Assembly (NCBI RefSeq): GCF_032268605.1
Contig: NZ_CP130318.1
Span: forward strand, 4,097,913-4,161,912
Reading direction: 5' to 3'
Source: Paenibacillus aurantius
Lineage (GTDB): Bacteria; Bacillota; Bacilli; Paenibacillales; NBRC-103111
Length of the DNA: 64,000 bases
Shown here: positions 1 through 64,000 of the stretch, piece by piece
Position numbering within the stretch: position 1 is the first letter of the stretch
Layout: each line of letters opens with the position of its first letter
Program-made: the position numbers and the translations under genes
Notes under the pieces: model-generated
Told to the model about the DNA's origin: nothing
Seen by the model: only the letters and a program-made list of their open reading frames with translations
The model's database searches: none

Positions 1-194
1 TTTCGCCACCGATTACCAGTATCCTCAACATCAACTATAATATGATTCGCTCCAACTTCGATAAGTGCTAATGAAATGAAATCCTGTTTTAGTCCTTTCC
101 AGTTCGAAGGATCATCAATATAGTGTTCTAGAAAAATTAGTTGTTCTTGGCTAAAGTAAGCACTCTTCTTTTTCAAAGAAAATTTTAGTCTCAC
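1..194 (-). CDS. Partial hypothetical protein (N-terminal part only)
   Basis: A minus-strand frame opens at a GTG at 194-192 and stays open to the window edge, so only the first ~64 residues are visible. The peptide starts VRLKFSLKKKSAYFS and continues through a mixed charged/hydrophobic stretch (EHYIDDPSNWKGLK, VGANHIIVDVED). A GAGGTGAAGG ribosome site precedes the GTG and overlaps the stop region of the upstream TPR-like gene, so the two are probably co-transcribed and translationally coupled. I do not recognise the family. Confidence 0.5.
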   Translation of the reverse strand, partial: MRLKFSLKKKSAYFSQEQLIFLEHYIDDPSNWKGLKQDFISLALIEVGANHIIVDVEDTGNRWR

Positions 195-200
195 TCACCT

Positions 201-593
201 TCACCTCTTATCACGCAGTTCAATTACCTTTTTCAATCTCTCTTTATAGCGCTCTAGTTTTGGACGCTTGTCTGAGCGCAAATCACTAATCTTCTCGAAA
301 ACCTTAATAGCTTTTCTAAGCACCCTTATTTCATCATTGATCCTTTTTTGCTTTCTATAGATATCACACAAACTGTCATAAGGGTGACTTCCGTCAAAAC
401 CCTTTTCTACATTTTTTTCATACAACTCAATAGCAAGTTCAATTTTGCCTTCCTTTTCATACTCAGATCCCTTAAGATTTCTCTCAACCTTCATTTTTTC
501 TGAGTCCCTAGTCCGTGCCGGTTCAACAACTACTTCTTTTATTTTCTCGACTTGTTTAGGCGAACTCAAAAGCCGCTTCAAAAAAGTGATCAT
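201..593 (-). CDS. TPR-like helical repeat protein
   Basis: 130-residue soluble protein with no signal peptide. The basic N-terminus (about 1-40) is followed by a tetratricopeptide-like helical pair around residues 42-80 (GSEYEKEGKIELAIELYEKNVEKGF, then a HPYDSLCDIYRKQK helix), with regularly spaced A/Y/L residues. The C-terminus is lysine-rich and probably coiled. A GGAGAT ribosome site precedes ATG at 593. Its stop lies just upstream of the partial gene that runs off the window, so they look like an operon. Function unknown; TPR folds usually mediate protein contacts. Confidence 0.6.
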   Translation of the reverse strand: MITFLKRLLSSPKQVEKIKEVVVEPARTRDSEKMKVERNLKGSEYEKEGKIELAIELYEKNVEKGFDGSHPYDSLCDIYRKQKRINDEIRVLRKAIKVFEKISDLRSDKRPKLERYKERLKKVIELRDKR

Positions 594-689
594 TGTTATC
601 TCCTCAATGAATCTACCGACTTTACAAAACTTGGAACAAGACTATAGTACCACATCAAAAAATAACCAACAATAATAAGGTTGCTTTGC

Positions 690-1025
690 TCAGATTAATT
701 GTATTTCAAGGATATCCTGCAATTTAATCCAAACGAAATCACTATTATGTATGAGTTTGATTTGCTTATTTAATGTGTCTATTTTATCAATGCAGCCGAT
801 ATGTATATGATCCTCATAATCATCGAAAACCGAAACCTTTACTTCATTGTCTGTGAAAATTGCTTCGGATATCACTCTTACTAGTTCCATAATTCTCTGC
901 TCGTCCAGGATAGGTTTCTCTTTGATGTTCAAGTCTCGCCTATATGTAATAATGCGATCTCGATGTTCCGGCAGCATCATGCGTGACGCTTCCCAAATCC
1001 CATTCCCTACGAGTTTCTTTCCCAT
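690..1025 (-). CDS. YolD-like family protein, LexA-controlled
   Basis: About 111 residues matching the YolD-like layout: GNGIWEASRMMLPEHRDRI near the N-terminus, KPILDEQRIMELVRVISEAI in the middle, and a β-rich C-terminus with HIHIGCIDKID. In Bacillales these small proteins are commonly linked to SOS-type Y-family polymerases (UvrX/ImuB-like); no polymerase gene is next to this copy. I chose ATG at 1025 rather than the GTG five codons upstream because a GGTGGTG ribosome site precedes it. A LexA-type operator sits 22 bp upstream over the presumed promoter. Confidence 0.8.
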   Translation of the reverse strand: MGKKLVGNGIWEASRMMLPEHRDRIITYRRDLNIKEKPILDEQRIMELVRVISEAIFTDNEVKVSVFDDYEDHIHIGCIDKIDTLNKQIKLIHNSDFVWIKLQDILEIQLI

Positions 1026-1046
1026 ATTTAATCGCACCACCTATAA

Positions 1047-1058
1047 GAACATTTGTTC
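1047..1058 (-). promoter_or_regulatory. LexA/DinR operator
   Basis: GAACATTTGTTC is a perfect GAAC-N4-GTTC palindrome, the Gram-positive LexA box. On the minus strand it lies directly after a TATAAT-like -10 (around 1061-1066) and before the YolD-like gene, so LexA binding should block transcription until SOS induction. Confidence 0.75.
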
Positions 1059-1091
1059 TTATTATATTCTGGATGGCTTAAGTTATGCAAG

Positions 1092-1121
1092 AAACAAAAA
1101 GACCCATCCTAAGGACAAGTC
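1092..1121 (-). terminator. Rho-independent terminator
   Basis: On the minus strand GACTTGTCC pairs with GGATGGGTC (9 bp with wobbles) and a TTTTTGTTT tract follows. It lies 10 bp beyond the stop of the 61-residue ORF at 1132. A near-identical terminator is at 1383-1408, which suggests an old local duplication. Confidence 0.7.
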
Positions 1122-1131
1122 AACTTAATTT

Positions 1132-1317
1132 CTATGCGGCTTTATTCTTATCATCTGGGATAATCACTGGCTTTATTTGTTTCATCTTAATTTGATTATC
1201 ACGATACCCATTCCAATAATATATTCGGGGATAACGGAAGATGAGTATATACTCGTTCAACAAACTTACTCCAACAAATCCAATAAGTTTCCAATCAACC
1301 TGAGTTAATATCTTCAA
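1132..1317 (-). CDS. Small hypothetical protein
   Basis: 61 residues from a TTG at 1317 that sits 7 nt after a GGAGGGG ribosome site. One hydrophobic stretch (LIGFVGVSLLNEYILIF, about residues 11-27) precedes an aromatic, basic tail (RIYYWNGYRDNQ). It may be a membrane-associated peptide or a fragment of a larger protein. The good ribosome site and a terminator right after the stop favour a real gene. No family recognised. Confidence 0.4.
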   Translation of the reverse strand: MKILTQVDWKLIGFVGVSLLNEYILIFRYPRIYYWNGYRDNQIKMKQIKPVIIPDDKNKAA

Positions 1318-1382
1318 TTTTCATCCCCTCCATATTATATTTTATTCAAGGATAAGTTCGTCCAATTCAATATGCAGCAAAC

Positions 1383-1408
1383 AAAAAGACCCATCGTTAA
1401 GATGAGTC
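1383..1408 (-). terminator. Rho-independent terminator
   Basis: On the minus strand GACTCATC/GATGGGTC forms a stem with a TTAAC loop, followed by TTTTTG. It lies within the open end of the acetyltransferase remnant, whose original stop is lost. Confidence 0.6.
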
Positions 1409-1409
1409 C

Positions 1410-1610
1410 CTTTATTTGTAGCATATTTTTTAATGTCAATGTATCCTATTAGTAACACATGCGAGTTACCGTTCTTCGCCGCAAGACGCAAACCTTCGCG
1501 GATATGCGCTCCCCCAACACCTTGTTTCTGATGGCTGGGTTTAACTGCAAACGCATAACACACGATGTAACCTGCAGGTCCATCGATCCACGTTCCACCA
1601 AAGCTTGAGA
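1410..1610 (-). pseudogene. GNAT acetyltransferase remnant
   Basis: The frame encodes CYAFAVKPSHQKQGVGGAHI followed by REGLRLAAKNGNSHVLLIGY. This is the acetyl-CoA pyrophosphate-binding loop (Q/R-x-x-G-x-G-like) and following helix/strand of a GNAT N-acetyltransferase. The upstream half does not continue as a GNAT fold, and the downstream frame runs through a terminator hairpin, so both ends are broken. No complete start can be proposed. The fragment shows the loss of a cassette-type gene near the left edge of the array. Confidence 0.6.
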
Positions 1611-1701
1611 TGCTCGTGGCGGACCGAGAGGACTTGCCCCCCGACGAGTGAATGCTCTGTTATCGGAAGTATCATTCTTCCCCGTATCCACCTTTAAGTT
1701 C

Positions 1702-2724
1702 TTACTCTAACTTCAAGTCATTATCAATTAGTCCTCTTTCCTTCAGGCTTTTAACGATTTCATTTATATCAATACTTCCATTAACATTTTTTTGAAAAAG
1801 GTTCAAGTCCACCTTCCCATTGTGATCTAAATAACCCTTTGCAACTAGCGCATCAGAAATGTAATTACGTGCAGCAACATACACGTCATATGCATCATAA
1901 GCTTCATTCCCAGTAACATAAGTCCTACCTTGATGGACAATCTGATTTCGCAAGTTATAAAGTATTTCATACCAATTTTTTATAGGCCCTAGAGTGTTAA
2001 ATCTCAAATCTACTCCTAGTTGCTTAGCAAGATGCTGTTCAATAACATTACGGAAAGCGTATGAACTTACCTTTTCAATTTCTTCAGTACTTACACCTTG
2101 CTTTGTCAGTATTAACCTATGGGTATTTCGTATAAAAATTTCAAAAGAAGTTTGAAGATCAATAATAGCATCAAGATGTTGTTCTCTATAAAGATGCGAC
2201 TTTGCAGAATCAAAGAACTTGTCCACTAAGAATTGCTCCGGGTAAAGTTCCCAAGTATGAAGAGTATTCCCTAACCTCTTCATACCTTCTGTGCTCAATA
2301 GTATCTCTTTTCTTAATACTTCCTGTGGTTTTGTTAAGTACAGACAACTTTCTCCGTTCAAATCTATAATTAAATATTGGGGTAAATCCGCTATGGTAAT
2401 ATTGTATAGATAATCTAGACCAAAACAGGTTCTAAGTGCGTCAATAAATTTATTAATATATTCTATACATTTAAGAACTAAAACTCTGTAGCTATCCTCT
2501 TTAGTTACCTCGTCTTTAAAGAAATCATCTTTTGGAACAAAAACAATAGACATACAAGTGCTCTCTTCAATAACAGGAGTATCGTCACCACTATATTTAA
2601 TCTCTTTTCCGTAGGTATGAAATGTTGTAATAAATTCTCCGAAAAAGTACCCACTAACAAATTTAATATCATCCTCAATTGGAAGTTTAAAGGGTAAAAG
2701 AATATCTAAAGAATATTGTTTCAC
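1702..2724 (-). CDS. HEPN-like protein with an Rx4H motif
   Basis: 340-residue soluble protein. The N-terminal ~160 residues are β-rich and unrecognised. The C-terminal half is helical, with helices around 175-205 (EQHLDAIIDLQTSFEIFIRN) and 250-290, carrying R259-N-Q-I-V-H264. This Rx4H signature is the catalytic motif of HEPN RNases, here in the order seen in ApeA/Swt1-like HEPN proteins. A GAGAGA ribosome site precedes ATG at 2724. HEPN proteins often act in abortive defence or toxin systems; no antitoxin partner is adjacent, so a non-toxic role is also possible. Confidence 0.5.
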   Translation of the reverse strand: MKQYSLDILLPFKLPIEDDIKFVSGYFFGEFITTFHTYGKEIKYSGDDTPVIEESTCMSIVFVPKDDFFKDEVTKEDSYRVLVLKCIEYINKFIDALRTCFGLDYLYNITIADLPQYLIIDLNGESCLYLTKPQEVLRKEILLSTEGMKRLGNTLHTWELYPEQFLVDKFFDSAKSHLYREQHLDAIIDLQTSFEIFIRNTHRLILTKQGVSTEEIEKVSSYAFRNVIEQHLAKQLGVDLRFNTLGPIKNWYEILYNLRNQIVHQGRTYVTGNEAYDAYDVYVAARNYISDALVAKGYLDHNGKVDLNLFQKNVNGSIDINEIVKSLKERGLIDNDLKLE

Positions 2725-2818
2725 AAGGCTCTCTCCTTGAGTAATGATATTTCCGATAACGCCTTTTTAGCGAACACTTCGTAAGTTCGCCGTGGCTAAG
2801 TATTCGTGAAAGTGCTTA

Positions 2819-2858
2819 AACTATCCTGCCCGTTAGCGTAAAGAAGCTGCCGATCTTT
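2819..2858. repeat. Intercassette site, left half (core A and first stem arm)
   Basis: Core A reads ctatcctgccCGTTAGCgtaa and is followed by stem arm AAGAAGCTGCCGATC. The IS3 element at 2859-4132 splits the site. Removing the IS restores the second arm CGGCAGCTTCTT at 4139-4152, giving a near-perfect stem-loop. This is the leftmost recognised site of the array. Confidence 0.85.
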
Positions 2859-2926
2859 TGATATTATCCCCTTTAAGTAGACAGTGTGGAAAAAGCACAC
2901 TATGGTTTACTTGGAGGGGATTTTTC

Positions 2927-3262
2927 TTGGGCGAAATTCGGAAGACGTATGACATAGAATTCAAACGGCGAGCAGTGGAAATGTTCGTTGTAGAGGGTAT
3001 GGGCCACAAAACCGTAGCAAAGGCTTTGGGCATCAACGACAAAATGGTTCGAAGATGGGTAGCGCATTATGAACGAGAAGGACTCGAGGGGCTTAAGGAA
3101 AAAAGAGGCACATCAAGTACAGGGAGACCTAAGAAACCGGCAACGGTGGAAGAAGAACTATTGCAGCTCCGAGCGGAGAATGCGTTGCTAAAAAAGCTTA
3201 TCGAACTGCAAAGGGGGGAAGAGAAGAACAACGTCAAACGTACCAAGCCATTGAAGAACTAG
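2927..3262 (+). CDS. IS3-family OrfA (HTH protein)
   Basis: 111 residues from a TTG at 2927 placed 7 nt after GGAGGGG. The N-terminus is a helix-turn-helix (YDIEFKRRAVEMFV, HKTVAKALGINDKMVRRWV) that binds the IS ends. The C-terminus has a leucine-zipper-like LLQLRAENALLKKLIELQRG helix. A canonical slippery A-AAA-AAG at 3190-3196 within the CTA-AAA-AAG codons would allow -1 frameshifting into orfB, as in other IS150-type elements. Confidence 0.9.
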   Translation: MGEIRKTYDIEFKRRAVEMFVVEGMGHKTVAKALGINDKMVRRWVAHYEREGLEGLKEKRGTSSTGRPKKPATVEEELLQLRAENALLKKLIELQRGEEKNNVKRTKPLKN

Positions 3263-4092
3263 CTCCGTCCTATCCGATCACGCTGCTTTGCCGACTGGCA
3301 GGCGTAGCCCGAAGCAGTTACTACAAGTGGGCAGCGCGCAAGCAACACCCTACAGCCAAACAGATCCAGGACGACGAGCTGAAGGCGAAGATCATGGAAT
3401 GCCACATGCATGTAAAGGGGATCTACGGGTATCCCCGTGTTCGCACATGGCTGAAGAAGACCTATAATCTCCAAGTCAATCACAAGCGAGTTTACCGGCT
3501 CATGAGGGAACTCGGCATCCGATCACGGATTAGGCGCAAGAAGCCCTACTTCGGCTCCCGGGAAGCCACCGTTGTGTCTAAGAACGTGCTTAACCGGAAG
3601 TTCAGCGCAACAGCCCCGAACCAAAAGTGGGCAACCGATGTTACCTATCTGCCGATCGGTTCCCGATTCCTATACCTATCGGTTATTGTTGATCTCTATA
3701 ACAACGAAGTGGTGTCCTACCAAATCGGCCGCCACAACAACTTAAAGCTTGTACTGGATACCGTCGAAGCAGCTGTACACAAGCGCAATGTGAAGAAGCT
3801 TTTGCTTCACAGCGACCAAGGGTTTCAATACACCCACAAGCATTACCATACGCTGTTGAAGCGCAAGAAGATAAAGCCAAGTATGTCGCGCAAGGGCAAC
3901 TGTTGGGACAATGCCTGCATTGAAAGCTTCTTCGGGCACCTCAAGTCGGAGTGTGTTCGCCTACAATCCTTTGCATCTGAAGATGAACTAACAGAGGCCA
4001 TTAGAAGCTATATTCACTTTTACAATAACGAACGTTTTCAACAGAAACTAAACAACCTTAGTCCGGTTGAATACCGGACCAAGGTCGCTTAG
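3190..4092 (+). CDS. IS3-family OrfB transposase (rve/DDE), read by -1 frameshift
   Basis: The -1 frame is open from the slippery heptamer at 3190 and encodes an N-terminal HTH_21-like part (PSYPITLLCRLAGVARSSYY), then the integrase core. The catalytic triad is visible: D in WATDVTYLPI, D in LHSDQGFQYTH, and E in CIESFFGHLKSE. The conserved C-terminus FYNNERFQQKLNNLSPVEYR is present. An internal ATG at 3394 also exists, but the frameshift product would be the full transposase. It appears intact, so the element may be active. Confidence 0.88.
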   Translation, partial: KKAYRTAKGGREEQRQTYQAIEELAPSYPITLLCRLAGVARSSYYKWAARKQHPTAKQIQDDELKAKIMECHMHVKGIYGYPRVRTWLKKTYNLQVNHKRVYRLMRELGIRSRIRRKKPYFGSREATVVSKNVLNRKFSATAPNQKWATDVTYLPIGSRFLYLSVIVDLYNNEVVSYQIGRHNNLKLVLDTVEAAVHKRNVKKLLLHSDQGFQYTHKHYHTLLKRKKIKPSMSRKGNCWDNACIESFFGHLKSECVRLQSFASEDELTEAIRSYIHFYNNERFQQKLNNLSPVEYRTKVA

Positions 4093-4132
4093 TGGCTTGA
4101 TATTTACTGTCTACTTGACGGGGGTAAGTTCA

Positions 4133-4192
4133 TTTTCCCGCGGCAGCTTCTTTATGATGTGTATATCAAGCTCTTGTGCCCGTTAGTGGAGT
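4133..4192. repeat. Intercassette site, right half (second stem arm and core B)
   Basis: Stem arm CGGCAGCTTCTT at 4141-4152 is followed by core B ctcttgtgccCGTTAGtgga, with GTTAG at 4182-4186. With the left half at 2819-2858 it makes one complete site. Confidence 0.8.
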
Positions 4193-4195
4193 ACA

Positions 4196-4228
4196 TTGCA
4201 GGCAATAAAATTTTTTTTATTAATTGCC
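4196..4228 (-). terminator. Terminator of the stalk-domain protein gene
   Basis: GGCAAT at 4201 pairs with ATTGCC at 4223. On the minus strand the hairpin begins at the gene's own last codons. A run of A residues fills the loop, so this is a weak, unusual terminator. Confidence 0.4.
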
Positions 4229-5152
4229 TACTTTAACTGTTATGGATTTATAATTAGTAAAGTCACCTTTTCCAACTAATACAGCGAATTGTAACTGAGC
4301 CGTTTTAGTGGCAGCCAATGTAGTTTTAGCTTCCCCAATACTTTTTCCAGATGCATCTAAGAATGTAATCGTAATAGGTGCTTCATCCGATACTTCGTTT
4401 GATTTAACCGAATAAAGACCACCCCTTACAATACTGTAGTCGCCTGTTTTCACTATATCTTGTACGGCAAAATTAACCTTGTTTTCAGCATCTATGTAAT
4501 TTGGTCCTAACCCACCAAATACTTGAGTAGGAGTTGGCTGTTTGCTTTCCAATGTAACGACGGCATATTCTGAAACATCCGTTTGGCTTGATGTTTGTAA
4601 GGCTAAGATTTGTTCCTCTCCAAGTGAAGCATTTTTTACTTCGTAAGGCACTCTTTCCATGAGTTCACCTTCATTATCCCAAAAAAGAAGGTTACCTTTC
4701 ACGTCCGTTTTAGTCACATCAATTTCTGGGTTAGAATATTTAGTCATGGACTGATAACCATCTATATATTTATGATTCCATGCAAAATAACCAATATAAA
4801 GTTTGCCATTAATGACTGAATGATTGCCTTCCTTTGTTACTGCTAAATGTCCAGCACTTATTTCACGATTATTGATGTCTATAACATTAAATCCATTATC
4901 TACCGTAATGGTTTGGGACACTTCATCATAAGCCACCTTGGAACCCATATTTTCTGCGATATAACGAATAGGAACATATGCGTGTCCGTCGTAATTGAGG
5001 GTTTGGTATCCCGAATCACTAGGATTTTTCGTTTCACCGTTAATAACAAATTTTGCAGGAAATAAGTATGCTTGTATGGTATCAGAAGCATAAGCAGCAG
5101 TCGTAGCGGTTAATACAATACCGCATACTAATCCGAGAAAAAACTTTTTCAT
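4220..5152 (-). CDS. Copper amine oxidase N-terminal (stalk) domain protein, secreted
   Basis: 310 residues with an N-terminal signal peptide (KKFFLGLVCGIVLTATTAAYA, cleavage near residue 22). Next is the copper-amine-oxidase-like stalk domain: FVINGETKNPSDSGYQTLNYDGHAYVPIRYIAENMG, then a VAYDEVSQTITV strand pair. The rest (about 90-310) is β-rich and ends in an Ig-like stretch. Such stalk proteins are extracytoplasmic and common in Paenibacillus; there is no enzymatic oxidase domain. It lies between cores at 4182 and 5189, so it is one cassette. ATG at 5152 follows GGAGGG. Confidence 0.8.
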   Translation of the reverse strand: MKKFFLGLVCGIVLTATTAAYASDTIQAYLFPAKFVINGETKNPSDSGYQTLNYDGHAYVPIRYIAENMGSKVAYDEVSQTITVDNGFNVIDINNREISAGHLAVTKEGNHSVINGKLYIGYFAWNHKYIDGYQSMTKYSNPEIDVTKTDVKGNLLFWDNEGELMERVPYEVKNASLGEEQILALQTSSQTDVSEYAVVTLESKQPTPTQVFGGLGPNYIDAENKVNFAVQDIVKTGDYSIVRGGLYSVKSNEVSDEAPITITFLDASGKSIGEAKTTLAATKTAQLQFAVLVGKGDFTNYKSITVKVGN

Positions 5153-5175
5153 ATCTCAATTCCCTCCTATGTTTT

Positions 5176-5200
5176 TAAACTCTCGCCCGTTAGTTCAACG
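5176..5200. repeat. Intercassette core (single)
   Basis: actctcgccCGTTAGttcaacgaag. The TGA stop of the next gene (5195-5197, minus strand) is inside the core. No stem-loop is evident here, so this junction has one core rather than two. Confidence 0.75.
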
Positions 5201-5581
5201 AAGAAGCTTCACCAACTGAATTGTGCCGCTTTGCCATAATTCTGTGTATTCCTTTTCGATTGTAAATCCATGCTTTTTATAAAAGCTGACGGTTTGCTCA
5301 TAGACCGGCTTTGCTTGAGGGGGTACCGTCATAGCAACAACTTTCTTAAATCCAAGTTGCTTTCCGTATTGAAACAAACTCTGCAGTAAAAGGGAGCCAT
5401 ATCCCTTACGATGGTGCATTGGTTGAGTACCCATCAATGAAATAATCATTGATCCTTCTGAGCTTGTATAAACGATAAAGGATGTCACTTGTCCATCAAT
5501 CTCTGCACACATTAAATCCTGAAATAATAAATCTCTTCGTGTTTCTTCTAACACTTCCTCAGTAAACCAAACACCGGTCAA
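5195..5581 (-). CDS. GNAT family N-acetyltransferase
   Basis: 128 residues. The GNAT core is clear: β-strands MCAEIDGQVTSFIVYTSS and SMIISLMGTQPMHH, the acetyl-CoA loop RKGYGSLLLQSL (about 60-71), then a final NKHGF-type turn (FYKKHGFTIEKEYTELW). It would transfer an acetyl group from acetyl-CoA to an unknown amine. The only start in frame is a TTG at 5581 with no good ribosome site, and the usual first GNAT helix is short. The N-terminus may therefore be truncated. Its stop codon is within the intercassette core. Confidence 0.75.
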   Translation of the reverse strand: MTGVWFTEEVLEETRRDLLFQDLMCAEIDGQVTSFIVYTSSEGSMIISLMGTQPMHHRKGYGSLLLQSLFQYGKQLGFKKVVAMTVPPQAKPVYEQTVSFYKKHGFTIEKEYTELWQSGTIQLVKLLR

Positions 5582-5828
5582 GGTCTGTATAATTTGATCG
5601 ATCTGAGATAGTATAGGACTTTCTTTTTTGCTGGTCTCTCATAAGTATTTATTGACAAGTCCATGATTGCCCCCTAAAAAGTCCATATTGATGATTTATA
5701 TCTCGTGCCTGCTGTTATTTCGGGTGAAGGGAAGTATTTCTTCTTCTTTTTAGCCGAACTATTTTTTAAGTCTCCTTTAGCCTAGTGACCGTGTGATGTT
5801 ATGTAGAGCTAGCCGTGTCTGTTGTCAA
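5582..5828. other. Intergenic stretch with a degenerate site
   Basis: Contains TATCTCGTGCCtgctgttat near 5700 and ATTATCCTatgttaa at 5826, which resemble worn-out cores. No gene is evident. It probably represents decayed intercassette sequence and perhaps the lost N-terminal coding part of the GNAT gene. Confidence 0.35.
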
Positions 5829-6599
5829 TTATCCTATGTTAAAATCTGGTTTATGACTTTTAATTATAAGGTCCGGGGGGAGTGTTCTGGCTTTTTCTGC
5901 AGAATACCATTGGTTAGGTTCACCCGTGTCATTTTCAGGGATTCTAGTTTCCTCTACTACTTGGTCAATAATAAATCCAGCTTTGATAAGACCATTAATG
6001 TATGTACTGAGTTTTCGATAGTGCATCACAATCGAAACAGTTCTCCATGATTCATGTTTTTCATATCCTTCTTCAACATACGATCGCTTGAACACCAACT
6101 TGCCATCTCTATACTCCAATAAACTGTGAACTGGATGCTCCCAGCTAAATACAAAGACACCACCGGGCTTTAATGCATCAAAGATATTACTTAGTGTTTT
6201 ACTAAGATTGACTGTCCACCCTAAAGCATAGATAGATATGGCAATATCAAAATAATTTCGGGGGACCCCTTTGAGCTCCTCCATTGGGGACTCAATCAAA
6301 GTAATAGGTATATTGAATTGGGAATTGACTTTTTTTGCGGATTCGAGTTGGGCTGTAGACAAATCAACCCCAAATAACTCGCCAGCTCCAGCTCTTGCCA
6401 TGTACTCAAGGGTGTGGCCACTCCCACAACCAACTTCTAAAATAACTTTCCCCTTTAGGTCTCCCAAAAAGTTCAGTTCTTCTTCACTTGGGGCGTACAT
6501 TCCGTATTCCAAATTTGTAAATGAACCTTCAAAGAATTGAGGAGCTACTATATTCCATGCATCCTTATTGATTTTTATTCTTTCTTCCTCTTTAAACAT
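5829..6599 (-). CDS. Class I SAM-dependent methyltransferase
   Basis: 256 residues. Motif I, KVILEVGCGSGHTLEYM, lies near residues 49-65 and binds S-adenosylmethionine. The acidic motif II residue is in LFGVDLSTAQ, and FDIAISIYALGW and ALKPGGVFVFSWEHP follow as motifs post-II and III of Methyltransf_11-type enzymes. The substrate is unknown, probably a small molecule. GGAGGGAATTAG precedes ATG at 6599. It is a stand-alone cassette with no obvious pathway partner. Confidence 0.85.
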   Translation of the reverse strand: MFKEEERIKINKDAWNIVAPQFFEGSFTNLEYGMYAPSEEELNFLGDLKGKVILEVGCGSGHTLEYMARAGAGELFGVDLSTAQLESAKKVNSQFNIPITLIESPMEELKGVPRNYFDIAISIYALGWTVNLSKTLSNIFDALKPGGVFVFSWEHPVHSLLEYRDGKLVFKRSYVEEGYEKHESWRTVSIVMHYRKLSTYINGLIKAGFIIDQVVEETRIPENDTGEPNQWYSAEKARTLPPDLIIKSHKPDFNIG

Positions 6600-6624
6600 C
6601 TAATTCCCTCCGGATCGTTGCCAA

Positions 6625-6735
6625 CTTTTACTAATACTTTATATTCGTTTAACTCCCAAAAATATCCTGCAACTAGTGAGCTAAAGGCATTAACGAACCA
6701 AAATATGTGATGTATTCCGTCGCAGTAACCCGTTA
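6625..6735. repeat. Diverged direct repeat, copy 1 (partner at 10135-10240)
   Basis: Both copies share tattcgtttaactccca, tcctgcaactagtga, aacgaaccaaaatatgtgatg and attccgtcgc. The repeat includes a degenerate core (ATCCTGCAACTAGTGAgctaa). It occurs upstream of two unrelated cassettes, so it is duplicated intercassette material. Confidence 0.7.
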
Positions 6736-6812
6736 GCGTAAAGAAGCTACCGATCATTTCCCACGGCAGCTTCTTGATGTCTTTATTAAGCTATCGTACC
6801 CGTTAGCTTAGT
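6722..6812. repeat. Intercassette site (complete)
   Basis: Core A aacCCGTTAGCgtaa at 6728-6740, stem AAGAAGCTaCCGATC / CGGCAGCTTCTT (6741-6774), core B ctatcgtacCCGTTAGCtta at 6791-6810. The amidase stop codon is formed by the TTA right after core B. Confidence 0.88.
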
Positions 6813-8286
6813 CCAAATCTGGCGGAAGACGGAAAAGTGTCGCCTGCTCAAAACTATAGGCTATGCTGATTAGCGTGGGTTCACTAAAAGCCTTCCCGGA
6901 AAAGACAACTCCAAATGGACCCTGCGTCGAATCGCCATCCGCATCAATTGTTCCTTTGGCTGAATAACCAGCAGGCACTGTAATAAGGGGATATCCTAAC
7001 CGGGCAGCAATGTACATACCATCAATGTCACCGGGTAACATTAATGCATCTAAGCCGTGTTGATCGAGTACATAGTCAATCCCTTGCGTTAAAGCCGGAT
7101 GGTTATATTCCTGACGTTTAAGTTGATAAGTTGTCTCGTTTAGCGCATTTTGTTCCGAGCGAATCAGATTGTCTTGGCCAAACTTCAATGCGGAAACAGC
7201 GTGTTTTTGATTATACGCTATCAGATCTTGAAGAGAATGCACGGGCATATCCGGATTCAACTTCGATAAATAGCAATTCAGACCTGTTTTGAATTCGTAG
7301 CAGATAACATCATTGTTCCATGGATGCTGTTCCAAATGGAGGTCCACAGGATCGATAACTGTCGCACCTTGCTCACGTAGAACTTCGATGGCGGATTCCA
7401 TGATGGAAAGTCTTTCTTCATCCAACGACCGATAGTAATGTCTGGGAATCCCAATACGAGCTTTACGTAGAAAGTCTCTGTCAAGATAAGTTGTGTAGTC
7501 ATGAAAAGTACTATGTGGGCTTCTAGTCCATGTTGCCTTATCATTTTCGTCAATCCCAACGATCACCCCTAGTAGAGTCGCTGCATCAGTGACTGTCCTT
7601 GATATTGGGCCTGGTGTATCCTGACTTATGGAGATCGGGATAATGCCGCTACGGCTCGCAAGCCCTACAGTAGGCTTTATTCCGACGAGAAAATGTTGGC
7701 TAGCCGGCCCAATAATCGAACCCGCGGTTTCTGTTCCGATTGCTGCTGCTGCCAGGTTTGCCGCTACGGCTGCAGCCGATCCTGAACTTGATCCGCTGAC
7801 GAAGAGCTTGCCAGGCCCATAGGGATTCAATACATATCCGCCTCTGGAACTGTATCCAGCTGGCATACGGTTGGACATAAAATTCGACCACTCGGTCATA
7901 TTTACCTTACCTAGAAGAACTGCGCCGGCAGCGCGGAGCTTTGCCGCTATGAACGAATCTTCAGCAGCAAACGACTCAGCCAATGCGATTGAACCAGCGC
8001 TCGTATGCATTCGGTCATGCGTATCGATATTATCCTTGAGCAGGATGGGAATTCCGTGCAGCGGACCCCGACTACTTGTTGTATTTCGCTCAAGGTCAAG
8101 ATTTCTTGCTATTTCAAGCGCATCTGGATTGATCTCTAATACGGCATTGATCAAAGGATTATACCTTTGAATGCGTTCGATATAGGCAAGTACGAGGTCT
8201 TCGGATGTACATTCACCCGAAGACATTGCCTTTTGCATGCTCGCCAAATCGGCTTCCTGAATCCAATCTTGTAAGTTGATGCTCAT
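6808..8286 (-). CDS. Amidase signature family enzyme
   Basis: 492 residues, the usual length for the family. The Ser-cisSer-Lys triad region is complete: catalytic Lys in PILLKDNIDT (about residue 82) and the glycine/serine-rich loop FVSGSSSGSAAAVAANLA with TETAGSI (about 160-190). These enzymes hydrolyse amide bonds. This one resembles stand-alone GatA-like amidases rather than the tRNA amidotransferase subunit, since gatB and gatC are absent. An ATG at 8286 starts the frame; the ribosome site is GGGGGTG further upstream. It is the largest single-gene cassette in the left part. Confidence 0.87.
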   Translation of the reverse strand: MSINLQDWIQEADLASMQKAMSSGECTSEDLVLAYIERIQRYNPLINAVLEINPDALEIARNLDLERNTTSSRGPLHGIPILLKDNIDTHDRMHTSAGSIALAESFAAEDSFIAAKLRAAGAVLLGKVNMTEWSNFMSNRMPAGYSSRGGYVLNPYGPGKLFVSGSSSGSAAAVAANLAAAAIGTETAGSIIGPASQHFLVGIKPTVGLASRSGIIPISISQDTPGPISRTVTDAATLLGVIVGIDENDKATWTRSPHSTFHDYTTYLDRDFLRKARIGIPRHYYRSLDEERLSIMESAIEVLREQGATVIDPVDLHLEQHPWNNDVICYEFKTGLNCYLSKLNPDMPVHSLQDLIAYNQKHAVSALKFGQDNLIRSEQNALNETTYQLKRQEYNHPALTQGIDYVLDQHGLDALMLPGDIDGMYIAARLGYPLITVPAGYSAKGTIDADGDSTQGPFGVVFSGKAFSEPTLISIAYSFEQATLFRLPPDLD

Positions 8287-8444
8287 ATATTAAGACACCC
8301 CCGGTACTGGTAAATTTTCGGATAACACATGGTAACATGATGCCTTGCCAAGGGTATAGGGAAAGTTTTGATTAGATAAGAAAGTATCGGTTTGGAGTAG
8401 CAGTAGAACTTGTATTTTTCCGAACGTCAATGTTGTAACTAAAG

Positions 8445-8538
8445 AAATCTGCCCTATAGCTTAATGATTGGCTTAGACGCAGTAAGAGCGATGGATCGGA
8501 TCCACCGTTGCTCTTTCGTACCCGTTAGCTGAACGTAT
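8445..8538. repeat. Intercassette site (GCGATGG stem type)
   Basis: Left core is degenerate (aatctgCCCTATAGCttaatg). The stem is AGAGCGATGGATCGGA paired with TCCACCGTTGCTCT (8485-8514). Core B tcgtacCCGTTAGCtgaac is at 8515-8533. The stem belongs to a second family, distinct from the GGCAGC stems. Confidence 0.85.
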
Positions 8539-8552
8539 ATTGATTGAATTCG

Positions 8553-9017
8553 TTATGTCACAATGGATAATTCCATAAATATTTCAGCAATATCATTATC
8601 ATTGTATTTTGGTATCTCATAAAAGCCAAAACTTCGAAATACAGACATCGCTTTATAAGAGTGTTTCTCAGTGTCCAACCTCATCTTTATTAATCCAGCT
8701 TGTCTTGCAAATTCTATTATTTGGCTCATCATGCTTTTACCGTAACCCTTATCTTGATATTCAGGTAAGATGAAAAACCTCTTTATTTCCCCAATTTTGT
8801 ATTCAGAATCAATACCTTTCAAACCAACAGTCCCAATAACACTCTGTTCTTTCTTTAATAACCAGAATCCGCCTCCCGTTTCGAAATATAGCCGTTCAAT
8901 ACTTCTAATATCTGAATGCAATCCTTCAGGATCAAAGACATACCCTCTGGAAACATACATAACTTTCATAAACTCTTCCAATTGATCCTGGTCTGATCTA
9001 ATGTACCTTTGCAGCAA
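8553..9017 (-). CDS. GNAT family N-acetyltransferase
   Basis: 154 residues, a complete GNAT fold: GGGFWLLKKEQSVIGTVGLKG (β2-β3), EIKRFFILPEYQDKGYGKSMM with the acetyl-CoA loop QDKGYGK at about residue 92, and a closing SFGFYEIPKYNDND. Start at ATG 9017 is preceded by AGAGAGGGGAATGCTAATTG, giving GAGGGG at a suitable distance. Acceptor unknown. It is flanked by complete cores on both sides, making a minimal one-gene cassette. Confidence 0.85.
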   Translation of the reverse strand: MLQRYIRSDQDQLEEFMKVMYVSRGYVFDPEGLHSDIRSIERLYFETGGGFWLLKKEQSVIGTVGLKGIDSEYKIGEIKRFFILPEYQDKGYGKSMMSQIIEFARQAGLIKMRLDTEKHSYKAMSVFRSFGFYEIPKYNDNDIAEIFMELSIVT

Positions 9018-9059
9018 TTAGCATTCCCCTCTCTTTTGTATTCAACAAAATCTCACTCA

Positions 9060-9083
9060 AAAAACTGCCAGTTAGCTTAACCC
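9060..9083. repeat. Intercassette core (single)
   Basis: aaaactgccaGTTAGCttaaccc, GTTAGC at 9071-9076. The sequence GCTTAAC matches the attC R'' consensus RYYYAAC. Confidence 0.75.
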
Positions 9084-9149
9084 ATCACGTCCGCGAGGTC
9101 TAAAGGTTTTTTTATTAATTTTTTACTAAGACAGCCGCTCACGTAAAAC

Positions 9150-9345
9150 AAAAATGCCTCCGTGTACCAAACTCATTCCATTAAATCTTGCTGTCAAGTG
9201 ACTAGGTGATTCAACTGAATTAAAAGGGGTAATAATTAGCACGTGGGAAGTGGTATTAAGAATCAAACAGCAGTACGGAAAAAACATGATTCCTTTGGAT
9301 TCTGTCAAATCCGGAAAGGTTGTTGATTTACCATGAACACTAGAA
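9150..9345 (+). pseudogene. Broken plus-strand coding remnant
   Basis: Plus-strand frames read MPPCTKLIPLNLAVK, then after a shift ELKGVIISTWEVVLRIKQQY followed by GKNMIPLDSVKSGKVVDLP and a stop. The second segment has protein-like composition but is out of frame with the first. I do not recognise the family. A 114-residue frame on the opposite strand has poor codon composition and no ribosome site. Confidence 0.3.
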
Positions 9346-9412
9346 AGTTTACGAATCACCCTAGAGATGAAGATCTCGAACAATAAGGAGTAACCATAAC
9401 CGCTTCCCACAA

Positions 9413-9446
9413 AGATCCTTTGGAATATTCCAAAGGATCTTATTTT
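9413..9446. terminator. Bidirectional terminator hairpin
   Basis: AAGATCCTTTGGA followed by ATATTCCAAAGGATCTT is a near-perfect palindrome with T-rich flanks (TATTTTATTT on the plus side). It could end the remnant on the plus strand and serve as insulation downstream of the YolD-like gene. Confidence 0.7.
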
Positions 9447-9515
9447 ATTTAAGGCTACGTTAATTCTCAATGTTGATTTTCAGCCAAAAATATAACCGCC
9501 CCTTTAATGTGAGTC

Positions 9516-9543
9516 AAAAAAAACCACGAAACTAATCCCGTGG
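9516..9543 (-). terminator. Terminator of the YolD-like gene
   Basis: On the minus strand CCACGGGATTAGTTTCGTGG forms a CCACG/CGTGG stem followed by eight T residues. The stem includes the gene's stop codon. Confidence 0.7.
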
Positions 9544-9783
9544 ATAATCTACTCTCATTATATCCATGAAGGGTACTTTTACTGTCTCTTCGGACCGCTG
9601 GACATGGACCTTTCCGGATCTTGAATCCATCTCCACAATGTACCCGCGTACCGGTTCTTCCCATCCCCATACCGTCAGCAGGATTTCAGCACTCTCCTGT
9701 TTCGCTTCCGTTATTTGGTTTCCAATCTCCTCTAAAACAAATTCATCCCTCGTTGGTCGCTTCGCTACCTTCACCTTTGCCAC
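9532..9783 (-). CDS. YolD-like family small protein
   Basis: 83 residues, shorter than the YolD-like protein at 690. The layout fits the C-terminal half of the family: a helix (FVLEEIGNQITEAKQ), then β-strands ILLTVWGWEEPVRGYIVEMD and KVPFMDIMRVDYPRD. The N-terminus is basic (AKVKVAKRP). The start ATG at 9783 is preceded by a GGGGGAAT ribosome site, and a strong terminator overlaps the stop. It shares no LexA box with the first copy. Function unknown. Confidence 0.55.
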   Translation of the reverse strand: MAKVKVAKRPTRDEFVLEEIGNQITEAKQESAEILLTVWGWEEPVRGYIVEMDSRSGKVHVQRSEETVKVPFMDIMRVDYPRD

Positions 9784-9969
9784 TTTTATTCCCCCGTAAT
9801 ATTTTTATTTATCTTCTTATTCTAAACAGACCCATCGCCCACGACTCAATCTGCACATTTAAGACGAGTTATTTGCTGACGCAAATAAGACGGAATTCCC
9901 CCTAATTGGCTCCTTCCGTCCAATCATCCTGATGTTGAATTCTCATGATATCATAAAACTCAGTAATTG

Positions 9970-9999
9970 CTTAACTCTCGTAATCCGTTAGCTTAACTC
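9970..9999. repeat. Intercassette core
   Basis: aactctcgtaatCCGTTAGCttaactc, GTTAGC at 9988-9993. It is followed immediately by the APH-like gene remnant. Confidence 0.75.
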
Positions 10000-10013
10000 T
10001 AAATGATAGTAAA

Positions 10014-10123
10014 CTAGCTGAGCTGCCGCTGTATTATAGCGAGCAATGTGCGCTGCTCTTCCTGCGGAACGCTCTCAGTTAGGCGCGCCGCCATCAGCGG
10101 AAGCTCCCACTTAGCGAGTTCCT
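10014..10123 (-). pseudogene. C-terminal remnant of an APH-like phosphotransferase
   Basis: The minus strand encodes LAKWELPLMAARLTES, then VPQEEQRTLLAIIQRQLS and a stop. This matches the last ~34 residues of the phosphotransferase at 55275-56072 almost residue for residue (ESIPEEEQRILLDILHRQLN). The gene is cut after ~36 codons and joined to the duplicated segment at 10135. It shows that a related cassette once stood here and lost its 5' part. Confidence 0.85.
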
Positions 10124-10134
10124 ATAGTCACCCA

Positions 10135-10240
10135 AGTTTTACTAATACCTATTATTCGTTTAACTCCCAAAATATCCTGCAACTAGTGATCTAAGGCGTT
10201 AACGAACCAAAATATGTGATGCATTCCGTCGCTGTACTAT
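10135..10240. repeat. Diverged direct repeat, copy 2 (partner at 6625-6735)
   Basis: Same sequence blocks as copy 1, including atcctgcaactagtga and aacgaaccaaaatatgtg. It lies between the APH remnant and the DinB-family gene. Confidence 0.7.
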
Positions 10241-10267
10241 GTTGCCTGTTTGTTGAGAGATCTATTC

Positions 10268-10729
10268 TTAAAGTAATCCTCTACCAATATAGTTGGCCGA
10301 AACTGGTTGAAGCCCAATGTCTCTTACCCATACGGATAGCTGGCCTATATGATGAATTTCATGAGCAATCACATGACGTAAAATTTCACCTTTGGTATAA
10401 AGTCCTTCTGTCCATGGGATAGTCACTATGTCATGTTCAAAATCATTTTTCCAAGTCTCAAGGAAGGGCCTAATTTCGGTTCTCAAAGAATTTGAAAGAT
10501 TCCGTATTTGCTGTATGGAATTGTATTTATCGAATTGCAATTGAATGTCTGGTTTCCCCTGGATACCGCGAATCCAGCTATTTTCTACATCTACAATATG
10601 AATAAGTGTAGAAAGGATGCCACCTACACCGCCAATGCGTTTTCGCATCAATTCATCTCTTGAAATTTGTTCGGATAATTCAAACCATTCATCTCTGACC
10701 ATCCAGTTATATCGAAATAAATTTATCAA
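10268..10729 (-). CDS. DinB family protein
   Basis: About 153 residues of a four-helix-bundle DinB/YfiT-like protein. The metal-binding histidines are visible: H in LSTLIHIVDVENSWI (about residue 41) and the paired H in LRHVIAHEIHHIGQL (about 118-126). These proteins bind Zn or Ni and some act as thiol transferases; the role here is unknown. I chose TTG at 10729 because AGGGGG sits 7 nt upstream and LINLFRYNW is the usual DinB start; a GTG six codons earlier would overlap this ribosome site. Confidence 0.82.
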   Translation of the reverse strand: MINLFRYNWMVRDEWFELSEQISRDELMRKRIGGVGGILSTLIHIVDVENSWIRGIQGKPDIQLQFDKYNSIQQIRNLSNSLRTEIRPFLETWKNDFEHDIVTIPWTEGLYTKGEILRHVIAHEIHHIGQLSVWVRDIGLQPVSANYIGRGLL

Positions 10730-10811
10730 TTGATACCCCCTATGCACTTACCACTTAATTCCTAGCACTAGGAAGATTCGATCAATTAAAACATTATTCC
10801 TTTATTGCTAC

Positions 10812-10908
10812 GCAAATCTGCCCTTTAGCTCAACGACAGAAGGAGCAGCTGCCGCGGCGGTAAGCTGCTCCCTGGATCGCTGAACTAACGTACCCGTTAG
10901 CTCAATCC
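10812..10908. repeat. Intercassette site (GGAGCAGC stem type)
   Basis: Left core aaatctgCCCTTTAGCtcaacg, stem GGAGCAGCTGCCGC / GGCGGTAAGCTGCTCC (10842-10871), right core aactaacgtacCCGTTAGCtc with GTTAGC at 10896-10901. The site at 20808 has the same stem family. Confidence 0.87.
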
Positions 10909-11008
10909 CGAAGCTGATCTAAAAAATCAAGCCAGTTACCTCTAAAACTTTTTTTCGTCTATTTCATGGGACGATCTTTTCCATCGATATATGTCCTAGA
11001 CATAGCAC

Positions 11009-11036
11009 AAGGCTGTCGATACACGCCTACAGCCTT
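11009..11036. terminator. Hairpin downstream of the FAD oxidoreductase
   Basis: AAGGCTGT and ACAGCCTT form an 8-bp stem with a 12-nt loop. There is no clear T tract on the minus strand, so it may be a terminator or a decayed site stem (GGCTG/CAGCC resembles site stems). Confidence 0.4.
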
Positions 11037-11135
11037 ATCTTTGTTCGTTTCTCGTTACGATAACCAAGTTACTTCGCGGTCGTGCAGGAAATGCCTTGGT
11101 TTATTCGACTAAACTCAGATGGAGGGCAGGAATTT

Positions 11136-12638
11136 TTAATGAAGTGTTAACCTGCCTTCGTTAAGCTGCCTTATCTGTTCTTCCGACATGTACTTTATTT
11201 TATTTTTGCCTTCTGCTCCCCTCAATGTGATACCATATTTCTTATTGATGTAATCATGAAACTCTTTCATGTTTTTTTCTGTAACTTCCGTCAACTGCTG
11301 TCCATCGTCCATCCTCGCTAGGATTATCCCGATAACTTCTGCTGCCAACGAAGTATTTGGCTGAATTCGAGCGCTGCCATATGCCACTGCTGAAGCTCCT
11401 ATATTTTTACCAGCAGTGATAATGTTCGTATATCCTTTGGGTATAAACGCACGTAGCGGGATACCATATTGGTCCGGATCTCCCTTTCTCTCGCCCCATG
11501 GATGATCCATCGTTCCCTGAAGATCAATGGGATAACCTGCAATGCTTACATTGTCCCAAAACATTTTCCCGCTCATCTGATCAGAAGCCTGCAGAATATA
11601 CTCGGTTTCGTATCGATCAAAATCACGGATATATAAATAATTAGGGAAACCGTTAACCTCAGCATTTTCCCATCCTGGCAGTTCTTTTCGTAGGTGCGGC
11701 AATATACGTTCCGTCTCCCGTTTGCCAAGTTCTATTGCATTCCGAATACTCTCTTCACGGGCGGGATCGACGTTGTATAATAGGAGTGCGTTGATCAATA
11801 CCTCACCATCGCGTTGGTTAATCGTATTTAAGCCGCGTAAGAATACTTCTTTGCTGCTGGCTTTATAACTGCCGCCAACATTGCCAAATCCCCAAGTGAA
11901 CTTATCGGTTACTGTTGACTCACCGCCATATTTTTTGGTTATATCGTCTTTGCTGAGGCGATTTATTTCTCGTTTGAACTTATCCCAATCAACATTTCGG
12001 AACTTCATCATCATTGAGGCTGCCATGTAGTCCTTGGTTTTCCCCGTTTCATTAAAAACCGTCTCAATTCCTGGAATCCTGCTTATGCCTAGGCGACTTG
12101 TGATGGCGGAAAAATCCGTGTTTTCTACCCAGTATTTTGCCGTTATTTTCTTCTCCTCTCCCTCTTTTGTACGGTAGCTGATGGAATGTAATGTTTTATT
12201 CGAAGTCTTTGCATCTCTTTTTATGTCCAATGTTGTTATCGTGATGGCTGTCTCCACAGGTATTCCCTCGATTAAGGTCTTGTAATAGTCCGAAAATTCG
12301 CCTGCCTTGCGTATGTCGCCTTTTTTGTATCGATCAAAAAGTTCTTTGACCCTTCCTTGCAGCAACGACCTACCTCCGTCCGCGATTGCTTCATCTAAAT
12401 AGTGCATTTCACCTTGAATCAGCTGACCGCCTGATAGGTCTCTCGGATCCAAAACAACAATTGATAAACCCTCATCTTTTGCGGCCCTCGCCAGATAGAT
12501 TCCTTCTATTTCTGAACCAATTACTACGATATCAGGGTTGTTTGGATCCAAATTGGTGTTGTCTACTACTTCCAACTTTTCTTTACAAGCGGTGAACAAC
12601 AACAGAAGCGACACCATTAGGATTGCGCAATGTTTCAT
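11136..12638 (-). CDS. FAD-dependent oxidoreductase lipoprotein
   Basis: 500 residues. An N-terminal lipoprotein signal (MKHCAILMVSLLLLFTAC, lipobox FTAC with Cys18) anchors it outside the membrane. The dinucleotide-binding motif follows at about 35-60: DIVVIGSEIEGIYLARAAKDEG, a GxGxxG variant, ending in LSIVVLDPRD. Later SGGQLIQGEMHYLDEA and a C-terminal TNIITAGKNIGASAVA (FAD closing motif) fit the FAD_oxidored family. Substrate unknown. GGAGGGGACT precedes ATG at 12638. It is the longest enzyme in this cassette section. Confidence 0.82.
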   Translation of the reverse strand: MKHCAILMVSLLLLFTACKEKLEVVDNTNLDPNNPDIVVIGSEIEGIYLARAAKDEGLSIVVLDPRDLSGGQLIQGEMHYLDEAIADGGRSLLQGRVKELFDRYKKGDIRKAGEFSDYYKTLIEGIPVETAITITTLDIKRDAKTSNKTLHSISYRTKEGEEKKITAKYWVENTDFSAITSRLGISRIPGIETVFNETGKTKDYMAASMMMKFRNVDWDKFKREINRLSKDDITKKYGGESTVTDKFTWGFGNVGGSYKASSKEVFLRGLNTINQRDGEVLINALLLYNVDPAREESIRNAIELGKRETERILPHLRKELPGWENAEVNGFPNYLYIRDFDRYETEYILQASDQMSGKMFWDNVSIAGYPIDLQGTMDHPWGERKGDPDQYGIPLRAFIPKGYTNIITAGKNIGASAVAYGSARIQPNTSLAAEVIGIILARMDDGQQLTEVTEKNMKEFHDYINKKYGITLRGAEGKNKIKYMSEEQIRQLNEGRLTLH

Positions 12639-12666
12639 AGTCCCCTCCAGATTTAAGTAGCATCAC

Positions 12667-12700
12667 ATGAGCCAAACATATGTAGTGAGCTGGCTCATGA
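12667..12700. terminator. Hairpin between two cassettes
   Basis: CATGAGCC pairs with GGCTCATG around an 18-nt loop and includes the stop codon of the small gene at 12695. No T tract follows, so terminator function is uncertain. Confidence 0.4.
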
Positions 12701-12934
12701 ATCTAAATTGATCCCCATTGACAGACCAACTGCTACATCTGTGATTTCCATGTCCTTCGACGGCAGACAGGAACCAAACAGCTTAAATTCTAACTTAGCC
12801 TCCCACATTATAAACGCGATATCAGGGTTGAATTTGACGAACACCGCCTTCTTTTTCCCAAAATACAAAAAAAACCATACGTGTAACGGTGTTCTTTTGA
12901 ACCTCGTTATATACAAGAAAGACAGCCGATCCAC
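12695..12934 (-). CDS. Small hypothetical protein, possibly a fragment
   Basis: The frame encodes up to 79 residues ending in EAKLEFKLFGSCLPSKDMEI and TDVAVGLSMGINLDS. The first ~10 residues (MDRLSFLYI) come from the site stem-loop, so the real start is likely internal or the gene has lost its 5' part. The composition from RFKRTPLHVWFFLYFGKKKA onward is protein-like. No family recognised and no convincing ribosome site. Confidence 0.35.
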   Translation of the reverse strand: MDRLSFLYITRFKRTPLHVWFFLYFGKKKAVFVKFNPDIAFIMWEAKLEFKLFGSCLPSKDMEITDVAVGLSMGINLDS

Positions 12935-13055
12935 CTTATACTCGGCTGCCTATCATTTTTTGAACTATCGTACCCATTAGCTTAACGAGCCGTATTTCTT
13001 CGCAGGAGCCTCGTTGATTTTTTTTATTTTACTATTTTAACCCGTTGGCGTAACT
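12918..13055. repeat. Two tandem intercassette stem-loops with two cores
   Basis: First: stem ACAGCCGATCCAC / CTCGGCTGCC (12921-12950), core aactatcgtacCCATTAGCttaac at 12963-12985. Second: stem AACGAG / CTCGTT around 12984-13016, core attttaacCCGTTGGCgtaac at 13035-13053. No gene lies between them, so this looks like an empty cassette or a cassette lost by deletion. Confidence 0.78.
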
Positions 13056-13085
13056 ATTCAGACTCATCAAATTACCCAATTGGTC

Positions 13086-13571
13086 TCAGCCGATCCCTGT
13101 AGCCTCGGCCCCTTGATTTTTCGTGTCGCGCATCGTATCGAGAAGGATGAGTGCCACACCGATGGTGATGCCGATGTCTGCAACGTTGAAGATCGGGAAG
13201 ATATAGCTCCCGAATGTCAGCTGGAAGAAGTCGACAACCTCGCCGTACAGCGCCCTATCGAGCAGGTTTCCGATCGCGCCGCCGAGAATCAAACCCAGCG
13301 CGGACAGAAGAAGAGCTTTGCCCGAACTCCGGCTTCTCTGAATATACCATAGGAGGCCGGTCACGACAGCGGTCGTTATGACGATGAAGAACAGCCGCTG
13401 GTTGGGCAGCATGCTGAATGCTGCGCCGTTGTTCTTATATAGATGAATTTTGAAAAACTCGCCGATCACAGAAAGCTGATCGCCGACCTCCATGCTGCCG
13501 GAGACAATTTTCTTCGTAATCTGGTCCAACACAAGCACGACAAGCGCAATCCAGTAAGAATAGGATTTCAC
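13086..13571 (-). CDS. lspA: Lipoprotein signal peptidase (signal peptidase II)
   Basis: About 161 residues with four transmembrane helices. Family motifs are intact: DQITKKIV near the N-terminus, KNNGAAFSML, GAIGNLLDRALYGEVVDF with the first catalytic Asp, and FPIFNVADIGITIG with the second. It cleaves prolipoprotein signal peptides at the lipobox Cys in the membrane. I chose GTG at 13571, 7 nt after GGGGG; longer starts would lie in the intercassette site. GC is higher than the neighbours. A housekeeping-type enzyme as a stand-alone cassette is unusual; it is probably an extra paralogue. Confidence 0.92.
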   Translation of the reverse strand: MKSYSYWIALVVLVLDQITKKIVSGSMEVGDQLSVIGEFFKIHLYKNNGAAFSMLPNQRLFFIVITTAVVTGLLWYIQRSRSSGKALLLSALGLILGGAIGNLLDRALYGEVVDFFQLTFGSYIFPIFNVADIGITIGVALILLDTMRDTKNQGAEATGIG

Positions 13572-13582
13572 TGCGTTTCCCC

Positions 13583-13677
13583 CGAATCTGCCCGTTAGCA
13601 TAACAAGGCTGCCATACATCTTCGCGACAGCATTGCCAATTCCCTTTATTTTACTATCGTATCCGTTAGCATAATCA
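13583..13677. repeat. Intercassette site (complete)
   Basis: Core A aatctgcCCGTTAGCataac (13584-13603), stem AAGGCTGCC...GACAGCATTGCC, core B ctatcgtatCCGTTAGCataa with GTTAGC at 13665-13670. Read on the gene strand, GTTATGC is present at the far end, the R' form seen in Vibrio repeats. Confidence 0.87.
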
Positions 13678-13678
13678 T

Positions 13679-14416
13679 TTACCGGAGTTGATTACCATGA
13701 AATATCTTGAGAATAAAATCGCGATCAGGAACCTCTAATTTGGAATAAGATTTTAGGAACTCTGTATTGTCATACTTAACCTCTTTCAACTCTATCCTTG
13801 ATTGCCCTTCAGCAATCTGTACAAGTGCAAAACGAGCGGCAGGTTTCTCGTAACAACCAAGTGAACCTGGGTTCAGAAACGTATGATCATGATTCGCAAA
13901 GTAATGGCTGGGATGATGATGGCCGAAACAAATAAGGTTTTCTTGACGGTCAGAAAATAGTTCAACGAGATTGGGCAAGCTTGGTTCAACAACAGAACTA
14001 AAGGGATCTTTACTGATGTGGTCTTTAAATCTTTCTTGATTTATATGGTAATGAATCATCAATACGTCTAAAGCTTCATGCGTAAATTTTATAGCCCTAG
14101 GCAAATTGTTCAGCTTTTGAATAAAGGAATACTCCAGTCTACTTGCTATCCATTCGTGATGGCTTCTTACATGCAAATGACTATTTGGGTATTCTTCTCC
14201 ATTAAGAAGTGCTAACACTGCCTCATCATGGTTACCTGTTATCATAGAAATATCATTCCTGGCGAACAGCATGTGGAGCACTTCATTACTATCGGGACCA
14301 ATACCTATCATGTCACCAAGACAAAATATACGATGAACCCCTGATTGATCAATTGCTTGGAGGGCAGCTCTCAGTGCTGGGTAATTACCGTGTATGTCGG
14401 TTATAACAGCGAACAT
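13679..14416 (-). CDS. Metallophosphoesterase (calcineurin-like)
   Basis: 245 residues. The five metal-binding motifs are visible: DIHG at residues 7-10, GDMIGIGPDS near 35, GNHDEAVL near 62, a mid-protein MIHYHIN, and CFGHHHPSHY near 164. This is the YfcE/DevT-type layout for a small phosphodiesterase or phosphatase. The start ATG at 14416 follows AGGAGACC. Substrate unknown. It is a one-gene cassette between complete sites. Confidence 0.87.
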   Translation of the reverse strand: MFAVITDIHGNYPALRAALQAIDQSGVHRIFCLGDMIGIGPDSNEVLHMLFARNDISMITGNHDEAVLALLNGEEYPNSHLHVRSHHEWIASRLEYSFIQKLNNLPRAIKFTHEALDVLMIHYHINQERFKDHISKDPFSSVVEPSLPNLVELFSDRQENLICFGHHHPSHYFANHDHTFLNPGSLGCYEKPAARFALVQIAEGQSRIELKEVKYDNTEFLKSYSKLEVPDRDFILKIFHGNQLR

Positions 14417-14479
14417 TTTTTAAGGTCTCCTTTTTAGGTCTCCTTTTCAGCTTCTATATCTCTGTTGTATAGAACGATT

Positions 14480-14577
14480 TAATGTACCTATCCAGCCCAT
14501 ACTTAATGATTGGCCTACAGGTAATAAAAGCGATGGATCGGGTCCACCGCTGCTCTCTCGTACCCGTTAGCGCAGTG
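14480..14577. repeat. Intercassette site (GCGATGG stem type)
   Basis: Left core degenerate (ctatccagcCCATACttaatg), stem AGCGATGGATCGGG / TCCACCGCTGCT (14528-14554), core B ctcgtacCCGTTAGCgcag with GTTAGC at 14566-14571. It shares about 40 bp with the site at 8445, including aatgattggc. Confidence 0.86.
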
Positions 14578-14644
14578 GATGGTCCTATTCGTATCCAGGT
14601 GCAATGATGTATTGGGCTGTCATTGAGCGTCCCGTAAGTTACTG

Positions 14645-15157
14645 TCATTGGCGTTCATTTGCTTCGATTTGATGGAGGATTTCGTTAACGACGCGCGCGA
14701 TCGGTGCGGTGGCATCGATTATAATCCCCTTTTTGGGAACGCCTTCTTTCGTTTGATACATTCGCGCACTGATTTCCCGTTCCTCTGGTCTGCCTCCCCA
14801 GTCAGTTGGGTCCAGTGCCACTCGCTCATCAATCCGCCGGAGACTGGTTTCCAAGTCGACCTCAAGGACAAACACGCCGTCGAAGAGATCGATGAATTTG
14901 GGAAAATTCCGCGAACCACCGCAGAAAAATGTTACCCCCTCATCCTGATTGGCGACCAAAGATTTTACTTTATCTACATGCCAAATGTGGTTTTCGGGTT
15001 TAAAGCCTTCCGTCGGGGTACCAGTTTCCGGATCGCCTTGATAAACCAATTCACGGTCACCATGAATGGCATGGTAGCCGCGCCGCTGCAATTCGTTGCA
15101 GACCGTAGTTTTGCCGGCGCCGGAAACGCCTCCAATCAGATAATTCCTATTGCCCAT
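14645..15157 (-). CDS. P-loop kinase-like ATPase (AAA_18/adenylate-kinase-like)
   Basis: 170 residues. The Walker A motif GGVSGAGKTTVCNELQ lies at residues 8-23 and HAIHGDRELVYQGDP follows as the nucleotide-kinase second motif. A C-terminal DATAPIARVVNEIL helix matches UMP/adenylate-kinase-like P-loop proteins. The substrate is unknown and could be a nucleotide or an antibiotic. ATG at 15157 was chosen; the in-frame upstream ATG (GAG GGT) overlaps the GGAGGG ribosome site. Confidence 0.8.
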   Translation of the reverse strand: MGNRNYLIGGVSGAGKTTVCNELQRRGYHAIHGDRELVYQGDPETGTPTEGFKPENHIWHVDKVKSLVANQDEGVTFFCGGSRNFPKFIDLFDGVFVLEVDLETSLRRIDERVALDPTDWGGRPEEREISARMYQTKEGVPKKGIIIDATAPIARVVNEILHQIEANERQ

Positions 15158-15209
15158 GGTTAGACCCTCCATTCAACTGGATAAGCACAATATATTAGAT
15201 TTCTACTTT

Positions 15210-15238
15210 ATCGCTAAACTGCCCTTTAGCTCAATCAA
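15210..15238. repeat. Intercassette core (single)
   Basis: atcgctaaactgCCCTTTAGCtcaatc. The GTTAGC has become TTTAGC, a variant also present at 10825, 16959 and 21360. Confidence 0.65.
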
Positions 15239-15275
15239 GTTGTTTATTCACCCAGTGTAAAAATATGGCCCTTTC

Positions 15276-15752
15276 TTACTCCTGGATTTCAATATCGTGT
15301 TCCTTACACCATTCAATTACTAATTCCTTTATCTTACTTTCTTTGTACTTGTTCCAATGTTTATCAACACCATGTTCTATTACTCCATCTTTAAATCTCC
15401 TAAACGCTCCTCTTCCTTGAATGGCATCATTCAGTTCTTCTCTAATGTCTTCATCCTCTAGAGTCCCGATAAAATCCTGTATGATTTCATATTCGTTGTA
15501 ATCGTTTCTTAACGTGAAGTCAACGTAAACCCCGTCTTCATCCTCAATAATGCTTATTGCTTTTTCTATGTTCTCTCTTTGCCATTCAGGAAAATTTTCA
15601 AGTGGTTTTTCATCTTCTGCAGCCCCAATTTCTTCTCTCATTAATGTAATAACTTCGCCTGTTTTGCTGTTTATAAAAGTAAAAGTATCTTCAATTTGAA
15701 GTTCAATTTCACCGACTAGATCATCCAATTTTACTGGTTCGTTATTCTTCAT
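15276..15752 (-). CDS. UPF0158 family protein
   Basis: 158 residues, very acidic. The family opening VKLDDLVGEIELQIEDTFTF with INSKTGEVITL is clear, followed by a helical part with ENFPEWQRENIEKA and a C-terminal IKELVIEWCKEHDIEI. I chose ATG at 15752 (MKNNEP) because AAAGGGGC lies upstream and the longer reading extends into the intercassette stem. Function is unknown across the family; cytoplasmic. One-gene cassette. Confidence 0.8.
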   Translation of the reverse strand: MKNNEPVKLDDLVGEIELQIEDTFTFINSKTGEVITLMREEIGAAEDEKPLENFPEWQRENIEKAISIIEDEDGVYVDFTLRNDYNEYEIIQDFIGTLEDEDIREELNDAIQGRGAFRRFKDGVIEHGVDKHWNKYKESKIKELVIEWCKEHDIEIQE

Positions 15753-15794
15753 TTGTCTATAAGCCCCTTTCCATTCATACAAACATCTTGTCCA

Positions 15795-15894
15795 AAAAAC
15801 AAACAAAGCTACCCAATCGGCAGCTTTGCACTTGATTTGATTAGATGATACCAATTTTTTGGCCACCAAACTATCGTATCCGTTAGCTTAATCA
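15795..15894. repeat. Intercassette site
   Basis: Stem CAAAGCTACCCAATCGGCAG/CTTTG at 15802-15829, then core B ccaaactatcgtatCCGTTAGCttaatc with GTTAGC at 15882-15887. The left core is degraded. A broken transposase remnant follows the core directly. Confidence 0.75.
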
Positions 15895-15920
15895 GAAGGC
15901 TCAGAACGGCCTTATATCTG

Positions 15921-16094
15921 GCTGTACGGTGTGGTCTGCGCAGCTCACGAAACCAGAAGCTGCGGGCTTATTACGATAATAAAAAGCGTGCTGAAGGCAA
16001 ACCCTTTAAAGTAGCGGTTATTGCTTGTGTAAACAAGCTAATCCAATGGCTTTATGCGGTCTTGACCAAAAAGGAAGCATTTCGTCTAAGTTGA
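15921..16094 (+). pseudogene. IS110-family transposase C-terminal remnant
   Basis: A plus-strand frame reads LRSSRNQKLRAYYDNKKRAE, GKPFKVAVIACVNKLIQWLY, AVLTKKEAF and ends at TGA. This is the C-terminal tail (Transposase_20 end) of an IS110-family transposase. The rest of the element is absent. It lies 30 bp after a core, like the other IS110 copies in the window, so an element probably entered here and was deleted. Confidence 0.8.
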
Positions 16095-16209
16095 GCAAGA
16101 AACACTAACCTTCTTAGGAAAACCTTCCCAAGCCTTAAGGGACGGTTATTTGTCATGTTCTTTTTTCAGTATAACACCGTTGACTTTAACCATTAAGAAT
16201 TAAATATTG

Positions 16210-16240
16210 ACAAGCTATTAGCTAGAATAGCTTAACCCAA
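16210..16240. repeat. Degenerate core downstream of plsY
   Basis: gctattagctagaatagcttaaccc resembles a core (tagcttaaccc) that has decayed. It marks the 3' side of the plsY cassette on the gene strand. Confidence 0.4.
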
Positions 16241-16269
16241 TCATCTTCTTTGGCACAAATAAAATAGTA

Positions 16270-16893
16270 TCAAAGAATAAGTTTACTTTCTTTTCCTGAA
16301 AGCAGTCTTATTATATTTCCCCTATGCCTGAAAATAGTCATAACCGCCATTAAGCATGCAAATAAATAAAAATAAAAGGTATTCCCGAAAACAGGAATAA
16401 ATGAAATAGCCGCAAAAAGCAATGTAGCACATATTGTGCCTAAAGAAACATAACGGGTTAAAGCTACTATTATCACAAAAAAAACAAGGCATAAAAGGGC
16501 CATAACCCAGTTAACCATAAACAGCACAGCCACTGCTGTGAGTGCTCCCTTGCCCCCTTTAAACCCAAAATATAACGGCCAGTTATGCCCTATAACTACA
16601 CCTGCTCCTGCCACTAAAAGACTTACACAATCTTTAGCGTCTCCCGTATAAAAGTAAACGCCAATAAAAAATCCTATATAACAGGCAATTATCCCTTTTA
16701 ATATATCTCCCGCAAGAACAAACACCGCGGCAGATTTCCCAAGTACCCTAAGAGTATTGGTAAGCCCGGCGTTTTTGCTTCCATGGCTTCTTATATCCTT
16801 GCCATATATTTTCCCTACAATCACCGCTGTATTAAGGCTCCCTAGCAGGTAGCCTAAAGCTAAGGCCACAAAAAGCTTTAAGATATCAATCAT
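16270..16893 (-). CDS. plsY: Glycerol-3-phosphate acyltransferase PlsY
   Basis: 207 residues, multi-pass membrane enzyme that moves an acyl group from acyl phosphate to glycerol-3-phosphate, the first step of phospholipid synthesis. Motifs are intact: GYLLGSLNTAVIVGK, HGSKNAGLTNTLRVLGK, GHNWPLYFGFKGGKGA and the closing FRHRGNIIRLLSGKE. Like lspA, this is normally a core chromosomal gene. Here it stands alone between intercassette cores, with lower GC than its surroundings, which suggests acquisition as an extra copy. GAGAAGAGAC precedes ATG at 16893. Confidence 0.93.
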   Translation of the reverse strand: MIDILKLFVALALGYLLGSLNTAVIVGKIYGKDIRSHGSKNAGLTNTLRVLGKSAAVFVLAGDILKGIIACYIGFFIGVYFYTGDAKDCVSLLVAGAGVVIGHNWPLYFGFKGGKGALTAVAVLFMVNWVMALLCLVFFVIIVALTRYVSLGTICATLLFAAISFIPVFGNTFYFYLFACLMAVMTIFRHRGNIIRLLSGKESKLIL

Positions 16894-16948
16894 GTCTCTT
16901 CTCCCGTGAAATTATTTATTACGATTTATATTCTTCATAGCACCAAGC

Positions 16949-18829
16949 TATCCTGCCCTTTAGCTTAATGCCTCCCGCCTTCCAGTCCTATACTTTATTT
17001 TAACAATCAGATTTCCTCAAGATGTAGGCGAAAGACGCCCCATGTGAAGATTCAGGATGAAATTCAAGACATATTAGAATTTGGACGAGAGCAAGCAGAG
17101 AACCTTCTCGTCAAAGACAAGAATAAATCACCATCGAAAAAGCTAAGCACAATAAGGTTTCCCGTATCTTTTATACTTCTTTCTTGCCCACAGGGATGAA
17201 ACCTTTGGGGATATTTCTCGTCTATTGTAGCAAGAACAGAATGAAGGAGTGGCGGCTATCAGACGGCTTTCGAATGCAGTATGCGTAATGTTGTTAACGA
17301 TCGTGTTATTGTCCGGATGCCGGGGCATTGGCGGGCAAGCGATCATTGATTGGGCCGATTTCCTGAAGCTGAACGGGATTTCGTACAGCCATTACTGGTA
17401 TGCTGCCTTGACGGATCCAGCGAAAATAGGTGGTAAAGTTGGTGAGGTTGCGTTCCAAGTCGCGGACAATGTCCACAATCCGGGTTATAAGACGAAGAAT
17501 GGGGATGCCGCATTCCTGGCCAAAGGAACCGTCGTTTATGCAGTAGAGGGTTATTCTGATCATTCCGTCGTAGCCGTCAAGGATCCGAAAGCCTTCAACG
17601 GCTATCGGCTGTATGCGAACGACCAAAAAATTCAGGAGCTGTCCGCATCGCTTGAGCCAGTAGAGCAAACCGTGAAAAGGGCGATTATTTATAAGGAGTC
17701 TTCAGACGATAAGCCGATTGTGGATGTCCAGGGCGTGAGCGCTTCGTTCTTTGTTTCGCTCCTAAAGCGCAGCGAGGATCGGGAAAGCTACACGCCGAGC
17801 CGAACGAACGGTGATCCGAAAATGTACCGATTTGTAATCGATACGGGAAAATCGATCGGCTACTCGAATATCGTCCTTGACGATGGAGTAAGCTTTTATT
17901 GGCAAGACCGGAACACCAAGCTACTGCCTAGCGAATTTGCCTATTACTTTGCGGAACCGCGTAGACCAGTGTTCCGGTGGGCGATATCGAATTTACGCTG
18001 CCGCGCAGCTCTTTAACGCTGGCGACAGGAGAACAGATCAAGCAGGACGGTTCGACGAACAATATTACAGTTTTGTCGCGAGATGGGAAAACAGAGCGAT
18101 ATGTATTTCCGGCTGAAGCTTACGATAATCTGCTCAAACGCGTGCAGTTGGAGAACCCAGGCAGTGGAGAGTCAAAGACGATCCTTTACTGGGCGTCCCG
18201 ACCGACGCCGGTCAATGACGGCAGAGCCATTGCGTTCGAGTCGAACAAGAATGCTGTTCTAACCAAGAAGCAAACGTTCAGCATCCATCTCGTCAATGCC
18301 GACGGGACGGGCGAGAAAGTACTTGTCGACGGCGCCAAGTACGGCTATGCGGTACTGCTGGATAGCTTCGGAAGCAGGCTCGTCGCAGAGAGCGAAGATC
18401 GATCGGTACTCGATATCGACGTCGTAACGGGCGCCATTCGCAAGCATGAAGTAAACGGTCATCTCGATGCTCTGTCGAAAGACGGGCGTTACGTGCTATA
18501 CCGGGGTATGGACAGTGATGTGCTGGTCGGCCGCAAGCTGTGGGTAATCGATCTGGAAACGGGGCAAAAGACTGCGGCCGGCGACGTGCCACAGGATTAT
18601 ATCTACAATAAGGGAATCAAATAGAGGGTGGTTTCGAATGTCGCGATTTTCATTCTATCCTCCCTCAGTTCCCACAACGCTTTTCAGCATTGGCTTGAAC
18701 AAAGTTACACACTTTTATCATCATTGCAACTGTATCCAGGTTATTTTCTAAATTCCAGTATTGTTCCTAATTAGACAGGCTGTCGGTTTTTTCCGGCAGC
18801 CTTGTCATTGAAGTATCGTGCCCGTTAGC
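16949..18829 (+). repeat. Duplicated cassette, copy 1 (core to core, 1,881 bp)
   Basis: Identical in length to 21350-23230, with about ten differences. Similarity starts at tatcctgccctttagc and ends at tatcgtgcccGTTAGC; sequences outside differ completely. The unit thus equals one cassette plus its site. The first ~300 bp is a leader without a recognisable gene (one ~50-codon open stretch containing DILEFGREQAENLLV). Relative to copy 2 it carries a 1-bp deletion in the gene. Confidence 0.93.
17249..18624 (+). pseudogene. Lipoprotein gene, frameshifted copy of 21650-23026
   Basis: The gene starts at GTG 17249 after GAAGGAG and encodes a lipoprotein (lipobox LLSGC) of unknown family with a TolB-like repeat end. 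A single G is missing at about 17979 compared with copy 2 (gttccggtggg versus gttccgggtggg), so the frame breaks after ~245 residues and resumes in another phase up to 18624. The rest is nearly identical to copy 2. It runs on the plus strand, against nearly all other cassette genes. Confidence 0.88.
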
Positions 18830-18832
18830 ACA
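18765..18832. repeat. Intercassette site (end of duplicated cassette, copy 1)
   Basis: Stem GACAGGCTGTCGG / CCGGCAGCCTTGTC (18774-18807), core B gaagtatcgtgcCCGTTAGCac. A further hairpin, AAGGCTA...TAGCCTTT at 18836-18863, follows. Confidence 0.85.
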
Positions 18833-18915
18833 AATAAGGCTAACGGTCTTGCCCATAGCCTTTCAAATAGATAACTCGTGACATATTACCGTAGGAGGGG
18901 CTAATGTGTATTCGT

Positions 18916-19254
18916 CTAACTATCGTTGCCCAGGTTTCCCCATCGTTCCAAAAGCCAGCCATTTTCTAATATATCATCATCCGTGAGCTTGCCCAATTTC
19001 ATCTTGGCCAGAAGTACGAGTTCTCTCCGATTTGTATACTCAAAGTCCTTGTATATTTCTTGATTCTTTTTATGGAATAGGTGAATCAGTTCAGTAAGCT
19101 CGAAATATGGCAATGTCCCCTGCTTCCATTCCAAAAACGACTGATACAACGGTTCCAGGGCTTGTTCCGTAACCATTTTATGATACTCATCTAGAAGTTC
19201 TCTTTCTTGCTGTTTTTTTAGTTTTGCACCCGACTTATTCTCCACCCTCATCAT
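18916..19254 (-). CDS. Hypothetical helical protein
   Basis: 112 residues, highly charged and predicted all-helical: KLKKQQERELLDEYHKMVTE, then a conserved-looking LEWKQGTLPYFELTELIHLF and a helix-rich NRRELVLLAKMKLGKLTDDD end. No signal peptide or membrane segment. Its stop is a TAG at 18916 in gtctaactatcg. I do not recognise a function. It is a one-gene cassette between the core at 18824 and the IS110-interrupted core at 19341. Confidence 0.6.
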   Translation of the reverse strand: MMRVENKSGAKLKKQQERELLDEYHKMVTEQALEPLYQSFLEWKQGTLPYFELTELIHLFHKKNQEIYKDFEYTNRRELVLLAKMKLGKLTDDDILENGWLLERWGNLGNDS

Positions 19255-19327
19255 CCTTTGTTCTGGTTATTAAACTCTTACCCTTTATCCTCTTTCTGAG
19301 AAAGCCAGTAGCCGATCGATAATTTCA

Positions 19328-19345
19328 AACTCTCGTGCCCGTTAG
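19328..19345. repeat. Intercassette core interrupted by IS110 copy A
   Basis: aactctcgtgcCCGTTAG is followed directly by gattcctgg, the left end of an IS110-family element. The right half of the core is not adjacent. Confidence 0.8.
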
Positions 19346-19385
19346 GATTCCTGGAGAGCGTTAATTTTGCGCTTTGCACAAAAAC

Positions 19386-19452
19386 GAGCGACTCCGGTAC
19401 GATGGGGTAGTCACGGGTTCATAGCCCTTTAGCCATCTTAAGGAGGTCGCTC
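19386..19452 (+). other. Structured leader of IS110 copy A
   Basis: GAGCGACTCC pairs with GGAGGTCGCTC around a ~46-nt interior that includes CACGGG and AGCCCTTTAGCC. The right arm contains the transposase ribosome site. Counterparts are in the other three copies (see findings). Confidence 0.55.
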
Positions 19453-19456
19453 TAGC

Positions 19457-19676
19457 TTGAAGTTTAAAGCTCAAGCCAAACAAAATCAACTGCTCGAACA
19501 CATTTCAACTCGGCACCTTGTCGTCGGCATTGACATCGCCCAGCAGTCCCATGTTGCTCGCGCCGTCAACTTCCGTGGGATCCTGCTTGGCACTCCTCTC
19601 CATTTCTCTAACGACGATGCCGGCTTCAATCAACTGCTGCAGTGGATGAAAGATCTGCAGGGGACGCATCAACTGG
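19457..19676 (+). pseudogene. IS110 transposase, N-terminal fragment
   Basis: TTG at 19457 opens a frame with the RuvC-like N-terminus HLVVGIDIAQQSHVARAVNF, containing the first catalytic Asp, and breaks after about 73 residues. It lacks the DEDD remainder and the Transposase_20 domain, so it cannot be active. Confidence 0.85.
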
Positions 19677-19714
19677 AACAAGCGGTCGATGATGTCGGCC
19701 CTAATTGTCGTTGC

Positions 19715-19743
19715 GTTAATGTTCCCAGTTAGCATAACCCATC
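19715..19743. repeat. Intercassette core
   Basis: gttaatgttccCAGTTAGCataaccc, GTTAGC at 19728-19733, seven bases before the stop of the next gene. Confidence 0.75.
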
Positions 19744-19749
19744 AAGATT

Positions 19750-20748
19750 CTAAATCTCATTCAGCCATCCTTCAATTTCATTAATTTTCTCCGCATAACG
19801 CTTAATATTTAGTATGGTACCAGAAACTTGTTGCGTCCCCGCTTTCTGTTCATCTTGATCCGTGCAATCAATCCATAAAGACCGCTTTAGACAATATTCT
19901 AACCAGTCTAACTTCCCCAAAAATCCACTTGCTAGTATCATTCTCCAGTTTGCGTGGATCTCGTTTTGTACTGTTCCTTTATAGCCATCTATGAAAGATA
20001 AGAACTTGTCTTGGTCAATCTCGCCCGCTCCATTTTCAGACCAATAAATAGCCGTTTCAATTAGGTCTTGTTTAGGGTTTCTATACCCTGCACATTCCCA
20101 ATCAATTAGGACTGGGCTATCATTCCACAAGACATTTTTAGGGTCTAGGTCGCCATGACTGATGACCATATCCGTTGAAATTTGCATGGCTGAATTTATA
20201 GCTTCGACATTCCAATCGTTAAGCATTTGACTGTTTTCAAATAATAAACTTGTCCATTCGGCATTACTCTCTTGTCCTTTTTTCAGATAGAAGTTCCAGT
20301 CAGTTAGTCGACGTTCTTCAGACGAATTATTAACTATCCCGAGGTCTGAAAAATCCCCCATATGTAGAGAAGAAAGAATGCTGCCCATTGTTTTGCAATG
20401 ACCCGAATTTATTTCACTATGCTTAAGGCTTTTGCCATCCAGCCATTCAAATACGAGACAGAATTGCTGATCCACTTGTTGAATAGAGGCACCATTAAAA
20501 GTCTTAGCCGGAAGAGCAGGTACAAAATTTGCAGCACGATTAGCGATGAGTTCTGATCTTATGAAGTTTTCCATGGCCGTTGGTCTGGCCATAATTTCAG
20601 GATTTAATGCCTTGACTACATATCTACCTGAGGTGGTTTGTATTGCATACATACGATGTAATAAACCGCCTGATAACGCATGAGGGGCAATTTCTAAATC
20701 ACCAAGCCCTAATTCATTACATAGAATCTCAATTTGACGAGGGTCCAT
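19750..20748 (-). CDS. APH-like phosphotransferase
   Basis: 332 residues of the aminoglycoside/choline kinase fold. The catalytic loop is MVISHGDLDPKNVLWNDSPV with LIDWECAG as the Mg-binding motif (about residues 198-225). The nucleotide-binding lobe has GGLLHRMYAIQT and YVVKALNPEI with the conserved Lys. The real phosphoryl acceptor is unknown; resistance is possible but cannot be claimed. I chose ATG at 20748 after GGAAGGTG; 12 upstream codons are in frame but lie before the ribosome site. Confidence 0.83.
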   Translation of the reverse strand: MDPRQIEILCNELGLGDLEIAPHALSGGLLHRMYAIQTTSGRYVVKALNPEIMARPTAMENFIRSELIANRAANFVPALPAKTFNGASIQQVDQQFCLVFEWLDGKSLKHSEINSGHCKTMGSILSSLHMGDFSDLGIVNNSSEERRLTDWNFYLKKGQESNAEWTSLLFENSQMLNDWNVEAINSAMQISTDMVISHGDLDPKNVLWNDSPVLIDWECAGYRNPKQDLIETAIYWSENGAGEIDQDKFLSFIDGYKGTVQNEIHANWRMILASGFLGKLDWLEYCLKRSLWIDCTDQDEQKAGTQQVSGTILNIKRYAEKINEIEGWLNEI

Positions 20749-20805
20749 TCTATATTCACCTTCCCACCAACTTCTTCCATACAAGTAATGTACATGTTCT
20801 ATGAG

Positions 20806-20902
20806 ACAATTACGTTATCCTGCCTTAACGAAAAAAGGAGCAGCTGCCGCGGCGGCAAACTACTCCATGGAACTTTGAACTAACGTACCCGTTAGCGGAA
20901 TC
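20806..20902. repeat. Intercassette site (GGAGCAGC stem type)
   Basis: Left core reads ttatcctgccttaacg, i.e. core A with CGTTAGC deleted. Stem GGAGCAGCTGCCGCGG...CTACTCC at 20837-20866. Core B aactaacgtacCCGTTAGCgg with GTTAGC at 20891-20896. Confidence 0.83.
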
Positions 20903-20913
20903 ACCGCACTGAT

Positions 20914-21304
20914 TTAACTTCGTCGTACAACTTCCCCCAATATAGATGGCATGTTGTTTTCAAACTGCTGTAATAGTTCCGCTCCAAAAACAGAAATTGT
21001 GTTTTCCCATGGGTGTCCTAAGTATCCCCATTTGAATTCTTTATGTAAGTAAAAATAATAATCACCGTCTGGGTAAAAGGATATTGTCCAATTCGCCGAT
21101 CCTTTTTCCAAGTGGGGATTATACAAAAAGGACTCTTGCTGCCAGTCCAAAGCAAAGACATATTCATCTGGTTCAGTTATTGCTTTTAGAGAGTTGACAC
21201 ACTTCTCATCATACTGTGAATACTTGGGTTAAAATTGAAAACCTCGTAGAACTTATCCAAACAATGCGATATTGCTCATCAGTCAATGGAATCCAATTCC
21301 CCAT
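20914..21304 (-). pseudogene. DUF2716-like protein gene with two frameshifts
   Basis: The C-terminal frame encodes DWQQESFLYNPHLEKGSANW, TISFYPDGDYYFYLHKEFKW and GYLGHPWENTISVFG. Upstream, the same protein continues in two other frames: an ATG at 21304 opens MGNWIPLTDEQYRIVW, then DKFYEVFNFNPSIHS in a second phase, then CVNSLKAITEPDEYVFALD in the final phase. Two small indels therefore disrupt it. Composition recalls DUF2716. AGGTACTTTAAATG is a usable start context. The gene is probably dead. Confidence 0.68.
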
Positions 21305-21349
21305 TTAAAGTACCTCCCACTGCCTTTTTCCCTTATCTTACCATTAAAT

Positions 21350-23230
21350 TATCCTGCCCTTTAGCTTAATGCCTCCCGCCTTCCAGTCCTATACTTTATT
21401 TTAACAATCAGATTTCCTCAAGATGTAGGCGAAAGACGCCCCATGTGAAGATTCAGGATGAAATTCAAGACATATTAGAATTTGGACGAGAGCAAGCAGA
21501 GAACCTTCTCGTCAAAGACAAGAATAAATCACCATCGAAAAAGCTAAGCACAATAAGGTTTCCCGTATCTTTTATACTTCTTTCTTGCCCACAGGGATGA
21601 AACCTTTGGGGATATTTCTCGTCTATTGTAGCAAGAACAGAATGAAGGAGTGGCGGCTATCAGACGGCTTTCGAATGCAGTATGCGTAATGTTGTTAACG
21701 ATCGTGTTATTGTCCGGATGCCGGGGCATTGGCGGGCAAGCGATCATTGATTGGGCCGATTTCCTGAAGCTGAACGGGATTTCGTACAGCCATTACTGGT
21801 ATGCTGCCTTGACGGATCCAGCGAAAATAGGTGGTAAAGTTGGTGAGGTTGCGTTCCAAGTCGCGGACAATGTCCACAATCCGGGTTATAAGACGAAGAA
21901 TGGGGATGCCGCATTCCTGGCCAAAGGAACCGTCGTTTATGCAGTAGAGGGTTATTCTGATCATTCCGTCGTAGCCGTCAAGGATCCGAAAGCCTTCAAC
22001 GGCTATCGGCTGTATGCGAACGACCAAAAAATTCAGGAGCTGTCCGCATCGCTTGAGCCAGTAGAGCAAACCGTGAAAAGGGCGATTATTTATAAGGAGT
22101 CTTCAGACGATAAGCCGATTGTGGATGTCCAGGGCGTGAGCGCTTCGTTCTTTGTTTCGCTCCTAAAGCGCAGCGAGGATCGGGAAAGCTACACGCCGAG
22201 CCGAACGAACGGTGATCCGAAAATGTACCGATTTGTAATCGATACGGGAAAATCGATCGGCTACTCGAATATCGTCCTTGACGATGGAGTAAGCTTTTAT
22301 TGGCAAGACCGGAACACCAAGCTACTGCCTAGCGAATTTGCCTATTACTTTGCGGAACCGCGTAGACCAGTGTTCCGGGTGGGCGATATCGAATTTACGC
22401 TGCCGCGCAGCTCTTTAACGCTGGCGACAGGAGAACAGATCAAGCAGGACGGTTCGACGAACAATATTACAGTTTTGTCGCGAGATGGGAAAACAGAGCG
22501 ATATGTATTTCCGGCTGAAGCTTACGATAATCTGCTCAAACGCGTGCAGTTGGAGAACCCAGGCAGTGGAGAGTCAAAGACGATCCTTTACTGGGCGTCC
22601 CGACCGACGCCGGTCAATGACGGCAGAGCCATTGCGTTCGAGTCGAACAAGAATGCTGTTCTAACCAAGAAGCAAACGTTCAGCATCCATCTCGTCAATG
22701 CCGACGGGACGGGCGAGAAAGTACTTGTCGACGGCGCCAAGTACGGCTATGCGGTACTGCTGGATAGCTTAGGAAGCAGGCTCGTCGCAGAGAGCGAAGA
22801 TCGATCGGTACTCGATATCGACGTCGTAACGGGCGCCATTCGCAAGCATGAAGTAAACAGTCATCTCGAAGCTCTGTCGAAAGACGGGCGTTACGTGCTA
22901 TACCGGGGTATGGACAGTGATGTGCTGGTCGGCCGCAAGCTGTGGGTAATCGATCTGGAAACGGGGCAAAAGACTGCGGCCGGCGACGTGCCGCAGGATT
23001 ATATCTACAATAAGGGAATCAAATAGAGGGTGGTTTCGAATGTCGCGATTTTCATTCTATCCTCCCTCAGTTCCCACAACGCTTTTCAGCATTGGCTTGA
23101 ACAAAGTTACACACTTTTCTCATCATTGCAACTGTATCCAGGTTATTTTCTAAATTCCAGTATTGTTCTAGTTAGACAGGCTGTCGGTTTTTGCCGGCAG
23201 CCTTGTCATTGAAGTATCGTACCCGTTAGC
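21350..23230 (+). repeat. Duplicated cassette, copy 2 (core to core, 1,881 bp)
   Basis: Begins at tatcctgccctttagc and ends at tatcgtaccCGTTAGC. Outside these points the two copies share nothing: ttagtcaaac follows here, acaaataagg in copy 1. The internal ~300-bp leader (21366-21649) has no recognised gene. Its gene is intact. Copy 2 is 2.5 kb away from copy 1, with unrelated cassettes between. Confidence 0.93.
21650..23026 (+). CDS. Lipoprotein with TolB-like repeats, unknown function
   Basis: 458 residues from a GTG 5 nt after GAAGGAG. Signal peptide with lipobox (VMLLTIVLLSGC, Cys24) predicts an extracytoplasmic lipoprotein. The middle (about 30-270) is unrecognised. The end (about 300-450) contains β-propeller-like units: IHLVNADGTGEKVLVDG, RLVAESEDRSVLDIDVVTGA, DGRYVLYRGMDSDVLVGRKL and LWVIDLETGQKTAAG, as in TolB/WD40-type folds. 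It is the only intact cassette gene on the plus strand. Its GC content is higher than that of neighbours. Copy 1 is frameshifted. Confidence 0.75.
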   Translation: MAAIRRLSNAVCVMLLTIVLLSGCRGIGGQAIIDWADFLKLNGISYSHYWYAALTDPAKIGGKVGEVAFQVADNVHNPGYKTKNGDAAFLAKGTVVYAVEGYSDHSVVAVKDPKAFNGYRLYANDQKIQELSASLEPVEQTVKRAIIYKESSDDKPIVDVQGVSASFFVSLLKRSEDRESYTPSRTNGDPKMYRFVIDTGKSIGYSNIVLDDGVSFYWQDRNTKLLPSEFAYYFAEPRRPVFRVGDIEFTLPRSSLTLATGEQIKQDGSTNNITVLSRDGKTERYVFPAEAYDNLLKRVQLENPGSGESKTILYWASRPTPVNDGRAIAFESNKNAVLTKKQTFSIHLVNADGTGEKVLVDGAKYGYAVLLDSLGSRLVAESEDRSVLDIDVVTGAIRKHEVNSHLEALSKDGRYVLYRGMDSDVLVGRKLWVIDLETGQKTAAGDVPQDYIYNKGIK

Positions 23231-23233
23231 TTA
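23165..23233. repeat. Intercassette site (end of duplicated cassette, copy 2)
   Basis: tctaGTTAGacagg, stem GACAGGCTGTCGG / CCGGCAGCCTTGTC (23175-23208), core B aagtatcgtaccCGTTAGCtta. TTA is the stop of the next minus-strand gene. Confidence 0.87.
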
Positions 23234-23458
23234 GTCAAACGATTTATTCCTTAGAAGTCTAATCATTACTTGTCCTATAAATAATAATCCTAAGACTACC
23301 AATAATATTGCCACGAAATTCGGTAAGACCATCATTATCCCACTTCCTTGGTCAGGTCCTCCGCTTTCTTCTAAGATCTTGTTCCACCACATGTAACCTT
23401 TAGCACCCAGAAGCATACATAAGACACCAAATAATAAGCGTAATAGGGTGAACGGCAT
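23231..23458 (-). CDS. Small two-helix membrane protein
   Basis: 75 residues with two predicted transmembrane segments: TLLRLLFGVLCMLLGAKGY (about 4-22) and LPNFVAILLVVLGLLFIGQV (about 45-64). They are joined by a short loop KILEESGGPDQGSG and end in a basic tail. AGGAGATAG precedes ATG at 23458. The stop is formed by the TTA after core B. No family recognised; membrane location is inferred from hydropathy. Confidence 0.65.
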   Translation of the reverse strand: MPFTLLRLLFGVLCMLLGAKGYMWWNKILEESGGPDQGSGIMMVLPNFVAILLVVLGLLFIGQVMIRLLRNKSFD

Positions 23459-23479
23459 TGCTACCTATCTCCTTTCACC

Positions 23480-23525
23480 TGTTGACGTTACTGCATTTCT
23501 GCCTGTTATCGCAGCAGTGAAACGT
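23480..23525. repeat. Degenerate intercassette site
   Basis: tgcatttctgcctGTTATCgcagcagtgaaacg resembles core A (ctgcccgttagcgcagc). A weak CACTGCT pairing is possible. Right core not evident. Confidence 0.4.
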
Positions 23526-23559
23526 ATTGTTTCATCGTTGCACTCTTTTTCAATAACAC

Positions 23560-24174
23560 CTATTCGAACTGTACTTCCTGATCCAAAATGATTTCTTTCG
23601 GGGGGGTCCCCATAGGGCTAGAGAATGGAATAAGAGCAAATAGAACTTCTCTTATATCATCGGGCAATCGCGGTCTAACCAAGAAACTTAGGTGTGCTTG
23701 TCCACCGCCGCCATGGGATCCATGCGAACGAACGAAAAATTCGTCTTTACCTTTTACCTCCAAAAGCAACTTAGGGCGAATATGCCCTGCATGGTCGACA
23801 TTTCCACTCCTAATCTCGAGGTTCACCACGCTCGCGTTCTCATGCTGCATGGCATGAGTGATGAAATATTCAAAGCTATCATGAATCGTCTTCTTCATAA
23901 TAGGAACCACACTCAATAGTTCCCCCGGCTCATTTCGAATAAAGGGTTGCTCGGGATGATTTAAGCTATGCATAAGCCAGTTGATTTGAGGGATGTCCAT
24001 CTCATACCGATTTGCCCACTCTTGAATCATTTCCTGAGGCGGAAAAATCCGTTTGCCTCTAGAAAGACCTTTTCTGTCTTGAATCAATGTCATTATTGAT
24101 TCATCGATCGATTTAAACTTATCATTGTATTCATTTGGAATTGCCTTTAACTCACCCCAACCCATTAAAAACAC
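23560..24174 (-). CDS. Hypothetical protein
   Basis: 204 residues, soluble. The N-terminal half is helical (IDESIMTLIQDRKG, then PPQEMIQEWANRYEMDIPQI). The C-terminal half is β-rich with a glycine/histidine segment FFVRSHGSHGGGGQAHLSFL (about 150-170) followed by RPRLPDDIREVLFALIPF. The start could be ATG at 24174 or the second ATG at codon 4. No family recognised. It is bounded by degenerate and good sites, making it a cassette gene. Confidence 0.55.
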   Translation of the reverse strand: MFLMGWGELKAIPNEYNDKFKSIDESIMTLIQDRKGLSRGKRIFPPQEMIQEWANRYEMDIPQINWLMHSLNHPEQPFIRNEPGELLSVVPIMKKTIHDSFEYFITHAMQHENASVVNLEIRSGNVDHAGHIRPKLLLEVKGKDEFFVRSHGSHGGGGQAHLSFLVRPRLPDDIREVLFALIPFSSPMGTPPKEIILDQEVQFE

Positions 24175-24240
24175 TCCATTTCTTAAAGAGTTTTTTCCTT
24201 ACACAATTTACTCAAACCATATTTTACCATACATTTGTAC

Positions 24241-24352
24241 ACAAAACTGCCCGTTAGCGCAGCAAGACTGCCAATCATCTTCTCGGCAGCCTCAAACTCC
24301 CTAGGTATGATCAGGCTTTCTCACGTGTGCTCGCTCTCGTGCCTCTTACTGT
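24241..24352. repeat. Intercassette site (right core degraded)
   Basis: Core A caaaactgcCCGTTAGCgcagc (24243-24263), stem AGACTGCC / GGCAGCCT (24265-24293), right core decayed to ctctcgtgcctcttactgtagc. Confidence 0.78.
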
Positions 24353-24370
24353 AGCACTTATTCATGTCTA

Positions 24371-24904
24371 CTAAGTAATTTCATACTCATATACCCCGCA
24401 TAGCTGTACTTCTTCTGAGACAAGTTGTAATAACGTTGCAATGACCATACCGTGACAAACGACAATTACCTTAGACTTATCAAGATATTGGCATAAAACG
24501 TTCCTTACCCGTTCATTGACACTTTCCTTCGATTCCCATAATTTACGCTCCCCAGGAGGGTGGACTCCGTCATGTTTCATGTAGTCGTTCCATAGTTCTG
24601 TGATTTGCTGAACACATGTTGCTTGCCAATTATCCGGGGTCCATTCATGTAAATCAAATTCCACTTTAATAGGCAATCCTATATTCCTGTTAATAATGGC
24701 GGCGGTTTGTAAAGAACGTGTGTACGGTGACGATAGGATCAAATCGCACTCTGACAAATGATTATGGTTTGCTATTATCTCTTGAGCCTGATACACGCCG
24801 GCATCTGTCAAAGGAACAAAATCTCTTAGTGCTCCTTTCAAATTTCGTTGCTCCTTTAATGTCCAATTCGGCTCTCCATGACGAATTAAATAGAACATGG
24901 TCAT
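24371..24904 (-). CDS. Histidine phosphatase superfamily protein
   Basis: 177 residues with the phosphoglycerate-mutase-like fold. The catalytic RHG motif is in YLIRHGEPNW (about 6-15), the second arginine region in LILSSPYTRSLQTA (about 55-68), and the second histidine in VIVVCHGMVIATLL (about 145-158). It would dephosphorylate a small phosphorylated substrate. Either ATG at 24904 or the one two codons later can serve. A second family member lies in the biosynthetic cluster at 42519. Confidence 0.85.
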   Translation of the reverse strand: MTMFYLIRHGEPNWTLKEQRNLKGALRDFVPLTDAGVYQAQEIIANHNHLSECDLILSSPYTRSLQTAAIINRNIGLPIKVEFDLHEWTPDNWQATCVQQITELWNDYMKHDGVHPPGERKLWESKESVNERVRNVLCQYLDKSKVIVVCHGMVIATLLQLVSEEVQLCGVYEYEIT

Positions 24905-24924
24905 AGTGGTTTACCCCCTAATTT

Positions 24925-25018
24925 GCGACTGCCAATAATTGAGCAGAAGAACGGTGATTAAAATAAGCGATGGATCGGTTCCATCGCTGTGCCCTCGTTT
25001 CCCGTTAGCTCAACGACA
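24925..25018. repeat. Intercassette site (GCGATGG stem type)
   Basis: Stem AGCGATGGATCGG / TTCCATCGCT (24966-24989), core B cctcgtttcCCGTTAGCtcaacg with GTTAGC at 25004-25009. The left core is degraded. Confidence 0.82.
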
Positions 25019-25151
25019 GTGAAACACTATAATGGTCATTTGTCACTTTTTTAGATATAGGAGTTGGAACTGTTCCCAAAAGCCCCACTCCTTTTACAAC
25101 AGGCTCAGGGATCTCTCAGTTTGGCGATCTTGTCGTTGATTTTCGACCAAA

Positions 25152-25177
25152 AGAAAACCACCCAAAAAGAGTGGTTA
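25152..25177 (-). terminator. Terminator of the DUF3800 gene
   Basis: On the minus strand AACCAC/GTGGTT forms a stem around a T-rich loop and TTTTCTTTT follows. It lies 18 bp after the stop at 25195. Confidence 0.75.
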
Positions 25178-25194
25178 TTAACGAGGCTAAGACT

Positions 25195-26277
25195 TTAAAT
25201 GAAATGTACAATCGCGGCGTCGTGCTCTTGGTTACGGTAATCGTGCAAGTTTAATCCCAACAACTCGACGACGAATTGCGCGAAATCGTCCTTGTGGTTC
25301 GTACTCGTTCCGGATTGATTTAAGGTTCGACTGATGCTACCAGTGAACAGGTCCGCGAGTTGGATGAAGATATTGGCAATCGAACTGACGGAAGAAAAGA
25401 TGTTTAGCATCAAGTTATCTTCGAAGTAAGTCCTAAAGTTGCCGACCAAGTGCTGCTCCAGCTCATTAAGAAACAACTTGTCATTGCCATCTTCTTTGTC
25501 CTTCCAAAAGTTGACTCGCCTTGGCAAGGTGATTCTGCCAGAACCAACTTCGTGCACGATGCCATGATGAACGTGCTGGTAGTACATGGCGTATACTGCT
25601 TCATCAATAGGGCGGCTGCTTCCGCGAAATTCTACAACGACCGCTTTGAAGCCCATCATGTCCATAACGGAAACGGCTTCCTTTATCAGTTCTTTATAGA
25701 TGTCCAACTGTTGTCGTTTCATTTCGGTAAAGTGAAATTCCTTCGGCACGTTAATGCCGGAGTTTTGTTGTAGCTCCCGCCACATAATAAAGTGTCTACG
25801 AAGCTCTTCGAGCCGTTCGACGCTAAGCACTCACAGTCCTCCGATGACCATGAATTTGTCGCCACCGGTTTTACCGCTTTCGTCGCAAAAAATGTTAATC
25901 GTCGGGACAGCTGGCTTATTAGCAATTTGTATTTCCTTTTCGGTTTCTTCCTTACCCTTACGAATTTGCGTTATACGATCATCCGCAAGGAAAAGCTTGT
26001 ATTCATTTTGGATCTTCGCGCGCGCACGGGCGATCGATGTATCTCGCTCCAAGGAAAACATCCGCTCAACATCTATTACGCTACCGGTAAATCCCTGAAA
26101 GATGTGCCAATATTTAAGCTTCAGCGCCATATCAGAGTTACGGGTTTCGCCGTAGTGATTCAAGATGTATGCCACCCTCGAAATAAGCGTAACGAGATTG
26201 CCAGATGCTAGTGCGTCTTTTAGGCGCTCTACTTCTCGTGCGATCCGATCCTGCTTGTCCTTTGGCTTTGCCGGCAC
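25195..26277 (-). pseudogene. DUF3800-like protein gene split by an in-frame TGA
   Basis: The first part (26277-25831) ends INIFCDESGKTGGDKFMVIG-GL, the DE-S-G motif of DUF3800 proteins. A TGA at 25833-25831 interrupts the frame. The second part continues in phase without loss (VLSVERLEELRRHFIMWREL) to 25195, about 211 more residues including FRGSSRPIDEAVYAMYYQHV and a DLFTGSISR helix. GGAGG lies 7 nt before the GTG that follows the TGA, so reinitiation could yield a second polypeptide. The N-terminus may also be shifted: AGGAGGA-ATG at 26353 opens only five codons before a stop. Confidence 0.7.
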
Positions 26278-26353
26278 AACATCTTTCGGTGATTCCTGCG
26301 TTACGCGAGCCTCGATTGAGGATACTTCTGACGCTTATTCAAATGGCAACCGT

Positions 26354-26735
26354 CATTCCTCCTAGTGAAATATTTAGCTATATTATACCACAAAATGGAA
26401 AGACTATATTTAGGCCAACGTGGGATCGGTTTAACAATCATTCATGTTCGGACAAGGCATATGTCTATTGCTACCCGCTCCTTGGATCCACATAATACGC
26501 CTCCTCTCTCCTTCTCATAATCCCTCTTGTATTATTTCAATATTGCAAGGCATTCTATTTCTTGAATCGTTCTACGGGCTTTCTGAGAGGCCTGAGAAGC
26601 ATAGATTGGTACAAGGTTCCCGTTCCATCCCATCATCCTTCTATTAGGACAAATTACAAGCCGTATAAGAACATGAAAAACGCTCCCAGCTGCAGTAGCT
26701 AGGAGCGGGTTTACTATTACTTTGGCTAATTAGGT
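26354..26735. other. Non-coding stretch
   Basis: No supported gene. Short open frames on the plus strand have no ribosome site or family signature. It holds one minus-strand terminator (26676-26707). Confidence 0.4.
26676..26707 (-). terminator. Rho-independent terminator
   Basis: CGCTCC/GGAGCG with inner AGCT pairing; on the minus strand GGGAGCG is followed by TTTTTC. It ends the decayed small gene at 26736. Confidence 0.65.
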
Positions 26736-26792
26736 TTATTCACCAACCATGCCGTCACCATCACGATCATCCATGTATTTGTATAACCAATG
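26736..26792 (-). pseudogene. Remnant of an acidic DxDGDG repeat protein
   Basis: The minus strand encodes LYKYMDDRDGDGMVGE and a stop. DRDGDG is a calcium-loop-like motif as found at the end of Excalibur or EF-hand-like domains. A stop lies two codons upstream of this stretch, so only ~18 codons survive. Confidence 0.35.
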
Positions 26793-26830
26793 TTATATTT
26801 AGGTTAGGTAAGTTAAACAGTTGAAATTGA

Positions 26831-26911
26831 AAGGACCACACATATTAGATATGTCTAAGATGTGTGGTCCAATTTTATTTTTCTTCAACTAAAGTCTCCG
26901 TTAGTTGAACA
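26831..26911. repeat. Intercassette site with long perfect stem
   Basis: Stem GGACCACACAT / ATGTGTGGTCC (26833-26870) followed on the plus strand by a T-rich run, then core caactaaagtctCCGTTAGttgaac with GTTAG at 26900-26904. The left core is weak (aggttaggtaagttaaac). Confidence 0.72.
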
Positions 26912-26918
26912 ACAAGGG

Positions 26919-27440
26919 CTATTTTCTTGGTTGGGTTTCTTCGAACCATGTAAGTGCAAGCTGTTCCATTTCTGTTACAAAGGCTTTCTTTGCAGGACTA
27001 TATTCGCTTGTGTTTTCAAAGCGTTGAACTAATTCTTCCTTGAATCGACTGTATCTTGCAACCTCTTCAGGATGACTTCTCAAGTAATCTCTGAATATTA
27101 GATGCCGTGCGATCTGGGAATTATCGGCTTGATAAAAATGTATGTGGTGTGTCCTGTTTGCCCCACCTTTGCGGAATAACCTTCTTCCAGGAATACCCCA
27201 GTCTCCAGCGACATCATAACCGAGGGAGTGCATTTTATCATTAAACGAATCAATATTATTGATGTTCTTCACAATACATATCATGTCAATTACAGGCTTA
27301 GCTTTTAAACCAGGAACTGAGGTGCTTCCGAAATGCTCAAATTGTAGGATCTCATCCTTAAATATCGTCTTCAAGAAGTCAGCTTCTTCTTGGAAAAGCC
27401 TAACCCAATCCTCGCTATATTCACTTAATCTAACCTTCAT
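26919..27440 (-). CDS. GrpB family protein (UPF0157, nucleotidyltransferase-like fold)
   Basis: 173 residues. The family signature FEHFGSTSVPGLKAKPVIDM (about 35-54) is the GS-x(n)-D motif of the nucleotidyltransferase-like fold. GGANRTHHIHFYQADNSQIA and LIFRDYLRSHPEEVARYSRF follow, as in the C-terminal domain fused to dephospho-CoA kinases in some bacteria. Biochemical role unknown. ATG at 27440 follows AGGAGGAG, a strong site. One-gene cassette. Confidence 0.88.
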   Translation of the reverse strand: MKVRLSEYSEDWVRLFQEEADFLKTIFKDEILQFEHFGSTSVPGLKAKPVIDMICIVKNINNIDSFNDKMHSLGYDVAGDWGIPGRRLFRKGGANRTHHIHFYQADNSQIARHLIFRDYLRSHPEEVARYSRFKEELVQRFENTSEYSPAKKAFVTEMEQLALTWFEETQPRK

Positions 27441-27489
27441 AACTCTCCTCCTACAGACACAGGTTATAGCCTATATATTCCATATACTG

Positions 27490-27538
27490 TTAAACAATCC
27501 TGCCCGTTAGCGTAATGAGTAACCTCCGTATTAGGGGG
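27490..27538. repeat. Intercassette site (short)
   Basis: Core A aaacaatcctgcCCGTTAGCgtaatg (27494-27518), then a short stem ACCTCC / GGGGGGCT at 27521-27538 directly before the next stop codon. No separate core B. Confidence 0.75.
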
Positions 27539-27539
27539 G

Positions 27540-28529
27540 CTAGAACTCATCGATCAAAGAAATACCTTTCATAATCCGCATTCTACTATCTTGCAAGAAG
27601 TCGCGGGTCCATTTGTCTGGTTGACTTAAATCCCAGCTCCGGTGCATACCGACGACTACGATAATTTCGCGTAGTCTAAGGAAAAGCTTCAGCTGCTCCT
27701 TCCAGCCGTCAGGCATTTGTCGGCCACCCTCTGTGTAGCCCAACTCGAAATGTTTAATGAACAGTTCGTATTGAACCTTACGTTCAGACTTCGAATCTTC
27801 CCCGAATACATACAGCAAGTAATAGAGTTGGATAGCAATGTCCTCAACATACCAGCTGTACTGACACTCGTCGAAGTCGAAGAGCGTTATTTGCCCTGAT
27901 TCATCGACCGTGAAATTACCTACATTGATATCTCCGTGAATTAAACCAAAATTATCAGCATTAACAGGCAGATTATCCAAATGTGCTTTTAGTTCATCAA
28001 GGGCATTAAGAATTGGTTGAAACTCTGACGGTAAATAATCTTTGGCTCGCAAGAGGTATTCATTAAATTCCCAAGTGTGTCTTTTGGCCATAGGTTTGTA
28101 AAGCTTGGCCAGTTCATGAAGACGGCCCGTTATGCGTCCGCATTGTTCATAAAGTATAGAATTAACTAGGCATTCTGGATATCCGATTTTTCTCCCTGGT
28201 GCGTGTTTAAAGGAGGTCACGTAGAAATCCATTGTATTTCCTTGGATACGTTCAAAATCCTTTCCCTCAACCGAAGAAACCGGGTTTGAAACCGACAAAC
28301 CATTCTCCGAAAGGTAACGAATCCATTCTATTTCAGCTGCAACTCCTTCAAACGTGCGGAGAGTGCTCGGAGTGAAACGGAGAATATATTTCAATTCATC
28401 GCGATTATAGGAATAAATAAAGTTTTGAAAGCCTCCAATGAAAGTAAGATCCTTTGGGCTGACCCCAAACAGCACAGCGCCTTCAGCGGCATGTTCGTCC
28501 AGGAACATTAATTTTATTTTTGGGTCCAT
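27540..28529 (-). CDS. APH-like phosphotransferase
   Basis: 329 residues of the choline/aminoglycoside kinase fold. The catalytic loop FGLIHGDINVGNFTVDESGQ and the metal motif ITLFDFDECQYSWYVEDI (about 205-240) are complete, similar to homoserine-kinase-like APH enzymes. The start lobe has FIGGFQNFIYSYNRD and YILRFTPS. Acceptor unknown. I chose ATG at 28529 (MDPKIKLMF) after GGAGAACTC; the upstream eight codons run into the leader. One of four APH-like kinases in the window. Confidence 0.83.
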   Translation of the reverse strand: MDPKIKLMFLDEHAAEGAVLFGVSPKDLTFIGGFQNFIYSYNRDELKYILRFTPSTLRTFEGVAAEIEWIRYLSENGLSVSNPVSSVEGKDFERIQGNTMDFYVTSFKHAPGRKIGYPECLVNSILYEQCGRITGRLHELAKLYKPMAKRHTWEFNEYLLRAKDYLPSEFQPILNALDELKAHLDNLPVNADNFGLIHGDINVGNFTVDESGQITLFDFDECQYSWYVEDIAIQLYYLLYVFGEDSKSERKVQYELFIKHFELGYTEGGRQMPDGWKEQLKLFLRLREIIVVVGMHRSWDLSQPDKWTRDFLQDSRMRIMKGISLIDEF

Positions 28530-28547
28530 GAGTTCTCCTTGATATTG

Positions 28548-28575
28548 AAACATGTGCCCGTTAGTTTAACGTCGA
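28548..28575. repeat. Intercassette core (single)
   Basis: gaaacatgtgccCGTTAGtttaacgtcg. The TAA stop of the next gene (28561-28563, minus strand) lies inside GTTAG itself. Confidence 0.78.
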
Positions 28576-29022
28576 GGCTTCATACACCTTTGTCTCATCA
28601 CCAGTAAAGATGAATGCATTAGTAATATGAATCCAGCCGTATTTCTCATAATATCCGTTTAAACTTGTACAAAGATAAAGTTTGCTGTGACCCTTTTTTT
28701 CCGTTTCTTGAAGAGCATGCTTCATTAATTGGGACCCGATTTTCCGTCCTCTTTGTTCTGGGGATACGTATAAACAAGCAAGCCACGGAAATATATCTTG
28801 CCGAGAAATCAAATCATTACGCAATAAAGCGTATGTACCAATAATTGATTCGTTTTCTATCGCTATATAAAAGCTTGGTAATTCACTATTAGTATTTAAT
28901 GAATGCAGCATACAGTCGTGATAAAACTTAAAGTTCTTTTCAGTGCCCCATTGATTCCAAAAAATTTGTACAGCTCTTTCAAAATAATCGGGCTTATTTT
29001 TTAATTCATAAACCTCTACCAT
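28561..29022 (-). CDS. GNAT family N-acetyltransferase
   Basis: 153 residues. Strands SFYIAIENESIIGTYALLRN and IFPWLACLYVSPEQRGRKIG carry the acetyl-CoA loop RGRKIGSQLM (about 92-101). Then LYLCTSLNGYYEKYGWIHIT is the typical β5 and loop with a Tyr. It belongs to the GNAT group with a YYEKYGW end, often acting on small amines. ATG at 29022 follows AAAGGGAGAATG. The stop is formed within the intercassette core. Confidence 0.85.
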   Translation of the reverse strand: MVEVYELKNKPDYFERAVQIFWNQWGTEKNFKFYHDCMLHSLNTNSELPSFYIAIENESIIGTYALLRNDLISRQDIFPWLACLYVSPEQRGRKIGSQLMKHALQETEKKGHSKLYLCTSLNGYYEKYGWIHITNAFIFTGDETKVYEASTLN

Positions 29023-29115
29023 AACATTCTCCCTTTCCTGTTTTAAATAGCTCATTAAGCTTCCACATTCTACATAATTATATCAGATATAGTTCCTAAT
29101 TATGGGAAGAGTACT

Positions 29116-29153
29116 ATTATAACTATCCTGCCCGTTAGCGTAAAGAAGCTGCC
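29116..29153. repeat. Intercassette site, left half at the edge of the conjugation island
   Basis: ataactatcctgcCCGTTAGCgtaaagaagctgcc is core A plus the first stem arm. The second arm is missing: taacaatcgg follows and the array stops for 5 kb. The next core is at 34191. Confidence 0.8.
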
Positions 29154-29398
29154 TAACAATCGGATATAAGGAGCGCCTGAAAAATTCCTGCAGAAAAGAC
29201 CCGGGCACAGTTTGGATATTTCAATGTGCAATATTTCAGTTGGATATCACCTTTCAATTGCAATTATTATCATGTTTAACATACTAGTAATGAACGAGGA
29301 AACGATGTGTGATGATTGAACGGGTGATTGAACTGACACAACACAAAATCCAAATACAAGACAGGTAACAATGAATTTAGCTTTATCACTCATAAGAT
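29154..29398. other. Non-coding stretch downstream of the E1-like gene
   Basis: No ORF or site is evident. It is AT-rich and separates the truncated core from the conjugation operon. Confidence 0.4.
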
Positions 29399-30787
29399 TC
29401 ATCCTTTTGACAAATAAAAATATTTAGAAGACTTTATCCGAGCTCGATGAATTTCCTCTATTACGTCCTGTTTACACAAACAATCGTTTTGTGTTTTGTT
29501 TCTGTGAAAAGGATTTACCCATAATCTTTCGCCCAGTTCAATCGAAACTGTATTGGGAACATTTGGGTAAAGCTCTCTATACTGCAACTTCATCATTTCC
29601 CCAACCAGAAAAACACCGGCTATCATTGGAAGAAATGGTAGAGCTGCATCCACCCGCTCTGCGAGAATTTGTATTTCTTCTTCCGCACATGCCAAATTTG
29701 CTTTTTTCCTTTCTTCGGCTGGATAGCACTGCAAACAATTATCTGTGAAAGGGATATGTCGATACAGTGTAACCCCCCAGCCTGGAGCTGTGGCGGCATG
29801 CAAGGATAACGGTGGCAGCGCGTTTTGTAATTTGTTTCGAATACCATCTTCATTAGCAAGTGGTAATATAAAGTCAAATTGACTAACGTTCCCTATCGCA
29901 AATTTTTCAGGGATACTGGTAACGTTTATCCCGCTTTTCTGTAAATACGCGGCACCCACTGAGACTTTATGAGTGCCACAATCTTTCACACCAAAGATCG
30001 GCGAACGATTTAGGTTAACAATTTTCACGACGTCGTCGTCTACCAGCGTCAGGTTCATTTTGATTCCCGTTTTTTTTATAAAGTATAAAGCTGAAGAACC
30101 AACCATCCCAACGCCTACCATCAAGCAGTTGCCTAAATCCATTGGACTTGGGAGTGGCGGGTTAGCGAGAGTTTCCGGATTATTACTTTCCTCTAGATTG
30201 AATGCTGAAAAACAGGTCGCTGTAAGGTTGTTAGGCTGACCAATAAGTCTCTTAAAAACTTCAGCAACACCCAAAGCGGCAGCAAGACCGGGTCCCACAG
30301 GATTGAGCTGATTTGTCATGGGCAGGTCAAAATTTTTTAAACCATCTCCCATACATGCTATCCATCCATCTCCATCAATGTTTATAAGCCCCTTTTGACT
30401 GTCGCTTTTGTTTATTGCTCCGATATGAAGAACACAGTCCCAGTCTCCTGCACTCAGTTCAGCTGGATCTTGCGCGAAGAAAAAATTACCGAAGGGGTCT
30501 GCATTTTGCATCGTGGATTTCAGTTGATCCAGCAGCAAAACTTGATCATCACAAAGATTATGGTGAAGCGGGACATTCTGGGCTAGGACTGTGATGTTTC
30601 TACAAAACCGGCTTAATGTATTGCAGGCAGCCAGTAACATGAGTTGAATATTGTATGTGTCATTTTTCCCCGGTGCAACTTTCACTAACACCTTGCCGTT
30701 TTGAAACGTGACATTCGAATTCAAATACCGATTGGTGCGGTCGTCGCGCTGGTTGTAAAAATCATCATTTGAAATGAGTAAGCCCAT
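29399..30787 (-). CDS. E1-like ThiF/HesA-family adenylyltransferase
   Basis: 462 residues. The C-terminal half (about 215-460) is an active ThiF-type domain: CLMVGVGMVGSSALYF with the GxGxxG nucleotide loop at 225-230, LTLVDDD at 247-252 and NLNRSPIFG at 258-266. Zn-type cysteines are C351/C354 and a DCLC pair near residue 435; C367 is a candidate catalytic Cys. The N-terminal ~200 residues resemble a degenerate adenylation domain (NPVGPGLAAALGVAEVFKRL). It should adenylate the Ubl C-terminus and pass it to the E2. It overlaps the JAMM gene by 23 bp and has a GAGGGGG ribosome site. Confidence 0.85.
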   Translation of the reverse strand: MGLLISNDDFYNQRDDRTNRYLNSNVTFQNGKVLVKVAPGKNDTYNIQLMLLAACNTLSRFCRNITVLAQNVPLHHNLCDDQVLLLDQLKSTMQNADPFGNFFFAQDPAELSAGDWDCVLHIGAINKSDSQKGLINIDGDGWIACMGDGLKNFDLPMTNQLNPVGPGLAAALGVAEVFKRLIGQPNNLTATCFSAFNLEESNNPETLANPPLPSPMDLGNCLMVGVGMVGSSALYFIKKTGIKMNLTLVDDDVVKIVNLNRSPIFGVKDCGTHKVSVGAAYLQKSGINVTSIPEKFAIGNVSQFDFILPLANEDGIRNKLQNALPPLSLHAATAPGWGVTLYRHIPFTDNCLQCYPAEERKKANLACAEEEIQILAERVDAALPFLPMIAGVFLVGEMMKLQYRELYPNVPNTVSIELGERLWVNPFHRNKTQNDCLCKQDVIEEIHRARIKSSKYFYLSKG

Positions 30788-31292
30788 TTTTGTTCCCCCT
30801 CAAATCCACATAACCTGGAATCATTTTTACATTTTGCATCGTCCAGTTATCAGGCATAACGTGGAATTTTCCTCGATGGTACATATGGAACCCACACATG
30901 GTGAGTGGACTCATCGCCTTTCTTGCGTAAAAGGGAACCACTACCGAAAAGTAACCGTCATAAGGCATAAAAGTGAATTTGTCATCCCCAGCTGAATGTC
31001 TTTTGAGGTCTTTGGGATGGCTATGCACCTGCGCAATTAGTGTCATTCCGTGTTTATTTAAATAACTGATTACCTCCGCATTCGCTTCCGGAGTTGTGTG
31101 TACCTCTTGTGGACCAGAGGTTGCCTTCGGCACAACACAAGTTGCCACAATAACGGTATCATTGAAGTCGTACCCTCCCCAATATAAAATCCCTTCGTGA
31201 TTTTTAAATGGACTTGGATGAAACGATAACAGAGCCCTGACTGTTTCTTTTGTTAACAGTTCCGGAATAATGATTTTTTTGATGGGGAGCAT
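30765..31292 (-). CDS. JAB/JAMM metallopeptidase (deubiquitinase-like)
   Basis: 175 residues. The JAMM motif is complete: E33 in NHEGILYWGG, H90-S-H92, seven residues, S100-A-G-D103. These residues bind Zn and cleave isopeptide or peptide bonds after a Ubl. Strand GGYDFNDTVIVATCVVP is typical for prokaryotic JAB. The likely job is maturing the Ubl precursor or removing Ubl from targets. ATG at 31292 has AGGAGGG 7 nt upstream, and it lies 14 bp after the E2-like stop. Third gene of the operon. Confidence 0.88.
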   Translation of the reverse strand: MLPIKKIIIPELLTKETVRALLSFHPSPFKNHEGILYWGGYDFNDTVIVATCVVPKATSGPQEVHTTPEANAEVISYLNKHGMTLIAQVHSHPKDLKRHSAGDDKFTFMPYDGYFSVVVPFYARKAMSPLTMCGFHMYHRGKFHVMPDNWTMQNVKMIPGYVDLRGNKNGLTHFK

Positions 31293-31306
31293 CCCTCATC
31301 CCTCCT

Positions 31307-31756
31307 TTATCCAAGCCTGCCCTTACAGGATTGTAATTCGATATATATCTTGGAGAGCATGTCCCCAATAGTCGAGTAGCCTTTCGCATTTGCAATCCAA
31401 TTGTCATACTGCCAATCCGTATGCAATGAAGTATGATCCCTGTACGATTTCCGATTAAAATAATTGCAAATAAAGTATTGGCTACTGTTAAAAAATGAAT
31501 TGCCAGCAGGATACGCCGATGGCGTACCCCGCTGACCGCTTCTTACATCAATCATTTCAATAAATGGCGGCTTCTCCTTGTACTCCTCACAGTTAAAATC
31601 CAACACGTACTTCTCACCATCCGAACGATTGTCCATAACAACGCAAAATTTTAATGGCTCCTCCTGAGTTTGCTGAATTGCCCAAAGCCCTTCTCCCATC
31701 TTTCTTGCATGCTGCAATTCAGCTTGGACGATCGTTGCACTCAACTGCCTGTCCAT
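31307..31756 (-). CDS. E2-like ubiquitin-conjugating enzyme (prokaryotic E2 type)
   Basis: 149 residues. Fold order fits a UBC domain: an N-terminal helix (ELQHARKMGEGLWAIQ), β-strands PLKFCVVMDN and EKYVLDFNCEEYKEKPPFIE with the PPF turn, then FFNSSQYFICNYFNRKSY with C97 as the presumed catalytic Cys, and a C-terminal helix TIGDMLSKIYIELQS. Sequence identity to known E2s is low, so position and neighbours carry much of the call. Its ATG overlaps the Ubl stop (TGATG), showing translational coupling. Confidence 0.7.
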   Translation of the reverse strand: MDRQLSATIVQAELQHARKMGEGLWAIQQTQEEPLKFCVVMDNRSDGEKYVLDFNCEEYKEKPPFIEMIDVRSGQRGTPSAYPAGNSFFNSSQYFICNYFNRKSYRDHTSLHTDWQYDNWIANAKGYSTIGDMLSKIYIELQSCKGRLG

Positions 31757-31998
31757 CAATAGTTGTCCCCTGTTGCCGACAGAACCACTTTAGCGCCATC
31801 TTCCAAGTGATAACTCACGAGTGGACGTTCTGGTTGCATCTGCCCTCCGTTATGAACAAAAACATAATTCCCATCTGGATAACCTTTTTCCGCGGCTGCC
31901 TTTTTTGCAGCCTCCACTACTTTTATCGTTTTTTCGAAATCCATGGTAATGGGTCCTTTTCCTGTTTCTACCGTTAATGTAATTGTCTTATCTTTCAT
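31756..31998 (-). CDS. Ubiquitin-like β-grasp protein
   Basis: 80 residues. The pattern β-β-α-β-β matches a β-grasp: TITLTVETGKGPITMDFEK, helix VVEAAKKAAAEKGYP, then NYVFVHNGGQMQPERPLVSY and DGAKVVLSATGDNY. The C-terminus ends TGDNY rather than GG, so the conjugated residue is either the single Gly after removal of DNY or another residue. A strong AAGGAG site precedes ATG at 31998. It is the first gene of a four-gene operon (Ubl-E2-JAMM-E1), the order of Bil systems. Confidence 0.78.
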   Translation of the reverse strand: MKDKTITLTVETGKGPITMDFEKTIKVVEAAKKAAAEKGYPDGNYVFVHNGGQMQPERPLVSYHLEDGAKVVLSATGDNY

Positions 31999-32213
31999 TG
32001 ATAATCACTCCTTCGAATAAAAGTGGTAATGCTGAGATAAAAGAAATCAATAGTATCGACCCCCGAAAACTTTTCCACATCTGATTCACTAAACCGGATG
32101 AAGGAATGACAAAAAAATATATATAAAATTCCTTGGCGACATGTCACCTTAGAATGAGCTTTTTAAGCATACATCTGCTTCACTTAAACAGATGAAATAT
32201 CGTTAAAAAAAAA

Positions 32214-32759
32214 TTATATAATTGAGTAATACAAATAGATTAACCCACCCGAAGGAGCTGTGAGTTCAACTCGTTTTACCAGTCCCAGATTAACCAGCGT
32301 TTTTAGACGGTTGTTGCAGCTGGTAATAGCAATATCCAAAGCATTGGACAGGATTGGGGTGTCAGCTTGTTTAAGTTCTTTTAATTTTTTTAGTGTGTTA
32401 AACAATGTGTCACTATATCTGCCAATCAATTTCCAGGAACCGTCAGACTCAACAAACAAGCAACATAATTCGGCTTTACTTAGCGCGGCGTCCACATTCT
32501 CTTCAACAAACTGGCTTAAGCCGGTTATCAGCAGATGCCTGCCTTTGAGCTCACCTGAAATTCGCAAAATGAACACGGATATGATTTCACTGGCACATGA
32601 GAAATCAATCCGAGACACTCCCGTGAAATCTAACAATAACACAGATTTCTCTTGGCTTAAGAAGGAACCGATTATCTGATCTCTCACGGTCCTGCCCTGT
32701 TCCCTTCCCCAAAGTTGTTCTCCAAACATTTCAGCAATGTTAACTTCAAAACGATCCAC
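32214..32759 (-). CDS. STAS-like (DUF4325-type) domain with winged-helix C-terminus
   Basis: About 181 residues. The N-terminal half has a STAS-like β-α pattern: EKSVLLLDFTGVSRIDFSCA (about 38-57) then EIISVFILRI, as in DUF4325/anti-sigma-antagonist folds. The C-terminal ~70 residues look like a winged helix: TPILSNALDIAITSCNNRLK, TLVNLGLVKRVELTAPSGG. It would couple a STAS switch to DNA binding. ATG at 32765 is only 2 nt from GGAG, so GTG at 32759 is the better start. It lies 216 bp upstream of the Ubl gene, same strand. Confidence 0.65.
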   Translation of the reverse strand: MDRFEVNIAEMFGEQLWGREQGRTVRDQIIGSFLSQEKSVLLLDFTGVSRIDFSCASEIISVFILRISGELKGRHLLITGLSQFVEENVDAALSKAELCCLFVESDGSWKLIGRYSDTLFNTLKKLKELKQADTPILSNALDIAITSCNNRLKTLVNLGLVKRVELTAPSGGLIYLYYSII

Positions 32760-32828
32760 ACTCATTCTCCTTCATCTGATTCCGTGAACCTGTACTCTTA
32801 TATTACAAAATAACGCTAGGCTTGTCAA

Positions 32829-33716
32829 CTACGCCCTCGAAAGATGAAAGCCGATATTGGTCCCCGTGACTAAGGGTACCTTACGTTCAATTTTTTTAAG
32901 TTGACCGACATCAATGTGCAACCCAAACAAACCAGCGTGTGACTGGATAAAAAGCATCGCCCGACGTTTTTGAGCTGCTTTGTAGAGTCTAGACAGTCCG
33001 TTTCCGCGCGTCTTATCATCCTGAAATCGAGATATGCCTTTCGTGATAACCTCCCGAATGACACGTTCATCATCATAGCCCACAATATCCTGAACGCCGG
33101 AGTCGATCAAGCTTTGCCGAATCCCAATTCCAGCATCGCCGATTGCCCAGGATAAAAAGGACTCGCCATTTATCGTCTTATATGCCTGAAAGCAAAGCAC
33201 CCCCTTCTGTGGTGTGTTGCTGTGCTGACAAACATTCTGCACCATTTCCGAGATAAATGTGGTTATGCTATTTATTTCTTCCTCGGAAAAACCATTGGCT
33301 TCCATCCAGCCTTCAATTTCTCCGTTTATTGTTTGAATGTCACTTTCCCCTTCAAAAAACCAAAGAACACCCATGTTTTTATTGCTTTTCCTAAAATATT
33401 TAAGCAGACTGTTTCTTCTTTCAATCACTATGAAATTATCAATAAGCGAATTTTGGGTAAACCCTGCCCTCTCCATGTACGAACCAGCATCACCATTTGG
33501 TAATACGATGGTGGATGTAACGCCGTGCGAGTTATACATATGGCGACATAGTCCAATTAATGTAACCATTCCAAAGGGATCTACAAATGTTGTAGCGCTT
33601 AAATCAAGTACCATACTACCAACTGAAATAATTGTAGACTCTTTTGACGCTATAAACTCGCACACATCTGGAAAAAAAGGCAATGTATACTTATCGGGAA
33701 ATTGGACTATGTTCAT
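32829..33716 (-). CDS. STAS domain / GHKL ATPase fusion protein
   Basis: About 295 residues. Residues 1-95 are STAS-like: STIISVGSMVLDLSATTFVD and PFGMVTLIGLCRHM. The rest is a HATPase_c (anti-sigma-type kinase): INSITTFISEMVQNVCQHSN is the N-box, SWAIGDAGIGIRQSL the G1 box and DDKTRGNGLSRLYKAAQ the G2 box. It could phosphorylate a STAS partner, presumably the next gene. ATG at 33716 follows GGAGGGAAC; an upstream ATG is 22 codons earlier. The pair probably senses a signal and controls the Ubl operon. Confidence 0.75.
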   Translation of the reverse strand: MNIVQFPDKYTLPFFPDVCEFIASKESTIISVGSMVLDLSATTFVDPFGMVTLIGLCRHMYNSHGVTSTIVLPNGDAGSYMERAGFTQNSLIDNFIVIERRNSLLKYFRKSNKNMGVLWFFEGESDIQTINGEIEGWMEANGFSEEEINSITTFISEMVQNVCQHSNTPQKGVLCFQAYKTINGESFLSWAIGDAGIGIRQSLIDSGVQDIVGYDDERVIREVITKGISRFQDDKTRGNGLSRLYKAAQKRRAMLFIQSHAGLFGLHIDVGQLKKIERKVPLVTGTNIGFHLSRA

Positions 33717-33782
33717 TGTTCCCTCCGCTTGACCGTGTATGTATAGCACTAGTATATCAAGCGGCATTGATGATTGCATCAC

Positions 33783-34190
33783 AAAAAAATGTGATATTAC
33801 CGCGAGGGTCTATTCAGTTTACTGCAGATCTTTGCCTCAAAAATTTATTTAATTAATTATGGATATTTGCTGTCGCAACAAAAAATTAAATAACGCACCT
33901 TTTCTCGAAAAGTAGGGTCCGCTTATTACGATAGCTGAAGATGGGATTTGCATGGTATGCGCAAGAGAAAAAAATTTAATGAATTTTTTAACCGTGCAGG
34001 TTTGTCTCAATAAAAAATGAATTGAAGCCGAAAACGAGGGGATTTGGTAAAATGCAATAATGCTCAAAAACGTCTATCTCAAATATTCGTGAAAAAAGGA
34101 GCACTAAACCGCTTATCGACCCAAAGCGTTCTACTACTCCTCGTATCAATCTTGGAAATCTGGGTCGCGAACTACCTGAAAACCAACACT
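33783..34190. other. Non-coding stretch upstream of the STAS/ATPase gene
   Basis: About 400 bp without a supported gene. A short plus-strand frame (KRSTKPLIDPKRSTTPRINL then GNLGRELPENQHC) ends at the GTTAG of the next core and has no recognisable family. Promoters for the Ubl island should lie here. Confidence 0.4.
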
Positions 34191-34206
34191 GTTAGTGGAG
34201 CGGCAA
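34185..34206. repeat. Intercassette core at the right edge of the conjugation island
   Basis: caacactGTTAGtggagcgg, GTTAG at 34191-34195. It resembles the core at 55180 (GTTAGtggagcag). The island is bounded by cores at 29134 and 34191. Confidence 0.7.
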
Positions 34207-34227
34207 CAATTGCAAATGCTTCTATCC

Positions 34228-35444
34228 CTAGCCTTTACTAAGATAGCGAAGCGCAGTACGGAGATGGAAAGATGGTGCGCCGCCCAACTCACTCCGGGCT
34301 CTAACCTCTGTATGGTGCAGTATTGATTGGTAACTGATCGTGTGGTGGATCGCATGGACGATCTCGCATATGGACCAAAGCTCCTGCAGTCTTTCCATCG
34401 ATTCAAATCCTGTCCACAGCTCCAAGTACGCATCGCGCAGTCGAGGTCGGACTAACAAATCCTTCTCCTGGTAAATCAGGATCATATCCATGAAGGGATG
34501 CGCGAGGCAGGCATCCGTCCAGTCGAAAAAGGTAATGCGTCCGTTGCTTATTGCGGCATTCCCCATATGTAGGTCGCCGTGAACAAGTGTAGTGGGTACC
34601 GCATAAGCAGATATTCGCTTGCACATGTCGATAATAACAGGCAGATGCCCATAAAGGTCTCCGAGCTCTTCCGGCGTTAGTTTGGAAACGACAAGCTTGT
34701 CCTCTAATAGTGGCTCCACCAACGGAAGGACCCTCTCGGGCCTTCGATCTGCACATCCTAGCCCTAGTAATTCTGCGGTACGATCTACCATCCCAAGTTG
34801 AATTTCACCGAACGCACGTAACAGTTCGATCCTTTGCTCTACGGAAATGTCCCGGCTTAGTTTGTCACCGGCATCAGCAAGTAGCATCCATCCTTCGGCC
34901 GGTTCAGAAGCCATTATAATCGGAACACGGTTGGGAAATATACCCGCCATGTAAGTCAGAAAAGCGAGTTCCTGAGTGAATAACGGCTGCTGGGCGTTCG
35001 TTTTGAAATATACGTTTCCGTGAGTGGTGACGAGCCGCAGTACACAGGAGAGGCTCCACCACTTCACCTGTTCGGGAGGTTCGGTAAGTTGGATTCCGAG
35101 TTTTCGAAGCGAATCCCCGATCCAAGTCGCGGCCTTCGTGTACCATCCGCTACGCTCCCAAGGTTGTCGGTGCTCCGGTTCAGCCTCTTTTTCCACTTCT
35201 AGCAAATAATCTTGGATAATTCCGTAGTGATCCAGCTTCAGCCCCGATATTTCCTCGATGCCAACCCACTTTTCATTAGGTTGTAGCCCCCCTAGTGAGG
35301 ACTCAAAGCTTTCCAACAGAAAGAACGCTTCTTTCCTTCCGCTATGACTATCATGATGAATCCGGACATAACGGAACGCTATGACGGGCCGTCCGAGTAG
35401 TTGGGACATCTCCCTAGTTACCAATCCCGGGGTTAACTCTGTTT
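34228..35444 (-). pseudogene. APH-like phosphotransferase truncated by IS3
   Basis: About 405 codons remain. The kinase part is intact: TTLVHGDLHMGNAAISNGRI and TFFDWTDACLAHPFMDM as catalytic and metal motifs. Upstream there is an extra ~110-residue region (LTPGLVTREMSQLLGRPVIA, KWVGIEEISGLKLDHYGIIQ). The IS3 element at 35445 cuts off the start, and on its other side no matching N-terminus is found. The frame only continues through anti-sense IS sequence, so no normal protein is made. Higher GC than the adjacent biosynthetic cluster. Confidence 0.8.
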
Positions 35445-35512
35445 TGATATTATCCCCTTTAAGTAGACAGTGTGGAAAAAGCACACTATGGTTTACTTGG
35501 AGGGGATTTTTC

Positions 35513-35848
35513 TTGGGCGAAATTCGGAAGACGTATGACATAGAATTCAAGCGGCGAGCAGTGGAAATGTTCGTTGTAGAGGGTATGGGCCACAAAACCG
35601 TAGCAAAGGCTTTGGGCATCAACGATAAAATGGTTCGAAGATGGGTAGCGCATTATGAACGAGAAGGACTCGAGGGGCTTAAGGAAAAAAGAGGTACATC
35701 AAGTACTGGGAGACCCAAGAAACCGGCAACGGTGGAAGAAGAACTTTTGCAGCTCCGAGCGGAGAACGCGTTGCTAAAAAAGCTTATCGAACTGCAAAGG
35801 GGGGAAGAGAAGAACAACGTCAAACGTACCAAGCCATTGAAGAACTAG
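35513..35848 (+). CDS. IS3-family OrfA
   Basis: Identical in layout to the copy-1 OrfA: TTG start after GGAGGGG, HTH N-terminus and leucine-rich C-terminal helix. The A-AAA-AAG slippery site is retained at 35776-35782. Confidence 0.9.
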   Translation: MGEIRKTYDIEFKRRAVEMFVVEGMGHKTVAKALGINDKMVRRWVAHYEREGLEGLKEKRGTSSTGRPKKPATVEEELLQLRAENALLKKLIELQRGEEKNNVKRTKPLKN

Positions 35849-36678
35849 CTCCGTCCTATCCGATCACGCTGCTTTGCCGGCTGGCAGGCGTAGCCCGAAG
35901 CAGTTACTACAAGTGGGCAGCGCGCAAGCAACACCCTACAGCCAAACAGATCCAGGACGACGAGCTGAAGGCGAAGATCATGGAATGCCACACGCATGTA
36001 AAGGGTATCTACGGGTATCCCCGTGTTCGCACATGGCTGAAGAAGACTCATAATCTCCAAGTCAATCACAAGCGAGTTTACCGGCTCATGAGGGAACTCG
36101 GCATCCGATCACGGATTAGGCGCAAGAAGCCCTACTTCGGCTCCCGGGAAGCCACCGTTGTGTCTAAGAACGTGCTTAACCGGAAGTTCAGCGCAACAGC
36201 CCCGAACCAAAAGTGGGCAACCGATGTTACCTATCTGCCGATCGGTTCCCGATTCCTATACCTATCGGTTATTGTTGATCTCTATAACAACGAAGTGGTG
36301 TCCTACCAAATCGGCCGCCACAACAACTTAAAGCTTGTACTGGATACCGTCGAAGCAGCTATACACAAGCGCAATGTGAAGAAGCTTTTGCTTCACAGCG
36401 ATCAAGGGTTTCAATACACCCACAAGCATTACCATACGCTGTTGAAGCGCAAGAAGATAAAGCCAAGTATGTCGCGCAAGGGCAACTGTTGGGACAATGC
36501 CTGCATTGAAAGCTTCTTCGGGCACCTCAAGTCGGAGTGTGTTCGTCTACAATCCTTTGCATCTGAAGATGAACTAACAGAGGCCATTGGAAGCTATATT
36601 CACTTTTACAATAACGAACGTTTTCAACAGAAACTAAACAACCTTAGTCCAGTTGAATACCGGACCAAGGTCGCTTAG
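35776..36678 (+). CDS. IS3-family OrfB transposase, read by -1 frameshift
   Basis: Same frame and DDE triad as copy 1 (WATDVTYLPI, LHSDQGFQYTH, CIESFFGHLKSE). Differences are single substitutions such as HMH to HTH in MECHTHVKG and R to G in TEAIGSYIHF. It appears intact. Confidence 0.88.
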   Translation, partial: KKAYRTAKGGREEQRQTYQAIEELAPSYPITLLCRLAGVARSSYYKWAARKQHPTAKQIQDDELKAKIMECHTHVKGIYGYPRVRTWLKKTHNLQVNHKRVYRLMRELGIRSRIRRKKPYFGSREATVVSKNVLNRKFSATAPNQKWATDVTYLPIGSRFLYLSVIVDLYNNEVVSYQIGRHNNLKLVLDTVEAAIHKRNVKKLLLHSDQGFQYTHKHYHTLLKRKKIKPSMSRKGNCWDNACIESFFGHLKSECVRLQSFASEDELTEAIGSYIHFYNNERFQQKLNNLSPVEYRTKVA

Positions 36679-36718
36679 TGGCTTGATATTTACTGTCTAC
36701 TTGACGGGGGTAAGTTCA

Positions 36719-36738
36719 ATCAGCCGGCAGCCTCTATC
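36719..36738. repeat. Possible site-stem remnant
   Basis: atcagCCGGCAGCCtctatc is similar to a site right arm (CCGGCAGCCT) but no core follows. It may be the last trace of an intercassette site beside IS3 copy 2. Confidence 0.4.
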
Positions 36739-36751
36739 TTAATTTCAATTT

Positions 36752-38512
36752 CTAAATTGGTAGTTTTTGCTCTACTTCCGAATAATTATCAACGACTTCT
36801 TGCTGTTGCACTAACCTTTTAAAATGCGCACTCGTAGCTATCAATTGATCGTAGGAGCCTTGCCCTACTAGCTGCCCCTTATCAATGACATAAATAACAT
36901 CAGCATTTCGAATAGTGGATAACCGATGTGCAATCAATATCGTTGTTCTACCAGCACGCACCTCATCCAACGCTTGTTGTACCCGTCGTTCTGTCTCAAG
37001 GTCGAGGGCCGACGTCGCTTCGTCCAATATAAGAATCTCAGAATCACGAAGTATAGCACGTGCGATAGCCAACCTTTGTCTCTGACCTCCTGACAGAGTA
37101 ATACCTCGATCACCAATCACAGTATTGAAGCCTTCTGGGAGACTAAGTATCGTTTCCTCAATCTGTGCATATCGACATGCCATCTGCAGTTTTTCTTCCG
37201 CTACTTCTAGACCAAACTCAAGGTTGGTACGAATAGTATCAGCAAAAAAATAAGGTTCTTGAAATACTATGGAGATACGACTCATCCAGTCACCCATCTT
37301 TATATCAGCCAAGCGGTGGCTGTTAATATATATTTGACCGTTGTTAGCAGAATAACTTCTGATTAAAAGCTGAGCGATTGTTGACTTTCCACTTCCGCTC
37401 TCTCCAACAAAAGCTACTTTTTTCCCAACAGGAATAGAAAAATTAAGACCCTTGAGCACGCTTAGCTGATCGGCAGTATAGGAAAAATAAATATCATTAA
37501 AACGGATGTTTTGGATCTTTCCTTCAAGTTTTTCATAAGCATTGTCATTTGATTGATTTTTCATTACCGCGTCAAGGCGGTCAACGGACGATATAGCTTT
37601 AGAAAAATCAAGACTAAAATTAAATAAGTTTTGGAATGAGTTTATAAGTTGAGCGATAAACTGGTAAGAAATAATAAACGTTCCTAAGCTTATCGTCTTC
37701 TGTATAACTGCGTATCCTCCAATTCCCAGAATTAAAAGATGAATCCCCCATTTAACCGGCTCGCTTAATACAATTTGTAAATTAGTTCTTTTACCTTCGT
37801 TTATTACCTTGTCATAGTAATGATAGAACTGTTGATCAAAACGTTTTTTTTCCCAACTCTGCCGATTATAAGCTAAAACTTCTCTCGTAGATGAAATACC
37901 TTCTTCGACAATAACTGTCAACTTAGATTTTTCCTCATGAACCTCTTGAGCAGATTTCTTTAATAAAGGGGCCAACACTTTACCTAAAATAAAATAAATC
38001 AAAATTAATATCGTACTAGCGATCACTACTATCCAGCCCATTTGCTTCATAATTAGAAAAATTAGGATAATATAAAACAAGTGCTGAAATGCGCGTGTCA
38101 CTCTAGCTGCTGTTACTATTGCCAAACCATCTGCATCTCTTGTCATGTAGTAAATGTAGGTAGCTGTTCTTTCCTTTTGGAAAAGCGATTGGGGCATGTA
38201 CAGAATAACATTTAGCAGTTTTTTGGAAATTCTATGAGCTGTATCTAGTCTACATTTAAACATAACCCGAGATACAATTACATAAAGTGCAGAAAATGCA
38301 AGAAATGAGGCTATAAACAAAGTAATAATTTTAGGTAGTTCTGAATATTGCCTTTGAAGAAGCACATTATCAATCATCATCTTTTGAATTCCCGTCAATC
38401 CTAACGTAACGATGGATTGAGAAAACATTAGCACAACGCAAAAGATATACCAGCCTTTAAACGGGGCAACAAATTCCCATAACCATTTTACTCTATACGC
38501 AATTCCGCTCAT
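36752..38512 (-). CDS. ABC exporter half-transporter (permease-ATPase fusion)
   Basis: 586 residues: six-helix ABC_membrane domain (about 1-310) followed by the ATPase. Walker A is VAFVGESGSGKSTIAQLL, the signature ITLSGGQRQRLAIARAIL, and Walker B EILILDEATSALDLETE. A downstream H-loop is in TTILIAHRLSTI. Type IV exporter of the peptide or lipid class. No peptidase C39 domain is present. Its start overlaps the end of the neighbouring transporter gene by 20 bp, so the two probably form a heterodimer that exports the cluster product. Last gene of the cluster. Confidence 0.9.
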   Translation of the reverse strand: MSGIAYRVKWLWEFVAPFKGWYIFCVVLMFSQSIVTLGLTGIQKMMIDNVLLQRQYSELPKIITLFIASFLAFSALYVIVSRVMFKCRLDTAHRISKKLLNVILYMPQSLFQKERTATYIYYMTRDADGLAIVTAARVTRAFQHLFYIILIFLIMKQMGWIVVIASTILILIYFILGKVLAPLLKKSAQEVHEEKSKLTVIVEEGISSTREVLAYNRQSWEKKRFDQQFYHYYDKVINEGKRTNLQIVLSEPVKWGIHLLILGIGGYAVIQKTISLGTFIISYQFIAQLINSFQNLFNFSLDFSKAISSVDRLDAVMKNQSNDNAYEKLEGKIQNIRFNDIYFSYTADQLSVLKGLNFSIPVGKKVAFVGESGSGKSTIAQLLIRSYSANNGQIYINSHRLADIKMGDWMSRISIVFQEPYFFADTIRTNLEFGLEVAEEKLQMACRYAQIEETILSLPEGFNTVIGDRGITLSGGQRQRLAIARAILRDSEILILDEATSALDLETERRVQQALDEVRAGRTTILIAHRLSTIRNADVIYVIDKGQLVGQGSYDQLIATSAHFKRLVQQQEVVDNYSEVEQKLPI

Positions 38513-40271
38513 CTAACTCAGTTCCCTTCAGTAATCTATAAAATGCACCTTTCTTTCCCACAAGTTCTTCCCAAGTACCCATTTCAATAATTGACCCCTT
38601 ATCCATGAAGAGGATGCGATCATAGTCACGTATTGTAGATAAGCGGTGTGCAATTGCTATAGTAGTTCTACCTTTAAGCAAATTAGCCAACGCAAACTGA
38701 ACTTCTCGTTCAGTCACTTGATCCAGTGCAGAGGTAGCTTCATCCAGCAGTACGATCTTCGGATCTTTGACAAGCATTCGAGCTATTGCAATTCTTTGTT
38801 TTTGCCCTCCTGAGAGCCTGTTTCCCCGATCACCTACAAATGTGTCGTATCCTTCAGGTAAACTCAATATAGAATCGTGTATAAACGCAGCTTTTGCCGC
38901 ATTTATGACTTGTTCATCGCTCGCTTCCGGGTTTCCGAAGCGGATATTTTCTTTAATAGACGATGAAAATAAATAATTCTCCTGAAATACATAACCTATT
39001 GATTCTCTCAATTGACCAATGTCCAGGTTTTTTATCGGAATCCCATCCAACTTAATAACACCCGAGGAAGTATCGTAAAATCGGTTTATGAGCTTCAGCA
39101 ATGAAGATTTCCCACCTCCACTGAACCCGACGATAGCCACCTTCTCCCCTGAAAGTATTCTCAGATTAAGTTGGTTTAGGATCCCCGCTTTAGTAGGATA
39201 GTGAAAGGATACATTTTCAAAATCAATCTGACCTTCTATATGACTGACATGTACTGGTGTTTTAATATTGTGGATCATTGGATTTTGCGAACAAAATTTG
39301 TATAACCTCTCTCCCTGGATCATTAATATTTTTTGCTGGGTAATATCCGAGACAACATTAGCCAATATGCCTAATACACTAAAGAAGTAGAGGATAAAAG
39401 CAATAAACTCACCGATCATAAGACTACCGCTCTGAACAAGTACGATTCCGTATGAGAAGAGAGCAACCGCTCCAATATTAAAAGACAGATAGCGAAGTGA
39501 TTCAGATGTATAAATATATGTCGACCTTCTCAGCCATTGCTTGGCGTAATTATTATATTTGTCATGATATTGACGGAGAATCCAGTTCTGACTGTAAAAT
39601 GCGCGCACTTCGGTTACCGAGACAACGGAGTCGTAAATATGTTTTTCATAAACTCCAAGTGTGTCTGATGCAACCTTATTAACTTTAGCGACCTTCTTCT
39701 CAAGAACAGGTCCAACAAAGTAATAAAGAATGAAGGATGCTAGTGTAATGATAGTAAGTATGGCATTCATACTAAACATGATTCCGAGACTAACTAGAGC
39801 GAATAAGGACCTCCAGAGTACTCCAGGAAGAAACTTACGATAAATGTCTTGTACAGCTGTGACATCCGTGTTCATTAGTGTTACATTTTCTCCAATCGAA
39901 GTGTTTTCAAAATAAGGGTAGCCAAGAAACCGTAGGTGTTGAAAAACTTTAAACTGCAAATCCTTCGCTGCCTTTTCTCTTAGTTGTCTTTCTAACATGT
40001 TCCTTACGGACATAAAAACGATCATTATTACAATTAGCAAAGCAAGCCCCATCAACAATTTGATATAAAGACCAGTATTATTCTGCGGAAGAATAGAATC
40101 AATAAAGTATTGAATAAACTTTGGAATGACTACTTCGATACCGCCGACAATAATTCCACAAAGTACAAGTAAAGCTAGTGTACGCCAATATGGTTTTATA
40201 AAAGAAATTATCCATGAGTAGATAAGTAACTTTGATGGGGAGGAATTTAAATCTTCACCTATATCTTTCAT
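38493..40271 (-). CDS. ABC exporter half-transporter (permease-ATPase fusion)
   Basis: 592 residues with the same layout: membrane domain with six helices (about 20-325), Walker A VAIVGFSGGGKSSLLKLI, signature RLSGGQKQRIAIARMLV, Walker B KIVLLDEATSALDQ, H-loop TTIAIAHRLSTI. The Walker A GFSGGGKS varies from the GESGSGKS of its partner, which fits a heterodimer with two unequal ATP sites. AAAGGTGATG precedes ATG at 40271. It lies 94 bp downstream of the putative peptide ORF. Confidence 0.9.
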   Translation of the reverse strand: MKDIGEDLNSSPSKLLIYSWIISFIKPYWRTLALLVLCGIIVGGIEVVIPKFIQYFIDSILPQNNTGLYIKLLMGLALLIVIMIVFMSVRNMLERQLREKAAKDLQFKVFQHLRFLGYPYFENTSIGENVTLMNTDVTAVQDIYRKFLPGVLWRSLFALVSLGIMFSMNAILTIITLASFILYYFVGPVLEKKVAKVNKVASDTLGVYEKHIYDSVVSVTEVRAFYSQNWILRQYHDKYNNYAKQWLRRSTYIYTSESLRYLSFNIGAVALFSYGIVLVQSGSLMIGEFIAFILYFFSVLGILANVVSDITQQKILMIQGERLYKFCSQNPMIHNIKTPVHVSHIEGQIDFENVSFHYPTKAGILNQLNLRILSGEKVAIVGFSGGGKSSLLKLINRFYDTSSGVIKLDGIPIKNLDIGQLRESIGYVFQENYLFSSSIKENIRFGNPEASDEQVINAAKAAFIHDSILSLPEGYDTFVGDRGNRLSGGQKQRIAIARMLVKDPKIVLLDEATSALDQVTEREVQFALANLLKGRTTIAIAHRLSTIRDYDRILFMDKGSIIEMGTWEELVGKKGAFYRLLKGTELDERNCV

Positions 40272-40364
40272 TTAAGAGATAACATCACCTTTCATTGTAT
40301 ATGTAAATCATTTGGTTGAATCATTTAATTATTTAGACGTTTTAAATGTTTGTTTTTTCTGAGA

Positions 40365-40565
40365 CTAATCATTTAAATCAGAACCACCATATTTTGAAGG
40401 TTTGTGATTTTGAATATTGTTGAGAGATGTTCCAAAGCACCTAAGTTTCATACTTCCCAATCCATAGAAATATAAAATAAAATAAATATTTAAAAATCTA
40501 AAAAAAGGCCCGGATGTTCCACCAGAGCCACTCTTCAACAATTTTAGTTTGGGAAAATTACTCAT
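40365..40565 (-). CDS. Possible precursor peptide (66 residues)
   Basis: A 66-residue frame whose ATG overlaps the stop of the nucleotidyltransferase gene (AATGAGTAA), suggesting coupling. It begins MSNFPKLKLLKSGSGGTSGP, has an aromatic centre (FFRFLNIYFILYFYGLG) and ends RCFGTSLNNIQNHKPSKY-GGSDLND. Position just before exporter genes fits a RiPP precursor. Against it: codons 12-22 coincide with a GC-rich hairpin followed by seven T residues, a good terminator. A shorter alternative starts at the internal MKLRCFGTSLNN. Real but unproven. Confidence 0.35.
   Translation of the reverse strand: MSNFPKLKLLKSGSGGTSGPFFRFLNIYFILYFYGLGSMKLRCFGTSLNNIQNHKPSKYGGSDLND
40500..40535 (-). terminator. Possible terminator inside the peptide ORF
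   Basis: On the minus strand GGCTCTGG and CCGGGCC pair around TGGAACAT and TTTTTTT follows at once. If active it would end transcription after the nucleotidyltransferase gene and argue against the 66-residue ORF. Confidence 0.5.
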
Positions 40566-42229
40566 TCATTTAGAATAAGTTTTGCGTAACAAGACGGATC
40601 ATACCACCTTTGTCCATTTCGATTAGCATAGGCCAATATACATTCGCGCCCTTTTCCATCTTCATTACTGTATGAAACATTAATATCAAACCAGCAGGCT
40701 GAATCTCCTTCTCGATAGAATAAAAGTTCGTTGAGTGGCAAATAAATTGTTAACTCATATCCATTTGCTTTAGCATTTAATTTGTATGGATGAGTAAAAG
40801 GGATAGTATTTTTATCACCAGTATATGAATCAGTGGTATCTTTCTCTTTTATAGAATTCCAAATATACAGCAAGTTAACGTCACCAGTGTTATATTTAGG
40901 ATAAAAATTCAATATTTGTACTAATGGAACCCTATTCCCTTGATCATCAATACCACTAGTACCGAAATATAGGGAGATAAAGTTTGAGTTGGAATTATTA
41001 ATTTTACTGTGAGTAAACCATTCATCATGAACCAATGTTTGTACAATTAAATATTTGTCCTCAATTTTAAGATCAAACCTAAATGAGATCTTTCTTTCTT
41101 CATCTGACGAATTTCCTAGTTTTATGCATTCCCTATTTACGATAATGCGTTCAGCCTCAGAAATTCGCAGTATTGGTCCCTTCCAGTCCATTTCATTAAT
41201 TGATTCCCTATATAGTGTTAGTCTCTCTGCCCACAATATAGAATTAGGGTCTTTTCTTAAGTAATATGGCAAAGCACGAACTTTGTAACCTACTTCATTT
41301 TTGTAGTTTCCAAGATTCTCTTCTAATTTAGTAAACACTTCTGATGGTACCCGTTGCTTAAATATTTCGTTAAATATTTTTAATGCAAATAGGAGTTCCC
41401 CTTGTTTTCCCCACCCCATGCTCCGGCTAATAATAGTGTCCCAATGAATTAAAGAAGTATATTTATCAATAAGTAAAGCACTGTCTAGTAATGACACTAA
41501 TTTCTTTTTAACTGGTTGTCCGAGGAATGTATGCATAATCCCAGTATCAATATAATCTTTTGTAAAATTACATAGGAGGTGGATTAGTCTATCATTATGT
41601 TCTAGTAGCCAATATTTATCTGACTTCAGAGCCCTTAATATAATACTTTTAACATAACTCCACTCTGTAACTAAATCGTTGAAAATACGAGCATGTAAAT
41701 CCACGAACAGTTTCACAGGTTCCTCATCTACATATATAGTCTTTACCAATTCTTGTATATGACACGTTCTAGTAAGATAATCAAAAAAAGGGAAATTTAA
41801 TTTAGTGTTTATACTAGGGACCTTATTGCCTTCAGAAAAAACATAGCCTAGCTCCCGAAATATATCTAAGGCTTCTGCTAGATAATTGGTGTCTATAAGA
41901 ACATCAATATCACTAAATTTTCTCAATTCGGGAGGGCTATATAATTCCTTTGCAAGTAAAACCCCTTTAAAATGAACAAGTTTTATACCAGCCTCTTCAA
42001 ACTTAAAAGCTAACTGCTCCAACTCTTTTTCTACAGTCTCACCAAAACCTTTCATATGCTTGTTAAACTTTGATAAATTGAGATACTCATCTTTATTTTT
42101 ATATTCCTGAAAATATATATTTTCTAACCCAAAATGATTTAAATTCAATAGGAACTCATTGGCGCTTCCTGAATTCTCTTTTATATAATTTTTTAATTCT
42201 TCTATTGCTTTTGACAAGGCATATCTCAC
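40562..42229 (-). CDS. Nucleotidyltransferase family protein with CBM9-like C-terminus
   Basis: 555 residues. The NTP_transf_5-type domain (about 60-330) has VHFKGVLLAKELYSPPELRK followed by FSDIDVLIDTNY, the G/S-x-DxD metal motif. The final ~180 residues look like a carbohydrate-binding (CBM9/DOMON-like) β-sandwich: DSACWFDINVSYSNEDGKGR and RNGQRWYDPSCYAKLIL. Related nucleotidyltransferases occur in Paenibacillus peptide clusters such as lasso peptide loci. Substrate unknown. First gene of the 3' part of the cluster. Confidence 0.72.
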   Translation of the reverse strand: MRYALSKAIEELKNYIKENSGSANEFLLNLNHFGLENIYFQEYKNKDEYLNLSKFNKHMKGFGETVEKELEQLAFKFEEAGIKLVHFKGVLLAKELYSPPELRKFSDIDVLIDTNYLAEALDIFRELGYVFSEGNKVPSINTKLNFPFFDYLTRTCHIQELVKTIYVDEEPVKLFVDLHARIFNDLVTEWSYVKSIILRALKSDKYWLLEHNDRLIHLLCNFTKDYIDTGIMHTFLGQPVKKKLVSLLDSALLIDKYTSLIHWDTIISRSMGWGKQGELLFALKIFNEIFKQRVPSEVFTKLEENLGNYKNEVGYKVRALPYYLRKDPNSILWAERLTLYRESINEMDWKGPILRISEAERIIVNRECIKLGNSSDEERKISFRFDLKIEDKYLIVQTLVHDEWFTHSKINNSNSNFISLYFGTSGIDDQGNRVPLVQILNFYPKYNTGDVNLLYIWNSIKEKDTTDSYTGDKNTIPFTHPYKLNAKANGYELTIYLPLNELLFYREGDSACWFDINVSYSNEDGKGRECILAYANRNGQRWYDPSCYAKLILNE

Positions 42230-42518
42230 CTTTCAAATATATATTAGTGTACACCTGGAAACGGAGCTCAGATAATGAAGGTGTTCATATGCTGAACAAC
42301 AGCAAAAGGTACAATGAAGAGTATAAAGAAGAACGGTAAATTCATTTGTGAGAATAAGATATATAATCGGAGACATCGCCTACTACTTAAACATACGAAT
42401 ATTCACCTTAATGCTCATCCTTTAGCTAACGCTTCAGTCGATTACCACATGAAAACGGCCACGCTGATCTTCTCTTTCCCTTCGCCCCTATAGAATCAGG
42501 TTTTAAATTAATACTTCT
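42230..42518. other. Intergenic region inside the cluster
   Basis: 289 bp. A plus-strand frame starting MLNNSKRYNEEYKEE is IS3-OrfA-like for a few residues, probably a decayed IS. A weak core-like catcctttagctaacg is at about 42417-42432. Confidence 0.35.
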
Positions 42519-43154
42519 TTAAGCCTCCAAAGAAATACAATGCGAGAGATCGCCATAGAGTTCAATGTGAACTGAACTACCGTCCATGACCACCTTGTTC
42601 AGTGCAGTATGCCTCATAAACGGGGGGGCCCATAAATTTTCAAGAGATTCCCCTCTAAAGTAGGCCATTATAACCTTAAGGGAGATGGCATGTGTTATGA
42701 TTAAAACATTTTTTCCAATATGTTCAAGAATGATGTCCCTTATAGTTGGAATAATTCTGTTTTGTAGCTGTATAAATGATTCCCCACCATTCTGAGGTTT
42801 ATATAAATGTGGAGTATTTGAAAAGACATAATATTCGTCAGGATAAATCGTCTCAATATGTTTTCTTTCATGTCCTTCCCAGGTTCCCATATTTATTTCC
42901 ATCAATCTTTCATTTTTGACAATGTTGATCTCCCGTTGGCCCCGCAATATTTCCGCTGTTTCATACGCCCTTTGGCTTGTGCTAGAGTAGATGGCATTAA
43001 TTTGTATACTGCCAAGTGCATCACATAACCACCCTGCTTGTTGTTTTCCTAACATTGTCAATGGGGAGTCCTTGTGACCTTGTATCTTTCCATCCAGATT
43101 CCATTCTGTCTCCCCGTGACGGGTTAGAAACAATGAAGTAACCACCGTTCTCAC
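42519..43154 (-). CDS. Histidine phosphatase superfamily protein (phosphoglycerate-mutase-like)
   Basis: 211 residues. LFLTRHGETEWNLDGKIQGH holds the catalytic His of RHG (about residue 12), AIYSSTSQRAYETAEILRGQ the second Arg, MNMGTWEGH the acidic loop, and VLIITHAISLKVIMAYFRGE the second His. Such enzymes release phosphate from small metabolites; in a biosynthetic setting it may remove an activating phosphate. GAGGTGAG precedes the start. It is separated by ~180 bp from HAD and ~290 bp from the nucleotidyltransferase, so it may have its own promoter. Confidence 0.85.
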   Translation of the reverse strand: MRTVVTSLFLTRHGETEWNLDGKIQGHKDSPLTMLGKQQAGWLCDALGSIQINAIYSSTSQRAYETAEILRGQREINIVKNERLMEINMGTWEGHERKHIETIYPDEYYVFSNTPHLYKPQNGGESFIQLQNRIIPTIRDIILEHIGKNVLIITHAISLKVIMAYFRGESLENLWAPPFMRHTALNKVVMDGSSVHIELYGDLSHCISLEA

Positions 43155-43333
43155 CTCTCTTTCAGAAGTATTTTTACAGTTTAATAGTCGAATAACAATT
43201 TGAAAGTTACTTTTATAAATTGCCTTTGTAGATCTCGCGAGGATTGTAGAACAATGGCTCGTGCTTGACTTAACACGCCTTCCTGAACATCCTCACAAAG
43301 GATTTATCAATAAAATACAGCTTCATTATGTAC

Positions 43334-43999
43334 CTAATCCTTAACGATGCCCCTAGCAAATGAACTATTGGTTAATAAATTTAAGTCTTTTACTACATAG
43401 TTAGCGAGAGATAAATCTTGTTTCCCGAGTTCGTTCTGATAACCAATGCAATATATACCTGCTTGCTTCGCAGCCACCACTCCATTTGTTGAATCTTCAA
43501 TCACAATACATTCTTTGGAAGGGACACCTAATCGTTCAGCTGCTGTTAAAAAAATATCTGGTGACGGTTTGGATCTCGCCACCTCATATCCACTAACAAT
43601 AACATCAAAATAAGGAGATAAATCGAATTTGTTTAAAATAAAGTTGATTTTTTCTTTTCTAGCAGAAGAAGCAACTGCCAAATGAATCCCATGATTTGAA
43701 AGTGTAACAATTAACTCTTTAACACCAGTTATCAGTTCTAGTTTATCCGAATTATAAATTTCTTTAAGATATCTATTCTGAAATAATTCTACCCACTTAT
43801 CAATAGTTATATCCGACGGATAATAAGTGTTAATTCTATGAAACATCTCCATGGAAGTAGTACCATTGAATGATTCATAATCGTCTCTAGTGAATTCCCA
43901 ACCATATTCACTGCAGAAGTCTTTAAATACTTTGTAGTGAATAGGCTGGGTATTTACGATAACGCCATCTTTATCAAAAATAACCGCATTAAATTTCAT
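43334..43999 (-). CDS. HAD hydrolase, β-phosphoglucomutase-like
   Basis: 221 residues. Motif I is AVIFDKDGVIVNTQPIHYKV (nucleophile Asp at about residue 9). Motif II lies in HLAVASSARKEKINFI and motif III/IV in ARSKPSPDIFLTAAERLG with VIEDSTNGVVAAKQAG. A phosphatase or phosphomutase acting on a sugar phosphate is likely. Its start shares one base with the DUF1450 stop, so both are in one operon. Confidence 0.87.
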   Translation of the reverse strand: MKFNAVIFDKDGVIVNTQPIHYKVFKDFCSEYGWEFTRDDYESFNGTTSMEMFHRINTYYPSDITIDKWVELFQNRYLKEIYNSDKLELITGVKELIVTLSNHGIHLAVASSARKEKINFILNKFDLSPYFDVIVSGYEVARSKPSPDIFLTAAERLGVPSKECIVIEDSTNGVVAAKQAGIYCIGYQNELGKQDLSLANYVVKDLNLLTNSSFARGIVKD

Positions 44000-44226
44000 T
44001 ATTTATCTACGCTTTCCATTATTCTGTTAATTAAATCGTCAACATTTTCCTCTTGCAGGACTTTCTGGTTCAAAACGGCATATGGTTTTTCAGAACAATC
44101 AAAACAGTAGCCCATGCAGTCATACTCTTTAATTTTAAATCCACCCTTCGAACGTAAAATATCCATTACTTTTTTAGTACCTGACACATGTAAATTACTT
44201 TGGCAAAATTCAACAAGGTGTTCCAT
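43999..44226 (-). CDS. DUF1450 family (YuzB-like) small Cys protein
   Basis: 75 residues. Cysteines are placed as in thioredoxin-like ferredoxins: C8 near the N-terminus and YDCMGYCFDCSEKPYAVLNQ (about 34-53), followed by a short helix. The family is small and of unknown function; an Fe-S or redox role beside two radical SAM enzymes is plausible, for example as electron donor. GGAGGGTC precedes ATG at 44226. Confidence 0.75.
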   Translation of the reverse strand: MEHLVEFCQSNLHVSGTKKVMDILRSKGGFKIKEYDCMGYCFDCSEKPYAVLNQKVLQEENVDDLINRIMESVDK

Positions 44227-44250
44227 TTTAGACCCTCCGAACTATTAGAT

Positions 44251-45330
44251 TTAAACTACTTCAATTACACTTTCTGAAACAGTAGGAAGCTTTTTTTCAC
44301 TTAATGCTTTAAATCCTAAGTTCAGGTTAAGAAACGATAAATCCTCTTGACTCATCGCTCCACTAAACATAATGTGATCGTCCCGTATTTCATACTCATT
44401 ATCCCGACTAATTTTGAATAACATTTCATTTATGTGTGATTCGGGAGGTTTTTGTCTATTTGAACACCTAAAATGATTTGGACAGTTGAAAACGGTACAG
44501 TTCAAAGGTTTACGATCATTATGTAGAAAATCAGGCTTTCCCAACCAATAACTTGTTATGCAAGAAGTATGTCGGAAAAGTAAATAGTCTGGACATATAT
44601 CATTTCGTATCCGATTAACCCGTTCAAAAACTTCTTTTTCTACATATTTATGCTTTTTCGTATACTCATTAAAAGGCACATTTTTATTTAAGTTTGAAAA
44701 CCTTTCGTTAACAGTTTCGTTAACCCTTAGACCAGAAACAATAGAGACATTGAAAACGGGAGACACGACCTCTAACATATGCCTAATCTGCTCTTCACTG
44801 TCATTCTCTCCAGCGATCAAGGGTCTCCAGTAATGTATTTTTTTGATATTTTTCGCCTGAGCGAGACGTCTTATCCTTCTTTCTTGGTATGAGATTGTCA
44901 CTTTTTCTAGTTGTGTATCCAATCCAGAGAACGAAAAGAAAACATAAATATTTAGATTTAATGAGTCTAAATATTCCAGATCTTCATCGGTCAATTCCAA
45001 TTTACTTATTAAATAGATGGGATTTTGGAGTCTATACCTCTCCAAAATTTTTAAAATATTCATTGTGCTTTGTTTAACTTCGCGTAACAAGGGGTCTGAT
45101 TTATTATTAATACTGATTGGGGTAATGTCATGAGTGAAATACTGATTTTGCAGCAATTGTTCTACTAACGATTCTTCATCGAATATTTTCAATGGTCTCT
45201 CAGGAAACTCAAGTGAAGAAAGAATACAATATTCACATCCCAAATAACATCCAACATACGCATTAATGGAGATTGACGTTTTCAAATATTCTATCGTGTA
45301 ATCCCTACCGTTCCATAAAACTTTTTCCAA
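44251..45330 (-). CDS. Radical SAM protein
   Basis: 359 residues. The [4Fe-4S]-binding CX3CX2C motif is C28, C32, C35 in VGCYLGCEYCILSS. The core has a SPASM-like or auxiliary Cys region near the end: SCITSYWLGKP and NCTVFNCPNHFRCSNR (about 285-312). LISKLELTDEDLEYLDSLNL and YWRPLIAGENDSEEQI fit a TIM-barrel radical SAM. Reaction unknown. Starts at TTG 45330 after AAAGGTG, two bases from the previous stop. Part of a compact operon. Confidence 0.85.
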   Translation of the reverse strand: MEKVLWNGRDYTIEYLKTSISINAYVGCYLGCEYCILSSLEFPERPLKIFDEESLVEQLLQNQYFTHDITPISINNKSDPLLREVKQSTMNILKILERYRLQNPIYLISKLELTDEDLEYLDSLNLNIYVFFSFSGLDTQLEKVTISYQERRIRRLAQAKNIKKIHYWRPLIAGENDSEEQIRHMLEVVSPVFNVSIVSGLRVNETVNERFSNLNKNVPFNEYTKKHKYVEKEVFERVNRIRNDICPDYLLFRHTSCITSYWLGKPDFLHNDRKPLNCTVFNCPNHFRCSNRQKPPESHINEMLFKISRDNEYEIRDDHIMFSGAMSQEDLSFLNLNLGFKALSEKKLPTVSESVIEVV

Positions 45331-45331
45331 T

Positions 45332-46354
45332 CTAATTCACACCTTTCATATAAAATAAAGTTTGGAAGAGTTGATCGCAGACACGTTTTTCGTATACATC
45401 AACATCCATAATAAAGCAAGGAAGTTTGCCAACTATCTCTTTAATATAGTCTTCTGTCCAATTGACGATGTCAGAAAAAGCATCATAATCACATTCTACA
45501 TGGTCATAAAAGTCATGTTTCAGGTTATAGGTTGGAATTGGGGCAGCAAATTGTAAAAGAATAGTAGAAGCAGTTTTGCGATCACATTCAGATAATTTAA
45601 ATTTTCCATCTGAATTCTTTCGATTTAAAATGATTGCATCAATCTTAGTATTGTTAAGCATGTTTCTAGGTTCATATAACAAGTACGGATCGACATTGGT
45701 TTCGTTTTTTTCAATATTACCCACTATAGCTTTTTCAAATGAAAATATTGAGTCTTTTGGAATACCCCTAAATCGCATATTAGATTTTATCCCTGTTGCA
45801 AATAGTTTACTATCTACTATGACATGTGTATTACAATTGAACTTTGCACCTAATTCCATTAATTGATGAATAATCGTTGTTTTCCCTTGTCCTCCAGGGC
45901 TAACAAACAAATACCCATGTCCATTACACTCTACAGTACTTGCTTTCAAATGTAGTTGATTATTCTGATAACCGAGTACGGTAAGGATCATTTTGATATG
46001 GTACCGCCAGACGATTTTATCTAAGTTTTCTCCAAAAAGGTATGCTGTTTGGTCATAATGAATCATAGCGACAGGCTTACCAAAATATTGCGTAACGTAA
46101 TATCCTTTCTTCATTACGCCACTTCTCCAATCCTGACCAACGAATTCAAAAATTTCCACTGGGATGGATGGCATTTCCATCGCGTAAATTGAATAATCAA
46201 CTCTGTTGACACTATCTTTTTCTAGATACTGAGCTACAGAAAAATATTCACCAAAAACGTCTTCAGAGCGATTTGTAAGAATTTCCACCACAAAATCACC
46301 AAGTGCTATAAAATGAGTTTTCTTCACATCTAGGTATTTAGTTAACGCTTTCAT
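45332..46354 (-). CDS. HPr-kinase-like P-loop protein
   Basis: 340 residues. The P-loop is GYLFVSPGGQGKTTIIHQLM (about 148-167), followed by a strand with VIVDSKLFATGI as a Walker B/metal candidate. The domain resembles HPr(Ser) kinase/phosphorylase C-terminal domains; relatives in lasso peptide clusters phosphorylate the peptide. The N-terminal ~120 residues are unrecognised. It may phosphorylate the cluster's product or an intermediate. It lies in the operon between the two radical SAM genes. Confidence 0.72.
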   Translation of the reverse strand: MKALTKYLDVKKTHFIALGDFVVEILTNRSEDVFGEYFSVAQYLEKDSVNRVDYSIYAMEMPSIPVEIFEFVGQDWRSGVMKKGYYVTQYFGKPVAMIHYDQTAYLFGENLDKIVWRYHIKMILTVLGYQNNQLHLKASTVECNGHGYLFVSPGGQGKTTIIHQLMELGAKFNCNTHVIVDSKLFATGIKSNMRFRGIPKDSIFSFEKAIVGNIEKNETNVDPYLLYEPRNMLNNTKIDAIILNRKNSDGKFKLSECDRKTASTILLQFAAPIPTYNLKHDFYDHVECDYDAFSDIVNWTEDYIKEIVGKLPCFIMDVDVYEKRVCDQLFQTLFYMKGVN

Positions 46355-46364
46355 TGTTAGTTAA

Positions 46365-47582
46365 TTACCTTTCGACAGAAAGTAATTCAATATATTCTTC
46401 CTTACTCAATCCTGGTATATCGTACATGAAATATTCCGTTCTCTCGAACAACTCAAATTCTTCGGGGTCTTTTATTTTTGATATTTTCTCAAAGGGAACA
46501 TATTCCTTCCATCTATACTCTACGCCGAGATCTTTAATAAATTCTTGTGTGTAACGCACATCATCGGCAGTTTGACCGGGCAGTCCCAATATTAAAAAAC
46601 ATCTTGGAATAATACCTGATTCTTTTACCATAAGTAGAGACTCTCTTAACTTATTCTCATCATATACTTTCCGAATAGACCTTTGGACCGGTCTAGAAAG
46701 TGTCTCAATTCCAAATCCAATCTTGTAACAACCTGATTGCTTCATAAGTTTAACCATTTCATGATCAAGTGTGTCTATCCTTGTTACTGTTCTCCATTTC
46801 CGAATAGGATTAAAATCTAAAAGCAATTCACAAACCTTTCTAGCCCATTTCTTATCCTGAGTAAATGTTGTTGCATCAATATAATAAATAGCATCCTCAG
46901 GATTTTTCGCAATAAAATCGCGAATTTGCTCTGGTGATCGAGCATATATTTTCGGCTCCGGAATAAGAGACTTTTCAGCACAAAAAGAACAGTTAAACGT
47001 ACAACCAATTTGTACACCGATATCAAATTGGTTTGAAGCAATTCTTAAATACTGATTCATTGGCATTATATCTTGAGGAGGTAAAGCCCATTCATCCGTC
47101 TCCATTGGTTCTGCTTTACGGTATATTCCATTGACGGCGTATGTTTCAAACTCCTCCGGTTCAAGTACAAGCTTTTTAAGTGCTCTGTACCAGTGGCCTG
47201 TAGCAACTACAATATCGAAATCTTTGGAAAATAGCTCTGGATTCATAGGTACAATTGTACCGTATACCACTACCTTTGCATTGCCTGTCTGTCGTATCAA
47301 ATTTCTTAACTTTATAGCTGCTCTTACGGTATATGCTTCTAAAGGGATGCAGACGTAGTCACTTTCGTTAAATAATTTCGAAATTTCTTTTTTCAACATT
47401 TGAGTTACGCTTAAATCAACAATATGCACATTAGCATAGTTCCTCATATATCCTGCAGTTTCGCACAAATATACTATGTGTTTGAAAAGACTAGTTGGAT
47501 TCCATGGTTCTTGCGGCCACACGAAAGTAAGCGTTGGAGTTTTCGTCATTTTAGTATCACTTAACCTCATTGTTTCAATCAT
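46365..47582 (-). CDS. Radical SAM protein with B12-binding-like N-terminus
   Basis: About 405 residues. The N-terminal ~140 residues form a Rossmann-like domain (VVVYGTIVPMNPELFSKDFD) resembling B12-binding domains of class B radical SAM enzymes, but a clear DxHxxG cobalamin motif is not seen. The cluster motif is C194, C198, C201 in IGCTFNCSFCAEKS. RCFLILGLPGQTADDVRYTQ is a typical downstream strand and loop. I chose ATG at 47582 after GGGAGG; an upstream ATG is part of that ribosome site. Possible methyltransferase or rearrangement chemistry. Confidence 0.8.
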   Translation of the reverse strand: MIETMRLSDTKMTKTPTLTFVWPQEPWNPTSLFKHIVYLCETAGYMRNYANVHIVDLSVTQMLKKEISKLFNESDYVCIPLEAYTVRAAIKLRNLIRQTGNAKVVVYGTIVPMNPELFSKDFDIVVATGHWYRALKKLVLEPEEFETYAVNGIYRKAEPMETDEWALPPQDIMPMNQYLRIASNQFDIGVQIGCTFNCSFCAEKSLIPEPKIYARSPEQIRDFIAKNPEDAIYYIDATTFTQDKKWARKVCELLLDFNPIRKWRTVTRIDTLDHEMVKLMKQSGCYKIGFGIETLSRPVQRSIRKVYDENKLRESLLMVKESGIIPRCFLILGLPGQTADDVRYTQEFIKDLGVEYRWKEYVPFEKISKIKDPEEFELFERTEYFMYDIPGLSKEEYIELLSVER

Positions 47583-47598
47583 TTGTAATCCTCCCATT

Positions 47599-48579
47599 TT
47601 ATCTTTTTTGTAAGATTATTAGATGGTTCTTATAAAAGTTATATCTTTCTGCACTGACTTCCTCCAGGTACGGTCCACCTGAAAAATAATCAACAACTCT
47701 TACTCGTTTATTCAATTTAAAATAATTCAACATCTCAGCACCGTCAGGAAAATCCCTGCGACTAATAGGTCTATTTTCTTTCCAACCAAGCAGGTCGGAG
47801 ATTAATATAAAGCCATCCTGTCGAGTTACATCGATTAATTTTTCAGAAACCCTCTTCGGATTGACGGTTAGATTTAAAGCATGATTCGAGACAATTAAAT
47901 CATAAAAACCATCCTCGTTATCCCATTGAATATCGTTCAAGTCATTAACCTTAAAAAATATGTTGTTATTTGCTTTAGATGTAATAGTCATAACTTCAGT
48001 ATCACTATAATCCTCTCCAACTTCCCATATATCTCTAAAAATACGATAAGGTATTCGAACATCTTCTCCGCTGCATATAAGCTTCCATGCGAAAAAAAGG
48101 TTAAATATTGAGTAGTCAATTAAATCAATTTTTGAGTTTGTAAAAATACTGGATAATTCATAGGCTAATCTTGAGGGGCCACTGCCGGCATCTAAAATTG
48201 AAATTGACTTCTCAATATTTCTATGCATGTAACGTAAAATCTCAGCGATGAATGAGGAGTACACTCCATCAGTATAGGATTGTTTATGTTGACTATATCT
48301 TGAATATTGATACCTAATTAACCGATAGGCTTCAGTAATGTTGAGATATTTTAGAGCTTTACTATCACCTGAAAAACTTTTTATACTCTCCTCATTGGCG
48401 TCAGGGAAAATAATTTCCCCGAGGCAGAGACGGATTTCATTGAGATACTCGTTTGTAATCTGGAAGTAGCGATGATTTATATTTGTGTTACATTCTTTTT
48501 GCGTTCTCATAAGATAATTAGAAATATGATTTATGTATTCGACCTTCCTATCGTCAGGAAGACATAATTCAATCTTCAT
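47599..48579 (-). CDS. SAM-dependent methyltransferase-like protein
   Basis: 326 residues. Motif I is SISILDAGSGPSRLAYELSS (about 126-145), then IDLIDYSIFNLFFAW as motif II and NDIQWDNEDGFYDLIVSNHA as the post-II region. RQDGFILISDLLGW follows. The N-terminal ~120 residues form an extra helical domain. It would methylate an unknown intermediate. Part of the operon, 17 bp from the next start. Confidence 0.8.
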   Translation of the reverse strand: MKIELCLPDDRKVEYINHISNYLMRTQKECNTNINHRYFQITNEYLNEIRLCLGEIIFPDANEESIKSFSGDSKALKYLNITEAYRLIRYQYSRYSQHKQSYTDGVYSSFIAEILRYMHRNIEKSISILDAGSGPSRLAYELSSIFTNSKIDLIDYSIFNLFFAWKLICSGEDVRIPYRIFRDIWEVGEDYSDTEVMTITSKANNNIFFKVNDLNDIQWDNEDGFYDLIVSNHALNLTVNPKRVSEKLIDVTRQDGFILISDLLGWKENRPISRRDFPDGAEMLNYFKLNKRVRVVDYFSGGPYLEEVSAERYNFYKNHLIILQKR

Positions 48580-48599
48580 CTCTTCACGTCCTAACAGAT

Positions 48600-49058
48600 T
48601 TATGCAATAAAATTATGAATGTTGAATTCAGGAAACCATATTTTAATTTCTCGAATTGCATTAGACAACGAATCCGCACTATGTATTAAATTTCTGCAGC
48701 TTCTATTTTCTTTCTCTGCTTGTAAAAAAGAATCCATTCCCCATTTTCCACGGATCGATTCTTTACTGGATAAACTTGGATCTGTTGATCCGATTAGTTT
48801 TCTTACTCGATTGATAGCATTGTCTCCTTTGATAATAGCTAAAACTACTGTTTTATCCACATAGTACTCTCGTAATCTCTTTTCAATATCATTATTAGCA
48901 ATTAGGTGTTCTTGATAGTGTTTGAAAATTAGATCTGACGAGGCGATCCTTTCACTAATGAAACAAACACATAATCCTTCTTCAAAAATCACATTCAAAA
49001 TAGGGTAAATTAATTTACGTTCCACTGCATCTGGCTTGATCATTATGAATGTAAGCAT
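48600..49058 (-). CDS. Nucleoside-diphosphate-kinase-like protein
   Basis: 152 residues. Family motifs are present: FIMIKPDAVERKLIYPIL with the conserved Lys8, and NLIHSADSLSNAIREI with the phosphorylated His126 (usually NIIHGSDS). Insertions around IASSDLIFKHYQEHL deviate from housekeeping Ndk. It is probably a specialised kinase that supplies or transfers a phosphate in the pathway. First gene of the operon; the region upstream is AT-rich and holds the presumed promoter. Confidence 0.82.
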   Translation of the reverse strand: MLTFIMIKPDAVERKLIYPILNVIFEEGLCVCFISERIASSDLIFKHYQEHLIANNDIEKRLREYYVDKTVVLAIIKGDNAINRVRKLIGSTDPSLSSKESIRGKWGMDSFLQAEKENRSCRNLIHSADSLSNAIREIKIWFPEFNIHNFIA

Positions 49059-49738
49059 TACAATTCACCAAATTCATATAAAATATTTTATGCAAATGAA
49101 ATTTATAAAAAACTAAGATCAAAACTAACGCTTCATTCCTTCAACAAATTTTTTCAATAAAATAGATCCGTCAACTAAATTTTTCTGAAAGATAAAACAG
49201 GCACGGGAAGCAATTAATAACAGATCTCATTCCTTCCCTAATTTTAACTCGCCTCATATTCGCAAGAATGAGAACTAATATAATTTTTATTATAATCCCC
49301 CTTTTATAACCAAAAAATCAAAAACCTGTATAGAATAGATAGAACAAGTATCGTACATATATGATTATATTTTACATTTATAAGTATATCAAGAATTTTA
49401 TTACTTGAAGTGTAAAAAAAAGGATGGATCAATTGGTAACCTGTCCAAATCTATTTGCTACACAGCACATCAGTCAGCAGGCTTTACGATTCTTGTGGAG
49501 ATAAATTAGAGTGGGGGCGGTACAATGTGCCAATTTGTACTTCTAAAGGTTAATTACCGTCGTTTGATGGAACATAGCCTTGATGGGCCAGGTTCATTAT
49601 CACTTCCTAATCATCGTGAAGCAATTGATTAATGATGTTCGGATGCCACTGGGTCCACACTTGGTATATGAAAACTTATACTGCGGACAAGACCGATTCT
49701 TACTTGATCCATTTAGTATTACTTCTTTGAGAAAATAA
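49059..49738. other. Non-coding stretch upstream of the cluster
   Basis: 680 bp, AT-rich near the operon start. A plus-strand scrap, GPHLVYENLYCGQDRFLLD then PFSITSLRK and a stop at about 49737, looks like the end of a lost gene. No complete gene or confident promoter is identified. Confidence 0.4.
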
Positions 49739-49792
49739 AAAGGCTGCCGGGAATAACTCCCGCAACCTTCTCCTTCGATTTCGTGTTAGATA
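49739..49792. repeat. Intercassette site at the IS110 copy D end
   Basis: Stem AAGGCTGCCGGGA / TCCCGCAACCTT (49740-49770), then cgatttcgtGTTAGAtac with GTTAG at 49785-49789. IS110 copy D begins at once. Confidence 0.72.
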
Positions 49793-50619
49793 CATACGTT
49801 TGACCTCATCCCCTTAAGAGTCATATCATCAAAATGTCTTTCCCCACTTAGCAAGATCCGAGATAACGCGACACCATCAAGAAGCTCGTACTGCGTAAGT
49901 AGCAGCTGCAGTTCCATCTTGGCCAGTTCCTTGCCTTGTTCAATGCCTAAAGAGCGGCTTGCAGTCTCTCTAAGGTTCAGATACTCGTCTGGTACGTGGA
50001 CGATCTCAGCCGGCGGAGGTTTGAGCTTAATAAGCTGTATCGCCGATTTGCATCCCCAATCCTTGAACACCGTCAGGAACTCGGGAAAGTAGCGGTCCAG
50101 CAAGTTATGCATGCGCCCTTGCACCACGCGCAGGTCGGTCGACAGATGGTCGCGAATCTTCGTCGCCTCTCGCAGTTCGGCGTAAACGTCCTGCGGCAGG
50201 CTGGGTACGGCGTACCGTTCGTCTTTGACCAGTTGGGCAATGACGCGTGCATCCTTGACGTCATTCTTCGTCGGTGAATTGTCGTTGAGCTCTTTCGTCC
50301 GCTTCACATGCAGCGGATTTACCACACCACACGTAATATCTTGCCGCTTTAAATGATGAACGAGATTCAGCCAGTAATGGCCTGTCGGTTCCATGCCGAC
50401 GATGACGTCTGTATATCCTTGCTGGGCCATGAGTTTACGAAACCAATGCGTGAAGTGCTCAAACCCATTCAACGTGTTCTCGAAGGTTACCGGCTTCCCT
50501 ACTTCAACTCCCCGGGAGTCCTTGGCCCGAGCCACGTGCTTAAACTTGGCGATGTCCACCCCGACGATGAGAGTCGTAGAAGTGATTTGAGTTATTCGCT
50601 CGTTTTGGGTAGAATTCAT
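49786..50619 (-). pseudogene. IS110-family transposase, C-terminally truncated (copy D)
   Basis: 277 residues starting MNSTQNERITQITSTTLIVG-VDIAKFKHVA. The RuvC-like DEDD domain is largely present: DIAK..., VIVGMEPTGHYWLNLVHHLK and NSPTKNDVKDARVIAQLVKD. The Transposase_20 C-terminal domain with its catalytic Ser is missing: the frame diverges after QYELLDG and ends about 28 residues later next to an intercassette core. It is a different subgroup from copies A-C. Confidence 0.85.
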
Positions 50620-50742
50620 TTTGTAGTCTCCTTGGTTTTGTTTTGGGATCCGTTCGCTGGCCAGCTACTGGAGTCCCCAACAATCTTACCAAGGAGTCTT
50701 TTTCTTTCTCAAACCTGATATTTATGCATTATAGGAATGCTG
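49790..50742 (-). mobile_element. IS110-family element, copy D (truncated)
   Basis: Minus-strand element with a structured leader (50624-50699) and a transposase lacking its C-terminus. Its 5' side meets the core at 50746. Both ends lie at intercassette cores. Confidence 0.75.
50624..50699 (-). other. Structured leader of IS110 copy D
   Basis: On the minus strand AGACTCCTTGG pairs with CCAAGGAGACT around ~54 nt (with CAGTAGCTGGCCAGCG inside). The right arm contains the ribosome site AAGGAG of the transposase. Confidence 0.55.
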
Positions 50743-50750
50743 CCCGTTAG
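50738..50750. repeat. Intercassette core interrupted by IS110 copy B
   Basis: tgctgcCCGTTAG then gattcctg. The right half gcgtaacgaag reappears at 52240-52250 at the other end of copy B, so removal of the element rebuilds a normal core. Confidence 0.8.
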
Positions 50751-50790
50751 GATTCCTGTAGAGCGTTAATTTTGCACTTTGCACAAAAAC

Positions 50791-50857
50791 GAGCGACTCC
50801 GGTACGATGGGGTTAGTCACGGGTCATAGCCCTTTAGCCATCTTAAGGAGGTCGCTC
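50791..50857 (+). other. Structured leader of IS110 copy B
   Basis: GAGCGACTCC pairs with GGAGGTCGCTC, enclosing GGTACGATGG and AGCCATCTT (a second pairing GATGG/CCATC). The transposase TTG follows 4 nt after the stem. Confidence 0.6.
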
Positions 50858-50861
50858 AATC

Positions 50862-52107
50862 TTGAAGTTTAAAGCTCAGGCCAAACAAAATCAACTACTT
50901 GAACGCATTTCAACCCAGCACCTTGTCGTCGGCATTGACATTGCCCAGCAGTCCCATGTTGCACGCGCAGTTAACTTCCGTGGGATCCTGCTTGGCACTC
51001 CTCTTCATTTCTCCAACGACGATGCCGGCTTCAATCAACTGCTGCAGTGGATGAAAGATCTGCAGAAGACGCACCAACTTAACGACACCATCATCGGCAT
51101 GGAACCAACCGGCCAATACTGGCTCAAAGACCGAAGCCTTGAGGTCGTGTTGGTAAATCCCCATCTCGTCAAAAAGAACAAGGAAAACCGCGACAATACG
51201 CCCTCCAAAAGCGACGTTAAGGATGCTTTTGTTATCGCCGACATGGTCAAAAACGGCTACTACACCTTCATCAAAGAAACCGGTGAAGTGTTCATGGAAC
51301 TGCGTGTGCTTATGGCCAACCGGGAGACCATCGTCCATCGTCTGGTCAGCGTGAAGAACCAGATTCACCGCTGGGTCGACATTGTGTTCCCCGGACTGCG
51401 GCAGGTATACAAGCATCTCATGGGCACCGGATCGCTTGCCACACTGCGCCTCTTTCCTACGCCTGCCGATCTTCAAAAGCTCACCGTTCGCCAGGTAATC
51501 GACGGCTGGAAGACGGTCATGTAGCTTAGAACGGAGAGCTGCTGAACTACTAGCACTGGCAACGCGCTCAGTCGGCGCCAAGCATGCCAAGAAAGCCTAC
51601 AAGCTTCATCTGCAACAGCTGCTGGCCGAATATGATCTGGCTTTTGAGCAGCTGCAAGTGAACGAGAATGAAGTGGCTGCTGCACTGGCGCGAATCCCGC
51701 TGGCTAAGCCGCTGCTGGCGATGAAGGGCATGAGCATCCTGTCAGTCGCCGGCATACTGGGTGAAGCTGGTGACCTCAGCGGCTATGCACATGGCAATGC
51801 TTTGCTGCGGCATGCCGGCCTCAACCTGGCTGAAGCGAGCTCAGGCAAGTGGAAAGGCCAAATGTCCATCAGCAAACGGGGCCGGCCCAGACTTCGGCAT
51901 GCCTTGTTCATGGCAACCATGGCTCTTATCTTGAACGATGAAGCGTTTAAACGACAGCACGAAGTGAATGTAAAGATGAAAAGCATGAAGCCGATGCGCT
52001 CCGTGATGAAGCTTTGCGGCAAGCTGGCTCGCCTCCTGGTTGCCATGGCACAGAGCGGTGAAGCCTACGATCCAGATCGGGCTCTTCCTATGAAACAAGC
52101 TGCTTAA
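50862..52107 (+). pseudogene. IS110-family transposase, frameshifted (copy B)
   Basis: From a TTG (LKFKAQAKQNQLLERIS) the frame covers the DEDD domain with VVGIDIAQQS, IIGMEPTGQYWL and SDVKDAFVIADMVKNGYY, and stops at 51524. The C-terminal Transposase_20 part continues in another phase to 52107 (GMSILSVAGILGEAGDLSGY, GKWKGQMSISKRGRPRLRHA). There is also a short in-frame loss after GQYWL. The element is likely inactive by itself. Confidence 0.87.
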
Positions 52108-52286
52108 CCGCTTCTCAATTGGCACGAAAACTGGCTTATTCGCAGGATCTCAAGATTGCACGGAGTACCGGATTGCGTTCAGCAAAAGGGCCCAGACCCG
52201 TACCGTTAGGATATCCGGCCTCCACCCACCGGATAGGCGTAACGAAGCATTCCTGTAGAGCGTTAATATCACGCTTTGAAAAAAGA

Positions 52287-52356
52287 GAAGCGCCCTCGTA
52301 AGATGGAATTATGCACAGGGTCGTTGCCCTAAAATCCCTATCTGGAGGACGCTCTA
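52287..52356 (+). other. Structured leader of IS110 copy C
   Basis: AGCGCCCTC...AGATGG pairs with CTATCT...GAGGACGCT. Sequence differs from copy B but the two-part stem is kept, which supports a conserved RNA structure. Confidence 0.55.
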
Positions 52357-52358
52357 CT

Positions 52359-53630
52359 ATGAAGTTTAAACAACATGACGCTCAAAATCAACGGATCGAA
52401 CGTATTACCAGTCATCACCTTGTTATCGGTATCGACATTGCCAAGGAGACCCAAATTGCTCGGGCAGTGACTTACCGCGGCATCGAATTAGGTAGGGCCT
52501 GCTCGTTTAAAAATGACGTTTTGTGCTTTCAAAAACTTCTCAGTTGGATTAAATCGATACAAAAGCAACACAACAAGACCGGGGTTATTATCGGGATGGA
52601 ACCCACGGGGCATTATTGGCTTAACCTTGCTTGTTGGCTTTTAGAAAAGCACCTTGAAGTGGTAGTCGTTAATCCTTACCAGGTTAAAAACAATAAGGAG
52701 AATCGAGATAATTCTCCCACCAAAAATGATACAAAAGATGCACTGGTCATCGCCGATATGGTCAAGAATGGTTATTACTCTCCTCTGCGATTACCCACGG
52801 GAAATTACCAAGCTCTCCGTGTTTTGATGAGCGACCGTGAGTTTGTCATAAAGCAATTCATCACGATTCAGAACCAAATTCATCGCTGGCTGGATATCTG
52901 GTTTCCAGAATACCATCGAGTATTCAAAGATTGGAGCTGCAAAACCTCTTTGGTAACGCTGCGATTATTCCCATTACCATCCGAACTGAAGATCCTTTCC
53001 CCAGAAGAAATCTATGACAAATGGAGACCCCATATGAAACGTAGGGCAAGTATATCGTTCGCAAGAGCACTAGTGGAACAGGCGCAGCAATCCATTGCTC
53101 AGGATGTTGCACCAGAGCAAGTTAAACGATCCCTTTTGTTTCTCCTGGATCAGTATGAAACATTATCAACACATTTGGCGCAGCTTGAACAAGAGGCCAT
53201 TTCCCTTTTGAAAGATATTCCACAAGCCCAGCGCCTACTGACCATTCCAGGCATCGGTAAAATTACAGTAGCCGGTATTTTAGCGGAGACTGGGGATTTA
53301 GGTACCTATCGCCATGGACGACAAGTGCTGCGACTTGCAGGGCTGCATTTAGGTGAAGAAAGTTCCGGCAAGCATAAAGGTCAGGTTCGGATTACCAAAC
53401 GTGGTCGGCCCGGTCTTCGAAAGTACCTCTACTTGGCTGTGCTGCACCTAGTAGTGAATAATGAGGAATTTCGTGCGCTTCACCACCACTATACGCTAAC
53501 AAGAAAGATGAAGAAAATACATTCGATTATAAAACTATGCGGAAAGTTGGCGCGTATTCTGGTCGGACTTGTTCACCAAGAATATGATTATACTCCCGAG
53601 AAAGTTATTACTGCTATCCCCGCAGCTTGA
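52359..53630 (+). CDS. IS110-family transposase (intact)
   Basis: 423 residues from ATG 52359 within 10 nt after GGAGGACG. The N-terminal DEDD_Tnp_IS110 domain has VIGIDIAKETQIARAV, GVIIGMEPTGHYWLNLACWL and NDTKDALVIADMVKNGYY. The C-terminal Transposase_20 domain has RLLTIPGIGKITVAGILAET and SSGKHKGQVRITKRGRPGLR with the catalytic Ser region. Intact length and motifs indicate that it may be active and could act on copies A and B in trans. Confidence 0.92.
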   Translation: MKFKQHDAQNQRIERITSHHLVIGIDIAKETQIARAVTYRGIELGRACSFKNDVLCFQKLLSWIKSIQKQHNKTGVIIGMEPTGHYWLNLACWLLEKHLEVVVVNPYQVKNNKENRDNSPTKNDTKDALVIADMVKNGYYSPLRLPTGNYQALRVLMSDREFVIKQFITIQNQIHRWLDIWFPEYHRVFKDWSCKTSLVTLRLFPLPSELKILSPEEIYDKWRPHMKRRASISFARALVEQAQQSIAQDVAPEQVKRSLLFLLDQYETLSTHLAQLEQEAISLLKDIPQAQRLLTIPGIGKITVAGILAETGDLGTYRHGRQVLRLAGLHLGEESSGKHKGQVRITKRGRPGLRKYLYLAVLHLVVNNEEFRALHHHYTLTRKMKKIHSIIKLCGKLARILVGLVHQEYDYTPEKVITAIPAA

Positions 53631-53772
53631 CTAAAGTAAGCTCAGTTCGATAATAAAAGACGTAGGTTGGCTTGTTCGCAGGATTTCGGACAAAGAAAGC
53701 ACCCGAGTACTGAATCTTCATTCCTTAAGGGCACAGACCCGTGAACGAAGCAGATCAGCCTCCCCCCCTTGG

Positions 53773-54262
53773 ACAGGTATAACGATGGAATGACAGGGTA
53801 ACATGACCCGTTGAGTCGTGGGAGGGAGAACCGCCAAGGGTAGTATGGAGCAGTGTGCAGAATATGGAACGATATGGGGATAATTATCTATTCCTCTGTT
53901 TCCGTATACCCTCATATTTCTGGGGGACTCCCACCACTAACTGATTCTATCGTTCACCTCTTAATGGGGATGCGAAATCCTGCGAACAAGCGAGCATACG
54001 TAAGAAAAACACATGATCCTGAGGGAGGAATGAAAGGGCATGGACCCGTCGAGAAATGGGAGTGAAAGCCTCCGGAGGTACGTGGAGCAGTGTGCAGCAG
54101 ACCAACAAAAAAGGAGCGAAACCTCGCCCCTTCTGTTCCCGCATGCCTTTTGGTTGCCCATTTTGACGGTACAAAGCCTTCTCTGTCCAGAAAACGAATT
54201 TCCATTGGTGAGATCCTGCGAATAAGCGAGCATTCGTGAGAAAACTACATTGTACCGAGGGA
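53773..54262. repeat. IS110 end-like repeats without a gene
   Basis: Two direct copies of a ~75-bp segment: gacccgttgagtcgtgggag at 53807 and gacccgtcgagaaatgggag at 54043, both followed by tggagcagtgtgcag. Two segments resembling atcctgcgaa-aagcgagca (53978, 54214) are the reverse complement of the IS tails at 52133 and 53671. This looks like stacked IS110 end remnants, including one in opposite orientation. Confidence 0.6.
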
Positions 54263-54268
54263 GCGTAA

Positions 54269-54297
54269 CAAGCGGCCCATGATGTAGGCCGCTTGTT
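54269..54297. terminator. Perfect stem-loop at the start of the right array
   Basis: ACAAGCGGCC and GGCCGCTTGT form a perfect 10-bp stem with a 9-nt loop. It is placed like a site stem-loop, 20 bp from the core at 54318. Confidence 0.6.
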
Positions 54298-54305
54298 GTC
54301 GTTGC

Positions 54306-54330
54306 ATTGCCTTCCTCGTTAGTGAAACGG
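54306..54330. repeat. Intercassette core
   Basis: attgccttcctCGTTAGtgaaacgg, GTTAG at 54318-54322, with the preceding perfect stem. Confidence 0.7.
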
Positions 54331-54348
54331 TTTTATTGTGAATTTTGT

Positions 54349-54447
54349 CTAGTGGTTTCTCTTTTTCTTTTTCCGAATAGCGATCGCCGCAATAATACAA
54401 CAGAATGCCCCCGAAAAGCTTGCAATTATCGGTATTACATTGTTCAT
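54349..54447 (-). CDS. 32-residue membrane peptide
   Basis: ATG at 54447 follows GGAGGTGGCTAGA. The peptide MNNVIPIIASFSGAFCCIIA AIAIRKKKKRNH has one transmembrane helix (about 4-24) and a strongly basic tail, so it should sit in the membrane with the C-terminus inside. It is the smallest cassette in the window, flanked by cores on both sides. It resembles small single-helix toxins or stress peptides in shape only; function unknown. Confidence 0.6.
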   Translation of the reverse strand: MNNVIPIIASFSGAFCCIIAAIAIRKKKKRNH

Positions 54448-54494
54448 TCTAGCCACCTCCATGGTTTATTAAGAAATTCTGTAATACTAATCCA

Positions 54495-54586
54495 TAATCC
54501 TGCCAGTTACCCGAGTTGCCGCGCGGAACGCAGTAAAGGCGATGGACCGGAATCCATCGCTGTGCTCTCGTGCCCGTTAACTCAAA
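54495..54586. repeat. Intercassette site (GCGATGG stem type)
   Basis: Left core aatcctgcCAGTTACccgag, stem GGCGATGGACCGG / AATCCATCGCT (54537-54561), core B ctcgtgcCCGTTAACtcaaaag. Confidence 0.82.
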
Positions 54587-54646
54587 AGAATCGCAATAAT
54601 CCAGTAATCTGCTTCTACATAAACCATTAAATTTAAAAAGATGCAG

Positions 54647-55084
54647 TTATAGGGAAGCTACAAAGAAAGTTTCCTTCACTTCGCGGAAACCAAAAGGTCT
54701 GTATAACTCAGGTATACTAGTAAATAAAAAACTTGAATCGAACCTACTATCTATTTCAAATAACATCAATTCAAACAATTTCTTAAATAACCCTTTCCCC
54801 CTATATTGTGGTTCAGTCATAACGGATTGTATACCAGCTATAATTACTTTTTGATGATTTATTAGCAAAGGCATATCGAACATTGAAACATTAGCTATCG
54901 GAACTTCATCATTAAAAAGGGTAAATGGTGTATATGTTGAATTATGAAATCCACTCACAAAAAATTCTTTTAAAAGCGACTCTTCAAAACCGAACACTTT
55001 CTTAAATAATGGTAATAACTTATTTAGTTTTTCAACGTTTGAATTATAGTTCCAATCGAAAGCATAAGAATTATTCTTGTTCAT
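54647..55084 (-). CDS. GNAT family N-acetyltransferase
   Basis: 145 residues. FTLFNDEVPIANVSMFDMPL and IIAGIQSVMTEPQYRGKGLF carry β4 and the acetyl-CoA loop YRGKGLFKKL (about 95-104). The C-terminus LFTSIPELYRPFGFREVKET matches the group with a β5-PFGF turn. It lacks long extensions. No strong ribosome site: GGAAGGTGG lies 15 nt upstream of ATG 55084. One-gene cassette. Confidence 0.8.
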   Translation of the reverse strand: MNKNNSYAFDWNYNSNVEKLNKLLPLFKKVFGFEESLLKEFFVSGFHNSTYTPFTLFNDEVPIANVSMFDMPLLINHQKVIIAGIQSVMTEPQYRGKGLFKKLFELMLFEIDSRFDSSFLFTSIPELYRPFGFREVKETFFVASL

Positions 55085-55167
55085 CTTTTTACCACCTTCC
55101 CCTCTAATTTATACGCTGAATTGTAGCACACACCTTTTTTTTGAATGTGAGGGAGAGTTCTTATAAA

Positions 55168-55264
55168 AGTATCCTGCCCGTTAGTGGAGCAGCCACTATT
55201 GCAATGAAAGCTCGGCGATGGGTCGGTTCCATCGCCGAGCTTTCATTACCCGTTAGGGAGCTTA
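55168..55264. repeat. Intercassette site with a perfect 17-bp stem
   Basis: Core A gtatcctgcCCGTTAGtggag, stem GAAAGCTCGGCGATGG / CCATCGCCGAGCTTTC (55206-55244), core B attacCCGTTAGggag. It is the clearest complete site in the right array. Confidence 0.9.
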
Positions 55265-55274
55265 GCTCTAAAAA

Positions 55275-56072
55275 CTAGTTTAGCTGCCGGTGTAATATAT
55301 CGAGCAGTATGCGCTGCTCTTCCTCTGGAATGCTCTCAGTTAGGCGCGCCGCCATCAACGGAAGCTCCCATTTAGCAAGTTCCTGCCGGTTGCAGCCGGT
55401 CAGTTCAAGATATGTGGCCTCGTATGTTTGCAATAATACGGTTCGAAGCTGATCAAATGATTGGATAACAACCTCTGAAAAATCTGACGGCAAGACGGCG
55501 TGACGAAGTATCATTATCGTCCTAGCTACATCGGCTTGTGCCGGACCACATACTGCGGTCATCCAGTCGATGACGACAGGACCCCGCTGACTTAACAGCA
55601 CATTGCCAGGATGGAAGTCACCATGGCAAAGATGATCACCCTCTGGAAGCTCAGACAGACGGTTTAAGATCGCCTCTCGTAACGGCTCGAATTCGGCGTG
55701 ATGAATGCCGCTGATTGTATAAGCCAGTCGAGTTTTTAAGGATTGCAGACGACCGGTTGCCTTAATGCTGTGCAATCTGGCGTGAAGCTGAGCCAGTTGA
55801 CGACCGTATTCCGCAGCTATGTCCGGATTACCAATCAGAATCTCCAGCATGGAAGTCCCCAGGATCCTCTCATAAGCAAGTCCGGTAAGACCGTCCGTTT
55901 CTACAATACCATAAAATTTTGGGGCACATGCCACCAACTCCTCAATAATGGTGCTGATCCCCCGCTCTAGGTCCAGGAGTTTCGGGTTGCGAAATACTTT
56001 AAGGATCTGCTCCGACCCTAGTACATAAATATCCGCAGTGTTACCTCTGCCAATCCGTACTCCAAGTCCCAT
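55275..56072 (-). CDS. APH-like phosphotransferase
   Basis: 265 residues. Nucleotide lobe GRGNTADIYVLGSEQILKVF with the ATP-binding Lys; catalytic loop DHLCHGDFHPGNVLLSQRGP and metal motif VVIDWMTAVCGPAQADVART (about 165-200). This is a short APH/choline-kinase-like enzyme; acceptor unknown. I chose ATG at 56072 (MGLGVRIG) after AAAAGGGTG. A related cassette survives only as its last 34 codons at 10014-10123. Confidence 0.85.
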   Translation of the reverse strand: MGLGVRIGRGNTADIYVLGSEQILKVFRNPKLLDLERGISTIIEELVACAPKFYGIVETDGLTGLAYERILGTSMLEILIGNPDIAAEYGRQLAQLHARLHSIKATGRLQSLKTRLAYTISGIHHAEFEPLREAILNRLSELPEGDHLCHGDFHPGNVLLSQRGPVVIDWMTAVCGPAQADVARTIMILRHAVLPSDFSEVVIQSFDQLRTVLLQTYEATYLELTGCNRQELAKWELPLMAARLTESIPEEEQRILLDILHRQLN

Positions 56073-56151
56073 GAAAAACACCCTTTTCTCAAGAATAAAA
56101 CGGGCAATGTACGCCGAGGTCAATCTAACTATTTCTGATGGAAATTATTGT

Positions 56152-56240
56152 AACAAACTGCCCCGTTAACGGAGCGAAGGGCTGCCACGCGGCAACCCTT
56201 CTGATATTTAGCTCTCGTTCTTACGTTAGCTTAACATTCT
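56152..56240. repeat. Intercassette site (complete)
   Basis: Core A aaactgcccCGTTAACggag, stem GAAGGGcTGCC / GGCAaCCCTTC (56176-56202), core B ctctcgttcttaCGTTAGCttaac with GTTAGC at 56225-56230. Confidence 0.84.
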
Positions 56241-56308
56241 AGAAGTGTTCTGCTGATCCATTCCATCATATCGTTTCATAAACACCATCATGAATAAAGA
56301 ACTGTCAT

Positions 56309-58255
56309 TCAAACAGCACTAGGTATAATATACCGTTTTATAAATAGGCTTGAAATCGCAAGCTCAAGGATTGATTCGTTATTGATGTGATATCCTCGTT
56401 TCTGCATATCGCTCATACGAAATATCTCTGTCTTAGAAAGGTTTCTGATCATCTCCAGCAAATTTTCTAATTCTACATTTCTAAAATAATAATACGCATT
56501 CCCAGAATCAAAGGATTCAAAGACCCAGAGGTTGTATTCTTTATACTCGAAAAGTATATATCCTTTCAATGCCTCGATCCCAAGGTCAGAATAGATACTC
56601 GTAGGGTTACGCTGGACCCACATTCGCAGCCTCTTTTTTACTTGTTCTTCTGTCAGATCCTCAATTCGACTTCGAACCTGGGACTCGGCCATCTTGGTTA
56701 GTGCTTTCACAACGGTCAAATCATCCTGTTCCGTAACCATCTCCACAAACTTTTCACTTTGGATATGGTCGATATGCACTCCGTTACCCCAAATTCGATC
56801 GAATTGTTCTTTAAATTGAGTATGAAGGGAAGAGTCCGTATCAAAGATATAAAGCAGGTTGAATTCGTAGTTTACCATAAATCCAGAACCGCTTACGTTC
56901 GAGGATCCAATGATAGCACAGCTTTTTTGCTTACCCTCATGAAGATAAAACTTTCCGTGGAAGAACCGATCTTCAATCGTTTTTATCTCCGCTTTGTTAA
57001 GTGCTCGCCAGTCCTCTAGAAACACCGCAGTTTGTTTATCCATAGACGAAATTTTAATTGAATCATTTTTTAAGGTCTGACAGTACTTTTGAAGGCTGCC
57101 AATAAGCAACTGAACAGATCCATCATTGCTTAGTACCATATTGAAACTTGGCTCGAGTAAATTCAGTCCACTCTTATACAAAAAACCTGTGGCGATATGA
57201 ATGCTGCGGACACTGATTTCCTCGGATAAGAAATTTATATGATCCTGCAGCGGTTCATCTGAATTTATAAAGTACATAGATTCATTGGCTCCATCAGAGT
57301 ATAAAGCTTGATACCGGCTCTTTAATGTTTCAGGATCAACTTTCGATATAGAATTTCGAACAGTTGGTATCAAAACCTCATTATTGTGCTCCGGAAATGC
57401 CTCGACTTTGTTTACTTTTTCGAGTGCTTTCATTTCCCTGTCTTTATTCCTGAATTTAGTTAGGAACTCAACATCATCATCGTCAATGTTTACGAAAACA
57501 TCCATTTTTCGATATAAACCATTTAACTCGGCCCACTGATTTGGATCAGATGCCAACTTCATCAAAGTCTCATACACCTTAGTTCTTACCTTGATTTCTT
57601 GATCGATCATATCGTATACAAATAGAATGGCATCAGAAAAGTGTTGGGTCTTGTTGATAATCGTACTACATATCCGATCATCAAGTTGGATTTGCGTTTC
57701 TTTCATCTCATTGATTAAAGGGATTACATCATCAAAAGTCTTTGATTTATATATGGCCACTTGATATAGATCAACGTTAGGTAGGGTTTTTTGTTTGATT
57801 TCTTCAAAAACCTTTAGAACATTATCGAAATTTTTTAACCCTAAGAGTAATTCACGATAAGTCGTTTTGTTGAATCGTCGATTTTGAAAATCAATTACCT
57901 TTAACATAGACAAAATATCCTGGTCGTTCCGGGCTTTCATCAAAATAGCCCGAAATGTTTTTTCACTGATTTCTATATTCGCTGCAATCATCTCGGTTAA
58001 AAACAACGACATTTCTTGCATCGATTTGGTTTTTGTGATAATCGCACGCATCGTATTATCGTTGAAGAGAGATCGCTTCATTTTTATTTCGTTCATGATG
58101 AACAGTAAATCATCTGTAGACTTGGCCTTATTGATAACCGAATTGATAAGATTGGATTTAGGGTCGTTTCCTTTGTTAGAAGAATAGATCGTAAACGCTT
58201 CATTGAAGCTATTCGCATTTTGGATTCTTTGGGCAATAGCGTCCATATTTTTCAC
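56309..58255 (-). CDS. PPR-like repeats fused to a PLD-type nuclease domain
   Basis: 648 residues. Residues ~40-250 hold several ~35-residue helical-pair repeats (for example LINSVINKAKSTDDLLFIMN, FRAILMKARNDQDILSMLKV, YRELLLGLKNFDNVLKVFEE), reminiscent of pentatricopeptide repeats. Residues ~335-500 form a phospholipase-D-like domain with H433-x-K435 and GSSNVSGSGF (N453). The C-terminal ~130 residues are unrecognised. One HKD is seen, so a homodimer would be needed for activity. PPR repeats bind RNA in eukaryotes, so nucleic-acid targeting is possible. It ends ~70 bp from a core. Confidence 0.6.
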   Translation of the reverse strand: MKNMDAIAQRIQNANSFNEAFTIYSSNKGNDPKSNLINSVINKAKSTDDLLFIMNEIKMKRSLFNDNTMRAIITKTKSMQEMSLFLTEMIAANIEISEKTFRAILMKARNDQDILSMLKVIDFQNRRFNKTTYRELLLGLKNFDNVLKVFEEIKQKTLPNVDLYQVAIYKSKTFDDVIPLINEMKETQIQLDDRICSTIINKTQHFSDAILFVYDMIDQEIKVRTKVYETLMKLASDPNQWAELNGLYRKMDVFVNIDDDDVEFLTKFRNKDREMKALEKVNKVEAFPEHNNEVLIPTVRNSISKVDPETLKSRYQALYSDGANESMYFINSDEPLQDHINFLSEEISVRSIHIATGFLYKSGLNLLEPSFNMVLSNDGSVQLLIGSLQKYCQTLKNDSIKISSMDKQTAVFLEDWRALNKAEIKTIEDRFFHGKFYLHEGKQKSCAIIGSSNVSGSGFMVNYEFNLLYIFDTDSSLHTQFKEQFDRIWGNGVHIDHIQSEKFVEMVTEQDDLTVVKALTKMAESQVRSRIEDLTEEQVKKRLRMWVQRNPTSIYSDLGIEALKGYILFEYKEYNLWVFESFDSGNAYYYFRNVELENLLEMIRNLSKTEIFRMSDMQKRGYHINNESILELAISSLFIKRYIIPSAV

Positions 58256-58589
58256 TTCCTACTCAATAATAGATATTTCACTTGGTATCAATTTCGTTTT
58301 CTACTATTCCTTATCCTTCAAGACAGGATTAGAACATGGCATAATAATAGAAGTGACCGACCAAAGGCTGGTCTTGAGGCTGTCACGGGAGGATTGGGTA
58401 AAGCGTATGTTTGAGCGGGAAGTAACCGGGCTGGCGGAGTTTGCGGAATGAGCGGCGGGCCGATCTTCCTCTTTTGCGACGAAGTACTCCATCAATTTGA
58501 TCTGAAGTATCAATCTTCCACTTTAATTTCTCACTAACTTCCAGTTAACACTAATAGATACCATACAAGTAATTTGAGAGGTTTATTGT
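58256..58589. other. Intergenic stretch with a GC-rich coding scrap
   Basis: A plus-strand stretch at 58352-58451 encodes VTDQRLVLRLSREDWVKRMF-EREVTGLAEFAE then stops. It has higher GC than the surroundings and may be the end of a lost gene. No family recognised. No other gene is supported. Confidence 0.35.
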
Positions 58590-58660
58590 GTTAACCTGCC
58601 CGTTACTTTAATGAAAAAAGCAGACTGCCGCAGTGGTCAGCTCGTTTAATAGTCACCTCT
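58588..58660. repeat. Intercassette site (right core missing)
   Basis: tgttaacctgcCCGTTACtttaatg (GTTAC at 58602) with stem AGACTGCCGCAGTGGTCAG at 58622-58640. The following 260 bp to 58923 hold no gene or clear core B. Confidence 0.6.
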
Positions 58661-58923
58661 TCATAGGTCCTGCTGTGGTTTCGCCAATGTACAAAGAGGA
58701 CTCCAATCATCTAGGAAACTCCATCCCTATCAAACAATGGCGCCCTCCTTACCGACCACCTCTTTCGAATTGATTTTTCCGCTTTTACATCGTACTCGCT
58801 GCCATCTGCCGAGCTGGCCATTCCTCCTTGCCAACATGAGTAAATGAAATCGTTATTTGAATGCCTCCACATGCTGCCACTAACTTTGCTGAACTTTGGG
58901 AATGAGATAATGTTCTTGTCAAA

Positions 58924-59295
58924 TCATTCAGTCCCCCCCCATTGCTCAGGAGGAAGCTCCTCTTCGTTAACATTCACATGATATTGAACAGCAAGTTTTT
59001 TTATCTTTTCTATTTCTGTCGTTTTTTCGGTAATAGGGATAAGTTTAACGGCCGTAAATTGCCACTCCTCTTTACCCTCCGCCGTATGCTTTGTGATGCC
59101 ATACATTCTATAACCGCCCCCTTCCGTGAAATGGAATAACACTTCAATTCCTTCTTTGTTGCTGGAGTAAAAAATTAGTTTCATGATGACTTGTTCCGGT
59201 CCTTTAGCATTGTTCGAACAGCCGGATAAACATGTTGATAGGACAATGGCAAAAAGGCAAGCCACATGAAGTAATTTACACTTTGAATTTGGCAA
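58924..59295 (-). CDS. Small lipoprotein
   Basis: 123 residues. The signal peptide (CKLLHVACLFAIVLSTCLSGC) ends in lipobox LSGC with Cys26, so it is exported and lipidated by Lgt and processed by signal peptidase II. The mature part is mixed β with YRMYGITKHTAEGKEEWQFT and a charged end. Start ATG at 59295 has GGAGGCG upstream. No family recognised. One-gene cassette. Confidence 0.7.
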   Translation of the reverse strand: MPNSKCKLLHVACLFAIVLSTCLSGCSNNAKGPEQVIMKLIFYSSNKEGIEVLFHFTEGGGYRMYGITKHTAEGKEEWQFTAVKLIPITEKTTEIEKIKKLAVQYHVNVNEEELPPEQWGGTE

Positions 59296-59304
59296 TGTAA
59301 CGCC

Positions 59305-59333
59305 TCCGCTCTTGTATCCGTTAGCTTAACTCA
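59305..59333. repeat. Intercassette core
   Basis: ccgctcttgtatCCGTTAGCttaactc, GTTAGC at 59320-59325. No obvious stem-loop. Confidence 0.78.
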
Positions 59334-59415
59334 TATATGTTTAGATAGCGTAAAATGCAAGTTAACTATACAATAACCGGGATTATGCAGAGCATGATTT
59401 AGTTATTTTTATCTT

Positions 59416-60300
59416 TTAATTACCCAGCCAGTGAGGTTTTTCAATGTTGGCATTAGAAACCACATAGTCCTCTGAATAAAGCCAGGTTTTATAATTTAGC
59501 GCTTCTACTTTCCTTCTTGGAAACTCGATATAAGCTGGGGCACTATTCCAACTCAGGATTATCGCATGCCGAGGTGACAAGGGCAATGTGATTTCGACAG
59601 TCTCATATCCTAGCCCCACACTTCTGAACATCGGGGGTCTATGTTTTGCCTCTGGATCAAACCATACACACGGGTTATCGGATGTGAGAAATCTAGCTTT
59701 GCTTATTGAGTACAAAATTGATAAATTCATTTTTAACAGCAAAGAGGTCTGAGTTTGAATAGAGGGCATCAGCATTGTTTGAAGCGGAGTTTCGGCCATC
59801 TGCCGAACATCTTCGGTTGAATAGGTCGGTCCTTCGGATACCGGTCCAATGCTCATCATAGCGTTCTGTTGTTCAGGAGTAGCCCTCTCAAACTGATAAC
59901 GCATGCTTTCCATTTTTGAGAGCACCTTACCCCATTGTTTTTTTAAATGATCTCTGTGTGATGGTGTTCTTTCGTGCATGGCGGCTACAAAGGCGCAGAG
60001 AATTATATGATCATCTAAGCTTAATCGTTTATTTTTAATTATGACGTTTTGGACAACTTTTGAAACTGCGTCTTCGAGGCCCGATAGACCGTGCTCAATT
60101 GAAAGGTTTCTTTCACCGTTTGCTAAATGAATAGTATACATGTCATTTTCATAAAAGATATTTTCAGGGGCTTTTCTTTTAATCTGGCTCCAGTCTTTTG
60201 AAATAAGCCAAACGTACGGATCATAGCCCACCGGAATATCATTATCACACCACGCTGAGAGATAAGAACGAGGAATCCAATGTTGTTTTTTGTATTTCAC
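59416..60300 (-). CDS. DUF4238 family protein
   Basis: 294 residues. The family opening KYKKQHWIPRSYLSAWCDND and the later SISKARFLTSDNPCVWFDPE with LPLSPRHAIILS (about 205-265) match DUF4238. Proteins of this family are found as mobile cargo; function unknown. I chose GTG at 60300, which follows GGAGGAGAC, rather than an upstream start 14 codons earlier. One-gene cassette. Confidence 0.8.
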   Translation of the reverse strand: MKYKKQHWIPRSYLSAWCDNDIPVGYDPYVWLISKDWSQIKRKAPENIFYENDMYTIHLANGERNLSIEHGLSGLEDAVSKVVQNVIIKNKRLSLDDHIILCAFVAAMHERTPSHRDHLKKQWGKVLSKMESMRYQFERATPEQQNAMMSIGPVSEGPTYSTEDVRQMAETPLQTMLMPSIQTQTSLLLKMNLSILYSISKARFLTSDNPCVWFDPEAKHRPPMFRSVGLGYETVEITLPLSPRHAIILSWNSAPAYIEFPRRKVEALNYKTWLYSEDYVVSNANIEKPHWLGN

Positions 60301-60363
60301 TAGAGTCTCCTCCGTAGTTGTAATTTGCCCCAATAGTACCACATTTGCGCAGGATTTCGTGAA

Positions 60364-60454
60364 AGAAATCTGCCCGTTGACGTAGAAAAGGCAGCCGATT
60401 CATATGTCTCAGCTACCCTCATGCAGTTGAACTATCGTACCCGTTAGCGTAATA
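60364..60454. repeat. Intercassette site (complete)
   Basis: Core A gaaatctgcCCGTTGACgtag, stem GGCAGCCGA...TCAGCTACC (60390-60416), core B aactatcgtacCCGTTAGCgtaa with GTTAGC at 60443-60448. Confidence 0.82.
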
Positions 60455-60785
60455 AATGACCGTACATCAATATTGCAACACCAATTCCTAAAATCAATAA
60501 AGTAAATATCAATAAATGAAACATTACAATCAATCCAGAGATCAATATAATCTTCTTGTACTTCAGGTACCATATAAGCAAGAAGGTTAATGGGCTAAGA
60601 AGACAGGCTACGACAGGTCCTCCCAAAAAGAAGGAAAACATTGAAGCTGGTCCACCTGCTAATTCATACCTAGTATCATAACTAATAGCAAAAAATAGAA
60701 CGATACAATAATAATTGATGAATGATACCACTGTAGCAAAGGTAATAAGTGATTGATTATTAAACTTAACTATGAAGAGTTTCAT
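60444..60785 (-). CDS. Small multi-pass membrane protein
   Basis: 113 residues with three predicted helices: LITFATVVSFINYYCIVLFF (about 13-32), MFSFFLGGPVVACLLSPLTF (about 49-68) and IILISGLIVMFHLLIFTLLI (about 78-97). Short loops and a basic N-terminus. GGAGG at the start supports ATG 60785. The stop TAA is inside the core, as for several cassette genes. No family recognised. Confidence 0.65.
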   Translation of the reverse strand: MKLFIVKFNNQSLITFATVVSFINYYCIVLFFAISYDTRYELAGGPASMFSFFLGGPVVACLLSPLTFLLIWYLKYKKIILISGLIVMFHLLIFTLLILGIGVAILMYGHLLR

Positions 60786-60835
60786 CCATTTATTATCCTC
60801 CCTTGCGCATCACTAATGCTGGCTTTTTAACTTTA

Positions 60836-60955
60836 ACGTGGCAGTTAGCTGCCTTCTAACGGTAATCGAACGAAATACTTGAAAATACAGAAAGACCGCC
60901 GATATGCTTCGGCAGCCTTAATGGAATGTTCAACTATCGTACCCGTTAGCGTAAT
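60836..60955. repeat. Intercassette site (complete)
   Basis: Left core acgtggcaGTTAGCtgccttc, stem AAGACCGCCGA / TCGGCAGCCTT (60890-60919), core B aactatcgtacCCGTTAGCgtaa with GTTAGC at 60945-60950. The left part is a diverged repeat of the one at 61695. Confidence 0.82.
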
Positions 60956-60969
60956 ACAAAGAATAAATT

Positions 60970-61488
60970 TCAGCTACCTGGAAATACCTTGCGTCCTTCT
61001 TGATTAAAAGCCTTTATTTCTTCGCTGTGCGAAGATTCATCAATGTAATACCAAATTTTCTTGTTTTCTTCAACTCGGAAAAACTGTGCTTCATTCTCCC
61101 CGACTGTCACCTTAGAAATTGCCGGATCAGTGATTGTTCCGAAATAAATATATGGCGGGTTCTCATTTTGTGCCAATCTGTCACCAATCGCAACATTAAA
61201 ACCAAACTCCTGCCAATTTGTATGAGATCGTTTAACAACTTGCCATCGTCCATTTATTTTTCTTGCGCCAACGACTCCTAGGGAGTTGTCGGTAAAAAAT
61301 GCTACAAGATAATTTTCTGTATCTTTTATCAAAAAAACATTGCCTTTCACATTCTCTTTTTCAAGCAAAGCCATTACAACATCCTTTAATTCGGGCTCTT
61401 TTTCATTTATTACGTCACGAGAGCAACCAACCATCACAAATGTCGTGAATAGCACCATGAGTAGCAAGTTAGTAATTTTTCGCAACAA
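60970..61488 (-). CDS. Lipoprotein of unknown function
   Basis: 172 residues. Signal with lipobox MVGC (Cys22). The mature part has alternating strands (VKGNVFLIKDTENYLVAFFT, LGVVGARKINGRWQVVKRSH) and a β-rich end. Likely surface-exposed; no family recognised. AGGAGCTG upstream supports the start. One-gene cassette. Confidence 0.7.
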   Translation of the reverse strand: MLRKITNLLLMVLFTTFVMVGCSRDVINEKEPELKDVVMALLEKENVKGNVFLIKDTENYLVAFFTDNSLGVVGARKINGRWQVVKRSHTNWQEFGFNVAIGDRLAQNENPPYIYFGTITDPAISKVTVGENEAQFFRVEENKKIWYYIDESSHSEEIKAFNQEGRKVFPGS

Positions 61489-61572
61489 ATCAGCTCCTTT
61501 GGGATTACGTAAAATAACGTTTAAACCAGGTATCTATGCAATAGATAATTATCCGCGTTGGAATAGACTGGG

Positions 61573-61797
61573 TTAAGTCAGATATCGCTTCACATATTTG
61601 CAAAGAACAACATTTTCATTGTCCTCGTATCCTTCATTCTCCTTCCATCGGTTGGAGAGCTGCATCATCCTGCTGTTGGGAAATGTGCAGCCGTTGTTAA
61701 ACTTAACGTACCAGGTAGTTGTCTTCTGACGGTGATTTGCGCGTGAATAAAGTACGGCTCCGATCGGTGCTTCGGCAGCCTTCATGGTGTTATTCAA
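61573..61797 (-). CDS. Small hypothetical protein or fragment
   Basis: A frame of up to 74 residues ending LSNRWKENEGYEDNENVVLC-KYVKRYLT. The first ~20 codons (MNNTMKAAEAPIGAVLY) lie in the site stem-loop, so the true start is internal or lost. The C-terminal half has protein-like composition. No family or ribosome site. Confidence 0.3.
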   Translation of the reverse strand: MNNTMKAAEAPIGAVLYSRANHRQKTTTWYVKFNNGCTFPNSRMMQLSNRWKENEGYEDNENVVLCKYVKRYLT

Positions 61798-61818
61798 CTC
61801 TCGTGCCCGTTAGCGCAA
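61692..61818. repeat. Intercassette site (last of the array)
   Basis: Left part aacgtaccaggtagttgtcttctgac (diverged from the site at 60836), stem GGCTCCGATCGG / GCTTCGGCAGCC (61760-61782), core B caactctcgtgcCCGTTAGCgcaac with GTTAGC at 61809-61814. No core is recognised to the right. Confidence 0.8.
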
Positions 61819-61986
61819 CACATCAACTACAAATAGTAGCAATGACATTTTCAATGACGCTCTAACGCTTTTTGAATATCCAATTAAATTACCTGCTTCC
61901 AAAACGCATACGCAGACTTTCTCCTCCTATTTGGAATGAACCGGTTTTTTATCAAAGGAATTTTGTGGTCCGTTTCCAGGGTAACA

Positions 61987-62026
61987 AAAATGACCGTCCT
62001 TAGATTAGGACAGTCATTTTCATTTT
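61987..62026. terminator. Terminator of the next lipoprotein gene
   Basis: AAAATGACcGTCCT and AGGACaGTCATTTT form a 14-bp stem with one mismatch and a 6-nt loop. A T-rich run follows on both strands. Confidence 0.8.
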
Positions 62027-62028
62027 TG

Positions 62029-62715
62029 TTATTTTATAGATTTCTTCAGCATGTCTTCTAACTCTTTTTTAATTTCTTCCTTAGTCATTGATTCGACTGG
62101 CTTGTACTCACCTTTAGCATTGTAGTCATTAGGGTTATTCGATATTCCATTTTTGGGAACATACTCACCATTTTTATTATAGTCGGCTGGATCCTTTGAA
62201 GGAGCTTTCGGGTCCTTCTGCAGTTGTTCTTTTGTGTATGTAGAAGGACTGCTTTGTGTTTTGGAGGGTTGTACAGTAGTAGTTTCGGGTTCATAGGTTG
62301 CATTGTTAATTTTAAATTCATACTTATCTAACGGATCCGTGGCCATTAAATAATTGGAGGTCCCGTTCTTTAGCTCTATTCCCTCAATAGTACAAATGTT
62401 TTTTTCACCACAGTCGAATCTCACTGACCTGGCGGTATCCAAGGAATCTTTTAGTATTTTGTACTTTTCAGTCTTTGGCAATGCCTCAAAATCGCTGTTC
62501 GCTTCTGCGCTATATTGATATCGATAAAATTTATAGTCGTCTAATTTTAATTTGTCTACCACCGAAGATTTAAGATTACCGCCGACGTATTTAGACAGAG
62601 TGGATTTTTCCAACTCACTCGTTATGTCAGCCAATCTCCTCTCGTCCAGCTTATTTCCGCAGCCAACCAATAAAAGAATCATAATTCCAAGCGTCGTGCA
62701 AAACCTTTTGTTCAT
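62029..62715 (-). CDS. Lipoprotein with C-terminal DYNxxGEYxP repeats
   Basis: 228 residues. Lipobox LVGC (Cys19). The central part is mixed. The end has two copies of a motif, DPADYNKNGEYVPKNG and NPNDYNAKGEYKPVE, then a charged helix. C-terminal repeats of this type often attach to cell-wall polymers, but that is only inference. It lies outside the clear array: no core follows. GGGGCAAGC precedes ATG 62715. Confidence 0.65.
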   Translation of the reverse strand: MNKRFCTTLGIMILLLVGCGNKLDERRLADITSELEKSTLSKYVGGNLKSSVVDKLKLDDYKFYRYQYSAEANSDFEALPKTEKYKILKDSLDTARSVRFDCGEKNICTIEGIELKNGTSNYLMATDPLDKYEFKINNATYEPETTTVQPSKTQSSPSTYTKEQLQKDPKAPSKDPADYNKNGEYVPKNGISNNPNDYNAKGEYKPVESMTKEEIKKELEDMLKKSIK

Positions 62716-63228
62716 GATGTTGCTTGCCCCTTTTTATGAAAAATTTAACTTTACCATCATAACCGGAAGTCCGGAATATGACAATCAAAGCATTGTTTTT
62801 TCGACCAGCAATAAAAAACATCCGGAGCGAGTCCCCCGGATGTTCCGATCAGTTTAAAAGCTGCGGGTTAATAATATCGATTATCGACGTTTGGAGATCA
62901 TTATCTTGCGATCCGATAAACGTTAATCAAACTTGTGCAGTGTTTTCTGCCCAAGGATGGAATCAGGTACCCGCCGAGGCAACCTCATGGAGTAGTTTAT
63001 TGTGTTATAGTGCGCGCCGCGCTAGTTTAATCCGATGTTTGAGGCAAATTCCTTGCATCAAGTATTATTTTTCTTTAGGATGTAAAAACATTGTACCCAA
63101 AAAACAAATCATCACAATAAGCCAATTATTCGATCTACTGCGGAAGGAAAATTAAGTAAGTAGATAGAATTACCATATGGACAAACCCTTACATCATGCG
63201 GACTGGCTTAATTGTGAAGGAGTTATGA
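62716..63228. other. Non-coding stretch
   Basis: About 510 bp. A minus-strand terminator hairpin (62817-62844) points to a lost gene on that strand. Short open frames have no ribosome sites and no family signals. Confidence 0.4.
62813..62846 (-). terminator. Rho-independent terminator without an assigned gene
   Basis: AACATCCGG and CCGGATGTT form a 9-bp stem; on the minus strand TTTTTTATTG follows. No minus-strand gene is recognised upstream. Confidence 0.65.
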
Positions 63229-64000
63229 ATGATGAGCGATGAATTGTTAAACAAAGTCATTGAAACTGTGAATAAGTCTGGCATGCCGGTTGAAATGTAC
63301 TGTTCTAAAATTTTTACTAAGAATGGCTGGGAGGTTAATCATCTCACCCATTATAAAGAAGATGATGCTTCTAGTCCTTTACGGGAAATTGATCTTGTCT
63401 GTACGCCACCAGGTCATAAAAATATACGAGTAGTAGTTTCGTGCAAGCAATCTAAAGATAACCATTGGATACTGCATTCAATACAAAATCCAATGTCACG
63501 TTATCCATACTTTGACGAAAAAAAGAGCCAAGTGTCTGCTTTTATGGAAATTCCCTTCATAATAGAACCCACCGAGGTCCATTCTTACTTCATACGTGAA
63601 TCACACAGGGAGATATGGTCTTATCTACATGAGGACTTAGAGGTTTTGAAGGAAGATGAGAAAGATTTACTAGAGGAACATGATGTAAATTTTGAGCAGT
63701 TCCGAGAGTATTGGGCTCCAGAAAGAATATCCATCTTTCAATCTGTTTTGAACAGAAAAGAGAGCGATGATGCGCAAATAAGAAATGCAGGATTATCTGC
63801 ACTTTCCGCGATAAAATCATTGTCGGGATTTAATAAAGAGGACGATAGAATCTTTTTCGATGATCCCTCTTCTGAAGAATTAACTTATTGGATACCTCTC
63901 ATAGTGTTCGGAGGTAAATTATTTGAAGTTTATTATGGTGATGATTATGAAAATATAGACCTAAATGAAAGAGGACAAGTAACGACAGATAACCTTAAGA
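63229..64000 (+). CDS. Partial nuclease-like protein (PD-(D/E)xK-type pattern)
   Basis: ATG at 63229 after AAGGAG opens a frame that runs off the window; 257 residues are visible. Residues ~15-75 match the start of a restriction-endonuclease-like fold: helix with YCSKIFTKNGWEVNHLTHYK, then REIDLVCTPPGHKNIRVVVS and CKQSKDNHW, giving E/D...SCK as the possible D-(E)xK core. The rest is acidic and helical. It could be a nuclease effector or a hypothetical protein. It is the last gene of the window and on the plus strand. Confidence 0.5.
   Translation, partial: MMSDELLNKVIETVNKSGMPVEMYCSKIFTKNGWEVNHLTHYKEDDASSPLREIDLVCTPPGHKNIRVVVSCKQSKDNHWILHSIQNPMSRYPYFDEKKSQVSAFMEIPFIIEPTEVHSYFIRESHREIWSYLHEDLEVLKEDEKDLLEEHDVNFEQFREYWAPERISIFQSVLNRKESDDAQIRNAGLSALSAIKSLSGFNKEDDRIFFDDPSSEELTYWIPLIVFGGKLFEVYYGDDYENIDLNERGQVTTDNLK

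Follow-up and report, generated by a model that had tools for sequence, protein, structure and literature searches.

How did one segment of DNA come to stand twice in a Paenibacillus aurantius genome, each time between different neighbors, and what kind of system would place it there? The segment lies within a stretch of 64,000 nucleotides that was analyzed whole (the window).

The duplicated cassette and its ends

A global alignment of copy 1 (16949..18829, + strand) with copy 2 (21350..23230, + strand) matched 1,881 bp, with eight substitutions and two one-base indels, in agreement with the initial annotation, which had described two copies of this length with about ten differences. Its observation that the flanks diverge immediately outside the copies also held: identity dropped there to 33/100 on the left and 25/100 on the right, and the flanks are unrelated. 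Long flanking homology, which it had named as evidence against its reading, was not found in any form that explains the duplication.

Copy 2 has an intact 458-aa ORF (21650..23026, + strand). In copy 1, one G is missing near 17976, and the ORF is split into two frames (5′ part 17249..18016, 3′ part 17977..18624, both on the + strand); copy 1 is thus a pseudogene through a single lost base, as had been annotated. The 458-aa protein matched no Pfam family, and its N-terminus reads as lipobox-like (LLSGC). A homologue 89% identical is present in Paenibacillus sp. Soil787, between that strain's own cores. The gene body alone is common to this locus and the duplicated cassette (90%), and the cassette ends are not, so Soil787 provides no test of the exact ends.

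The ten differences between the copies are confined to the final 854 bp, the last 45% of the cassette (P ~4e-4 if evenly spread), so divergence between the copies is uneven. Polarized with an outgroup 90% identical, both copies bear changes judged to be derived, which marks a genuine duplication followed by divergence and excludes an assembly echo. Conversion or a mosaic origin is a possible source of the clustering. Given the derived changes in both copies and the clustered differences, conversion or two acquisitions may have played a part: the second copy may have been born inside the array, or the two may have been acquired separately.

All four copy ends coincide with PWM-scored cores, of the CTGCCC type on the left (starting at 16942 and 21343) and of the GTRCCC type on the right (18807 and 23208). 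In copy 1 these are ACCAAGCTATC-CTGCCC-TTTAGCTTAAT (16942..16969) and ATTGAAGTATC-GTGCCC-GTTAGCACAAA (18807..18834), and in copy 2 ATTAAATTATC-CTGCCC-TTTAGCTTAAT (21343..21370) and ATTGAAGTATC-GTACCC-GTTAGCTTAGT (23208..23235), all on the + strand. The duplication therefore runs from core to core, as first proposed. The exact start has to be corrected, as the shared TATCCTGCCC is the end of the upstream neighbor's site; the cassette proper would begin at CCC|TTTAGC.

Two other cassettes had been counted between the copies, which is too few; at least three units were found. The interval holds a unit with a 112-aa ORF (18916..19254, − strand), a core interrupted by an IS110-family element (CCCGTTAG|GATTCC) together with a transposase remnant (19324..19732, + strand), an APH/choline-kinase-like gene (19750..20784, − strand) with an attC-like hairpin site (20816..20901, + strand; degenerate CTGCC core, GC-rich hairpin, and AAC-GTACCC-GTTAGC core), and a decayed small-gene unit.

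IS110-family elements occur in cores at an identical point (CCCGTTAG|GATTCCTG) at window positions 19338 and 50743 and at genome position 5,479,257. Relatives of IS1111/IS110 are known to target the attC sites of integrons. Two of the cassette genes in the window, at 19750-20784 and 27540-28553, are predicted to be aminoglycoside-phosphotransferase-like.

Cores, arrays, and the exchange point

Alignment of the sites defined a 28-bp core with left arm ATTRAACTATC, a 6-bp center (GTACCC or CTGCCC), and right arm GTTAGCTTAAT; the two arms repeat each other in inverted orientation, as do those of a tyrosine-recombinase core. At a PWM score of 16 or more, the window had 30 cores on the + strand and one on the − strand, and shuffled sequence had none. 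The genome, a single contig of 6.30 Mb, bears two arrays, array 1 at 4.09-4.16 Mb and array 2 at 5.47-5.50 Mb, with all sites on the + strand, and further sites at 0.83-0.84 Mb on the − strand. The duplicated cassette belongs to an array segment at 2815..29144 (+ strand) in which all cores are on the + strand and the genes mostly on the − strand; a second segment of the same array occupies 54489..61819 (+ strand) of the window.

Short core-hairpin-core units have spacings that peak at 57-59 and 68-73 bp, and they fold strongly (median z −3.6). Covariation of the core arms inside these units was tested and was absent, so pairing of the arms in single strands lacks covariation support and the folded-arm model is retained on an inferential footing. 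At window 2815-4192, a short insertion whose ends are inverted (CTTTAAGTAGAC...GTCTACTTGACGG) occupies the loop of one such unit and parts the stem halves.

When homologous cassettes in differing surroundings were compared, cores marked 48 left ends and 39 right ends in both partners. Cassettes common to several genomes start at CCC|NTTAG; the compared ends have the right arm in common and unlike left arms, and a differing center travels with the upstream neighbor (loci L150 and L157 compared with L093). This places the exchange at the border between center and right arm, and it maps to CCC/GTTAG within ~1 nt. Since the joined sites differ in their centers and the attI-like sites described below have a 7-bp center, a matched-center exchange of two strands is unlikely, and an integron-like exchange of a single strand may take place instead.

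Recent core-to-core polymorphism was found between array 2 and a genome classed as the same species (G023), where shared blocks are 95-99% identical. Of 22 homology ends, nine coincide with cores, where 2.5% would be expected to do so (P 1.5e-9). The intact core at genome position 5,471,583, ATTGAGCTATC-GTACCC-GTTAGTTCAAT, is empty, and in G023 cassettes totaling 10.6 kb occupy it. G023 lacks, from core to core, a 59-bp hairpin unit of the present genome, and in a core-to-core swap 5.7 kb here correspond to 3.7 kb there. The other breakpoints lie off scored cores, and several resemble ordinary indels.

The initial annotation had asked for related strains with an empty core. Array 2 supplied the contrast of empty and filled cores; the duplicated locus did not, because the whole 90-kb island that carries it is absent from G023, which is therefore uninformative there. 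An array of G023 was considered as the counterpart of array 1 and set aside: Blast gave little beyond short sites, and the orthologous position is an empty Tn7-like target. The duplication had also been presented as what recombination at the cores would give and as the strongest evidence for mobility. The former reading stands, and the latter gives way to the polymorphism of array 2.

G023 lacks genome positions 4,087,310-4,177,693 and has the sequence AGCAA once, where the present genome has it on both sides of the island. The island ends in TGTGTGG...CCACACA, with AGCAA as the 5-bp target duplication, and its right end encodes TnsA, TniB/TnsC, and two TniQ proteins (PF08722, PF05621, PF06527); a 690-aa TnsB candidate had no Pfam match. 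With TnsA, TnsC, TniQ, terminal repeats, a 5-bp duplication, and an empty site, the element is Tn7-like, and these features together make the window part of the cargo of a 90.4-kb Tn7-like transposon. In a core-free part of the island, window 44251-49058 encodes two radical SAM proteins, a methyltransferase, and an NDK-family protein, a cluster that is possibly biosynthetic cargo.

The recombinase and its relation to integrons

A tyrosine recombinase gene at the left edge of array 1 (genome 4,089,357-4,090,094, − strand) is broken, so array 1 is probably not mobile in cis; G023 has no recombinase of this family. Intact relatives of ~280 aa, Xer-like, adjoin arrays in other genomes, and the 13 proteins compared show no variation at the catalytic R, K, HxxR, H, and Y positions. 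By HMM and PDB sequence the closest families are XerC, XerD, and archaeal XerA, with matches below the curated cut-off of each model. With the IntI model (NCBIfam TIGR02249) the scores were 93, 85, and 91 bits, far short of the cut-off of 265. In the alignment with IntI4 (2a3v), query residues 93-182 correspond to 91-180 and 201-267 to 237-305; the gap leaves ~38 IntI residues without a counterpart, so the additional domain specific to IntI is missing. An AlphaFold model was set aside for its mean pLDDT of 52.

We collected 80 genes of this family from GTDB species genomes, mostly Paenibacillus, with Cohnella, Brevibacillus, and "Bacillus sp." records as well. Around them, 245 sites were on the opposite strand and three on the same strand. 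An attI-like site adjoins the gene: in most of the 80 loci a conserved half-site, TTGAACTAGC-GT...CC, precedes the recombinase start by 70-100 bp, and past the half-site, from GTTAG on, the sequence is unrelated from locus to locus. Judged by this pattern, the half-site with its variable continuation is an attI-like junction. A core, CTGCCC|TTTAGTTGAAY, follows the recombinase stop by 19-66 bp in somewhat less than half of the loci, with varying left neighbors, so that the recombinase gene, too, can form a unit bounded by cores; because the strict downstream pattern caught about half of the loci, its description as a cassette covers part of them.

The recombinase family occurs in 43 of 104 family genomes, and the strict core in 69 of the 104 and in 40 of 399 Bacilli genomes, mostly of the same order. 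Sites accompany the recombinase: they were present in 41 of 43 genomes with it and in 28 of 61 without it, in a two-by-two comparison that ignores genome relatedness, and site numbers (289 vs. 65) likewise stand uncorrected for relatedness. On a Sporosarcina psychrophila plasmid (L182 6098-14600), a recombinase 52% identical is found and cores with 7-bp centers bracket merR-merA (mercury resistance).

Strict sites were oriented as the replichore predicts in 108 of 110 cases, in eight genomes with dnaA located; in one genome (G097) the counts were 23/23 and 24/24. As derived from the fork direction, the GTTAGC strand is on the leading-strand template. If, as in integrons, its complement is the active strand, that strand would sit on the lagging template, the reverse of what holds for most sedentary integrons, of which 25 of 30 have the bottom strand on the leading template (PMC5371416).

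The likeness to integrons, including the large sedentary chromosomal ones, extends to cassettes arrayed in tandem with a single orientation, an exchange point adjoining GTTA, sites with hairpins, a recombinase gene whose start faces an adjoining attI-like site, and an array that rides on a Tn7-like transposon; Tn7 carries a class 2 integron. The differences are a non-IntI recombinase without the IntI insert, cores that are 28-bp sites with inverted arms, a recombinase gene that is often core-bounded, and cassette genes that mostly read toward it. The boxes of attC sites were also rare, with GTTRRRY in just 2 of 78 units and RYYYAAC in 8 of 78. As both the IntI and the GTTRRRY tests failed, we do not file the system as an integron in spite of its integron-like working. 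The literature open to us, which left out preprints and most subscription papers, yielded no description of such a cassette system.

Explanations for the duplication and their meaning

We consider it quite probable that what was duplicated is a mobile cassette, and that it belongs to an integron-like system working with a non-IntI, Xer-like recombinase. A unit would start right after the 6-bp center of one core and end after the center of the next, and a dedicated Xer-like tyrosine recombinase encoded beside the arrays would insert and excise units at the cores, presumably as the catalyst. Exchange would occur at CCC^GTTAG, so that matching centers would not be required and each center would remain with the unit upstream. 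One cassette would then have been inserted twice, each time behind a neighbor ending in CTGCCC, by a single-strand exchange in which the sites may take part as folded single strands. By now the array's own recombinase gene is broken, and the whole array is cargo of the Tn7-like transposon.

The 11-6-11 core with inverted arms resembles dif, and in Acinetobacter plasmids pdif modules likewise shuffle small sets of genes between such sites (PMC13141974). The host XerC/XerD could in the same way recombine dif-like sites here, with the linked recombinase as a passenger. We hold this to be unlikely. Reactions at pdif require identical or nearly identical centers and the module sites are inversely oriented (PMC13141974), whereas the sites of an array here are all direct, lie on the chromosome, and recombine despite unlike centers (CTGCCC, GTACCC, GTTTCC; often 7 bp in attI-like sites). 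A dedicated recombinase with a conserved adjoining half-site also tracks the arrays. In contrast to XerC, XerD, and XerA, this enzyme scores below the cut-offs, is linked to arrays, and, as far as seen, is not tied to chromosome dimer resolution.

Transposons or MITE-like elements with core-like ends, moved by a transposase, might account for the hairpin units of 59-72 bp, which recur widely and one of which is present or absent between strains. Such an origin is very improbable for units whose contents are unrelated, with neither target duplication nor common transposase; hundreds of them have the core alone in common, and their orientation is locked to the replichore. We give least credence to an ordinary segmental duplication, by homologous or illegitimate recombination, whose ends lie near cores by chance: conversion could produce the clustered differences, but the flanks have no homology, both ends are at cores, and many other cassettes behave alike.

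Beyond the integron-like cassette itself, a wider reading has somewhat less than an even chance of being correct. It holds that this is a non-integron form of gene capture, in which a Xer-derived recombinase, itself carried as a core-bounded cassette, would insert genes at 28-bp dif-like cores through single-strand exchange that needs no matching centers. It would have built the Paenibacillaceae arrays, with dozens of cassettes, and would extend to the Planococcaceae plasmid with its 7-bp centers.

Integrons are said to be nearly absent from Firmicutes, and a survey with IntegronFinder 2.0 reported a single complete one there, in Limnochorda pilosa (PMC9024848). They had been taken to be nearly absent from the Paenibacillus group of soil bacteria, in which the large cassette array analyzed here is found. 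The cassettes include APH-like genes, and the cores of the plasmid relative flank mercury resistance genes. Searches based on IntI or attC are expected to miss such arrays. A widespread cassette system in Firmicutes would offer an independent test of why cassette arrays arise and of how general their replication-linked orientation is, and it would test whether the job of IntI takes more than a plain Xer-like enzyme.
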